Below are positions 1-37,944 of a stretch of DNA of 37,944 nt, piece by piece. Each line of letters opens with the position of its first letter. Position 1 is the first letter of the stretch. A program made the position numbers and the translations under genes. The notes under the pieces were generated by a model. It saw only the letters and a list, made by a program, of their open reading frames with translations, ran no database searches and was not told the origin of the DNA. This stretch comes from a virus. The stretch lies in IMG/VR virus record IMGVR_UViG_3300047380_000126, positions 1 through 37,944 of that record, one strand, 5' to 3'.

Positions 1-127
1 GACGTAGCGGTCTATTTCGAGGCTACTTTGCGACGGGAAGAACCACCAGATTTCGCTGTTTTGGCCGTTGTTCCAAGCCCAAATCTTCGACTGCTGCGCG
101 GGGTTGAGACCCCCAACACCAAACACG
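1..127. repeat. Terminal direct repeat, left copy
   Basis: These 127 bases are identical to the last 127 bases of the window (37818-37944). An exact repeat of this length at both contig ends is what a de Bruijn assembler with k=127 produces from a circular or circularly permuted molecule. The repeat lies inside a coding sequence that reads in frame across the junction, so it is more likely an assembly overlap than a biological terminal repeat. Confidence 0.93.
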
Positions 128-1065
128 TAGTCGTGGACCGCGCAGGGCAGCTCAGATACTGCGTTGGAATTGAACGCGAAAAACCCACGCTGGCCCATCC
201 AGAATACGCCTTGGTCAACGTCCGCCACCGCCATGCGCGAGATGATGCCGCAGGCAGTGCCGACGCGCTCGAAGCCAAAAACGTAGGGCGGGCCTTGGTA
301 GCGGGCCGTGTGGGCGTCCACGTCAGTAAGGATGAGCGTCTGGCCCTTCGTGCGCACGGCAGTCATGATCTGTCCCGCCGTCTGAAGCTCGATGTCGCCC
401 GCCTCGTTCGTCGCGAGCGGCGTCCACGCGGTGTTGTCCTCGCGGTCACACCACTGGACTTTGCGAGGATTGCGAGTATTGTCAGGATTGCCAGCCCCCA
501 GCGCGAATATGAAGCGCTCTTCTGTAACAATTAGTCCAAGGTTGTTTGTGGGCGCATTGGCGATTTCCGCCGCAGGCGTCGCCGTATCTAGCTGCCACTC
601 AAGAAGCCGCCCGTCGTCTGAGTTGCAGGCGACTAACTTCTCGCCCCAGTTGTCAATCGACCACGTTGTCGCTTCTGAGTAGTTGCCGTGGTCGTCGCGC
701 GGCTGGCCGTAGCGGCCCGTGTCGTAGTACCCGTAGCCGTAGCCCGTTTCAATCGCCGCGTCCGCGCGGCCCGTCGCCAAGTCGAGCGGCGCGACGTCCG
801 TGACTGCGTTGGAGCCAGTCATCACGTTAAGCTCGGTGTGCGATCCGCCCGCCACGTAGGCTGTGCCGTTGTTGGCTTCCCAAGCGTGCATGCCTCGGAT
901 TGGGGCGGTGCTAAAGCTCGCCACGCGCTCCTGCCAGCCGCCGACAGGTCTCAGCGACCCGTCACGCCATCGGACAAGTGAGCCGTCGCGCCATCGGCCA
1001 GATGCGTCGAGATCGGTTCCGATGCGGTAGAACCCTGCGGGTATGTCGAGGGGGATCATCGGCAT
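1..1065 (-). CDS. Tail structural protein, N-terminal part (continues at 37817)
   Basis: This is the first 355 codons of a gene that continues, in frame, at 37817-37383 when the ends are joined, giving a 499-residue protein. The start ATG at 1065 opens MPMIPLDIPAGFYRIG and follows the stop of the collar-type gene at 1069 by 3 bases. The sequence is rich in Trp, Gly and Asp, including a WRDGSLVRWRDGSLRPVGGW stretch near residue 25. Proteins starting like this are common in podoviruses with P22-type portals and are usually named tail, hub or stabilisation protein. That name is recalled from family knowledge, not proved here. No signal peptide or membrane segment is visible. Confidence 0.8.
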   Translation of the reverse strand, partial: MPMIPLDIPAGFYRIGTDLDASGRWRDGSLVRWRDGSLRPVGGWQERVASFSTAPIRGMHAWEANNGTAYVAGGSHTELNVMTGSNAVTDVAPLDLATGRADAAIETGYGYGYYDTGRYGQPRDDHGNYSEATTWSIDNWGEKLVACNSDDGRLLEWQLDTATPAAEIANAPTNNLGLIVTEERFIFALGAGNPDNTRNPRKVQWCDREDNTAWTPLATNEAGDIELQTAGQIMTAVRTKGQTLILTDVDAHTARYQGPPYVFGFERVGTACGIISRMAVADVDQGVFWMGQRGFFAFNSNAVSELPCAVHDYVFGVGGLNPAQQSKIWAWNNGQNSEIWWFFPSQSSLEIDRYV

Positions 1066-1068
1066 GGC

Positions 1069-1755
1069 TTACAGCTTCATGATGTACGCGAGTGCGTAGT
1101 ACGGAGGTCTGTTCTCGTGAGCGGTGCCGCTGCCCTTGGGGCTTGTCGTACCTGAGACACTTACGTTGTGGTTGTGAGCACCACTCCCACCGGTGTAAGT
1201 AGATGTTAGGTAAGAGCCGTAACGGTCTCCATATCCACCGCCGCCTACTGGTCCCGCTTTTAGGTATGTGTGATTGTGATTGCCCGTTGAGGTCGTGCTA
1301 CCTGTCCCGCTAAACGGGTGAGAGTGCGCTGGCATGTTGGCCTCAGAAAGAGCCACCGTGTTGTAGCCACCTGTAGCGCCTACAACGTAGTCCGAACCCG
1401 CGCCTACAATAAAACGGTCACGCAAGTCAGGTACTAGGGTAGCGCCGTGATCAATGCCGTCACACAAGGTCCAGCCTGCTGGTATGTTGGCAATAGCGCC
1501 AGACCACATGATGATGCCGCCAGCGGGGACGAAGCCGAAGCCCGTGCCGCTTGTGTCCACGCCATCCAGTGTGTTCAGCTCAGCCGATGTGGCTGTGACG
1601 TCTGTGCCATTTATGGTCAGCGTGCTTAGGTCCGGGGCGACTGTGCCAGAGGTTCCGTTGAGCGTGTCGACGAGGGTGTCGATGATTGCGTTAAGGTCGG
1701 TTCCCCACGAGTCCTGACTGCCGCCGACGGTGGGCTTATCTACGCTAATTGCCAT
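1069..1755 (-). CDS. Tail-collar-type fibre / receptor-binding protein
   Basis: A 228-residue fibre-like protein. The N-terminal third has the spaced threonine-rich pattern of phage fibre shafts (TATSAELNTLDGVD). Residues about 75-125 match the phage tail-collar pattern: an IMWSGAIANIPAGWTLCDG segment followed by VPDLRDRFIVGAG. The C-terminal third is rich in His-x-His pairs (AHSHPF, NHNHT, AHNHN) and ends HENRPPYYALAYIMKL, the usual tip of collar-domain proteins, whose histidines bind metal in related short fibres. It probably forms a trimeric fibre tip that touches the host surface. It is the last gene of the fibre cassette in transcription order and lies next to the fibre chaperone at 1813-2199. 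The start has AGAGGA 9 bases upstream. Confidence 0.85.
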   Translation of the reverse strand: MAISVDKPTVGGSQDSWGTDLNAIIDTLVDTLNGTSGTVAPDLSTLTINGTDVTATSAELNTLDGVDTSGTGFGFVPAGGIIMWSGAIANIPAGWTLCDGIDHGATLVPDLRDRFIVGAGSDYVVGATGGYNTVALSEANMPAHSHPFSGTGSTTSTGNHNHTYLKAGPVGGGGYGDRYGSYLTSTYTGGSGAHNHNVSVSGTTSPKGSGTAHENRPPYYALAYIMKL

Positions 1756-1812
1756 CTGGTGGTCCTCTCACGGTAAAACTTGGCGCATTGTACACTCGTT
1801 GCGCAGTTATTG

Positions 1813-2199
1813 CTAGGCAGGCTTTGCGGGCCATACTACGTCGTCGAGTGACGTGTATGTATCTGTGATGTCACGAAGTGCTTGGCGGTATGTTGTCTGC
1901 TCTGCTGTCATAGTAATGTCGCTAGAGGCCCACCAGTCTGTAGCTGCAATCAAGCGGTCACGTTCTGCGCGAAGCTCCTTGAGAGGCTGCGCTGCGATCA
2001 GTTCATCACGCTTGGCTACTACAGCCGCCCATGTTGTACCCCAATCGGCAGGGTCGCTGCTTTCAATAGCTGTGCCGTTGTCGTCACTACCAGTGACCTT
2101 AGAGAACATAGTGTTAAACTCTGCTTCTGTCGTCGGATCGCCACGGAGTACCCACTCTGTGACGCCTAGTTCTGTTAGTGCTGTTGAGATTGTTGTCAT
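1813..2199 (-). CDS. Putative tail fibre assembly chaperone (Phage_tail_APC-like)
   Basis: A 128-residue protein whose C-terminal half (residues about 75-128) has the pattern LRAERDRLIAATDWWASSD, then an MTAEQTTYRQALRDI stretch and VVWPAKP. This is characteristic of small chaperones that help fibre trimers assemble. It is soluble, with no membrane segment. It starts 4 bases after the stop of the C1q-like fibre protein at 2204 and is followed by the collar-domain fibre after a 57-base gap. It is the second such protein in the cassette; the other is at 4295-4612. Function is inferred from pattern and context. Confidence 0.7.
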   Translation of the reverse strand: MTTISTALTELGVTEWVLRGDPTTEAEFNTMFSKVTGSDDNGTAIESSDPADWGTTWAAVVAKRDELIAAQPLKELRAERDRLIAATDWWASSDITMTAEQTTYRQALRDITDTYTSLDDVVWPAKPA

Positions 2200-2203
2200 T
2201 GTA

Positions 2204-2686
2204 TTATCCTATCAAGTATCCCATAAAAGAACTCCAGTTATCACCGTCTCCATACACAACTGACCCACTACTTGAGGCAACAACCTTTACAGTGTCACCA
2301 GCAGTAAAGGGGCCAACGTGATTTACTGTAACCGTCTCATGTCCACCTGATTGAGCGTTTCTAGAGGAGGAGAGAAAAGTGTTCGTATTGGCTAGTAGGC
2401 GAACATCGTATTGAATTGTGCTGTTGGTTGGTAGCCACTGGCATGAAAAAAAGTAAACCCCATCAACAGGACAGGTGAATATGCTATTTAAGAAGTTATT
2501 GCCTTGGTCGAAAGTCTCAACTGTAAAAGTAATAACTTCATTGTTTGTAGTTGTAGTTTGAGATGTGTTTTTTCTGGCCTTAAACGCTGGCTGATAAGGC
2601 AGAGTTACACGACCACCACTATCAATGGTCAGACCTGCTGTACCCGCAGCATTCTGGATTTGATCGACTTTGATTATGCTGGTCAT
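2204..2686 (-). CDS. C1q/TNF-like fibre protein
   Basis: A 160-residue protein. The N-terminus (MTSIIKVDQIQNAAGTAGLTID) is a common phage fibre anchor. The remainder reads as a C1q-like jelly-roll: FKARKNTS near residue 35, FTCPVDGVYFFSCQW near residue 90 (the PxxGxYxF pattern of C1q domains), and a Gly-rich end SSFMGYLIG. C1q-like domains in phages form trimeric receptor-binding heads. The gene overlaps the preceding one by 4 bases (ATGA). It lacks the C-terminal signature shared by its two upstream neighbours, so it is not simply a third copy of them. Confidence 0.72.
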   Translation of the reverse strand: MTSIIKVDQIQNAAGTAGLTIDSGGRVTLPYQPAFKARKNTSQTTTTNNEVITFTVETFDQGNNFLNSIFTCPVDGVYFFSCQWLPTNSTIQYDVRLLANTNTFLSSSRNAQSGGHETVTVNHVGPFTAGDTVKVVASSSGSVVYGDGDNWSSFMGYLIG

Positions 2687-3234
2687 TGTGCGATCTCCGT
2701 TACTGTTAGCGTCGAAATGGGCGTGGCGAAGTAATCAGTACTATCGGGGTCGGAGTGAGGGTTATAGTTTAAACCGATGGTGTAAGTAGTAAGACCGTTA
2801 AGCTGAAGATCATACGTGCAGTCTGAGGTGGTGGCGGGAGCGTCTAAGTAGCTTGCTGTCACTGTCCCCCAGCTATTCCTCGCTACTGTACCCTCATATC
2901 TGTTATCTACAAAGGTAGCCCTTGCCCTAGTCCCTCTAGCATCGCCAATACCAATAGCAGCCTGGTTCCGTCTGAGCCTGCCTTGGATTTCCCAATATGC
3001 GCTACCTATAGATGCGCTTACTTCAACAAGGAACTTGCTGCTGGCGTTTTTCGGCGTGAGGGTTACACTCAGTGGGGTAGTATACCAAGTAGTTCCGTTG
3101 CCCCCGCCCGTCCATGTGGTTGTCAAAACAGACTGCTGTATCTGCAAAACACTCCCAGCTAGCGGCTTCAGGTCAGGTATCTCCACTTGGCTACCCAAGT
3201 TAGGCTCTAGGTTATCTACATAGAGAGTACTCAT
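2683..3234 (-). CDS. Fibre protein, paralogue of the 3231-3842 product
   Basis: A 183-residue fibre protein. It starts MSTLYVDNLEPNLG, the 'T-L-x-V-x-N-L' anchor seen in many marine phage fibres, and ends STLTVTEIAQ. It is visibly related to its upstream neighbour at 3231-3842: both carry S(V)LQIQQ/VIQVVQ, TLTPKNASSK/TITPKSVDSK and the EIAQ end, in the same order. This indicates duplication followed by divergence. It overlaps both neighbours by 4 bases (ATGA), which implies translational coupling. Its precise place on the virion is unknown; a receptor-binding or accessory fibre role is inferred. Confidence 0.72.
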   Translation of the reverse strand: MSTLYVDNLEPNLGSQVEIPDLKPLAGSVLQIQQSVLTTTWTGGGNGTTWYTTPLSVTLTPKNASSKFLVEVSASIGSAYWEIQGRLRRNQAAIGIGDARGTRARATFVDNRYEGTVARNSWGTVTASYLDAPATTSDCTYDLQLNGLTTYTIGLNYNPHSDPDSTDYFATPISTLTVTEIAQ

Positions 3235-3842
3235 TGTGCGATCTCCATTAGGGTGATGGTAGACAAGGGTACTGCATCATACCCATCTGCGCCGCCGTTT
3301 TGGTAAAGCTCGCTTCGGTTTAAGTACCAACTCCGCGCGTTATATGAAGAAACTTGTATTTTGTAAGTAACTGGGAAAGTAGAACTTTGACCATTAAGAG
3401 GGTCATCTAAGTATGTGTTATTCAATAGGCTGAAATGATAGGTTGAATCGCTAGCGTGACTAGTATAAGAGTTTACCGCTGATGTAGCTACGCCTCTGCC
3501 ACCTTCTGCCGTTCCAAGACCTACAGGCGTGTCAATAAAGGCTATACGTCTAACTATCCTAGATTTGACTTGGTAAAGACTTGTCCCCAAGTGAACAGTG
3601 TAATTCACAAGAACCTTGCTATCGACAGACTTAGGGGTAATTGTAGCTTGAAGGCCGCTTTCGTAATAAGTATTTGCCCCGCTACCAGTTGCCCCAGAAG
3701 CTGTCGTCCCTAGCGTACCCTGAACCACCTGTATGACATGCCCTGCGGCATATAACTCATGGCTGCTAGGAACGATAATCTTATTCGCATTAGCCCCAGA
3801 TGATGGTCCCTGCAAATTCTGTACTGTTAGTGTGCCAGCCAT
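3231..3842 (-). CDS. Fibre protein, paralogue of the 2683-3234 product
   Basis: A 203-residue protein with the fibre anchor MAGTLTVQNLQGPSSG at the start and STITLMEIAQ at the end. The central region follows the same block order as the protein at 2683-3234 (VIQVVQ, ITPKSVDSKVLVNY, RIVRR, SYLD-like segments). The two are paralogues that differ mainly by insertions. Similar domains occur in cyanophage and other marine phage fibre genes, where their exact role is unproven. The start follows the upstream stop directly (TAAATG). No catalytic motif is visible. Confidence 0.72.
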   Translation of the reverse strand: MAGTLTVQNLQGPSSGANANKIIVPSSHELYAAGHVIQVVQGTLGTTASGATGSGANTYYESGLQATITPKSVDSKVLVNYTVHLGTSLYQVKSRIVRRIAFIDTPVGLGTAEGGRGVATSAVNSYTSHASDSTYHFSLLNNTYLDDPLNGQSSTFPVTYKIQVSSYNARSWYLNRSELYQNGGADGYDAVPLSTITLMEIAQ

Positions 3843-4295
3843 TTATACCACCGTTAAGTTGCCGTTGACAGTGAGGGTAACACCAGTAGCGAGGGTTAGT
3901 GGCCCTGCGCACGAGGCGTTCTCGTCTGCGTCAATGGTTACGTTTGAGTTGAGGGTCTGCTCATTCACTCTGAAGATGTCGGCTGCGCCTGTGGCTGTAC
4001 CTACAGTGCCACGATCACCCTTGTAGTACCCGCCCGAATTAGCAGTCTCAAAGGTAGTGTAAGCCACGACCTCAAGAACGTCACCAACCGCAGCGCCCGT
4101 AGTGAGTACTACATCAGAGCCGTTGCCCGCTGTGTAGTCTGTGCCATTCTGTAGGTGAACACCGTTGAGGTACACGTCGAGAAAGCTAGGGGTGTAGCCG
4201 CCTGTAGCAAAGCTCGTCTGCCCCGCTGTAGCTGTGAAGATGTCCCGCGTCTGCGTGGCCTGTGGGACTGGCTGTGTGCCTATGTAGCCGCTCAT
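3843..4295 (-). CDS. Fibre protein with MSGYIGTQPVPQATQT anchor
   Basis: A 150-residue protein. Its N-terminus MSGYIGTQPVPQATQT and the next block, FTATAGQTSFATGGYTPSFL and DVYLNGVHLQNGTDY, are highly typical of marine phage tail fibres, where this small beta domain connects fibres to the tail. The C-terminal 40 residues (NVTIDADENASCAGPLTLA) look like a short beta-helical repeat shaft. The start overlaps the chaperone stop by one base (TAATG). It is short for a fibre, so it probably works together with other cassette members. Confidence 0.78.
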   Translation of the reverse strand: MSGYIGTQPVPQATQTRDIFTATAGQTSFATGGYTPSFLDVYLNGVHLQNGTDYTAGNGSDVVLTTGAAVGDVLEVVAYTTFETANSGGYYKGDRGTVGTATGAADIFRVNEQTLNSNVTIDADENASCAGPLTLATGVTLTVNGNLTVV

Positions 4296-4612
4296 TAGGG
4301 TGTCTCCAGTGTTCTAATCTCTTCACGCCAAGCCTGTCTGTCGGCAATGACGTCAGCTTTGTCCTGATCATAGTCAGGTAGAGCTACGTAGTCCGTCTCT
4401 TGCAACATCTTCTTTAGTTCTGCGATGCGAGCATCTGAGGTGCGACTTGCAGTAAGTGTGGACAACTCAGTGTCATAAGAGGAGCGCTGCTCTGCAGTCA
4501 GACCGTCTAGATCAGACCAAGTGTCGCCATCATCTACAGAGAACTCCGTATCGCTTCTTACTGAGAAGTCATTGTGGCCCAGCGTCAGGGCGAGTGCTTT
4601 TAAGTCTATCAT
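4295..4612 (-). CDS. Putative tail fibre assembly chaperone
   Basis: A 105-residue, mostly helical and charged protein. The C-terminal half contains ARIAELKKMLQETDYVALPD followed by a DRQAWREEIRTLE stretch. This 'LKxxLxxTDYVxLPDY…RQAWRxEIRxLE' pattern is typical of phage fibre-assembly (XkdW/DUF4376/APC-like) proteins. It lies between two fibre genes and overlaps the upstream one by 4 bases. Together with 1813-2199 it gives the genome two putative chaperones, which fits two different fibre sets. The assignment rests on pattern recognition. Confidence 0.65.
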   Translation of the reverse strand: MIDLKALALTLGHNDFSVRSDTEFSVDDGDTWSDLDGLTAEQRSSYDTELSTLTASRTSDARIAELKKMLQETDYVALPDYDQDKADVIADRQAWREEIRTLETP

Positions 4613-5196
4613 GGTTCATACTCCATATAGAACAGTCGCCCATCATCTATCCTACTTATGGCGTCGTAGACTTCATAATGGCGAATTGCTACATCCCAGA
4701 CGCCGTTGGAGTTCAATTCACTCTGAGAGAGATCAACAGGAAGCGTCGCTGGTACTTCTTGAACGCCTGATGTAGTGCCAGTCTCAGTGCGCTGGTTTAC
4801 TGCGAGACTTCCATGCGCCGCCCAACTCCCGATAGAGTCAACGTAGTACACCCTAGCGTTACTAGCCATATCTCCGTCATTCTGCTCACCATCCGCCTCC
4901 GTCCGAAAATAGAACCACCCAAGCAGTTTGCTGGTTGATGTCGTTGGTGTTATCTGAAAGCGAGTAGCTGTTTGAAAGGTTTGTGACGTTGTGCTGTAAG
5001 CTGTGGCGTCATACAGGTTTCCCACGGTAATAATCGTGCCGCCGCCTATGAATTGGTTGGCTGTGACGTTACCTGATGTGATGAGGTTACCCGTCATAGT
5101 GTCGCCAGCCACTTGCACAAACTCTGCGTCAGCCTCAGTGCGCCTATAGCCGTCTACCTGCGTGACGCTGGCCTTTGATCCAATGTAACCAGCCAT
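4609..5196 (-). CDS. Fibre protein with MAGYIGSKASVTQVDGY anchor
   Basis: A 195-residue protein that begins MAGYIGSKASVTQVDGY, a standard tail-fibre anchor, followed by FVQVAGDTMTGNLITSGNV, a shaft motif (DTMTGxL) of many fibres. The C-terminal part (FQITPTTSTSKLLGWFYFR onward) resembles the TPxxxxSKxL block of the paralogues at 2683 and 3231, so all three may share a distal domain. TAATG overlap with the upstream gene indicates translational coupling. A receptor-binding or accessory fibre role is likely. Confidence 0.75.
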   Translation of the reverse strand: MAGYIGSKASVTQVDGYRRTEADAEFVQVAGDTMTGNLITSGNVTANQFIGGGTIITVGNLYDATAYSTTSQTFQTATRFQITPTTSTSKLLGWFYFRTEADGEQNDGDMASNARVYYVDSIGSWAAHGSLAVNQRTETGTTSGVQEVPATLPVDLSQSELNSNGVWDVAIRHYEVYDAISRIDDGRLFYMEYEP

Positions 5197-5504
5197 TATG
5201 TCTGCTCCAGTACGCTCAGGATCACATCTGCTGACGTTGCAGTGTCAGAGGTGACAACAACAGTGTCAGTCGTCTCAAGGATGATCTTGCCGTCTAGCAC
5301 CGATAGGGCAGAACCAGCAGGGATAGGGGCATCCTTAATGACGTAGACGCCAGCAGCCTGTACGTCGATCTTGATCTGGCTTGCTGTGGTATTGGCGACT
5401 GTCAGGCCGATAGTCACCGAAGTCGTACTAGCTGGGACTGTGTATGTCGTGACAGCAGATGTGCCTACCGATGCTGACGTGTAGTTCTTGAATGTGTTTG
5501 CCAT
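5196..5504 (-). CDS. Small beta-sandwich virion protein
   Basis: A 102-residue protein rich in Thr, Val and Ser with no Cys, predicted by eye to be all-beta. The pattern TFKNYTSASVGTSAVTTYTV, then IGLTVANTT, IPAGSALSVLDG and VTSDT recurs in small structural proteins next to fibre genes in marine phages. Its role there (adaptor, decoration or fibre base) is not established. The start has AGGA about 8 bases upstream, and the gene is separated from the fibre gene at 5509 by only 4 bases. Confidence 0.62.
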   Translation of the reverse strand: MANTFKNYTSASVGTSAVTTYTVPASTTSVTIGLTVANTTASQIKIDVQAAGVYVIKDAPIPAGSALSVLDGKIILETTDTVVVTSDTATSADVILSVLEQT

Positions 5505-5508
5505 GTGC

Positions 5509-6432
5509 TTATCCTAACGCGATTGCGAGCGCCAAGGCGTCAGCCTCTGCGGCTGCGGGTGTCGTGTATCCAGCGGCAGCGTGATCGCCCCAGCCGTATG
5601 CGGTGTCAGCGCTAGTACCTTGCGCGGCTGTGGCGTAGTCCGTAGCGGCTGTGGCGGCTGCTGTGCCGAGCGTAGGTAGCCCGCTCAAGTCAGCATACGC
5701 GCCAGACGTCGCCACCGTTGACAAGTCCGCAGGCTGCACAGCCGTGTCGGCCAGCGCGCCCTGCGCGGCTGTGGCGAGCGTTGACGTCTCAACAGAGCCA
5801 TCGACCCACACAGACCCGTCGTAGATGCGCACGATGTTGTCCGTGGTGTTGTAGTACCAGTCGCCAGCCGTCAGGGCTGCACCCAAGCCGTCAACCGACG
5901 GGTCGGACGCCTGCGCGCCTAAGTACAGGCCGTCGATTGCGTCCTTCGCAGCCTCGGCAGCAGCCTGTGCGGTCTCGGCGTTGGTCTCTGCCGTCTCTGC
6001 GGCTGCCTGCGCCGTCTCAGACGCTGCCTGCGCCGTCTGGGCGGCTGTAGCTGACGTAGCCGCGCTAGAAGCGCTGGTAGACGCCTCGGACGCCTTGGTG
6101 GTCGCTGTCGCCGCGCTTGTGGACGCCTCAGACGCCTTGGTCGTGGCTGTTGCTGCTGACGCTGCGGCGTTGGTCTCCGCCGTCTCAGCGTTAGTCTCTG
6201 CCGTCTCTGCGGCTGTCTCAGAGAGAGCTGCCGCTGCGGCACTGGCTGCGGCTGCGTCCTTGGACGCCTCGGCCTGCTCCGTAAAGTCCTCGACGTTGTC
6301 AACGCCTGTGTCGCTAATCATGCCAGAGCGCTGCGTGTAGCTTGTGTCTGTGGGCGTCAGATCGTCGGTGACGTTATCTGCGTCCGTGTCTGACGTCATG
6401 CCCGCAGACTGGCTCCAGTTTGTCGTTGCCAT
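5509..6432 (-). CDS. Tail fibre protein with long Ala-rich coiled coil
   Basis: A 307-residue fibre. Residues about 45-170 are an Ala/Glu/Thr/Ser heptad-like repeat (blocks such as AETAETNAETAETN and TKASEASTSAATA), expected to form a long trimeric coiled-coil shaft. After it comes a small domain with LYLGAQASDPSVDG and DWYYNTTDNIVRIYDG, a motif common at fibre joints, then the Ala-rich YADLSGLPTLGTAA and YGWGDHAAAGY segments common to fibre ends. It is probably the main fibre; the later small genes would supply tip or accessory parts. It overlaps the adaptor gene by one base (TGATG). The repetitive DNA is GC-rich and prone to slippage. Confidence 0.85.
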   Translation of the reverse strand: MATTNWSQSAGMTSDTDADNVTDDLTPTDTSYTQRSGMISDTGVDNVEDFTEQAEASKDAAAASAAAAALSETAAETAETNAETAETNAAASAATATTKASEASTSAATATTKASEASTSASSAATSATAAQTAQAASETAQAAAETAETNAETAQAAAEAAKDAIDGLYLGAQASDPSVDGLGAALTAGDWYYNTTDNIVRIYDGSVWVDGSVETSTLATAAQGALADTAVQPADLSTVATSGAYADLSGLPTLGTAAATAATDYATAAQGTSADTAYGWGDHAAAGYTTPAAAEADALALAIALG

Positions 6433-7037
6433 CAGCGAGGCACTCCCATGCGTAGCGGCCCTGCGGTCTGGCCCTTCTGGCTTTCCAAGTTGAGCTTCTC
6501 AACGCCCGCTTGGTACAAGGCACCCCAGATAGCCGCGCGGGCGTCATCCGTGAGGTAGGGCGCGGAATGCACCAGTGCACCGTACAGCAGCACGTCAGGC
6601 GCGTCGGTCAGCAGCCAGTTGGTTGTGTCAGTGTCACTTAGCGCTGGGATGCGCGCGTAGTACAGCATAGAGATGTCAGTCGCCGCGCTGGGTGTCGGGT
6701 AGAACTCAATCTGGTCTGCCGTCATGCGGATGTAGCGAGGCTCAGCCGATGCGTTAGACCCCTCCCGGCGCTGGGCCATCTCAGACGCTGAGATCGTCTG
6801 GAGCATCTTGCCAGTCGTCAGCGCGACCAGCTTGATCTCCAGCCAGTCATTGGGCAGGTTCTCATAGCGCTCATCGACAGATGTCGTGACGCGCTTCTCC
6901 TGCTTCCAGTGTCGCACGTCGCGCGCGATCTGCGCCTCGGCCAGCGAGATGAACGTCGGGATCACCGCCGTCAGGTCGTCCCTGTTGAGGAAGTCGGCAA
7001 CCGCCGTTTTTAGCTCTGCGTATGTTGTGATTGCCAT
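6432..7037 (-). CDS. Phage adaptor protein (head-to-tail connector)
   Basis: A 201-residue protein whose N-terminus, TYAELKTAVADFLNRDDL followed by IPTFISLAEAQIARDVRH, is the recognised start of the phage adaptor family. This family sits beneath the portal in podovirus-like virions and links it to the tail. Later blocks (YENLPNDWLEI, YIRMTADQIEFYPTP, LYYARIPAL, DAPDVLLYGAL) fit the same family. The start ATG at 7037 follows the stop of the small basic gene with no gap. It precedes the fibre genes in transcription order, as expected for a neck protein. Confidence 0.85.
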   Translation of the reverse strand: MAITTYAELKTAVADFLNRDDLTAVIPTFISLAEAQIARDVRHWKQEKRVTTSVDERYENLPNDWLEIKLVALTTGKMLQTISASEMAQRREGSNASAEPRYIRMTADQIEFYPTPSAATDISMLYYARIPALSDTDTTNWLLTDAPDVLLYGALVHSAPYLTDDARAAIWGALYQAGVEKLNLESQKGQTAGPLRMGVPR

Positions 7038-7163
7038 TTAACAGTCCCACGCTTTTCTGGACCAGTAGTTGGCCGACAGTTTCGATGATTTACCCTTTAT
7101 ACCACCAGAACGCGCGCAATACGAAGACTTTCGCTTTGCCTGATCTTTCTTGGTGCGGGGCAT
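7038..7163 (-). CDS. Small basic phage protein (41 aa)
   Basis: A 41-residue, strongly basic protein starting MPRTKKDQAKRKSSYCARSG and ending SANYWSRKAWDC. It begins on the stop of the upstream gene (TAATG) with AAGGA about 10 bases upstream, and the adaptor gene starts right after its stop, so it fills the gap exactly. Similar tiny Lys/Arg/Cys proteins are common between late genes of podo- and myophages; their function is unknown. The two Cys (residues 16 and 41) could be structural. Confidence 0.75.
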   Translation of the reverse strand: MPRTKKDQAKRKSSYCARSGGIKGKSSKLSANYWSRKAWDC

Positions 7164-8959
7164 TACTGGAGTAATCCTTGCGGCTGCTGCTCTTGCTCAG
7201 GCATTGTTGAAAGAAGACCGAGACCGCCGAGGCCTGCGCCCACGCCGTACATAGTGCGCCCGCCACCTGCAACGCTTCGCTCTGGGTTTGGCTCATTAAA
7301 CCAATTTGGCATTGTGAACCCACCCGCCTGCTCTTCGATCATGGCTAGTGCCTGTTGCTGGCTTAACTCGCCGCGTGCGTGCGCCTGCCAAATAGCCTCA
7401 ACATTTGCTTTGGCTTTAGCCGATTTGTTTGTAAATAACCCTCGAATCCCCTCCCAAGTAATAGACTGCGTCTCTCTTGGGAGATACCCGTACTCACTTG
7501 CGACAGCCCTGTAATTGTCTGCCTGCTGTCCGTAATTGCCTCGCGCGCCCGTCGCTGCGCTTTTAAACATTCCACCCAAACCTTGCGTAACAAGAGGATC
7601 TGACCCGGCCAGAGGCCGCATATTCCCTACGGCGATGGCGTGGGTGTCCACCGTGATGTCACCCATGTCGCTAAAAGGGACCTCAATGTTGTTGAAAAAG
7701 TTCCTGACCTTGTGCTGGTCTCCCATAGAATTTGATATGAGCTGGAAGTCCCCTCCGCTTTCAATAGCGTTCACAGCCTTTTCGATGTCACTAAAGCTAC
7801 CCCAAGAAATTTTTGCTGGTGCGCCCTTACCAGTTAACACGAAATCACCGAGGCTACCTTCTGGCGTTAACGCCCTGTAGTTTTTAGGGTTATAAGCTTC
7901 ATCGTAAGCCCGCACCCACATAGCCTTTTGTGGGCCTGTCTCTAATTGAGAAAACGACTTTCCTTGAATTTGCGCCCATGTGTCTGCGTTCTTTCCCTTA
8001 GTAAACGACGGGTAAGCATCAGCTACAGCGCCCATCTCAGACGTCCACGGGTGATTGCGATTAGCTATCACAGCGTCAGCCACACGTTCCGCCAAAGAAG
8101 CATTTTTGAACCAATCCATCTGCGGAGACAACGCAGCTATAGCGCCAGACATAGACGCGCGAGGAACGCCATACCGCTGCGAAAGCTCGTCAGAGAACCT
8201 GTTAGCTCCGACGTACCAAAGCTTCGCGCGGTCTTGAAACTCTGGAGGAAGCTTGTCCATCACAAATCGGATGTTTTCCTTTTGGAAGTCGTTGTAAAGG
8301 CTGGCAGCCTCTTCCGTGGGAAGCCCGCGCACCCACTCATAGCCCGGCTGCTCGGCTATGAAGTCCATGTTCTTTCCTAAAGTCCCCGCCCGCTCCATGT
8401 CAACTTGCCCGATGCCAAGCAGGCCAGTCAGCGGGTCGGCGTCTGGGTTGGCCCCTGCGGGCTGGCGAGTTGATATTCGGCCAGTGGGTCCGAACTGCGG
8501 GTCCGCCCCCGGCACTCGCGGGCTACCAACGCGCCCACCCATATCAAACGGCGCGTCAGTCTGCGGCCTCAACCGCACATTGCCGCCCATTGAACCGAAG
8601 GCGTTAGGCATAACCTCAATGCGATCAGCTAAGTCAGCCGCCTTACGCCCCGCAGCCATGATAGGCCGTGCCACCATGTCACCCGCGCCCGGCACAAGGC
8701 CGATAGCCGCGCCAGTGCCTAACAACCCCGCAGCCATAAGCTCACCGCGTGAGGCGGCGTCATACGCCTCGCCCAGCGCCAAGACATCACCAATGCCTGG
8801 GATGAAGTCCTGAGAGGCGCGCATAGCCTCAACGCTAGTGGGTTCTTGGTCGCGGTTGCGAGCAAGTAGGCCACCTTGATACAGGTCAGCGTAGCCGCCC
8901 GCAGGGGCGGTGGTGCGGTAGTCCTGATCCGAAAATAACATGTCCCAAATACTTGCCAT
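7163..8959 (-). CDS. Large late protein with HhH-GPD (DNA glycosylase)-like signature
   Basis: A 598-residue protein in the virion operon. Residues about 50-110 are Gly/Ala-rich with hydrophobic stretches (LMAAGLLGTGAAIGLVPGAG), typical of ejected proteins that cross membranes. Residues 275-286 (AALSPQMDWFKN), 411-421 (SMGDQHKVRNF) and 436-441 (TVDTHA) match, in order and spacing, three conserved elements of HhH-GPD DNA glycosylases: the LxxxLSxQ…xxN helix, the GxGxxK hairpin and the VDTH catalytic-Asp segment. I recall related phage proteins as DUF7178. No Fe-S cysteines follow. The start at 8959 uses TGATG overlap; the GTG one codon earlier is less likely. It could be a virion protein with a degenerate or active nucleic-acid domain. 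Confidence 0.65.
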   Translation of the reverse strand: MASIWDMLFSDQDYRTTAPAGGYADLYQGGLLARNRDQEPTSVEAMRASQDFIPGIGDVLALGEAYDAASRGELMAAGLLGTGAAIGLVPGAGDMVARPIMAAGRKAADLADRIEVMPNAFGSMGGNVRLRPQTDAPFDMGGRVGSPRVPGADPQFGPTGRISTRQPAGANPDADPLTGLLGIGQVDMERAGTLGKNMDFIAEQPGYEWVRGLPTEEAASLYNDFQKENIRFVMDKLPPEFQDRAKLWYVGANRFSDELSQRYGVPRASMSGAIAALSPQMDWFKNASLAERVADAVIANRNHPWTSEMGAVADAYPSFTKGKNADTWAQIQGKSFSQLETGPQKAMWVRAYDEAYNPKNYRALTPEGSLGDFVLTGKGAPAKISWGSFSDIEKAVNAIESGGDFQLISNSMGDQHKVRNFFNNIEVPFSDMGDITVDTHAIAVGNMRPLAGSDPLVTQGLGGMFKSAATGARGNYGQQADNYRAVASEYGYLPRETQSITWEGIRGLFTNKSAKAKANVEAIWQAHARGELSQQQALAMIEEQAGGFTMPNWFNEPNPERSVAGGGRTMYGVGAGLGGLGLLSTMPEQEQQPQGLLQ

Positions 8960-9102
8960 CACTTACGCCTCTTTGCTGTCTTAGCCGCTTTCTTGAACGC
9001 CTTGGCGGTGGGCGCACCCTCAGTGCCGGGCTTGCGCATCTTCTCGCCAGAGCCAGCGGCGATGCGCTTCTTTTTAGCGGCGATGTTGCTGTACAGGCCC
9101 AT
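8959..9102 (-). CDS. Small basic protein, MGLYSNIAAKKKRIAAGSGE family
   Basis: A 47-residue, Lys/Arg-rich protein beginning MGLYSNIAAKKKRIAAGSGE and continuing KMRKPGTEGAPTAKAF. This pattern (GLYxNIxAKxxRIxxGSGExMRxPGxxGAPTxxxF) is one of the most frequent small proteins in late operons of marine and T7-like phages; its function is not known. It overlaps the genes on both sides by one to three bases (TAATG upstream, TGATG downstream), which confirms the start and its place in the operon. A DNA-binding or internal virion role would fit its charge but is a guess. Confidence 0.82.
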   Translation of the reverse strand: MGLYSNIAAKKKRIAAGSGEKMRKPGTEGAPTAKAFKKAAKTAKRRK

Positions 9103-9188
9103 TACTTCAAGTGCTTCTTGCCAAGGCACTTACCCTCACGCTTGCACGCTGCGGGGGTCGGGCAACCTTTGATCGGTGTGAACTTCAT
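9102..9188 (-). CDS. Very small Cys-containing protein (28 aa)
   Basis: A 28-residue basic protein, MKFTPIKGCPTPAACKREGK followed by CLGKKHLK. It has GAGGA about 10 bases upstream and ends in a TAATG overlap with the next gene, which supports real translation. Three Cys (9, 15, 21) in a C-x5-C-x5-C arrangement could bind a metal. Tiny proteins of this shape accompany the MGLYxNI family in other phages as far as I recall. Function unknown. Confidence 0.65.
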   Translation of the reverse strand: MKFTPIKGCPTPAACKREGKCLGKKHLK

Positions 9189-9210
9189 TGAATTGTTTCC
9201 TCAACTTGCG

Positions 9211-9705
9211 TTACCGTATTGCCTGATATTGCTGTTGCATAAAGGCATTGAAGGGCATTGCCCCACCAGACAAAACAAAATTCCGATACATGTCAGCAAC
9301 CTCTGTCCCGTTCAACATAGCAGGGACTGTACTCATGGCCTGATTATAGACCTCCAGTCTTGAGAGGGGACTATAACTAGCCTCTAGCTCTGGCGGCAAA
9401 GACGAACCTGCTTGTGGGCCGTAGCGATTTTCCATCATGTCATAGGGGTCGCGCGCTGGGGACACAGGTGTGCGCACAGGCGCTGAGTTGACGCCGCTCG
9501 CGGCCATAGGCTCGCCGCCGATCTGGTCAGAGCCATAGAACGCCTGCCGAGCAGCGCGTCGCTCTGGGTCTTTGGACCCGTAGGGAGAGGCGAAGACGTT
9601 GCCCAACATAGACAGCAGGCCGCCGCCTTCGAACGTGTCGCCCGACTGGCCCATGCCACCGCCGTCAATGCGGTCCAGAAAGTCTAAAAATCGTTTCTCA
9701 GCCAT
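9211..9705 (-). CDS. Late-operon protein of unknown function (164 aa)
   Basis: I do not recognise this protein. The start ATG at 9705 (MAEKRFLDFLDRIDGGGMG) shares a base with the large-terminase stop (TGATG); a further-upstream TTG start would extend deep into the terminase gene and is unlikely. The N-terminal half is Gly-rich (FEGGGLLSMLGNVFASPYG), with a stretch resembling the GGGFLSTLGNAFGG end of the virion protein at 35679-36371. The C-terminal half is helical (PLSRLEVYNQAMSTVPAML). It may be an internal or neck virion protein, judging only from position and composition. Confidence 0.6.
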   Translation of the reverse strand: MAEKRFLDFLDRIDGGGMGQSGDTFEGGGLLSMLGNVFASPYGSKDPERRAARQAFYGSDQIGGEPMAASGVNSAPVRTPVSPARDPYDMMENRYGPQAGSSLPPELEASYSPLSRLEVYNQAMSTVPAMLNGTEVADMYRNFVLSGGAMPFNAFMQQQYQAIR

Positions 9706-11099
9706 CAGGCTACTCCCTTCAAGTTCCGTCGTAGCGGCTTGCCCCACGTTGAGGCCTTACCGCCGAGTGCAGTAGCGGCATCCGAGGCGAGGGTCAGACA
9801 CACCGCGTCTGCGTAGTCTGGGGAGGACAGTCCGCGCTTGCGCATGTCGTCTTTACCCTCCGCCTTCATCTTGCCGCTACTGGCGAAACTATACCTGATT
9901 GACGTCAATTCCGCAATAAGTTGCTCGTTTTTGGGTAGTTTGGCCCCGCGCTGCTCTAGCCACCCTCGCATCTTGAACCACAACTCAGCCCGCAAGTTCG
10001 TGTACGTGTCGCCCATGCTCGGACTTTCCGCCACGTTAATACCGCGCACCGGGACGTTAAGCTCGCGCAGGCGGTCAACCACACCGCCGCCCATGCCGAT
10101 CACGTCCACCATGATCTCACGCGGGCGCAGGTGGCTTGGCAAGCCGTCGTACTCAGCCTTAACCCGACCCACCGTCTGCATCAGGTCTAGCCCCTGCCAG
10201 CCGTTGACCTCAGTGATCACGTTGCCCTGCCGCTTAGCTAGTACCGTCTTGTCCGAGCCAAACCGCGCTACGTCTAACCCCCAGACCGTCTGGGCGTCCT
10301 CGTCTAGCTCAATGTCACGCTGCGTGGCCGCTTCCACAAGGTGAAACGGTATGATCGTGTCGTCGTCAGCTAGAGGGAACTCGCCAAGCACCCTGATTCT
10401 AAAGGCGTTGCTCCCCTCCCCATATCGCAGCCGCATCTCGTCAACAAACTCCTCAGACACAAGCGGACTATCAACGCAGCTCCAACGCCGCGTCCAATAA
10501 CTACCCGACAGCCGGGTCTGGCTCTCAAAGAACGTCCCGCTCGACCTCGTAGGGTTCGAGAGCAGGATCGTCGTGGCCGCGTGACCCGACATACTACCCG
10601 CAGCCGCCTCGAACACCTTCTCAGGAACACCCGACGCCTCGTCCACCACCAGCAGCACGTTCTCACTGTGAACACCCGCCAAGGCCTCTGGCGTCTCCGC
10701 GCGGCTCGTTCTGGCCGATATGAACGCCTCAGACGGCGCAGCCGCTAGCTCAACCCTGTCAGACTTGACCGTCAGCATGGGCTTCAACTGATCAGGCAGC
10801 TCGTTGATCCACCGCTTCAGCTCAGCGAACAGCGCGTCGAAAAGCTGGCCGCTGGTGGGAGCCGTCACCACCACCTTATTCGGAAACCGCAGCAGCACGT
10901 ACCACAGCATAGCCCACGAGGCCGACGTGGACTTACCTGTCCCGTGGCCACTGCGCACGCTCATCTTGCGCTCACCATCCGCAATAGCCTGCAAGAACTC
11001 CGCCTGATACGGTAACGGGGTCGCGCCCAGCACCTCACGCACAAACTTCACAGGATCGTCGCGGTACTCTAGGACAAACTCTTCTAGGGGGTTACTCAT
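9705..11099 (-). CDS. terL: Terminase large subunit
   Basis: The packaging motor, 464 residues. The N-terminal ATPase shows Walker A SGHGTGKST at 50-58, Walker B VLLVVDEA at 148-155 (D153, E154) and the coupling motif TTILLSNPT at about 176-184. The C-terminal RNase H-like nuclease shows D276 in GLDVARFGSDKT, D332 in MVDVIGMGGGVV and D428/D431 in SPDYADAV, the three acidic positions needed for two-metal cleavage. It docks on the portal, pumps DNA into the prohead and cuts it. It overlaps the small subunit by 8 bases. The protein class alone does not settle whether packaging is headful (pac) or cos. Confidence 0.96.
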   Translation of the reverse strand: MSNPLEEFVLEYRDDPVKFVREVLGATPLPYQAEFLQAIADGERKMSVRSGHGTGKSTSASWAMLWYVLLRFPNKVVVTAPTSGQLFDALFAELKRWINELPDQLKPMLTVKSDRVELAAAPSEAFISARTSRAETPEALAGVHSENVLLVVDEASGVPEKVFEAAAGSMSGHAATTILLSNPTRSSGTFFESQTRLSGSYWTRRWSCVDSPLVSEEFVDEMRLRYGEGSNAFRIRVLGEFPLADDDTIIPFHLVEAATQRDIELDEDAQTVWGLDVARFGSDKTVLAKRQGNVITEVNGWQGLDLMQTVGRVKAEYDGLPSHLRPREIMVDVIGMGGGVVDRLRELNVPVRGINVAESPSMGDTYTNLRAELWFKMRGWLEQRGAKLPKNEQLIAELTSIRYSFASSGKMKAEGKDDMRKRGLSSPDYADAVCLTLASDAATALGGKASTWGKPLRRNLKGVA

Positions 11100-11577
11100 C
11101 CGTCACATCCTCATACGTGGCCTCAACCGCGCGGTCATCCGCGTCAATCGCCGCCAGCTCGCTATTCACCTTGCGCAGCGCATCCAGATGCATGTCGCCA
11201 ATGCTGATCGTCACGTTGCTCTGTGGCCGTGTGCCATACTTATTCTGGTTCATGCTACCCGCCATGAACTTGCGGAAGTTCACCTTCTCGCGCGTCGCTG
11301 CAATCTCATTGCTGCTGCTGTCGGCGTCTAGGCTGTCAACCATCTCTAAGCCCTGCTCAACCAGCGCGTCAGCCGCTTCCTCACGCGCCCCCTCAAGGGC
11401 CGCCTTGTACTCTGGCACACTGTTGATAGCTCGGCTCACGTAGCTGCGAGTACACCCGTACTGTCTTGCGATCTCCGCGATAGTGACGCCGCTCGCCACT
11501 TGATCAAACAGCCAGTCGGCCCCGCCGCTGTTCGATATGTCTGTCAGTATCCGCTTTCGAAGCGCCTTGCCTGCCAT
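11092..11577 (-). CDS. terS: Terminase small subunit
   Basis: A 161-residue DNA-recognition subunit of the packaging motor. An N-terminal helix-turn-helix is visible at about 30-55 (VTIAEIARQYGCTRSYVSRA), followed by a helical oligomerisation region (PEYKAALEGAREEAADALV) and VNFRKFMAGSMNQNKYG, a common end of Sf6-like small terminases. ATG at 11577 is preferred over a TTG 5 codons earlier because GAGG lies about 8 bases before the ATG and would be inside the longer reading frame. The 8-base overlap with terL supports coupling. It opens the packaging operon directly after the repeat-rich gap, where its binding site could lie. Confidence 0.9.
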   Translation of the reverse strand: MAGKALRKRILTDISNSGGADWLFDQVASGVTIAEIARQYGCTRSYVSRAINSVPEYKAALEGAREEAADALVEQGLEMVDSLDADSSSNEIAATREKVNFRKFMAGSMNQNKYGTRPQSNVTISIGDMHLDALRKVNSELAAIDADDRAVEATYEDVTDE

Positions 11578-11725
11578 TTTCAATCCTCGCAATTTTTTAA
11601 AATTTTATGGTAGGCGGTGTTTTTTAGCAAGGGTGGGGGTGGGGGGTCAAATATCGAAGCCGTGTGTGCGTTTTCATATACACATACACGCCCGCCCGCC
11701 AACCGGGGGCGGGAGGGGGTCCGAG

Positions 11726-11758
11726 CCAGATCGGCACCAGATCGGCACCAGATCGGCG
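11726..11758. repeat. Three tandem 11-bp repeats (CCAGATCGGCA)
   Basis: Three head-to-tail copies of CCAGATCGGCA start at 11726, 11737 and 11748; only the last base of the third copy differs. An 11-bp period is close to one DNA helical turn, so a bound protein would contact the same face each time. The array lies 150 bp upstream of the small terminase gene. Confidence 0.9.
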
Positions 11759-11766
11759 CGAAATGC

Positions 11767-11784
11767 GCATAATGTGCATTATGC
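11767..11784. repeat. 18-bp palindrome GCATAATG-TG-CATTATGC
   Basis: Perfect 8-bp arms around a TG centre, 8 bp beyond the triplicate repeat. The size and symmetry fit an operator for a dimeric HTH protein; the phage encodes several small HTH proteins (15273, 21711, 24064). It could also belong to a packaging site. Confidence 0.85.
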
Positions 11785-12016
11785 TAACACCAATAAGGCG
11801 AGTAGGCATACAACCTGTAGTTAATACGCAGCAATATCAATAGCTTACAGCGTCTGGACTTAACCGGGCGTTTGCACTGGTCTTATAGCGCCAAGCGAAT
11901 AGCGCTTCGTTTGTGCGCGTATGCACAATCCACCTATACATTTACGCACAGATGTGGCACGCGCGCACGCGCCTGTGCTGCGCCGTGTGCGTTCCGCAGC
12001 GCTTTTACGCAACTAG

Positions 12017-12193
12017 CTAATGCAAAGTCTCCTCGCCTTCCCCTAGCAGCATGGCGAGGACGTGGCACAAGGCAACACCCACTTCGTCCTCGCTATACTC
12101 GAAAGGCGCGAAGCTAAGAGCCATCAGGACAATATCGATCAGGCTCTCAACCGTGTCCGCATCCGCGTCGGTTCCATCAACTTCAAACTTCAC
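12017..12193 (-). CDS. Small acidic protein with GTG start (58 aa)
   Basis: A 58-residue acidic reading frame, starting (V/M)KFEVDGTDADADTVESLID, continuing IVLMALSFAPFEYSEDEVG and ending LLGEGEETLH. It resembles small acidic phage proteins with two amphipathic helices; no family is assigned. GTG at 12193 is the only possible start because an in-frame TAA lies six codons upstream. GAGGG 10-14 bases before the GTG could act as ribosome-binding site, but it lies in the 3' arm of a terminator-like hairpin. It is the downstream neighbour of the DUF6378 gene on the same strand. Coding quality is judged by eye only. Confidence 0.5.
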   Translation of the reverse strand: MKFEVDGTDADADTVESLIDIVLMALSFAPFEYSEDEVGVALCHVLAMLLGEGEETLH

Positions 12194-12224
12194 AAAAAAG
12201 GCCCTCGCTTGTTAGAGCGAGGGC
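12194..12224 (-). terminator. Rho-independent terminator after the DUF6378 gene
   Basis: Read on the minus strand, GCCCTCGCT and AGCGAGGGC form a perfect 9-bp stem with a 6-base loop, followed by CTTTTTTG. It lies 38 bases after the stop of the gene at 12262-12534. The U-tract runs directly into the GTG start of the next small gene. Confidence 0.85.
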
Positions 12225-12261
12225 TGAGTTTGTCGAGGCAATGCAGTAGCATGGCGGCACC

Positions 12262-12534
12262 TTACTCGTCCGCCAGCTCTGCCGCAAGGGCGATGTACGC
12301 CGCGCCGTCAACGTATCCATCTTCCGCGCTGCTATGAACGAGCCGCGCAATCTTCAGCCAAGCCATGCACAGCGCCACTTGCTCAGCGCTGACCTGTTTC
12401 TCCAGAATAACAGACCACCCGGCAGCTATGCGACCGAAGTTTTTCGCTGGTGACCCATATGCCGTTCCGCGCTGACCATCCGCTGCGATCAACCGCGCGG
12501 CCTCACCCAAAATCTCTGCTCTTTTCGTCGTCAT
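12262..12534 (-). CDS. DUF6378-family phage protein
   Basis: A 90-residue protein fitting the DUF6378 pattern: RAEILGEAARLI, then the YGSPAKNFGRIAAGWS stretch (YGxPxxNFxxIAxxW), an MAWLKIARL block and DGYVDGAAYIALAAEL. This family is common in phages of Proteobacteria and Actinobacteria, usually in replication or nucleotide-metabolism regions; it is thought to relate to MazG-like helical proteins, but its activity is unproven. Asp/Glu residues in the last helices (EDGYVD) could bind a metal. It lies downstream of the primase across the origin-like gap and is followed by a strong terminator. Confidence 0.82.
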   Translation of the reverse strand: MTTKRAEILGEAARLIAADGQRGTAYGSPAKNFGRIAAGWSVILEKQVSAEQVALCMAWLKIARLVHSSAEDGYVDGAAYIALAAELADE

Positions 12535-12562
12535 GTCGTCATCTCCATTGCTGTTGCCGCAC

Positions 12563-12590
12563 GGTGCGCGGTGCGCGGTGCGCGGTGCGC
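12563..12590. repeat. Four tandem GGTGCGC heptamers
   Basis: Exact head-to-tail copies of GGTGCGC at 12563, 12570, 12577 and 12584. The same heptamer recurs across the AT-rich tract at 12756-12762 and 12769-12775, and inverted at 12799-12805. Confidence 0.95.
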
Positions 12591-12623
12591 GTTATTTTCA
12601 AGTCGCTCGTCCCCATAAGTTAC

Positions 12624-12663
12624 ACTGTAGACTTCCCCAAATACCCTCTTTTAAGTCTACAGT
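12624..12663. repeat. 11-bp inverted repeat with 18-base spacer
   Basis: ACTGTAGACTT at 12624-12634 pairs perfectly with AAGTCTACAGT at 12653-12663. It has no U-tract, so a protein-binding site or a replication-related hairpin is more likely than a terminator. Confidence 0.85.
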
Positions 12664-12766
12664 TCCCCCCACTGAATATTTCCTTTTTATTGATCACCGA
12701 TCACTTTTACTCTATTTTAATAGAAAAAAAGTAATAAAATAAGGGGTTTAGTAGCGGTGCGCAAAC

Positions 12767-12807
12767 GAGGTGCGCAAAGATTTTATGCACACCTCTTTGC
12801 GCACCTC
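12767..12807 (-). repeat. 14-bp inverted repeat just after the primase gene
   Basis: GAGGTGCGCAAAGA (12767-12780) and TCTTTGCGCACCTC (12794-12807) are perfect inverted arms around a 13-base loop. The arms contain the GGTGCGC heptamer. It begins 4 bases after the primase stop and could slow or end transcription, but no run of U follows on the minus strand. Confidence 0.85.
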
Positions 12808-12811
12808 AAAC

Positions 12812-15280
12812 CTAAAACGGCACGTCAGAGAAATCCTCAGTGCCAGCATGCCACTTGCGCACGCTGTCAGCCGCCGCCGTGGCATCGCCTGGCCCGTTTC
12901 CTTTGAACCAGACGTAGTGGACCGACCCCCGCACTTTGACGCGCTTTGGCTCAGCCTGCCTATACCCCATCTCCCTCAATATCGACGCCAAGGCGCGCCC
13001 ATGCGGAGCGTCTTTCCCGTCCATCGTAATGCAGTTGTTTAGATGTGTGACGTCCAGCACCTCGCGCGAAACAATGGCGCACGCATGATCCTCAATCGCA
13101 TCCTCAATAGTCTGTCGGTCATCTGATACATTCGCAGACCTCATCTCTTTCAGGCCCGCCGTGACAGGCGCACGCCCATGCGGATCGAACTCAGCCGACG
13201 GCTCCCAGTCCAACAGAAAACGCCCAATGGCGTCAGCCCGGCGCTCGGTCTCACGAAACAAGGCATCAAAATACTTGCCAACAGCCTCGCGCCCGCCGTG
13301 CTGCTCAAAAAGATCCGCCTGCTCGCGGTGGCGGGTAAAGATCACGCAGTAACGCCTGTCGTTGTCGGACATAGGCACAGCGTCTTGGTGGTTGGTTGTC
13401 ATTAAGTAGCTGGCAAAGTTGGGCGCGTGGTATCGCGTCGCGCCTTTAGGCTCAACGGCAATGCTGTTGTTGGAGATCATCGGCTTGAGCTGATCAAGAA
13501 CGCGCCACTTGTTGGTGCCGCTGATGCGTATTTCCTCAATGCCAATCAACTGAGAGCCAACGGCCCAGTCGTTGAACGGCCTCTCAATCATGGATGTGTT
13601 AATCACGGTGGCGTTGCGCCCCAAGAGTTGCTGGAGGACGTGAAAGAAGTACGTCTTGCCGTTACCCTCAATGCCCCAAAGCAACATGCCCCAGCGCACA
13701 CGGGCACCCGCGTGCTTGTAGACGTAGGACATAAAGTCGATCAGCAAGTTACCCTCGCGCTCATCCTCAATGGTGTTGCGGACGTGCTGGAGGAAGATGT
13801 CAACGACAGCCTGCCCATCCTCATCGCCCTCAAGTGTATCACAAGCAGGTATGCCGCTCGGATGGTAGCTGTTGACGTGGCCCTTGCCCTCGGTCTCAAA
13901 GAGCTTCGGCTGACCGGGCCAATACATAGAGCGCACCACAGTCGGTATTTGCACCATGTTGAGAGCGAACTCGGCTGCGTCGGTCTCCATAGCCACCACC
14001 TCTGGCATGCGGTCGAACTTAGCGCGAAACGCCTCACGCCTGATTGCGTAATCCGACACGCTAGTATTGATAAAGACGCAGTCGGCCTCGCCGTAAACCC
14101 ACCCGCGAAGCCAGTCGGGCGTGTCCATCACCCCGACCTCGCCATCGGTAACGTGAGCGCGCTTGAGAGGCTTGAATGACGTCTTCACCTCGCGCAGCCC
14201 CATGCCAGCGCCCTTGGCGTAGACCTCATGCACAGTCTTGGCTAAGAGTGAGCGGATGTCAGGGGAAAGCTGTATTTCAGAGAGCGCCTGCACGCGCTGC
14301 TTAAAGGCGGCATAGGTGTCGCGATCCGACACCTGCTCGGCCTCAGCTTCCAAAGACATTGCCACAGAGCTATCAGCAGTGACCACAGCGCCCTCGCGCA
14401 TACCGCCAGCGGCCTTAATGACTGTGGCCATTGTGATTGGGTTGGAAGATCCGCCGAACGAGCGCCACTTGGTGCGCATCTCTCTGCCGTTAAAGCGATC
14501 AGCGTCGAGCTTTGACCACTCAACCCAGCGCTCGAAGCCTTCGTCTGAGCCTTCGAACTGGTGATAGAGCGCCATGCCGACGCGGAACCACTCATCGTAG
14601 CCGCAGGTCGCCGCCTCGTAAGTGGACAGGATGGCGTCAACCTGATCATGCGATATGTCGAGCGGTTGATTGGCGAGAGCGCTGGAAAGGTCGTCAAGGT
14701 GATCGACGTCACTGGCCGACACGATACCGCCCACCACCTCTGGCTGCGCCTCAGAGACAGGCCAAGGCTCGCCACCCTGCGATAAGTGCCAAGGCTCGGT
14801 GCCGTTACGGTGCGAGGCGAGAAACATGATCTGGTTGACCGTGTAGCTGCACTTGTCGAGGCCGTCCAATCCAACAGCCTCGCGGATCTCGTCAACGACG
14901 CCAGAATACTCAACAGGCGTGACCGGGCGAGAGAGCGGAACGAAGACGCGAAAGCGTGGCGCGTCAGGCGCGTGACGGAACGTCGTGTACGCAGTGAAGG
15001 CGCAATCCAAACCCAAACCCAAAGCAAGCTCAACGTCGTCCAGATTTGTGCCTTCGGGGAGATCGTCATAATCAAGAGACGCCATCGTGCGTGACGCAAT
15101 GTTCTCGGCGCGGCCCACCGTCTCATCCGCACGAATACCGCCGACGATGGCCGCACGCTTGATGCTCTCCTGCTTTGTGTCGTAGCCAACAGACTTGGCT
15201 GTCACGCGCGTGAAGTCGTCCCAATCGACTTCCTTTGTCTCCGCGTGCGCGAAGCTCTTGCAATATGTAAACTTAACCAT
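12812..15280 (-). CDS. Primase-helicase (PrimPol-like, PriCT-2, SF3 helicase)
   Basis: An 822-residue replication protein that primes and unwinds the phage DNA. The N-terminus (about 60-160) looks like an AEP/PrimPol domain, with D70-Y-D72 and the RFRVFVPLSRPV strand. Residues about 206-292 match PriCT-2 (YDEWFRVGMALYHQ, RTKWRSF). The C-terminal half is an SF3/D5-type helicase: Walker A GIEGNGKT at 536-543, acidic Walker B QLIGIEEI at 577-584, sensor LMTTN at 626-630 and DRR at 641-643. The last residues, EDFSDVPF, resemble the C-terminal tip of bacterial SSB. It overlaps the excisionase-like gene by 8 bases, sharing its promoter. The ribosome-binding site is weak, consistent with coupling. 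Confidence 0.92.
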   Translation of the reverse strand: MVKFTYCKSFAHAETKEVDWDDFTRVTAKSVGYDTKQESIKRAAIVGGIRADETVGRAENIASRTMASLDYDDLPEGTNLDDVELALGLGLDCAFTAYTTFRHAPDAPRFRVFVPLSRPVTPVEYSGVVDEIREAVGLDGLDKCSYTVNQIMFLASHRNGTEPWHLSQGGEPWPVSEAQPEVVGGIVSASDVDHLDDLSSALANQPLDISHDQVDAILSTYEAATCGYDEWFRVGMALYHQFEGSDEGFERWVEWSKLDADRFNGREMRTKWRSFGGSSNPITMATVIKAAGGMREGAVVTADSSVAMSLEAEAEQVSDRDTYAAFKQRVQALSEIQLSPDIRSLLAKTVHEVYAKGAGMGLREVKTSFKPLKRAHVTDGEVGVMDTPDWLRGWVYGEADCVFINTSVSDYAIRREAFRAKFDRMPEVVAMETDAAEFALNMVQIPTVVRSMYWPGQPKLFETEGKGHVNSYHPSGIPACDTLEGDEDGQAVVDIFLQHVRNTIEDEREGNLLIDFMSYVYKHAGARVRWGMLLWGIEGNGKTYFFHVLQQLLGRNATVINTSMIERPFNDWAVGSQLIGIEEIRISGTNKWRVLDQLKPMISNNSIAVEPKGATRYHAPNFASYLMTTNHQDAVPMSDNDRRYCVIFTRHREQADLFEQHGGREAVGKYFDALFRETERRADAIGRFLLDWEPSAEFDPHGRAPVTAGLKEMRSANVSDDRQTIEDAIEDHACAIVSREVLDVTHLNNCITMDGKDAPHGRALASILREMGYRQAEPKRVKVRGSVHYVWFKGNGPGDATAAADSVRKWHAGTEDFSDVPF

Positions 15281-15449
15281 CTGACTGCCCCGCTTCGCTT
15301 GGGCGCAGCGCGGCCAACACCTCTGTTAGATCAAACCTAAAATGCCCGCTAGGCAATCGGATTGAGGGGATCGTGCCAGCCTTGGCAAGCTCAATGACTT
15401 TGTTCTTGGAAAGACCAAGCTCTTTCGCAAGTGTTGACGACTTCAGCAT
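15273..15449 (-). CDS. Excisionase/MerR-like small HTH DNA-binding protein
   Basis: A 58-residue protein, MLKSSTLAKELGLSKNKVIE, then LAKAGTIPSIRLPSGHFRFD and LTEVLAAL. This is the classic fold of excisionase/MerR-like winged helix domains (helix-turn-helix, then a wing with the S-G-H-F-R-F pattern). The ATG at 15449 has AAGGAG 6 bases upstream; longer starts would cross the divergent promoter. It is the first gene leftward from the control region and overlaps the primase start by 8 bases. With no integrase in the genome, a regulator or replication-initiation helper is more likely than an excisionase. It may bind the inverted repeat just upstream. Confidence 0.82.
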   Translation of the reverse strand: MLKSSTLAKELGLSKNKVIELAKAGTIPSIRLPSGHFRFDLTEVLAALRPSEAGQSDG

Positions 15450-15526
15450 TAGACGCTCCTTTTCGTATTGTATTGTTGCGGAACGTATAGTATCAAACAC
15501 CGCATAGCAACAAGGAGAATGCAAAA
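15450..15526. promoter_or_regulatory. Divergent promoter/operator region
   Basis: A 77-bp gap between the leftward HTH-primase pair and the rightward replication operon. Both first genes have a clear AAGGAG site. Inverted arms TTGTTGC (15473-15479) and GCAACAA (15507-15513), with inner GCGG (15478-15481) and CCGC (15500-15503), span it symmetrically. TATAGT at 15486-15491 is a -10-like hexamer for the rightward direction, but no good -35 at 16-18 bp was found. Confidence 0.55.
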
Positions 15527-15841
15527 ATGCTAGAATCTGAAATCGTAAAACTGCGAGAGGCAGTGGAAGCGTTGACCGCCGCACTTGAAAAAAATCCAGT
15601 TGCGGCAGCGTCTACCCCTACCGTAAAAGAAGTGCCTAAAAATCAAGATGAACCGCCTAAAAATCAAGATGGCGTGACGATTGATACGATAAAAGACGCC
15701 GCGCTCAAAGCATCGCGCGCTGGCCACAAGGCCACCATACGCGCCAAGCTGGCCGAGTTGGGTGCGTCTAAACTTCAGGATATTTCACCAGAACACTCAG
15801 TGGTGTTTTACAACTGGCTCAACACTTTGGAGGCAAAATGA
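15527..15841 (+). CDS. Coiled-coil protein of unknown function, first early gene
   Basis: A 104-residue protein. The N-terminus (MLESEIVKLREAVEALTAAL) is an amphipathic heptad helix. The middle is a Pro/Lys-rich linker containing a duplicated PKNQD unit, encoded by a 17-bp direct repeat (15634-15650 and 15655-15671; 21-bp period, so in frame). The C-terminal domain (IKDAALKASRAGHKATIRAK, LAELGASKLQDI) resembles a small helical domain found at the end of similar early proteins in other phages. Function unknown. AAGGAG lies 9 bases before the ATG. It is the first gene of the rightward operon, so it is probably expressed early. Confidence 0.7.
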   Translation: MLESEIVKLREAVEALTAALEKNPVAAASTPTVKEVPKNQDEPPKNQDGVTIDTIKDAALKASRAGHKATIRAKLAELGASKLQDISPEHSVVFYNWLNTLEAK

Positions 15842-16161
15842 TGGTTAAGAGCATTGTGGAAATTGATAACGAGGGGGTTTGGCCTACTCATGATTTGTGT
15901 TGCCCGAAATGTGGTGGGGCACACCTTCATCATGAGCTGGTGGTTGTTTCACAAAGGTTTGAGGACGAAGACACTTGTCTCCAAGTGTCTGTTGGTAACA
16001 GACAATGCAGCGTTTCCGAGGAGGATAACAACTTAAACCCAAGCAGTCGCCGACACGGGCTATCAATTCGGTTCTGGTGTGAGATTTGCCAAGCAGAGCC
16101 TAAACTGTCTATCGCGCAGCACAAAGGCTCAACAGAGATGTACTGGGAGACGGATCAATGA
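15841..16161 (+). CDS. Zinc-ribbon protein of unknown function
   Basis: A 106-residue protein with Cys pairs CCPKCGGAHLHHE near residue 20 and FWCEIC near residue 78, the arrangement of a split zinc ribbon. The intervening part is charged. No catalytic motif is seen. Similar single zinc-ribbon proteins sit early in phage replication operons, with unknown roles. Two ATGs are adjacent (15838 and 15841). GGAGG ends 7 bases before the second but only 4 before the first, so the second is chosen; the first would give an ATGA overlap with the upstream gene. Confidence 0.72.
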   Translation: MVKSIVEIDNEGVWPTHDLCCPKCGGAHLHHELVVVSQRFEDEDTCLQVSVGNRQCSVSEEDNNLNPSSRRHGLSIRFWCEICQAEPKLSIAQHKGSTEMYWETDQ

Positions 16162-17267
16162 CCGCCCACGCGACTTTAGGTGCGTCTAACGCGCACCGAT
16201 GGTTGGTATGTGCTGGCTCTGTTGAGGCCGAGCGCGACATCCCGAACACAACAAGCCCGTTTGCCGCTGAAGGCACTGAGGCACATGAGCTGGCGGAGTT
16301 GGCCCTGCAAACAAGTGACGCGGCACTCGACGCCTACGCCAACAGCGAGATGGCAGGATTTGTGCGTGTGTACACAGACTATGTGCGTCAAAGCGCGGTA
16401 GGTGCGGACTTGTTTGATATAGAGCAGCGTGTCAGCTACGCAAACTGGGTTGAGGGCGGCTTTGGCACTGCCGACGCCGTGATCGTCAAGGACGGCGTGA
16501 TCCACGTCTGCGACCTCAAGTACGGCATGGGCGTGCGCGTTGACGCTGAAGAAAACCCACAAGGCATGCTTTACGCTTTGGGTGCTTACGCAGAGAACAG
16601 CTATCTCGGTGACATCCACACCGCTAAGATCAGCATTGTGCAGCCCCGACTTGATCATATTAGCGAGTGGGAAATCAGCATTGAGGCGCTGCTGCGCTGG
16701 GCTGAGTGGGCAAAGCAACGCGCCGAGGTGACAGCCAAGCCAGACGCACCCCGTACCGCTGGCGAAAAGCAATGCCGCTTCTGCCGGGCCAAGGCGTCAT
16801 GCGAGGCGCTGAGAGACGTGACCGAGGCGGCGATCATGTCTGAGTTTGACGACTTGGACAACATGCCCAAGGCCAACACGCTGACAGACGAGCAGATGCG
16901 CGCGGCGCTAGACGCCAAGCCGCTGATCGAAAGCTGGCTATCGGCAATCGAAAAACTGGCGAAGGGGCGGCTCGAAGAGGGTGGCGGGTTCGCAGGCTAC
17001 AAGCTGGTTGAAGGGCGCAGCAATCGCCGCTGGGTTAGCGACGAGCAGGCGTCAGAGACACTGATTAACCTTCTCGGAAGCGAAGACGCCTACAGTAAAA
17101 AGCTGGTCAGCCCAGCACAAGCAGAAAAGCTATTGGGTAAGAAGCGCGCCTCAGAAATTGTTGACATTGTGGTGAAGTCCAGCGGTGCGCCAACGCTCGC
17201 CCCAGAGAGTGATAAGCGGCCCGCTATAAATGTGAGCGCCGAAGACTTTAATGATTGTGCAGAGTAA
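16158..17267 (+). CDS. DUF2800 nuclease, Cas4/AddB-like with Fe-S cysteines
   Basis: A 369-residue PD-(D/E)XK nuclease of the DUF2800 family. The catalytic core is visible as GTADAVIV (D106), VCDLKYG (D119-x-K121) and QGMLY (Q135…Y139). Four Cys, C18 near the start and C206, C209, C215 (CRFCRAKASC), repeat the C-n-CxxCx5C pattern that holds a 4Fe-4S cluster in Cas4 and AddB. A DNA end-processing or recombination role during replication is likely. In many phages DUF2800 precedes DUF2815 and the polymerase, exactly as here. It overlaps the upstream gene by 4 bases (ATGA). Confidence 0.9.
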   Translation: MTAHATLGASNAHRWLVCAGSVEAERDIPNTTSPFAAEGTEAHELAELALQTSDAALDAYANSEMAGFVRVYTDYVRQSAVGADLFDIEQRVSYANWVEGGFGTADAVIVKDGVIHVCDLKYGMGVRVDAEENPQGMLYALGAYAENSYLGDIHTAKISIVQPRLDHISEWEISIEALLRWAEWAKQRAEVTAKPDAPRTAGEKQCRFCRAKASCEALRDVTEAAIMSEFDDLDNMPKANTLTDEQMRAALDAKPLIESWLSAIEKLAKGRLEEGGGFAGYKLVEGRSNRRWVSDEQASETLINLLGSEDAYSKKLVSPAQAEKLLGKKRASEIVDIVVKSSGAPTLAPESDKRPAINVSAEDFNDCAE

Positions 17268-17331
17268 ATATGTTGTGTAACGTGTAAGAACGCTACATTC
17301 CGTAGCGCAAAACCCTGAAAGGAAAACTTAA

Positions 17332-17859
17332 ATGTCGAAGATAAAACTCCAAAACGTCCGCCTCTCGTTCCCCAGCTTGTTTCGCAAGGCCGTGTTCTCT
17401 GGCCAAGAAACAAAGTACGAAGGCACGTTCCTGATCGACAAGAAGACGCAGGCCGGAAAGATCAAAGAGATCGAAGAGGCTATTGAAGATCTGATCGAAG
17501 ATAAGCTCAAGGGCGCGAAGCTGAAGGCTGACAAGATTTGTTTTAAAGACGGTGACGACATCGATTATGATGGCTATGCCGGGCATATGTCTTTTAAGGC
17601 CAGCAACAACAAGCGCCCGATGGTGCTGGATCGTGACCGCACACCGCTTTCTGAGGACGACAATCGCCCCTATTCTGGCTGTTACGTCAACGCAATCCTT
17701 GAGCTTTGGGCGCAAGACAATCAGTATGGCAAGCGGATCAACGCAAACCTGCTCGGCGTTCAGTTCTTTAAAGACGGCCAGCCGTTTGGTGATGGGGTCA
17801 GCGCAAACGCCGACGACTTCGACGCCTTCGGTGATGATGACGACGACGACTTCATGTAA
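17332..17859 (+). CDS. DUF2815 ssDNA-binding protein
   Basis: A 175-residue protein of the DUF2815 family, the likely single-stranded DNA-binding protein of this replication module. Visible marks are the start SKIKLQNVRLSFPSLFRKA, the central KYEGTFLIDKKT, the NNKRPMVLDRDRTPL segment and a very acidic tail ending DAFGDDDDDDFM. An acidic tail with a hydrophobic end is how bacterial and T7-type SSBs recruit partner enzymes. The AAAGGAAAA site lies about 8 bases before ATG. The 64-bp upstream gap carries a small CGCTAC/GTAGCG hairpin (17291-17307). A terminator-like hairpin follows the gene, so it may be expressed more strongly than the polymerase. Confidence 0.88.
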   Translation: MSKIKLQNVRLSFPSLFRKAVFSGQETKYEGTFLIDKKTQAGKIKEIEEAIEDLIEDKLKGAKLKADKICFKDGDDIDYDGYAGHMSFKASNNKRPMVLDRDRTPLSEDDNRPYSGCYVNAILELWAQDNQYGKRINANLLGVQFFKDGQPFGDGVSANADDFDAFGDDDDDDFM

Positions 17860-17866
17860 GATTTTT

Positions 17867-17891
17867 GGGGCGGCTTGGGTCGCCCCTCTTT
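17867..17891 (+). terminator. Weak terminator/attenuator between SSB and polymerase genes
   Basis: GGGGCGGC and GTCGCCCC form an 8-bp stem (one G-U pair) with a TTGG loop, followed by TCTTT. The U-tract is short, so read-through into the polymerase gene is expected. It could set the ratio of SSB to polymerase. Confidence 0.55.
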
Positions 17892-17919
17892 ATATAGCCC
17901 TATATGGAGGACACCCCTC

Positions 17920-19704
17920 ATGGCACTGATACTTGATGTCGAATGTTACCGAGATTATTTTTTGATCTGCTTTTTGGATCAAGCAAACGGAAAAGTTGCG
18001 TCGTTTGATATGTTTGATGGGCAGAGGCTCGCCGTCGCAAAGGTGTCTAACCTTATGCGCAACCACCAGACAATCAGCTTTAACGGCAATCACTACGACC
18101 TGCCAATGATTGAGGCTGCGCTGCAAGGGCGCAACTGCGAACAGCTTAAAGCGATAAGCGATGATATTATCACGTCGGGCAAACCCGCGTGGAAAATATG
18201 CCGAGAGCAAGACATCAGCATTCCGCAGGCGTGGGATCATATCGACATCATTGACGTCGTCCCCGGCAAAGCCAGCCTGAAAGTTTACGCTGGGCGACTT
18301 GGGTACGCAAAGCTGCAAGACCTACCTATTGAGCCGAGTGCCAGCATCAGCGAGGGCGAGCGCGAGCTGCTGAGAAAGTATTGCGTGAACGACTTGCGGG
18401 TGACTGACGCGCTTTACTGCGCCGTCGAAAAGCAGGTGAACCTGCGCGTTGAGATGTCGCAGGAATACGATGTGGATCTACGGTCAAAATCAGACGCGCA
18501 GATCGCGGAAACCGTGCTGCGCTCAGAGGTTGAGGCCGCCACGAATAAAACACTTCGAGTCCCAAAAGTAAGCGACGACGCCACGTTCAGATACCTTGAT
18601 CCTGAGATTGTCGAGTTTGAGGGGGATCAACTTCGCGAAGTGATTACCCTGTTAACAGAACATGCTTTTGACTTGTCAGGCAATGGGTCAATCCAGATGC
18701 CCGACTGGCTCAAGAAAACCAAAATCAAGATCGGGGATGGGGAATACCAGATGGGCGTTGGTGGGCTACATAGCTGCGAGAAGGGCCAGAGCGTATACGC
18801 TGGCACGGATCACATCTTAGCTGATTTCGACGTGGCGTCTTATTACCCGTCAATTATTTTGCAGCAAGACATCGCGCCCGACAACATGGGCGACAGCTTC
18901 ACAAAAGTGTATCAGAGTATTGTTGATCGCCGCATCAAGGCCAAGCGCGCTGGCGATAAGGTGACGGCCGACACGCTGAAGATTGTTGTGAACGGCAGCT
19001 TCGGAAAGCTGGGCAGCAAGTACAGTGCGTTGTACGCGCCTAACCTGTTAATACAGACCACCATTACTGGGCAGCTCGCGTTGCTTATGCTGATTGAGCG
19101 CGTTGAGGCTGTGGGAGCCAAGGTTGTCAGCGCCAACACGGACGGCATTGTGGTGTTTGCGCATAAGAGTCTTGAGCCTGACTTGGAGCAAGTGATGTTT
19201 GATTGGGAGTTGGACACGTCCTATGAGCTAGAGCGCAGCGACTACCGCAGCCTGCATAGCCGCGACGTGAATAACTATATTGCCGTGAAGCACAGTGGCG
19301 CAACAAAACGCAAGGGTGCCTTTTCGCAGGCTGGCCTGATGAAAAACCCGCAATTCGAAATCGTCTCTGACGCAGTGTCTGAGCATCTGGCGGGTAACGC
19401 CGACTTCAAAGACGTGATCCGCAACTGCCGAGACCTCAACAAATTCGTGATGGTGCGGAAGGTCACGGGCGGAGCCGTGTGGCGTGAGCAAAAGCTGGGT
19501 AAGGCAGTGCGCTTCTATTACAGCACAGATGTTGGTGTTGATGAGACGATCAACTACGCCAAGAACAGCAACAAAGTCCCGCAGAGCGACGGCGCAAAAC
19601 CCTGCCTTGATTTGCCCGACGACTTTCCGAGCGACGTGGATTTTGAGCGGTATGTAGGATTAGCGCTGATGGTGTTTAAACAAATTGGAGTGAGCATTGC
19701 TTGA
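17920..19704 (+). CDS. DNA polymerase, family B with 3'-5' exonuclease
   Basis: A 594-residue replicative polymerase. The exonuclease motifs are DVE at 6-8, NGNHYD at 55-60 and YCVND at 154-158. Polymerase motif A is DVASYYPSIIL from D304, motif B is KIVVNGSFGKLG from K354, and motif C is SANTDGIVV with D408. The usual first Asp of motif C (DTDS) is Asn here (NTDG); the metal-binding Asp is kept. No terminal-protein domain is recognisable, and priming is presumably by the primase-helicase. ATG at 17920 is chosen because GGAGG lies 9 bases upstream; an earlier start would run through the preceding hairpin. It overlaps the VRR-NUC gene by 8 bases. Confidence 0.93.
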   Translation: MALILDVECYRDYFLICFLDQANGKVASFDMFDGQRLAVAKVSNLMRNHQTISFNGNHYDLPMIEAALQGRNCEQLKAISDDIITSGKPAWKICREQDISIPQAWDHIDIIDVVPGKASLKVYAGRLGYAKLQDLPIEPSASISEGERELLRKYCVNDLRVTDALYCAVEKQVNLRVEMSQEYDVDLRSKSDAQIAETVLRSEVEAATNKTLRVPKVSDDATFRYLDPEIVEFEGDQLREVITLLTEHAFDLSGNGSIQMPDWLKKTKIKIGDGEYQMGVGGLHSCEKGQSVYAGTDHILADFDVASYYPSIILQQDIAPDNMGDSFTKVYQSIVDRRIKAKRAGDKVTADTLKIVVNGSFGKLGSKYSALYAPNLLIQTTITGQLALLMLIERVEAVGAKVVSANTDGIVVFAHKSLEPDLEQVMFDWELDTSYELERSDYRSLHSRDVNNYIAVKHSGATKRKGAFSQAGLMKNPQFEIVSDAVSEHLAGNADFKDVIRNCRDLNKFVMVRKVTGGAVWREQKLGKAVRFYYSTDVGVDETINYAKNSNKVPQSDGAKPCLDLPDDFPSDVDFERYVGLALMVFKQIGVSIA

Positions 19705-19963
19705 GAGAGATGTAGAAAACGCCCTTGTGCGTCGGGTGAAGCGTTTAGGGGGAACGTGCGAAAAGTTTACCTCCCCCTCGGCACGTTCTGTGCCTGACCG
19801 CCTGATTACAATGCCCGGTGGCCAGATCATATTCGTTGAGTGCAAGGCACCGGGCAAGAAGCCCACCGATTTGCAAGAGCGCGATCACGCGCGCCGTCGA
19901 GCATTGGGTTGCGACGTGCGGGTGATCAGCACAAAGGAAGACGCCGATGCTTTCACGCCATAA
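19697..19963 (+). CDS. VRR-NUC endonuclease (TTG start)
   Basis: An 88-residue stand-alone VRR-NUC nuclease of the PD-(D/E)XK superfamily. P33-D34 in SVPDRLITMPGG and E48-C-K50 in IIFVECKAPGK are the catalytic core; QERDHARRRALGCDV closes the fold. Such proteins are predicted to cut branched or Holliday-type DNA, and in phages they sit beside an SNF2-like helicase, as here. The start must be TTG at 19697: it has GGAG 6 bases upstream and no ATG or GTG is in frame nearby. It overlaps the polymerase end by 8 bases and the helicase start by 17. Confidence 0.92.
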   Translation: MLERDVENALVRRVKRLGGTCEKFTSPSARSVPDRLITMPGGQIIFVECKAPGKKPTDLQERDHARRRALGCDVRVISTKEDADAFTP

Positions 19964-21284
19964 CCTGCACGCCTACCAGAACAAGGCCGTTGATTTTATT
20001 CTGTCCGAAAAGCGCTGTATGCTGGCGCTTGAGATGGGCTTGGGCAAGACCACCTCCACGCTCACGGCTGTCTGCGATATGCTGGATAGCTTTACTGCCA
20101 ACAAGGTTTTGGTGGTGGCACCGCTGCGCGTTGCGAATAGCGTGTGGGCGCAGGAGACGCGGCTGTGGGAGCATCTCAAACATTTGAGGGTGTCGGTCTG
20201 CACTGGCACAGAGAAAGCCCGCAGATCGGCTCTGAGCCTTGACGCTGACATCTATGTGATCAACCGCGAGAACATTCCGTGGCTTGTTGTGAACTACGGC
20301 AAGGGCTGGGACTTTGACGTGGTTGTGATTGACGAGAGCAGCAGCTTTAAGAACCCGTCAAGCAAGCGCTTTAAGGCTCTGCGCAAGATGCTGCCAAAGA
20401 TCGAGACTATGGTGTTGCTCACAGGCACGCCCAGCCCGAACGGCCTTCTCGACATGTGGTCGCAGATGTATCTGATTGACTACGGTGAGCGCCTTGGCCG
20501 CACGCTGACGGGGTACAAGCAGCGTTTCTTTGAGGCCGATTATTTTGGCCGCAAGTTTGAAATCCGTAGCGGAGCTGCGAGGAAAATACACAGTTTGCTT
20601 ACAGACAAGATCATTCACATGAGCGCCGAAGACTATCTGGATATGCCCGCCCGTATAGATTTGTCTGTTGAGGTTGATATAGGCAATGCTCTCATCGGAT
20701 ACCAAGAGTTTGAGCGCACCATGCTGGCCGAGCTTGAGAGTGGGGAAGAGGTTGAGGCTGTGACCGCAGCGGTACTGGCCAACAAGCTCATGCAATACGC
20801 GAACGGAGCACTCTACACCGACGATCAGGGGAGTTGGCAAGAGACGCACGCTGCAAAGCTAGACGCCCTTGCCGAGATCGTTGAGGATAACACAGGCGAG
20901 AATATGCTGGTGGCTTACAACTATAAGTCTGACTTGGTCCGCCTGCTCAAGCGCTTCCCGCACGCCCGCGTGCTTGATAAGTCACAAGACACGATTGACG
21001 CTTGGAACCGTGGCGAAATCCCCATGCTGCTCGCCCACCCAGCCAGTGCTGGGCATGGCCTCAACTTGCAAAAAGGTGGCGCGCTGTGCGTGTGGTTTGG
21101 TCTTAACTGGTCTCTGGAGCTTTACCAGCAATTCAACGCACGTCTCCACAGACAAGGACAGACGCGCCCAGTGCGGATCGTGCATATCGTGGCGAGAGAC
21201 ACAATTGACGGGAGGGTTCTATCTGTCCTGCGCGATAAGGATGCCAGCCAATCGTCTTTGCTGAATGCCTTAAAACCAAAATAA
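19947..21284 (+). CDS. SNF2/DEAD-type helicase
   Basis: A 445-residue superfamily 2 ATPase of the SNF2-like phage type. Motif I is EMGLGKTT at 29-36, motif Ia VVAPLRV at 56-62, motif II DESS at 129-132, motif III LTGTPSPN at 158-165, then SAGHGLNLQ and QFNARLHRQGQTRPV (motifs V and VI) near 365-410. It probably moves along double-stranded DNA to remodel forks or junctions for the VRR-NUC nuclease encoded immediately upstream. The 17-base overlap with that gene supports a joint function. It is the last gene before the structured leader at 21298. Confidence 0.92.
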   Translation: MLSRHNLHAYQNKAVDFILSEKRCMLALEMGLGKTTSTLTAVCDMLDSFTANKVLVVAPLRVANSVWAQETRLWEHLKHLRVSVCTGTEKARRSALSLDADIYVINRENIPWLVVNYGKGWDFDVVVIDESSSFKNPSSKRFKALRKMLPKIETMVLLTGTPSPNGLLDMWSQMYLIDYGERLGRTLTGYKQRFFEADYFGRKFEIRSGAARKIHSLLTDKIIHMSAEDYLDMPARIDLSVEVDIGNALIGYQEFERTMLAELESGEEVEAVTAAVLANKLMQYANGALYTDDQGSWQETHAAKLDALAEIVEDNTGENMLVAYNYKSDLVRLLKRFPHARVLDKSQDTIDAWNRGEIPMLLAHPASAGHGLNLQKGGALCVWFGLNWSLELYQQFNARLHRQGQTRPVRIVHIVARDTIDGRVLSVLRDKDASQSSLLNALKPK

Positions 21285-21297
21285 TTTAAAAAAGTGA

Positions 21298-21400
21298 CGT
21301 TGCCCTCTTTACATACAGGTCCGCTGGCCCTATATCTATGTGTATAGGGCAATGAAGCCCACCTCTGCCAGCGGGTTTGCTGGCTACATAGGAGGCCATA
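21298..21400 (+). promoter_or_regulatory. Promoter and structured leader with alternative hairpins
   Basis: TTTACA (21308-21313), a 17-bp spacer and TATATC (21331-21336) make a reasonable sigma70-type promoter. Several stems compete: GCCCTATA/TATAGGGC (21327-21334 with 21343-21350), CCGCTGGC/GCCAGCGG (21321-21328 with 21367-21374), and GCCAGC/GCTGGC (21367-21372 with 21379-21384). If transcription begins near 21342, only the last hairpin and GGGC/GCCC (21347-21350 with 21357-21360) are in the mRNA. GGAGG (21390-21394) precedes the ATG at 21401 by 6 bases. Confidence 0.55.
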
Positions 21401-21640
21401 ATGGCTCTTTATTCTTCCCTCTCTTTTCTGGCTGATCGACTTGGCCTTGATTGCATCGCGGCTGTTGCGCTGCCAGCAACGATTGGCAATGCCGCAGAAA
21501 AGGCTGGCATGTCTGACGCGCAAATGATCCGCGCTTGCTGGGATGTAGCGGAACTTGGCGAATACATTGCCAGCGTTTGCAACGATCCGCGCACGCGCGC
21601 AGAAGTCGAGGCAATTATTGCCGAAAAGGAGGCGGCGTAA
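21401..21640 (+). CDS. Small early protein of unknown function (79 aa)
   Basis: I do not recognise this 79-residue, mostly helical protein (MALYSSLSFLADRLGLDCIA, then AEKAGMSDAQMIRACWDVAE and ending AEVEAIIAEKEAA). It has no membrane segment or metal motif; the two central Cys are not in a known pattern. A strong GGAGG site and its own promoter-like leader suggest separate, perhaps high, expression. It is followed by a long palindrome that may be a terminator or an operator for the next gene. Confidence 0.65.
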   Translation: MALYSSLSFLADRLGLDCIAAVALPATIGNAAEKAGMSDAQMIRACWDVAELGEYIASVCNDPRTRAEVEAIIAEKEAA

Positions 21641-21659
21641 CGCTGCCGCAACCTTAACA

Positions 21660-21687
21660 GGGTACTGACTTCATGAAGTTAGTACCC
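21660..21687. repeat. 28-bp near-perfect palindrome between direct repeats
   Basis: Arms GGGTACT/AGTACCC surround a G·T position and the inner palindrome ACTTCATGAAGT. The 9-mer CCTTAACAG occurs directly on both sides (21652-21660 and 21687-21695). It lies 23 bp before the GTG of the HTH gene at 21711 and only 20 bp after the previous stop. No U-tract follows, so an operator is more likely than a terminator. Confidence 0.8.
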
Positions 21688-21710
21688 CTTAACAGCAGAG
21701 GAAAACAAAA

Positions 21711-21896
21711 GTGACCAAAGAACAATTCAAAGATATGCGCAAGTCGCTCTTCTACAGCCAGCAAGCGCTGGCCGACGAGTGGGGCATGGGTATACACGGC
21801 AGCCGCACGATCAGGCGTTGGGAGACAGGCGAGCGCCCGCTTAACCCGGTCGCGAGCTACGCCCTCACGCTGATGCTTGAGCGCAGTCAATCATAA
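21711..21896 (+). CDS. Cro-like XRE-family HTH regulator (GTG start)
   Basis: A 61-residue protein: MTKEQFKDMRKSLFYSQQAL, ADEWGMGIHGSRTIRRWETG, ERPLNPVASYALTLML. It reads as a minimal XRE/Cro helix-turn-helix domain: the 'SQQALADEWG' helix, then 'SRTIRRWETGERP' as recognition helix and capping turn. GTG at 21711 follows AGAGGA by about 9 bases. It may bind the palindrome directly upstream and so control itself and neighbouring genes. Codon use and position agree with the early operon. Confidence 0.85.
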   Translation: MTKEQFKDMRKSLFYSQQALADEWGMGIHGSRTIRRWETGERPLNPVASYALTLMLERSQS

Positions 21897-21917
21897 TTAA
21901 ATAACGAGGAATAAACA

Positions 21918-22094
21918 ATGACTGATCTCGAACGCATCAAATCTCTCAAACAGTACATCAAATACAAAGAGCGCGCTGTAGCGGGCCACGCGAGCGGTGT
22001 GCGGTCAGGAGCTACATCAGCCGACATCGCTATGGATCGCAGCGCACTCGCTCGCGCAGCAATGGAACTGTCCAAGCTGGAGGGCAAGCAATGA
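21918..22094 (+). CDS. Small helical protein (58 aa)
   Basis: A 58-residue protein (MTDLERIKSLKQYIKYKERA, then GHASGVRSGATSADIAMDRS and ALARAAMELSKLEGKQ), basic and helical. It has a clean GAGGA 8 bases before the ATG and a 4-base ATGA overlap with the hydrolase gene downstream, so it is almost certainly translated. No family is recognised. It could be a small regulator or accessory protein of the early operon. Confidence 0.7.
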   Translation: MTDLERIKSLKQYIKYKERAVAGHASGVRSGATSADIAMDRSALARAAMELSKLEGKQ

Positions 22095-22504
22095 TGTTCA
22101 CAACGGCAGCAACGTGCTTGGCGCTTGCAATTTACCATGAGGCTCGCGGAGAGCCTAACGACGGTCAACTGTGGGTAGCGGAGGTTATCATGAACCGCGT
22201 CGATCATCCCAGCTACCCAGACAGCGTTTGCGGCGTCGTAACACAGCACAACACGCCAATCAGCCGACCCCGCGCGTGCCAGTTTAGCTTTTACTGCGAC
22301 GGGGCGTCAGACAAGCCGCGCGAGGGTGCAGCTTGGGGGAAGGCAAAGCGTATTGCCAGGCAGACGCTGGAAGGCACAGTGCTCGGCACGAATGCGACGC
22401 ACTACCACTCAAAGTCTGTGCGCCCAAGCTGGGCCAAGAGGCTGACGCTGGTCGGCTCTGCTGGGTCTCACATATTTTATACAGACGGAAAGCTAGACAA
22501 ATGA
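22091..22504 (+). CDS. SleB/CwlJ-like cell-wall hydrolase
   Basis: A 137-residue Hydrolase_2-family protein. The catalytic-type Glu is E17 in IYHEARGEP; further family marks are WVAEVIMNRV, the YPDSVCGVV block and QFSFYCDG at 64-71. These enzymes cut peptidoglycan glycan strands. There is no clear signal peptide: the hydrophobic start (TTAATCLALAIYHEARGEP) is itself part of the domain. It is odd that it lies in the early operon, away from the lysis cassette at 24426-25934; a role in lysis would need export or a holin. GGAGG lies 7 bases before the ATG. Related in type to the N-terminus of the 33074-34642 product. Confidence 0.9.
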   Translation: MMFTTAATCLALAIYHEARGEPNDGQLWVAEVIMNRVDHPSYPDSVCGVVTQHNTPISRPRACQFSFYCDGASDKPREGAAWGKAKRIARQTLEGTVLGTNATHYHSKSVRPSWAKRLTLVGSAGSHIFYTDGKLDK

Positions 22505-23700
22505 TGAAGTACGGAAGCGTATGCAGCGGCGTCGAAGCTGCTACAGCCGCGTGGCACCCCCTTGGATGGAAGCCGCAGTGGTTCAGCGAAATTGAAAAGT
22601 TCCCATCGGCAGTGCTGGAGCATCATCACCCAAACACGCCAAACCTTGGCGACATGACAAACTTTAAGGAGTGGCCCAATGACCCAATCGACCTTCTTGT
22701 TGGAGGAACCCCATGCCAATCGTTCAGCGTCGCAGGACTTCGCAAAGGACTTGATGACCCACGAGGCAACCTCATGCTCACCTATCTTGCCATTGCTGAA
22801 CGCTATCAGCCCAGATGGCTGGTTTGGGAGAACGTCTCCGGCGTATTGTCATCCAACCGAGGACGGGATTTTGGAACCTTCCTCGCCGCGTTGGGGCAAA
22901 TCGGGTTTGGGTTCGCCTACAGAATGCTGGACGCTCAATACTTCGGAGTGGCCCAGCGACGCCGCCGTGTGTTCGTTGTCGGACACCTTGGAGACTGGCG
23001 ACGTGCCGCAGCGGTTCTTTTTGAGCGCGAAAGCCTGTCAGGGTATCCTGCGCCGAGCAGAGAAGCGCGGGAAGAAGTTGCCAGAGGCCCTGCAAAAAGC
23101 TTTGGAAGAGGGAAGCAAAACATCGGAGCCCTGCCAATAGCTTACGACACAACGAACATCACAAGCCCTGCAAATGGCTCGAACCCAAAGCCAAGCGACC
23201 CTGTTTTCACTTTAGCAAAAGGCCAGCACCCACCACTGCTGACACCAGCAATTTGCGCACCACTTAACACGCAACTTGGATTGCGTGGGGCTGATACAAG
23301 CAATATCAGCCGCGACAGTGTGTCAACCGAAGTCACGCCCACGCTGGGTAAGAGCAAGACGCCAGCGGCGGCTTTTGCGATACATCCACACTCAATAGGT
23401 CGCAAACCAAGTGCTGGGCCTCAAGGTAGGGATCATCTTGACGCAGAGCAAGCGTACACCCATGACGCAAGGGGAGTGGCGCAAGCAGTCGCAAAAGGTC
23501 ATCAAGTACGCCGCCTAACCCCAATCGAATGCGAGCGCCTACAGGGCTTCCCAGACAATTACACGCAGATAGCGTGGCGCAATAAGGCAGCAGAGGATTG
23601 CCCAGATGGCCCACGCTATAAGGCAATGGGCAACAGCATGGCTGTGCCTGTGATGCGCTGGATCGGTGAGAGGATACAGATGGTGGAGGATATGGAATGA
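22501..23700 (+). CDS. C5-cytosine DNA methyltransferase
   Basis: A 399-residue DNA (cytosine-5) methyltransferase. Motif I is SVCSGVEAAT at about 6-15 (AdoMet), motif IV GGTPCQSFSVAG with catalytic C72, motif VI ENV at 110-112, motif VIII QRRRRVFVVG at 152-161, and motifs IX-X RRLTPIECERLQGFP and YKAMGNSM near the C-terminus. Residues about 165-340 form the target-recognition region, so the target sequence cannot be read from here. No restriction endonuclease lies nearby, so this looks like an orphan enzyme, likely protecting the phage DNA from host restriction. The start ATG at 22501 overlaps the hydrolase stop (ATGA). Confidence 0.95.
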   Translation: MMKYGSVCSGVEAATAAWHPLGWKPQWFSEIEKFPSAVLEHHHPNTPNLGDMTNFKEWPNDPIDLLVGGTPCQSFSVAGLRKGLDDPRGNLMLTYLAIAERYQPRWLVWENVSGVLSSNRGRDFGTFLAALGQIGFGFAYRMLDAQYFGVAQRRRRVFVVGHLGDWRRAAAVLFERESLSGYPAPSREAREEVARGPAKSFGRGKQNIGALPIAYDTTNITSPANGSNPKPSDPVFTLAKGQHPPLLTPAICAPLNTQLGLRGADTSNISRDSVSTEVTPTLGKSKTPAAAFAIHPHSIGRKPSAGPQGRDHLDAEQAYTHDARGVAQAVAKGHQVRRLTPIECERLQGFPDNYTQIAWRNKAAEDCPDGPRYKAMGNSMAVPVMRWIGERIQMVEDME

Positions 23701-23885
23701 TCCGCAAAGAACTACCCCCAGCGCAGCAAGCAGAATTGCGGTTCCTACGCCAGCAAGCAGACTTCTGGATGGAAGCACAGTTTAAAACTGACGCGTCACC
23801 CAGCGCTAAGCAAAGATACTGGATGGCAAAGAGTGACCTAACAAAGTTTGTAAGCAACCGACGCAAGGAGGGGTACAACATATGA
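23697..23885 (+). CDS. Small basic protein (62 aa)
   Basis: A 62-residue charged helical protein (MIRKELPPAQQAELRFLRQQ, then ADFWMEAQFKTDASPSAKQR and YWMAKSDLTKF). No family is recognised. It overlaps the methyltransferase end by 4 bases (ATGA) and has GGAGG about 10 bases before the ATG, so it is likely translated with it. Could be a small partner or regulator; no evidence for a specific role. Confidence 0.65.
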   Translation: MIRKELPPAQQAELRFLRQQADFWMEAQFKTDASPSAKQRYWMAKSDLTKFVSNRRKEGYNI

Positions 23886-24067
23886 GCGAGAACGTAACGA
23901 TCAGCAGCCTGTTGAACAGCCTCAACAACGAGACAGCCAACGCTCAGAAGTGGCAGTCCAAGGCAGCGCTGCAAGCAGCCGAAATAAAGCGGCTCACTGA
24001 CCACGTAGAGCGCCTACGAAAAGACAAAATCAAACTGTTAGCAGACCTAAAGAAAGAGCAGACATGA
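23882..24067 (+). CDS. Small coiled-coil protein (61 aa)
   Basis: A 61-residue protein (MSENVTISSLLNSLNNETAN, then QKWQSKAALQAAEIKRLTDH, then VERLRKDKIKLLADLKKEQT) whose last 40 residues form an obvious heptad coiled coil. Strong AGGAGG upstream and ATGA overlaps on both sides mark it as a true operon member. Function unknown; probably an oligomeric accessory protein. Confidence 0.65.
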   Translation: MSENVTISSLLNSLNNETANAQKWQSKAALQAAEIKRLTDHVERLRKDKIKLLADLKKEQT

Positions 24068-24429
24068 AGAAACCATTTGAGCAACGCTGGGCAGAGGTAG
24101 AGCCGCTGTTGATGCAAAAAGAACCACGCCTGTCTATGACAGAGATCGCAAAGATCATTGGAGTAGGTCCGTCGCAAGTCTCACGCATTAAGCAAGAGGC
24201 TGTTGATCGGGGTCTGACGGATAATGTTCGCGTCTATGGTGCGCGGCGAACGGTATACAGGGGTATGAGTTACGGCTCTGTCAGTCGGGCGTTTCTACCT
24301 CACGCACTGCAAAACGCTGGCTTCAAAGACTGGGTGTCAGTAGAATCTAGCGCGCTGGGCATCACTGTGGCTGAGCTTGCGATGTCAGCACTGGTAGATG
24401 TGTACTACGAAGAAACGCAATCAGCTTAG
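24064..24429 (+). CDS. HTH DNA-binding protein, last gene of early operon
   Basis: A 121-residue protein. Residues about 20-50 hold a helix-turn-helix (LSMTEIAKIIGVGPSQVSRI, KQEAVDRGL) of the transposase/sigma-like or MarR-like kind. The C-terminal half is helical and ends LAMSALVDVYYEETQSA. A regulator of phage transcription is plausible, for instance switching from early to late genes. It overlaps the coiled-coil gene by 4 bases, and its stop codon interlocks with the stop of the convergent endolysin gene (24426-24429). No terminator lies between the two operons. Confidence 0.75.
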   Translation: MKKPFEQRWAEVEPLLMQKEPRLSMTEIAKIIGVGPSQVSRIKQEAVDRGLTDNVRVYGARRTVYRGMSYGSVSRAFLPHALQNAGFKDWVSVESSALGITVAELAMSALVDVYYEETQSA

Positions 24430-24881
24430 AGCATCAATTCAAAATGGGGGCCGTCGATAAATGGTCGGCGTCCCTGCGAGCGGCGAAGATCAACGTAAGC
24501 ATTCATCGCCTCTTCCATCGTGCCATCCCATTCTCGAATGTCTGGGATGTGCCACGCTGCACCCCAGCGCACAGGTACACCAACCTCAATCGCAGCTTCC
24601 TTCACTGCATCTGCAATATCATCGTAAAGATTTAGCTCCCACGATCCGCGTGATCCAATGTAGGCCATGAGATCAACGGCATTGCCGTCGATGTGCTTGG
24701 ACTTCATCGTCTTGCTGGCACCCTTAGCAACAAGCTTGCGCTGCTCTTCGATAGTACGAATGCCACAGATTACTCCGAAGTCTGTCTTGGTGTGACCGAT
24801 AGCTGACTTAACAACAGCGACTAGATGCTCATCTACGCCAGCCAACTTGCTTAGGCTGCGCCCTGAAAGTTTAAATGTCAT
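24426..24881 (-). CDS. Endolysin, M15 (VanY-type) peptidase
   Basis: A 151-residue peptidoglycan peptidase. The zinc-binding marks are S61-K-H63…D70 in SKHIDGNAVD (the SxHxxGxAxD motif) and H146 in DGPHFEL. M15 endolysins cut L-alanyl-D-glutamate (T5 endolysin type) or D-Ala bonds in the stem peptide. No signal sequence is present, so release depends on the holin encoded just upstream, which it overlaps by 4 bases (ATGA). A single catalytic domain without a wall-binding module is typical for a Gram-negative host. Confidence 0.92.
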   Translation of the reverse strand: MTFKLSGRSLSKLAGVDEHLVAVVKSAIGHTKTDFGVICGIRTIEEQRKLVAKGASKTMKSKHIDGNAVDLMAYIGSRGSWELNLYDDIADAVKEAAIEVGVPVRWGAAWHIPDIREWDGTMEEAMNAYVDLRRSQGRRPFIDGPHFELML

Positions 24882-25246
24882 TTTTTCTTCCTCTCCATAA
24901 AGCCTTCAGCAGCACCAGCACCAAAATAAAATGCAAGTATCGTTAGCATGGCCCATCCGATCTGGAAGTCTTCAAGCACCTTTTGAACCTTGGCCGCATC
25001 AGCCACGCGGTCCATCAACGTAAAGCCCAAGACCATAGCGAAGCAGCCAAGATAAACGCCAGTGAAAGAGAACGCGATGATACGCTGCGCTAGTTTGAAC
25101 GGGGCATACGCGCCCATGATGTCAACCTTGGCCTTGGTCTTGGCTGCAATCTCTTCTTCAGTAGACGTATGAAAGCTGTCGATCAGATCGATGCTTGATT
25201 TGATTACATCACCTGATCCAAATATTTTTCCCAGTAGTCCTGCCAT
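24878..25246 (-). CDS. Holin (3-TM-type)
   Basis: A 122-residue membrane protein that fits the Holin_3TMs family: amphipathic start (MAGLLGKIFGSGDVIKSSID), a soluble helix with KVDIMGAYAPFKLAQR, one membrane segment near 55-77 (IIAFSFTGVYLGCFAMVLGF), a second near 95-112 (AMLTILAFYFGAGAAEGF) and a basic tail ERKKK. It would open the inner membrane for the endolysin encoded downstream. The start at 25246 overlaps the upstream stop (TAATG); a second ATG 6 bases earlier is too close to the AGGG site. Confidence 0.82.
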   Translation of the reverse strand: MAGLLGKIFGSGDVIKSSIDLIDSFHTSTEEEIAAKTKAKVDIMGAYAPFKLAQRIIAFSFTGVYLGCFAMVLGFTLMDRVADAAKVQKVLEDFQIGWAMLTILAFYFGAGAAEGFMERKKK

Positions 25247-25713
25247 TACCATTTCCCTTCATTTTTGCCGATAACATACAATAAAAAACCTAATCCCGCT
25301 ACACCCGCCAAAACGATCAACGTGCCAAGCGTCCAAACGGTGATCGCCTCTTTGATTTCAGCCTTGCGATACTCATTCTTTTTGCGCTGGGCGCGCACCT
25401 GGCGCAGCGTAGCCTTGTATTCATCAAGACCTTTTTGCCCATAGGTAAAGCCAATGATCTGCTCTACCTCTTTCTTCATGGCCTGCATTTTTTTCTGGGC
25501 CGCAAATATCTCAATAGCTTCTGCCTCTGCTGAACCAGTCATGCTCTTCCAGATGCTTGGGTTCTTTGCTTTCTCAGCAGCGTAGTTCACATCGCTGACC
25601 GCACCAGCAAACTTGCTCAGAGCGCCTGTAGCGTCCCTTCCAGCGGCAAGTAGGGACTTTGCGTTGCTTACAGCCGATGCCGCTACTGACAGGGCTGTGA
25701 TTGGGTCGATCAC
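25246..25713 (-). CDS. Lysis-region membrane-anchored protein
   Basis: A 155-residue protein with a long soluble region (MIDPITALSVAASAVSNAKS, AIEIFAAQKKMQAMKKEVEQ, LRQVRAQRKKNEYR) and one C-terminal membrane segment at about 128-149 (LGTLIVLAGVAGLGFLLYVI). The same layout recurs in marine phages next to holin genes; its role is not proved. It could be a lysis regulator or a virion component. It overlaps the upstream and downstream genes by 4 and 1 bases. Confidence 0.65.
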   Translation of the reverse strand: MIDPITALSVAASAVSNAKSLLAAGRDATGALSKFAGAVSDVNYAAEKAKNPSIWKSMTGSAEAEAIEIFAAQKKMQAMKKEVEQIIGFTYGQKGLDEYKATLRQVRAQRKKNEYRKAEIKEAITVWTLGTLIVLAGVAGLGFLLYVIGKNEGKW

Positions 25714-25934
25714 TTTCTTAATGCCTCTTCAATGCCGTCAAGTTTTTCGAACACACGCTTGAAGTTCTCACGCACCTCCTTAAACTCACGGTCATGCGCA
25801 ACTTTGGTGGCCTCGACCTGCGCCTTGAGCACCTCAATTTCCGTGTGGTGATTGTTGATCTTGTTATAGATCATCCACACGAACGCGCCGACTGGCACAA
25901 CGATGTACTTCAAAAAGAGGTCAAGTGTTTCCAT
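25710..25934 (-). CDS. Small N-terminal TM plus coiled-coil protein, holin-like
   Basis: A 74-residue protein. Residues 6-27 (LFLKYIVVPVGAFVWMIYNK) form one membrane segment; the rest (TEIEVLKAQVEATKVAHDRE onward) is a charged coiled coil facing the cytoplasm or periplasm. This layout is seen in XhlA-like lysis proteins, some pinholins and i-spanins. No paired o-spanin lipoprotein was found. TAATG overlap fixes the start at 25934; a longer start would run into the upstream gene. Confidence 0.65.
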   Translation of the reverse strand: METLDLFLKYIVVPVGAFVWMIYNKINNHHTEIEVLKAQVEATKVAHDREFKEVRENFKRVFEKLDGIEEALRK

Positions 25935-26242
25935 TAGTACGACCCTTCCCACACGCGGAGCGCTTGGAACTCGTTCGACATCAGCTTACGCTTAATGACG
26001 TCTTTGACGGCCTCAGTATCCGTCCACTCAACGCCAGCCTCTTTCAGCCAGATGTTAAGCAGGGCCATGTCCACATTGCCGACGTGCTTGTAATCAGAGC
26101 CAAAGCTGTTTTCTGTGACTTCACGCGCGTGTTGCGCATCGCTCAGCATGTGAGAGGCGTCGAAGGTCTTCTTGACGATCAGCTCGTCGCCCTCAAACGT
26201 GTACTTCTCAGAGAGTTTTGTCGAGTGGGCTGCTTTTTGCAT
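25934..26242 (-). CDS. Conserved phage protein of unknown function (102 aa)
   Basis: A 102-residue protein: MQKAAHSTKLSEKYTFEGDE at the start, FDASHMLSDAQHAREVTENS in the middle, VDMALLNIWLKEAGVEWTDT and a VKDVIKRKLMSNEF…RVWEGSY end. Phages often encode a protein of this pattern after the capsid gene, with a short helical C-terminal half; the function is not known to me. ATG at 26242, with GGAAG about 9 bases upstream, is preferred over earlier starts that would lie within the preceding gene. It overlaps that gene by 35 bases. Confidence 0.68.
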   Translation of the reverse strand: MQKAAHSTKLSEKYTFEGDELIVKKTFDASHMLSDAQHAREVTENSFGSDYKHVGNVDMALLNIWLKEAGVEWTDTEAVKDVIKRKLMSNEFQALRVWEGSY

Positions 26243-26432
26243 TGCGCGGCTTCCGTGTCTTGGTTGTTGTAGGCTTAGCGGCTGGCTTGATGTCCCGCAG
26301 GACGGTAACGCTGTCCGGGCGTAGTGTGCGTATCTTAGCCACTTCGGCATCCGATAGGATGACAGTCTCGCCCTTTTCAATGCGGCCTTTGCTGCACTTG
26401 ATTTTTAGGCGGTTCACAATGACTTCTTTCAT
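26208..26432 (-). CDS. Small head-region protein (74 aa)
   Basis: A 74-residue basic protein. The first half (MKEVIVNRLKIKCSKGRIEK and GETVILSDAEVAKI) looks like a small beta-barrel of the kind that phages place after the capsid gene; the C-terminal third is a Lys/Pro/Thr tail (KPAAKPTTTKTRKPRN). A head completion or decoration role is a guess. AGGAGA 7 bases before the ATG is strong, and it is the first gene after the capsid terminator. Confidence 0.62.
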   Translation of the reverse strand: MKEVIVNRLKIKCSKGRIEKGETVILSDAEVAKIRTLRPDSVTVLRDIKPAAKPTTTKTRKPRNAKSSPLDKTL

Positions 26433-26448
26433 GGGCGTCTCCTGTAAA

Positions 26449-26475
26449 ATAGCGGGGGCAATTACTCGCCCCCGC
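26449..26475 (-). terminator. Terminator after the major capsid gene
   Basis: On the minus strand GCGGGGGC and GCCCCCGC form a perfect 8-bp GC stem with an 8-base loop, followed by TATTTT. It lies 10 bases after the capsid stop. Partial termination here would raise capsid mRNA relative to the lysis genes. Confidence 0.82.
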
Positions 26476-26484
26476 CTACTTCAA

Positions 26485-27441
26485 TTAAGAAGTTGTGTTG
26501 TCAAAGATGCCGCCGTTCCCAGCTTCATTTTTTGCGCAGAGAGTGAGTTCTGTCACAACCTGTCGGGTGGTGTTGTCCCCGGTCTTGGCCAAGGCGACGT
26601 TCTTGGTCGGACGCAGTGTTGCGATCTCCCACATGTTGTCCTGCATGATGAACACGTCGCGCGCACGGTTTTCACGGGACGGCATGAACTCAACGCTACC
26701 CCAAGGTGTGACGTACACTGCGAGTGATTTAATCACACGCTCGTCGCCAGCTTGCACTGCGGAACGCTGGTTGTTGTTACCAGTGAACGCCAGAGCCTTG
26801 TTCATCTGGAACGCGGAGAGGTAGACCGTGTCTGGCTTGCCACCCTCTTCCCAGATTGACTGCATAACGCCGTCGAACTTGTCTTGCGAGAACGCTGTCA
26901 GTGCAGTTGTCTCGTCTGTACGAGCGTCTGTACCGTCACCAGTTGGGTCAGCACCTTCGTTAGCACCGAAGTCGGTGTTGGTGGTGATCCACGCTGGTGC
27001 GCCCGCAAGCTCACGAGCAGTTGTGGAGTTACCAGCCGCGCGTGCGTTGTTGTCGAAAAGAGCCTTTTCGATGTCCAATTTCTGCTCTTTTGCGATCTTC
27101 AAAGTATGGTATGCGATTTCTTTCGCGCGGCCAGCCTTATCCAAGCCCTCATCTGTGTCTGGAACGACAACGGCGTTTTTGAAGATTTGCGTGTAGTTGC
27201 CCAAACGAGTTGTGGCTGAGCGAGCTTCAGCAGTTGTCGTATCTCCTTCAACGTGAGCATTTACAGCGGATGCGCGTAAATTATCTGTCTGCCACTCAAC
27301 GAGCGTGTTCTTCGCGGAAGTCTTACCAGACTTTGAGTAGAACGGCGTCTCTTCCGGGGAGATGTTGTGGATTACGTTGCTGAGATCCTCACGGATGCCC
27401 ACGGAATCGTATGAGTCGAATGTGTTTGATGGCTGTGCCAT
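26485..27441 (-). CDS. Major capsid protein (SU10/DUF5309 family)
   Basis: A 318-residue HK97-fold capsid protein of the DUF5309/SU10 type. Typical blocks are the start FDSYDSVGIREDLSNVIHNI and SPEETPFYS, then VEWQTDNLRA, RLGNYTQIF, IAYHTLKIAKEQKLDIEKAL, and a C-terminal VYVTPWGSVEFMPSRENR with MWEIATLRP. The ATG has GAAAGGA about 7 bases upstream. It follows the scaffold gene and precedes a strong terminator, the usual place for a highly expressed capsid. No protease gene or N-terminal delta domain is seen, so maturation without a maturation protease is likely. Confidence 0.92.
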   Translation of the reverse strand: MAQPSNTFDSYDSVGIREDLSNVIHNISPEETPFYSKSGKTSAKNTLVEWQTDNLRASAVNAHVEGDTTTAEARSATTRLGNYTQIFKNAVVVPDTDEGLDKAGRAKEIAYHTLKIAKEQKLDIEKALFDNNARAAGNSTTARELAGAPAWITTNTDFGANEGADPTGDGTDARTDETTALTAFSQDKFDGVMQSIWEEGGKPDTVYLSAFQMNKALAFTGNNNQRSAVQAGDERVIKSLAVYVTPWGSVEFMPSRENRARDVFIMQDNMWEIATLRPTKNVALAKTGDNTTRQVVTELTLCAKNEAGNGGIFDNTTS

Positions 27442-27461
27442 TGTGTAGTCCTTTCAAAGAC

Positions 27462-28430
27462 TTAGGAGTTGAGGATTAGACCCAATGCGTCATTGATTGA
27501 GCCTGTTTTCTGCAAGCGCGATTGCGCCTTCTTACGAGTTGCAGCTTGGCTGTCCGCAGTTTTCTTAGCGCCCGCCCTCACAACAGGTCGAGCCTTCTGG
27601 CCCTTCTGCTGTGCTTGCTTACGCTTAGCCACCAGTTGACGGTACTTCCGGGCGTCGTTTAGCGCTCGGACATAGCGTGCGTCAGAAACACCCGCCATCT
27701 CTTCGGCCGAGAACCCGTAATCCATCCCGACTTGCATCAGGTCATCCTTCAACTGCGCGCCCTTCTCTGGGTCTGCAATCTCTGGAATATGCTGCTTCAA
27801 CAACTCCGCCTGCTCTTGCAGATACGACTGTTGCGCCTGCGCCTGTTGGTGGGTTTGCTGCTCTCGCATTTGATGGATTTGGTACATCTGCTGATCGTAG
27901 CCTGCCTTCGCCTCGTCGTATTTGAGCTTTTCTTCCATGTACCCAATCGGGTCACTTTCGAACAAGTCTCGCGACGGTGGGGTCGGCTCTTGCACTCCGA
28001 TCTGCTGCGCCTGTTGGTACAACTGCATGAACTGCTGTTGCTGCTGTTGCAACGCGGCTGCCTGCTGTTCGATTTGCTTTCGCGCCTCGGCAGCTTCTTG
28101 GAACCGCTTATTGATTGCCGCTTGACCCGCAGCAGATTGCTTCAACTGATCCAGTGTCCACTGCTCTTCTTTTCCGTCAACCTTGACGGGGATGAGCGTG
28201 GTGTCTTCAGCCTCAACTTCTACTAGGTCTTCGTCGTCAATTTGGTCATCGTAGTCGTCTTCATCGGATGCCTCGACGTCATCCTCGCTCTCGGCTACGT
28301 CCTCGACATCTTCGCCCGTCGGCTCCGTGATCTCGTCCACAGCTTCGCTTAGATTATCACCCTCTGCTTCAGGTGCGTCGGATGTTGATAGCAGGCTCTC
28401 AGCCGCTTGTTCTAGGGTAGTCGCTTCCAC
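27462..28430 (-). CDS. Scaffolding protein
   Basis: A 322-residue protein. The N-terminal 80 residues are extremely acidic (EDVEDVAESEDDVEASDEDD), the middle is a Gln-rich coiled coil (QQAAALQQQQQQFMQLYQQA), and the C-terminal part is basic (RKQAQQKGQKARPVVRAG). This is the classic layout of podovirus scaffolds, and the gene stands between portal and capsid. The core of the proposed function is templating the prohead and leaving before DNA packaging. The first codon is GTG at 28430, with AAGGAAG about 7 bases upstream; no ATG lies near. Confidence 0.86.
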   Translation of the reverse strand: MEATTLEQAAESLLSTSDAPEAEGDNLSEAVDEITEPTGEDVEDVAESEDDVEASDEDDYDDQIDDEDLVEVEAEDTTLIPVKVDGKEEQWTLDQLKQSAAGQAAINKRFQEAAEARKQIEQQAAALQQQQQQFMQLYQQAQQIGVQEPTPPSRDLFESDPIGYMEEKLKYDEAKAGYDQQMYQIHQMREQQTHQQAQAQQSYLQEQAELLKQHIPEIADPEKGAQLKDDLMQVGMDYGFSAEEMAGVSDARYVRALNDARKYRQLVAKRKQAQQKGQKARPVVRAGAKKTADSQAATRKKAQSRLQKTGSINDALGLILNS

Positions 28431-28434
28431 GGTG

Positions 28435-28677
28435 CTACTTCCTTTGCTTGCGATCTAAAAATGTCTCTGCCGTTATGGCGGCGTCGAGGTTCATTTCGAT
28501 CAGGTTAAGCGCACGGATTATCCCGTGCGCCGCTTCGCGCGCCTCTACGTCAGAGGCTACGCTGTCTGTGAAGACCTTGATCTGGTCATCACGAACGCCT
28601 TGCACAAAAGACAGGAACGCGGTGTCGGCCTTTAGCCGCCGCGCCTCGTCTGCCTTTATGCGTATTTCGGTACTCAT
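28435..28677 (-). CDS. Small protein between portal and scaffold genes
   Basis: An 80-residue helical protein (MSTEIRIKADEARRLKADTA, then FLSFVQGVRDDQIKVFTDSV and AHGIIRALNLIEMNLDAAI). The same 'DEARxLxxDxxFxxxxxxVRxxxxxxF…REExHxxIRALNxIE' pattern appears next to portal genes in many podoviruses; its function is unknown. It overlaps the portal end by 4 bases (ATGA) and ends 4 bases before the scaffold start. Confidence 0.75.
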   Translation of the reverse strand: MSTEIRIKADEARRLKADTAFLSFVQGVRDDQIKVFTDSVASDVEAREAAHGIIRALNLIEMNLDAAITAETFLDRKQRK

Positions 28678-30842
28678 TGCTGCGGTGCGCCTTGTGCCAT
28701 GCCGCCGATCATGCGGACCTTATCCTGCTCGGCCTGCACCTTAGCCACGTCAACGGCAGTGCCGTACTGCCCGTAAATCTTGGCCGCATCCACAAGCAAG
28801 TCTTGCGCCATCTTATCGCGCTTGAGGTCATCCTCAGAGGCAGCCTTTTGTGCATCAAGCTGCAACTTCGCCATGTCGGACTGCATCTTAGCCTGCGCCT
28901 TCATCTGCTCGGCTTGCAGGAATGCCGCGTTGGGGTCAGGCTGCTGCCCCTGCTGCGCTTGGGCCGCCTGCTGAGCCTGTAGCATCTGCGCCTCAATCTC
29001 AGGTGTCATTGGAGCAAAGTAGCGGTCAGCGTTACGCACACCAGACGCTGCCAGCAGATCGGCCAGCGTGTTGCGGATGTTGGTCATAGACACGAGGCCG
29101 TTCTGCGGGCCGTAGTTCTGGAAGACGCTCATCTGCATCTGAAGCGCTTGGTTCAAGCCCATCATCTTCTCTTCCTCACGCCCGGTGCCAAGACCGACGT
29201 TGATCGACACGTCCATGCTGGTGTTCCACACGCGCGGATCAACCGGGACGAACGAGCCGTTGAGGCGCATCATCTGCTCCTCATCCACGTTCTTAGCGTA
29301 GAGACGTAGCATGATGCCGAAGAGGTCGCGCATACCGTCCGCGAGATTGCGCACCATCACTTCAACCTGACCAGCCGCCGCCTGCACGGTGGCAGTCACC
29401 GCAGCCTTGGTCGTTGACTGCATGGCGTCTGGGTCGAGGCCCATTGAGGCCCGCGTGACGCCTGTCTTGGTCTCTACGAGACCGTCGAGGTAGCTCAGAG
29501 CGCCTAGCGTCTGCCCAGCCACAAACGGCACGGTCAGGTCTTGTACAGCCCCCGGCTGGCGCATACGCACCACAGCGCCGATCTCGTTGTTCAGGACGTC
29601 GTCAATGTCCACTTGACCCTCAACCACAGCGAGGCGCGGGTTGTTGGTCATCGCCACGTTGTCGAGGATGCCGCGTAGGATGGACGTGGCGGCGTCTTGA
29701 TCGTCGATGATAATCTCAGCCAAAGAGCGCCCGTAGAAGGTGTGCGGCTCTGGGTCGATCTCGAACTTAGCGAACGGGATTTCGTCGCAAGGCTCGTAGC
29801 TCAGCAGCTCGTATGACGTGCCGCCGCAGGTGATCTTGTGCAGCACAGGCGTGCCAGTGCCGTCTGCGTCAATCCGCATGTAGGCTTCCGTAACCGCCAC
29901 GTTCTTCATCGCGGGGTCTTGGATGTCCTCGTCAGAGAAGTCTTCGTCGTAGCCACGGCGCTCGAACACTTCCGCCTCGGTCATCTCTGAGCCGCTGTCG
30001 AAACTGTCTAGGTTCAGAATAACGTCTTTATCGAACCCCATCGCGATCAGGTCGCCCGCGCGCATATCTGTGCGGTGCGCGACGACGTAGGCGTCCTCTA
30101 GGCTGCGCGCGTCTCGGTTGATGAAGAACTCTTCTGGCGGCACGCTCTCGACACGTAGCTCACCCTTCTCTTTCATGCGGCTGATCTTAACGCTGTGGAC
30201 AGGCATTTCCATTTCCATGCCCATCGGATCAATCTCTATTGAATATTCAACAGAGTGTTCAAGCACTGTGACGCTGTCGTCTTCAATCAAGTAAGTGTAC
30301 TCGTCATCAGACAGGTCTGTGAACGTGTAAATCTCAGCCTCTGGCGTCATCAGCCAGTACGCCTTGACGATGCCCTGCTTCTTGATCAGCGCATCATGGA
30401 AGGCGTCGTTTAGCACCCGGTAGCCGTTCAAGCGATTGAACTCGTGGTGCATGAAGGCTGTGGCCTGCTCTGCCGCTGCCACGTCTTCTGGGCCTTTGGG
30501 AGTGTACTCAACAGGCTTTGACGTACTCAGGAAGATGCGCATCAGGCTTGGCTTCACGGCGCGCACGGTATCGCGTACCTTAGTCGCCACCACCTTGCTG
30601 CGGCCCTCTTCGTGGCCGATGTCTACCTCGCCGTCGTAGTAGCGCTGCGCCGTGATGCGATCATCGCTGATCTCACCCTCAATAAAGTCCACAGCGTCAG
30701 AGATAGCGTCTTGGACAATGCCTTCGATCTCGCGCTCAGACTTGGGCTTTAGGGGGCTGTCGTCAACTGCCTCTTCCTCAAGCATCTCAATCTCAACGCC
30801 TTCGCCTTCAAGGATGTCTTCGATCATGTCTTCGGGTTCCAT
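28674..30842 (-). CDS. Portal protein (P22 gp1-like)
   Basis: A 722-residue portal of the large P22 type, forming the dodecameric DNA channel at one capsid vertex and the docking site for the terminase. Visible marks include ITAQRYYDGEVDIG, RSKVVATKVRDTVRAVKPSL, RIFLSTSKPVEYTPKG near residue 105, SVPPEEFFINRDARSLEDA near 245, and the long Gln/Ala-rich barrel helix near the C-terminus (QMLQAQQAAQAQQGQQPDPN). The very acidic first 40 residues are unusual but appear in some relatives. ATG at 30842 has AAGGA about 8 bases upstream. It precedes the small gene, scaffold and capsid genes, the standard order. Confidence 0.94.
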   Translation of the reverse strand: MEPEDMIEDILEGEGVEIEMLEEEAVDDSPLKPKSEREIEGIVQDAISDAVDFIEGEISDDRITAQRYYDGEVDIGHEEGRSKVVATKVRDTVRAVKPSLMRIFLSTSKPVEYTPKGPEDVAAAEQATAFMHHEFNRLNGYRVLNDAFHDALIKKQGIVKAYWLMTPEAEIYTFTDLSDDEYTYLIEDDSVTVLEHSVEYSIEIDPMGMEMEMPVHSVKISRMKEKGELRVESVPPEEFFINRDARSLEDAYVVAHRTDMRAGDLIAMGFDKDVILNLDSFDSGSEMTEAEVFERRGYDEDFSDEDIQDPAMKNVAVTEAYMRIDADGTGTPVLHKITCGGTSYELLSYEPCDEIPFAKFEIDPEPHTFYGRSLAEIIIDDQDAATSILRGILDNVAMTNNPRLAVVEGQVDIDDVLNNEIGAVVRMRQPGAVQDLTVPFVAGQTLGALSYLDGLVETKTGVTRASMGLDPDAMQSTTKAAVTATVQAAAGQVEVMVRNLADGMRDLFGIMLRLYAKNVDEEQMMRLNGSFVPVDPRVWNTSMDVSINVGLGTGREEEKMMGLNQALQMQMSVFQNYGPQNGLVSMTNIRNTLADLLAASGVRNADRYFAPMTPEIEAQMLQAQQAAQAQQGQQPDPNAAFLQAEQMKAQAKMQSDMAKLQLDAQKAASEDDLKRDKMAQDLLVDAAKIYGQYGTAVDVAKVQAEQDKVRMIGGMAQGAPQQ

Positions 30843-30851
30843 GTGGTATCC

Positions 30852-33074
30852 TTATCTCGCAAAGTCGTAGCCAGTGGTGCGTTTAATTTGTTCTAACGCG
30901 AGGTCTCGGCCCGCGCCCGCTTGTGCCTTAGCCTCGTCTGTTGTCGCCGCTTGGCCAGACACACCGACTACGCCGCCACGCACTGGCGCGGGGGTCGGAG
31001 CCGCTTGAATAGCGTTAATTGCTCTCGCCCCGCCAAATGCCTTCCTGACCATGTTTCCGCCCACGGCCCGTGTCGCGAACTGAGCGAAGTTAGTTGAACC
31101 CAGAGCGTTCGCCAGCGCCCCCAGAATGTTCGCCCCCGCAGCCGCTGAGTTTGAGGAATTAACCGCCCCACTAGTGGCGCGCGCTGCGACATTCGCAAAC
31201 TGGTTAATTAGTTTGCGCTCCTCCGGGGAGAACAACGCCTTGATCATCGCGGGGTTATCGGTAGACATCTTTTTCCACTCTTTTCTGAATTTGACTCCAG
31301 AAAACGTGTCCTGCCCACCCGACGCAGCCTTACCAGCGTTTGCCAAACGCACGAAGGCTTCCTGCCGTATGCCGTCCCAATCTGCTGGGGGCAAAGTGTT
31401 ACGCAGCTTTATGATGTCGCGAGCAACCTGCGGGTTGCTTGATATTTTGCTTGAGCTGACCCCAAAAATAGCATTTGACGCCGCTTCTGGAGAAACTTTT
31501 AATACCATATCCCCATCGCGCCCGACCTTCTCGGTTAGCTTGTTAAGTATACCGCCCTTGCTCTTCCAAGTGGACGCAAAGTCTTTGTAGTTAGATATTG
31601 CGGTTTTCCACGCAGCGACAGCCGCCTCGTCCCCAGAAATTAAAGCGTCATCAAGAGCTGTACCCATCTCGGCGTCAAATATGCCTTTCAACCTCCGTGC
31701 CGCGACACCCTCTTGGCCCATCTCGGAACCCAGCGCCGTAAGCCTTTGGCGAATGGCAAACAACTCCCGCACGTCGCCGCCTTCAGCCAAGGTGCGGTCA
31801 ATGTCATCAATAAATTTCCCAGTCATCGGTACGTTTGACAACTCAAAATCAGCCGCCATTTGGTCGCGCGCTGAGCCAATGAACTTAGCCCCAAAATCTT
31901 CATCAACGAACGCGGGACCAGACCCGCGAGCCTGCGCGTATAGGGTATTTGCTTTGCGCTGTGCCGCTTCCCGCTGAGCCGACAAGGTTGCTTGAGCAGG
32001 GCCACCAGCCTCACCAACGGCGCTTACCGTCGGGCTGTCGCCGCCAACTTGCCCTCGGATCGCCTCGACGTTCTGCTGCAACGCAGCCTGCGTGTCCGCT
32101 CGGCGTCCGCGCAGAATGCTCGACGCGGTCTCGCCGAACGAGCCTTTTAGCGCCATATCCTCAAAAAGCTGCTGCCCTTGATCCCCTGTTACGGCCCCTT
32201 TAGTGAGTGGGACAGGTACAGGTAAATCTGCGGCCTCGGCCATTCGGGCTGCCTCAACTGGGTCTGCGCCTTGATCAACCTTACGAAGTATTTTTGTCAG
32301 CGTGTCGGCTGTTACAGCCTCCGGGTCGATACCCATGTCTCGCACTTGAGAAGCTATTTCAGGTCTAAGCTGCCCAGAAGCGTCTAACACAGCCTCTGGC
32401 GACTTTTTAAACACGTTGACCAGCGAGCCTAACACATCAATAGCTTTGGCCCCAATCACGCCGCCAGTCGCCCCCGTGGGGATGTCGCTTAGCTTATAGG
32501 GCGCGCCCGATAGCTTTGAACTAACCGCCTCAACTAACGCGGCCTCCGTCGCGCCTGTTGTGGCTGCGCCGAACAACCCCGCTACGGGGGCACCTAAAAA
32601 TTTGGCCGCTTTTAAAACACCGCTTCCCATAGTTGCGGCCCCTGCCCCAACCATAACGTCCGCGAGGTCTAGCCCCTTCGGGTTAGGGTAAAAGCGCGTG
32701 TATTGCTGGGTTGGTTCGCCGTCTTTGTACACGGGAACGACGGCAACTAAGTTATCAAACTGGTCTTTCTGAAACTCGGCCCCCGGAATAATTTTCTTGA
32801 TGCCCGATTGGAGACGATCATCGCTAACCGTGGTAGACAACAACGCCACCATCTTAGCCGCGTCTTTCTTAGGCAACCCTATATTAGCCTGCGAGGCTAG
32901 TGGAATGCTCTCTTCGCGCTTACCACCCTTAAACCAGTCAACAGTGCGATTAACTAAACCTTTTTCTGGCTCTGCATCTGGCTCAACTTCAGGCGTGTCT
33001 CCACTCCAGTCTTTTTCCCAAGGCTTGGACACCTGCGCTGGCGAACCCCAATCCTTATCCCACGGGTTCCCCAT
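30852..33074 (-). CDS. Large ejection (pilot) protein
   Basis: A 740-residue protein that probably leaves the virion with the DNA, like P22 gp16. The N-terminus has repeated NPWDKDW/KPWEKDW units, a mark of this class. Residues about 139-170 are hydrophobic and Gly/Ala-rich (MVGAGAATMGSGVLKAAKFL, APVAGLFGAATTGATEAAL), fit for membrane insertion. The rest is helical, with RQRLTALGSEMGQEGVAARR and WKTAISNYKDFASTWKSKGG, typical of phage internal proteins. No protease or hydrolase motif is visible. Its start overlaps the preceding gene by one base (TAATG). Confidence 0.78.
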   Translation of the reverse strand: MGNPWDKDWGSPAQVSKPWEKDWSGDTPEVEPDAEPEKGLVNRTVDWFKGGKREESIPLASQANIGLPKKDAAKMVALLSTTVSDDRLQSGIKKIIPGAEFQKDQFDNLVAVVPVYKDGEPTQQYTRFYPNPKGLDLADVMVGAGAATMGSGVLKAAKFLGAPVAGLFGAATTGATEAALVEAVSSKLSGAPYKLSDIPTGATGGVIGAKAIDVLGSLVNVFKKSPEAVLDASGQLRPEIASQVRDMGIDPEAVTADTLTKILRKVDQGADPVEAARMAEAADLPVPVPLTKGAVTGDQGQQLFEDMALKGSFGETASSILRGRRADTQAALQQNVEAIRGQVGGDSPTVSAVGEAGGPAQATLSAQREAAQRKANTLYAQARGSGPAFVDEDFGAKFIGSARDQMAADFELSNVPMTGKFIDDIDRTLAEGGDVRELFAIRQRLTALGSEMGQEGVAARRLKGIFDAEMGTALDDALISGDEAAVAAWKTAISNYKDFASTWKSKGGILNKLTEKVGRDGDMVLKVSPEAASNAIFGVSSSKISSNPQVARDIIKLRNTLPPADWDGIRQEAFVRLANAGKAASGGQDTFSGVKFRKEWKKMSTDNPAMIKALFSPEERKLINQFANVAARATSGAVNSSNSAAAGANILGALANALGSTNFAQFATRAVGGNMVRKAFGGARAINAIQAAPTPAPVRGGVVGVSGQAATTDEAKAQAGAGRDLALEQIKRTTGYDFAR

Positions 33075-34642
33075 TAGATTGGCTCCCAGTTGTTTTTGTT
33101 ATTCGGGTCTCCACCTTTAAATCTAAAGCCGTTGTTGACAGTCCCGATTGCGGGGCCACCTTGGCTGGAAACGCCCGCCTCTACACCCTCGCCGCCAGCG
33201 CCGTGTGTAGAAAGTATTGACTGTACAGCCGCTGGAATTTTCGAGTTTGTATCAAGCGCGGCGAGAGCGTTGTTAGTCTCGGCTAGTGTCGCGCCGTCAG
33301 TCATGTAGCTGTTAATGATTTTGCGGCGTTGCATGTTGTAACGCGCTTTTGCTTGCATAACCCCAATAATTGCTTGGTTGGCTTCGGGACTGTTGCGAAG
33401 GCTCCCCAAAGAGTTAAGCATGGCGTCAAACTCAAGATCAGAAGTCGCGCCAGATCCTTCGACCCGTAGTGTTGGAGCAACTCGCTTGATAATTGACTGC
33501 CTCACAGCCGCTACGTCGGTAGCCTCTGGGAACATCTCAGCCAATCGCCCGACCACGGGTCCAGATGGGGCAAGAGGCGTTAATTCTTGCAGCACGTTTA
33601 AATCTTGCATCGCCGCAGCAGACTTGGCCCCAGCATCCAGATAAGAAGCAAAGTTCTCGCCCTGTTTTGACATGAGTTTTTCGCGCAACTTACCTTCTGC
33701 GTCTACTTGATCACCTAAGTTGAAAGTTTGCCCGCCGCTCATCGCTCGGAATTGGTCCGCAGCTTCCTTACCTTGCTCCGCAAGTATGCGTTGATATTCG
33801 CTAAAGTTCTGCATTGCGGCAGTGCGGTCATCTTTAGGCTTCGCGAAACGCTGCGCCAACACCTGCTTCGCCACAGCGGCTGGCCCCGCGATCTCAGCCA
33901 GCTTCACAAGCTCTTCCCCGTTTGGCATTTTACGGAGCATCTCCATAGTCCTATTCTTAGCCTTAGCCTCTGTGCGCTGCTCGGCGATATTGTCGGCAAT
34001 CTCTTCCATGCCCATGATGCCCATGCGCCCGAAGCCCTGCGCCAAGAGCGCTGCCGTGTCTTTGAAGCTGTCCCGATTGTAGAAGCGCTGGCCAGTCTCG
34101 CCCGATGCGCCCTCTTGCATCTTCTGAACACCAAGGCCACCCAGAAATCCGCGCGGTGTCTCTTCTTCTTGCTGCATCATGGGTGCTGTTCCTTTTGTAC
34201 TCACTGTCGCTTGGGGGGAGCGCTTCCCGCGCCCCGCGTCTGCGAAACCAAAAATGTGGTCACCTATACGCAGCCAGTCGCCCCCGGCTCGCTTTTGGCC
34301 CCACTTGGGGTTTGAGATTGACGGGTTGTAATAATGCGTAGCGCCGCCAGTCTGGTCCTGATAGTCGCCTGTTAACAGCTTGTCTGCGGCTTGATAGGCA
34401 ACTGAACTAGGGCGCATATTGAGCATGTCCTGCCCCTGCTCGCCACCCGCGTAACCTGTCAGGCTATTCCAAGCCGAGAACTGCCCCGGCTTTAGGATGA
34501 CCCCGCGCAGGCCGCTCCCGTACCCCGGTGTCTGCGTGCGGTTCATAATGACCGAGCCAGTCGCCAGCATACCGCCCAAGCCTTGATTACCTGCTTCGGC
34601 CTGTAGCGTTTTTGCTAGTAAGTCTCGGTCATTAATATCCAT
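33074..34642 (-). CDS. Ejection protein with N-terminal SleB-like hydrolase
   Basis: A 522-residue virion protein. The first 110 residues are a Hydrolase_2 (SleB/CwlJ) domain: catalytic-type Glu in LQAEAGNQG (E16), VIMNRTQTPGYG, QFSAWNS at 54-60, and ATHYYNPSISNPKWG. The remainder is helical, Gln/Ala/Lys-rich (AALLAQGFGRMGIMGMEEIA, LTPLAPSGPVVGRLAEMFPE). Such virion hydrolases open the cell wall locally for DNA entry. ATG at 34642 shares a base with the preceding stop (TGATG); the TTG one codon earlier is less likely. It pairs with the pilot protein encoded next. Confidence 0.85.
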   Translation of the reverse strand: MDINDRDLLAKTLQAEAGNQGLGGMLATGSVIMNRTQTPGYGSGLRGVILKPGQFSAWNSLTGYAGGEQGQDMLNMRPSSVAYQAADKLLTGDYQDQTGGATHYYNPSISNPKWGQKRAGGDWLRIGDHIFGFADAGRGKRSPQATVSTKGTAPMMQQEEETPRGFLGGLGVQKMQEGASGETGQRFYNRDSFKDTAALLAQGFGRMGIMGMEEIADNIAEQRTEAKAKNRTMEMLRKMPNGEELVKLAEIAGPAAVAKQVLAQRFAKPKDDRTAAMQNFSEYQRILAEQGKEAADQFRAMSGGQTFNLGDQVDAEGKLREKLMSKQGENFASYLDAGAKSAAAMQDLNVLQELTPLAPSGPVVGRLAEMFPEATDVAAVRQSIIKRVAPTLRVEGSGATSDLEFDAMLNSLGSLRNSPEANQAIIGVMQAKARYNMQRRKIINSYMTDGATLAETNNALAALDTNSKIPAAVQSILSTHGAGGEGVEAGVSSQGGPAIGTVNNGFRFKGGDPNNKNNWEPI

Positions 34643-35679
34643 CAACCGACCTCCGCCGCCAGTCCGCTATAGTCAACGCGGAGGAAGCCGTCTGGGCCAA
34701 GCTGTACGAGGTGTGGGTGCGTCTCCTGAAGCTCCTGCGCCATGACACCTACTGTCGGCTGCGCTGGATCAGCGATCCGCTTGCCGTCTTCGTTCCAGTC
34801 CCAAGAGTAGACGTTGACGCCGTTCTCTTTACCGAGCGGCTTGATGTTGGTCTTGAGGCGGATGTCTGAGGATGCCGCCGCGCTGGCCGCAAGTGACAGG
34901 TAGTCAAACAGCCCCGGCGTCTTAGTCTGCGTCTTTGTTTCGGGAACAGGCGTAGCACCCATCGTACCGATCTGCGTCTGTAGGCCTGCGGCTGGCGCGC
35001 CTGTGTAACCCGCATACTGACCGCGCGCGGCGTCGATAAGAGACTGCTGCATAACCTGCTGCATGAGACCTTGACGCATCTGGTCCTGCTGAATTGTACG
35101 ACCTGTATTGAACGCTTGGTTGCCTAGTTGCCCAAGCTGCGCTGCGCCACCCATCATCATTTGCTGCTGGTTCTGTGCCGCCCCAAGCGCCGTGTTAAAC
35201 CCTTGCTGCTGTAAGTTACCAAAGGTCTGCGCGCCCTGACGAGCAAACGCCTCGTTAGTCAGCGCATCGGCAACCCCGTGACGGGAGCCGCCGAACGCCC
35301 CTGCGGCGCTTGCCTGTGCGCCCGTCGTGTTCGCCTGCATCTGTCGCTGCCGCTCAAGGCTGTCGAGCGTCTGCCCCGTCACCATGTTTGTGTACGGGTT
35401 CATGAACTGCCCAATGTTTGGGCCTGCCATTGCGCGCTGCGTGCCTTGCATGGCCTGTTGTAGGCCGCCCGCCGCCGCTTTATTGACGTTGAAGTCTCCT
35501 TGCGGCGCTAGAGGTGCGTAACCGCCCTGCGTTGGTGTGGCTGGTTGGTAGGTGTTACCTGTAGGTTCCCCCTGCGTTGCTATGGCTGGTTGCAGTCTCA
35601 TACCTCCAGCCCCCATCGGAGACGGCATGACGGGTTGCGATGGCGTTGTGAAATTAAAACCTGTTGCTGAACCTGCCAT
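34642..35679 (-). CDS. Internal/tail protein with C-terminal S74 autochaperone
   Basis: A 345-residue protein. The middle is a Gln/Met/Gly-rich helical region (QQQGFNTALGAAQNQQQMMM), typical of internal virion proteins. The last 80 residues are a peptidase S74 intramolecular chaperone: SSDIRLKTNIKPLG with the cleavage Ser before D-x-R-L-K, NVYSWDWNEDG, VGVMAQELQETHPHLV, and the FLRVDYSGLAAEV end. In endosialidases and tail spikes this domain trimerises the chain and then cuts itself off. It is less usual on an Ala/Gln-rich internal-type protein. TAATG overlap fixes the start. Confidence 0.82.
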   Translation of the reverse strand: MAGSATGFNFTTPSQPVMPSPMGAGGMRLQPAIATQGEPTGNTYQPATPTQGGYAPLAPQGDFNVNKAAAGGLQQAMQGTQRAMAGPNIGQFMNPYTNMVTGQTLDSLERQRQMQANTTGAQASAAGAFGGSRHGVADALTNEAFARQGAQTFGNLQQQGFNTALGAAQNQQQMMMGGAAQLGQLGNQAFNTGRTIQQDQMRQGLMQQVMQQSLIDAARGQYAGYTGAPAAGLQTQIGTMGATPVPETKTQTKTPGLFDYLSLAASAAASSDIRLKTNIKPLGKENGVNVYSWDWNEDGKRIADPAQPTVGVMAQELQETHPHLVQLGPDGFLRVDYSGLAAEVG

Positions 35680-36371
35680 TACGATCTACCTCCAAAAGCA
35701 TTACCGAGGGTCGAGAGGAACCCGCCACCAGAAAATTCGCCGCCGCGCTGCCCTGCGCCGCCACGGTCAATCATGTCACCAACCCCTGTGTAGCCACCGG
35801 GGCCGTAGCCCGCAGACCCGTTTAGGTTTGGCCCTTGGTACGAGTCAAACAGGCCGCGCCCGTTACCGGGGGTGCCGTAGCCGTCGTAGGTTGACGCCTC
35901 GCCGCCCATATTAATCCCGCCGAGATTGGTCCCTCGCGAGACAGGCGCGGGAGCGCGGGCCGCGCGGCTCCCCATCGCCCCCGTCACAGGGTCAATAGAA
36001 AAACTGCGGAGATAGTCGTACTGCCCCGGCGCGGTTGCTTCTAGTTGGGCCAGCATGTCTTCATACATAGGCGCGGAGGAGTACCCGCGCACGCCGCCTG
36101 CGTAAGTTGTTGGGGCGTCCATGCCGCCTCTAAGGTCTCGCGCGGACATGTCGCCGCCGCTCAGCCCGAACGCGCTTGCGGCGTCTGCCGTATTACGGAA
36201 CGCCGCTTCCTGCATGGGGGTGAACGCCGCGACTGTCGGCCCGTACTCAGGCACATAGCCCATCGCAGCAATGTCGTCGGCTTTATTGAGGTTACGTCTC
36301 GCCGCGTCTTCGATGTACTGAGGGATCGTGACTTCGCTAGTTTGCTTACCGCCTTTACCGCCGCCTGCCAT
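35679..36371 (-). CDS. Gly-rich virion protein
   Basis: A 230-residue protein. It starts MAGGGKGGKQTSEVTIPQYI, then EDAARRNLNKADDIAAMGYV and PEYGPTVAAFTPMQEAAFRN, which is the start of a common phage internal-protein family. The C-terminal half is low-complexity Gly/Tyr/Ser (TYDGYGTPGNGRGLFDSYQG) ending GGGFLSTLGNAFGG, an end that resembles the Gly-rich start of the 9211-9705 product. It overlaps both neighbours by one base (TAATG). A structural or internal role is inferred from composition and place. Confidence 0.68.
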   Translation of the reverse strand: MAGGGKGGKQTSEVTIPQYIEDAARRNLNKADDIAAMGYVPEYGPTVAAFTPMQEAAFRNTADAASAFGLSGGDMSARDLRGGMDAPTTYAGGVRGYSSAPMYEDMLAQLEATAPGQYDYLRSFSIDPVTGAMGSRAARAPAPVSRGTNLGGINMGGEASTYDGYGTPGNGRGLFDSYQGPNLNGSAGYGPGGYTGVGDMIDRGGAGQRGGEFSGGGFLSTLGNAFGGRS

Positions 36372-36730
36372 TACTTGAACTCCTTAATATATGAGGCGTG
36401 TTGGGCTTCCCAGCCGTGAGCCTTTAAAGGTTTTTTCCAGCCGTAACGGCCAGACATTGTTAGGGCTGCGCAACCCTGCGCTTTGGCCCAGTTTATCACA
36501 TCTTCGTGCATATCCAAAATCTGATCCAACTCGCCGCCGCCTAAGAATACGTTCAGTACCCGTTTCTTCGGATATACCACGATTTCTGTGACGATGCACC
36601 CCCTCGGAGTGGGCCAAAGTTGCAGCACGCCCTTCTGTAAACCCTCGACAATATCGTCGAAGTCGTGCGTGCCGCCGCTGTACTCTAGAGCAGCCTCAAT
36701 CCACTTTTTGCATCGCTCTAGCTCGCTCAC
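36371..36730 (-). CDS. GNAT-like acyltransferase-fold phage protein
   Basis: A 119-residue protein: CKKWIEAALEYSGGTHDFDD, VLQLWPTPRGCIVTEIVVYP, KKRVLNVFLGGGELDQILDM, INWAKAQGCAALTMSGRYGW. The last block, with its 'AKxxGCxxLTxxGRxGWxK' and the WxAxH end, is what related podovirus proteins show; these have been likened to GNAT acetyltransferases, though activity is unproved. The GTG start at 36730 is chosen because it overlaps the upstream stop (GTGA) and has GAGGA upstream; the longer ATG reading lies wholly within the previous gene. Its place among virion genes suggests a structural adaptor. Confidence 0.75.
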   Translation of the reverse strand: MSELERCKKWIEAALEYSGGTHDFDDIVEGLQKGVLQLWPTPRGCIVTEIVVYPKKRVLNVFLGGGELDQILDMHEDVINWAKAQGCAALTMSGRYGWKKPLKAHGWEAQHASYIKEFK

Positions 36731-37383
36731 GCCCTGATCCTCGTGATTGACAGCGAAGTCGAGGGCGCGCTGGGCGCATAGGCCGTCGCAGCGGTAGCGT
36801 GCAGATAGCCTGACGTGCTGTCCACGGCCCACATGACCTCAAGGTAGTCGCCAGCGCTCACGCTGAATATCGCCGTTCTTGAGACAACATTCGTCGCGTT
36901 GTTCTGGTGTAGGTTGGTCACGATAGTGCTTCCCGCAACGTCTGTTCCGTTGATCCTCGGCCAGAAGCGGAAAGACACTGTGCTGCTAGACGTTGACGTG
37001 ACCTGCGCGGAAAACGCTAAGATGTACGTCCCGCCCTCCGCAAACGTGATCCGACTTGCGGGCGTGCCAAGCGTGATGCCAGAACTCATCGCGGGTGCGT
37101 CGTACGTGATAGCGTACGCAGTGTTTACCGCCGCCGCCGTGATGTCAGCGTCTTGGCCAAGAAACGCATAGCCGTCCGCCAGCACGACCTGCCGCCACTC
37201 TCCGTCCTTGGACACTGTCGGGTATCCGTCGACTTGGTCCCACAGCAAAATGCCGTTTTCACTCGCGTTGTCGTCTGCCGTTTTGGTGAACAGTCGCGGG
37301 AGCTGCCTCGACAGATACGAGGATAGCTGCCGTCCCCACTGCGGCAGGTCTGGGCCAATGGGAGGTAAAACTGGCGCTGGCAT
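36727..37383 (-). CDS. C1q-like tail accessory protein
   Basis: A 218-residue protein. The start (MPAPVLPPIGPDLPQWGRQL, SSYLSRQLPRLF) is a proline-rich anchor. A linker carries WDQVDGYPTVSKDGEW. The C-terminal half, about 85-218, is a beta-rich C1q-like domain: ITFAEGGTYILAFSAQ (the GxYxL/F pattern), RFWPRINGTDVAGS, ISVSAGDY-like (IFSVSAGDYLEVMWAVD) and SLSITRIRA as last strand. It may decorate the tail or bind a receptor. The TAATG overlap with the tail protein gene supports the start. Confidence 0.72.
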   Translation of the reverse strand: MPAPVLPPIGPDLPQWGRQLSSYLSRQLPRLFTKTADDNASENGILLWDQVDGYPTVSKDGEWRQVVLADGYAFLGQDADITAAAVNTAYAITYDAPAMSSGITLGTPASRITFAEGGTYILAFSAQVTSTSSSTVSFRFWPRINGTDVAGSTIVTNLHQNNATNVVSRTAIFSVSAGDYLEVMWAVDSTSGYLHATAATAYAPSAPSTSLSITRIRA

Positions 37384-37944
37384 TAGCGCTTACCCATCGG
37401 CTTAGCCTCAATCCGCATGGTGCCGACGCGCCAAGGTCCGAGCTGGTCGCCCTCAATGCGCATGCGCGCCTGACGCCCAGTGAAGCGCAGGGATGTCGGG
37501 TTTGACGGGTCAAACGGACCGTGGCTTGTCTCTTCGCCGTTGGGATAGAGCCGCGTCTTGAACGTGAGGGTCACGTCGCCCTGCGTGACTTCGTCGGGGA
37601 TGAGCTTAGTCACAGACATGACCTGCTCGCCTACGCCCAGCGCTACGGGCGCGGTCTCAGCAAATATCGTGTCGCCATCCACGTTGTAGCCGACTTCATG
37701 CTCTTGCAGTGAGAGATCAGGGCTTGCCATGAACGGGTACTTGAAGACGCCGCGCTGGACGCCCGAAGTGCGCGAAAGCTCCCCGATGAGCCAATGGTTT
37801 TCCTTGTAATCGAACGCGACGTAGCGGTCTATTTCGAGGCTACTTTGCGACGGGAAGAACCACCAGATTTCGCTGTTTTGGCCGTTGTTCCAAGCCCAAA
37901 TCTTCGACTGCTGCGCGGGGTTGAGACCCCCAACACCAAACACG
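37383..37944 (-). CDS. Tail structural protein, C-terminal part (split at the window edge)
   Basis: The C-terminal continuation of the gene that begins at 1065. From 37817 to 37383 it adds 144 residues and the stop; 37818-37944 is the same sequence as 1-127. It includes MRIEGDQLGPWRVG and the end MRIEAKPMGKR. It precedes the C1q-like gene with a one-base overlap (TAATG). The split is only an effect of where the circle was opened, not a broken gene. Confidence 0.85.
   Translation of the reverse strand, partial: VFGVGGLNPAQQSKIWAWNNGQNSEIWWFFPSQSSLEIDRYVAFDYKENHWLIGELSRTSGVQRGVFKYPFMASPDLSLQEHEVGYNVDGDTIFAETAPVALGVGEQVMSVTKLIPDEVTQGDVTLTFKTRLYPNGEETSHGPFDPSNPTSLRFTGRQARMRIEGDQLGPWRVGTMRIEAKPMGKR
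37818..37944. repeat. Terminal direct repeat, right copy
   Basis: Identical to bases 1-127. Removing one copy gives a 37,817-bp closed genome in which the tail gene reads through without interruption. Confidence 0.93.

What the first reader, a model, noticed from the sequence alone, without database searches (positions are those of the whole stretch)
7163..8959. DNA-glycosylase-like (HhH-GPD) signature inside a late, ejection-type virion protein
Seen: three blocks in the right order and spacing: AALSPQMDWFKN (275-286), SMGDQHKVRNF (411-421) and TVDTHA (436-441). Known: HhH-GPD glycosylases (Nth, MutY) carry a LLSxQ…xxN helix, an LPGVGxKxA hairpin and a VDTHV segment holding the catalytic Asp. 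Inference: a large protein in the virion operon, with membrane-friendly Gly/Ala stretches, may bring a DNA-repair-type or base-removing domain into the cell with the phage DNA. The hairpin glycine spacing is degenerate, so it could be a binding domain only. I recall phage relatives labelled DUF7178.
Basis: partly seen in the sequence, partly recalled or inferred. Interest (0 to 1): 0.68.

Follow-up and report, generated by a model that had tools for sequence, protein, structure and literature searches.

The report
Phage-delivered OGG-like DNA glycosylase domain
A large protein encoded among a marine phage's particle-building genes carries a domain (Pfam DUF7178) with the predicted fold and the whole conserved active-site pocket of enzymes that cut damaged bases out of DNA, and its relatives sit in giant proteins of the kind phages are thought to inject into bacteria.

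Summary
The three motifs are real, at the stated residues, on the minus strand (ORF 7163-8959). They are the most conserved part of the family: K417, F421, D438, H440 and Q498 are invariant in about 160-170 distinct relatives, and W502 is kept in 169 of 171. The family is Pfam DUF7178, which has no assigned function. Sequence searches with the window protein find no HhH-GPD family. Compact ~200-aa DUF7178 relatives in at least 147 phage records make the link. Their predicted structure (pLDDT 94) has the 17 best PDB matches all to HhH-GPD glycosylases, led by archaeal/bacterial OGG2 (probability 1.00, TM 0.58). Their profile matches OGG2 at P about 1e-7, with 0 of 200 shuffles as good. The conserved residues correspond to the OGG catalytic Asp and base-pocket residues; the Lys aligns one position off. 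Larger relatives fuse the domain to ART-PolyVal, LPD37/38, RadC, InPase, lysozyme, SleB hydrolase or amidase, which is the architecture of virion-injected polyvalent proteins. The window gene lies between TerL and a virion protein. Best reading: a phage-delivered, OGG-like base-excision domain, substrate unknown. The fold is well supported. Catalysis and delivery are inferred. It is a new variant of a known kind.

The parts
7163..8959 (-). DUF7178 protein gene (598 aa from ATG at 8959; an in-frame GTG at 8962 is an alternative start)
7268..8485 (-). DUF7178 domain as modelled (residues 159-564), all-helical, pLDDT 92.5, pTM 0.90
8102..8137 (-). Motif 1, AALSPQMDWFKN (275-286); S, P, W, N invariant; equivalent to LSPnnkWxxN of compact relatives
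7697..7729 (-). Motif 2, SMGDQHKVRNF (411-421): degenerate hairpin with invariant K417 (predicted catalytic Lys) and F421 (predicted base-stacking residue, cf. AGOG F144/F146)
7637..7654 (-). Motif 3, TVDTHA (436-441): invariant D438 (predicted catalytic Asp; MjaOgg2 D147, hOGG1 D268) and H440 (hOGG1 H270)
7454..7468 (-). QSITW (498-502): Q498 and W502, predicted base-pocket pair (MjaOgg2 D194/W198, hOGG1 Q315/F319)
7796..8053 (-). Insert of about 85 residues (about 303-388) absent from compact DUF7178 and OGG2; carries conserved WxRxxDE...YR..TPEG
8684..8740 (-). Gly/Ala-rich mildly hydrophobic stretch (residues 74-92)
9705..11099 (-). Terminase large subunit, upstream in the same late operon
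11092..11592 (-). Terminase small subunit
9211..9747 (-). Short uncharacterised ORF between TerL and the DUF7178 gene; partly conserved in the nearest relatives
6432..7037 (-). Virion structural protein (phrog_2941), directly downstream
33074..34645 (-). Separate SleB-type cell-wall hydrolase (PF07486) protein of the window; the same domain is fused to DUF7178 in L059 and L062

Best explanation
The protein carries an HhH-GPD-superfamily DNA glycosylase domain of a new, OGG-like subfamily (DUF7178). It is made late, probably packaged with the genome, and probably enters the cell with the DNA as a short member of the polyvalent (injected multidomain) proteins. Inside the cell it would flip a damaged or modified base, most simply an oxidised purine, into a pocket formed by F421 and W502 (stacking) and Q498 and H440 (contacts). 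It would break the N-glycosidic bond with D438 and K417, possibly followed by lyase cleavage. The most likely benefit is early clean-up of the incoming phage genome before replication. Shown by computation: predicted fold, homology to OGG2, invariant pocket residues, late operon, polyvalent fusions in relatives. Inferred: catalytic activity, substrate, virion packaging, and whose DNA is acted on.
For: Conservation: near-absolute for K417, F421, D438, H440, Q498, W502, W248, W283. Compact relatives are the same family: PF23802 at E 1e-59 to 1e-73 and profile P = 1.7e-25. Fold: compact model pLDDT 94.3, pTM 0.89; the top 17 PDB matches are all OGG1, OGG2, AGOG or EndoIII. Homology: A4 vs OGG2 P = 9e-8, probability 94%, 0/100 column and 0/100 block shuffles, better than OGG2 vs Nth in the same set-up (5e-5). 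A4 vs Nth P = 0.0036, 0/150 of each kind of shuffle. The alignment pairs D-D, H-H, Q-D and W-W of the known pocket (MjaOgg2 numbering; AGOG pocket from PMC9638937). Delivery: gene between TerL and a virion protein, an order partly kept in relatives. Fusions: Hydrolase_2, Amidase_2, ART-PolyVal, PBECR5, LPD37, LPD38, InPase, GH108, RadC, methyltransferase. These are the domain types of injected polyvalent proteins (PMC5512222). Depositors independently named several compact members glycosylase or DNA glycosylase.
Against: No activity or proteomic data. The window domain by itself is not significantly similar to OGG2 or HhH-GPD profiles, and its own fold search is weak. The hairpin lacks the GxGxK glycines. 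In the best alignment K falls one position from the OGG2 catalytic Lys, and atomic geometry could not be inspected. The 8-oxoG sensor of OGG2 (C-terminal Lys) is not conserved, so the substrate may be another base. The window protein has only one recognised domain. Compact members lie among early or DNA-metabolism genes, not virion genes, so delivery is not general to the family.
Confidence: 0.55

Rival explanations
1. Injected weapon: the domain excises bases, perhaps host-specific modified bases, from the host chromosome, plasmids or rival phage DNA, leaving abasic sites that cripple host replication or free nucleotides.
For: Fusion partners in relatives are conflict domains: ART-PolyVal, PBECR5, RadC, InPase. 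Base excision is used the other way round, as antiphage defence, by Brig1/2/3 (PMC13160076) and by restriction glycosylases (PMC10273834, abstract). The window phage encodes its own C5-cytosine methylase, which could mark self DNA.
Against: Compact relatives lie with thyX, primase, RNA polymerase and SSB genes, which fits service to the phage's own DNA. No immunity gene or target is known. The fold and pocket are closest to a repair enzyme.
Confidence: 0.2
2. Base-modifying rather than base-removing enzyme: the HhH-GPD-like fold and base flipping are used to alter a phage base, like the glycosylase-like transferases proposed for thymidine hypermodification.
For: Recalled from the literature, not tested here: some hypermodification enzymes are HhH-glycosylase-like. 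Compact members are near thyX in two phages looked at.
Against: No 5-hmdU DNA kinase (PF18723) in the window genome (whose control genomes gave no positive either). The full set of excision residues, Lys included, is retained. A virion position does not fit genome modification during replication.
Confidence: 0.08
3. Binding-only domain: a decayed glycosylase that binds or bends DNA, for example during packaging or ejection, without cutting.
For: Degenerate hairpin lacking GxGxK. The gene adjoins the terminase and virion proteins.
Against: Catalytic and pocket residues are invariant over compact, mid-size and giant forms. A binding-only role would not be expected to keep D438, K417, F421, Q498 and W502 together.
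Confidence: 0.12
4. Unrelated all-helical virion protein; the HhH-GPD likeness is coincidence.
For: No Pfam HhH-GPD hit. The window-domain PDB search has no E < 0.001 hit.
Against: Compact relatives: 17 of the top 17 PDB hits are HhH-GPD, prob 1.00 for OGG2; profile P about 1e-7 with shuffle controls; pocket residues align.
Confidence: 0.05

Closest known systems
OGG2 8-oxoguanine DNA glycosylase/AP lyase (Ogg-HhH, PF22175; MjaOgg2 3knt/3fhf, Tm1821 3n0u)
   Same: Fold (prob 1.00, TM 0.58), length of the compact form, profile similarity P about 1e-7, catalytic Asp, DxH, (D/Q)xxxW, FxRNxxG-like stretch after the hairpin
   Different: Hairpin lacks GxGxK; F instead of H at Lys+4; Q instead of D194; no conserved C-terminal Lys sensor; K shifted by one in the best alignment; the window form has an 85-residue insert and N- and C-terminal extensions and is encoded in a phage virion operon
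AGOG 8-oxoguanine glycosylase (Pa-AGOG 1xqp)
   Same: Non-canonical hairpin; Phe at catalytic Lys+4 and Trp stacking residue; the best HhH-GPD structure hit of the window domain itself (prob 0.44) and 0.94 for the compact form
   Different: Lys-Asp spacing 32 against 17-21; no sequence-level comparison could be made because no AGOG sequences were obtained
Compact phage DUF7178 proteins (PF23802; Streptomyces phage Triumph gp79, Rhodococcus phage Shagrat gp113, Mycobacterium phage Kumao gp115)
   Same: Same family; some already deposited as glycosylase, DNA glycosylase or N-glycosylase
   Different: About 200 aa, stand-alone, in early/DNA-metabolism regions where context was seen; no insert or extensions
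Polyvalent proteins (Iyer et al. 2017, PMC5512222)
   Same: Larger relatives carry the domain with ART-PolyVal, LPD22/37/38, RadC, InPase, PBECR5, lysozyme or SleB hydrolase domains
   Different: The paper's text has no mention of glycosylase, base excision or abasic sites; the window protein itself has only this one recognised domain
Brig1/Brig3 antiphage DNA glycosylases
   Same: Base excision used in phage-host conflict
   Different: Bacterial, defensive, uracil-DNA-glycosylase superfamily, not HhH-GPD (PMC13160076)

Membership tests
DUF7178 (PF23802) | Match above Pfam's curated cut-off | tested here: met
   70.1 bits vs cut-off 27, E = 3e-19, two stretches flanking the insert
HhH-GPD superfamily | All-helical HhH-GPD fold | tested here: met
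   Compact DUF7178 model: the 17 best PDB matches all HhH-GPD, prob up to 1.00, TM 0.58-0.60; window model only AGOG prob 0.44
HhH-GPD superfamily | Conserved catalytic Asp in V/I-D-x-H after the hairpin | tested here: met
   D438 163/163, H440 163/163; aligned with OGG2 Asp/His
HhH-GPD superfamily | Catalytic Lys at the start of the second hairpin helix (bifunctional members) | tested here: inconclusive
   K417 invariant (162/162), Lys-Asp spacing 17-21; but one position off the OGG2 Lys in the best alignment and no coordinates to check
HhH-GPD superfamily | Helix-hairpin-helix with GxGxK glycines | tested here: inconclusive
   Helix - two-residue turn - helix in the model, but glycine pattern absent; AGOG, an accepted member, also has a non-canonical hairpin (PMC3397491)
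Pfam HhH-GPD PF00730 | Match to the profile | tested here: not met
   No match by hmmscan or genome search
OGG2 (PF22175) | Match to the Pfam profile; conserved C-terminal Lys sensor | tested here: not met
   No hmmscan match for window or compact proteins; C-terminal residues of compact members vary. Related by profile-profile only, so not filed as OGG2
AGOG (PF09171) | Match to the Pfam profile | tested here: not met
   No hmmscan match; profile-profile comparison not possible, no AGOG sequences obtained
Polyvalent proteins | Several domains of different activity in one polypeptide | tested here: inconclusive
   Not seen in the window protein (one domain); met in relatives L087, L095, L081, L064, L062, L030 and others
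Polyvalent proteins | Encoded with late/packaging genes and delivered with the DNA | tested here: inconclusive
   Late context met; delivery not testable with these tools
DNA glycosylase (function) | Base excision in vitro | not testable with these tools
   Needs purified protein

The most novel reading that the evidence does not exclude
A widespread, previously unnamed family of virion-delivered base-excision enzymes: tailed phages inject an OGG-like DNA glycosylase, often inside giant polyvalent proteins together with cell-wall hydrolases and ADP-ribosyltransferases, to mend their own genome or damage resident DNA in the first minutes of infection.
Probability: 0.45. Interest if true: 0.8.

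Novelty: new variant of a known kind. Interest (0 to 1): 0.62.

Why it matters
Giving it an OGG-type fold and pocket makes a testable enzyme out of a domain of unknown function. It also adds base excision to the known activities of injected polyvalent proteins, whose main description does not mention it. If delivery is real, phages would carry a ready-made base-excision enzyme into the cell, opening questions on repair of sunlight- or oxidation-damaged virion DNA, and on base excision as a phage weapon mirroring bacterial defensive glycosylases.

Tried and rejected
Direct searches with the window protein against Pfam, PDB sequences and PF00730 gave no HhH-GPD hit. The first fold search with the 406-residue model was inconclusive, probably because the insert and extensions drew in long helical proteins; AGOG was the only hit above probability 0.12 in the listed rows. 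The profile of the window-type domain, even with the insert removed, does not reach OGG2 or Nth (P about 0.1); merging with compact members gives P = 3.6e-4. Comparison with MutY was not significant (0.13; 23 of 150 shuffles as good), and AlkA was not. AGOG sequences could not be found in the archaeal phylum searched. Plasmid hits were short remnants in Bradyrhizobium. Hypermodification was considered; the window has no 5-hmdU kinase. A transmembrane reading of the Gly/Ala stretch was rejected as weak. The first compact query (Cece gp22) found no relatives in viral contigs; Triumph gp79 did.

Full report
WHAT WAS CLAIMED AND WHAT IS THERE. The ORF lies on the minus strand, 7163-8959 with an ATG start (GTG at 8962 in frame). 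All three motifs and K417/D438 are at the stated residue numbers. The protein matches Pfam DUF7178 (PF23802) at E = 3e-19 and phrog_3842 at 2.7e-21, both of unknown function.

CONSERVATION. Relatives are common: 79 viral loci from one scan and at least 585 from a profile scan, plus 17 genome loci. Over 229 distinct domain sequences, including compact and giant forms, the key residues are all but fixed where covered: W248 175/175, W283 175/175, K417 162/162, F421 162/162, D438 163/163, H440 163/163, Q498 171/171, W502 169/171.

FOLD. AlphaFold2 of the window domain (residues 159-564) gives an all-helical model with pLDDT 92.5 and pTM 0.90. Foldseek against the PDB had no significant hit; the only match listed with probability above 0.12 was Pa-AGOG, an 8-oxoguanine glycosylase (0.44). 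Against predicted viral structures it found full-length relatives and ~200-aa compact proteins with the same core. The compact proteins are DUF7178 at E 1e-59 to 1e-73. They occur in 147 phage records, and several depositors already named them glycosylase, DNA glycosylase or N-glycosylase. A compact member modelled on its own family alignment (pLDDT 94.3, pTM 0.89) returns HhH-GPD glycosylases as all of its 17 best PDB matches: MjaOgg2 (probability 1.00, TM 0.58), Tm1821, hOGG1/mOGG1, Pa-AGOG, CaOGG and Deinococcus EndoIII. No hit passes E = 0.001 (best 0.01), so the strength lies in probability and consistency.

SEQUENCE HOMOLOGY. The compact profile (A4) matches an OGG2 profile built from archaeal PF22175 loci at P = 9e-8, probability 94%. 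None of 100 column and 100 block shuffles comes near (best 33 against 55). In the same set-up OGG2 vs Nth, known relatives, gives 5e-5. A4 vs Nth gives 0.0036, with 0 of 150 shuffles of each kind. The window-type profile (A1) matches A4 at 1.7e-25 but not OGG2 directly, so the inference for the window protein is by transitivity plus the shared invariant residues.

ACTIVE SITE. MjaOgg2 catalytic residues are K129 and D147; position 129 reads Q in the 3knt chain and K in 3fhf, which fixes the numbering (that these are the catalytic residues is established knowledge of the family). The alignment pairs D147 with DUF7178 Asp (D438), H149 with His (H440), D194 with Gln (Q498) and W198 with Trp (W502). 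hOGG1 uses H270, Q315 and F319 at these pocket places (reference title in PMC9638937), and AGOG sandwiches the base between Phe (Lys+4) and Trp (PMC9638937). DUF7178 has Phe at Lys+4 (F421). One caution: in the best alignment the DUF7178 Lys falls one position from the OGG2 Lys because the hairpin is shorter (a two-residue turn in the model). AGOG too has a non-canonical hairpin with superimposable catalytic residues (PMC3397491). The OGG2 C-terminal Lys that senses 8-oxoG is not conserved, so the substrate is open.

CONTEXT. The window is a complete genome by its 127-base direct terminal repeat. On the minus strand the order is TerS, TerL, a short ORF, the DUF7178 gene, a virion structural protein, then a tail fibre; portal, scaffold and capsid lie in the same direction. 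Near relatives keep TerL-DUF7178-virion protein, and others keep TerL or portal beside it. In relatives the domain is fused, in one open frame, to SleB-type hydrolase (L059, L062), amidase (L030), ART-PolyVal, PBECR5, LPD22, RadC/GGDEF, methyltransferase, and, in one 5134-codon frame (L087), GH108 lysozyme, InPase, LPD37, two ART-PolyVal stretches and LPD38. Those are polyvalent-protein domains (PMC5512222), which that paper argues are injected with DNA. The window carries the SleB-type hydrolase as a separate protein, so the fusions in L059/L062 join what are two genes here.

MECHANISM. The best reading is a base-excision enzyme: D438, with K417, breaks the glycosidic bond of a base held between F421 and W502. 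Delivery with the DNA would let it act before phage gene expression. Repair of the incoming genome is favoured because compact relatives sit with DNA-metabolism genes; attack on other DNA is the main rival because of the conflict domains it is fused to. My estimates: fold about 0.93, catalysis about 0.65-0.7, delivery about 0.7; the joint statement, with the repair emphasis, 0.55.

NOVELTY. The held literature has no paper with DUF7178, and the papers read on polyvalent proteins and jumbo phages do not describe an HhH-GPD glycosylase in polyvalent proteins. Compact members are informally labelled glycosylase in deposited genomes. Most subscription papers were not searchable. It is therefore a new variant of a known enzyme superfamily in a new delivery setting, not a new kind.

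Noticed in passing
window 1-127 and 37818-37944: Exact 127-base direct terminal repeat: the record is a complete, circularly assembled genome, so the ORF at 37383-37943 continues across the ends.
   Followed up: partly
window 22333-23700: C5-cytosine DNA methylase (PF00145, E = 1.4e-54) in the early region; the phage may mark its own DNA.
   Followed up: no
window 22091-22504 and 33074-34645: Two separate SleB-type Hydrolase_2 proteins in one small genome, one early and short (137 aa), one in the late region (523 aa).
   Followed up: no
window 9211-9747 and 35679-36371: Two unrelated-looking late ORFs share the segment GGG(L/F)LSxLGNxF, one internal and one at the C-terminus; perhaps a shared virion-targeting or docking signal.
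   Followed up: no
window 34642-35679: Protein matching a PHROG called DNA ejection protein carries a C-terminal Peptidase_S74 intramolecular chaperone, usually seen on tail fibres.
   Followed up: no
L087 864-16265: A 5134-codon open frame in a betaproteobacterial MAG with lysozyme, pyrophosphatase, two ART stretches, LPD37, LPD38 and DUF7178: an unusually rich polyvalent protein.
   Followed up: partly
L204 2291-4201 (Myrna gp102): A 636-aa DUF7178 protein lies just after the major head protein of mycobacteriophage Myrna, apparently an independent large, virion-region form.
   Followed up: no
L315 4883-6454: A DUF7178 remnant on a Bradyrhizobium conjugative plasmid lies next to a TIR-domain gene.
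   Followed up: no
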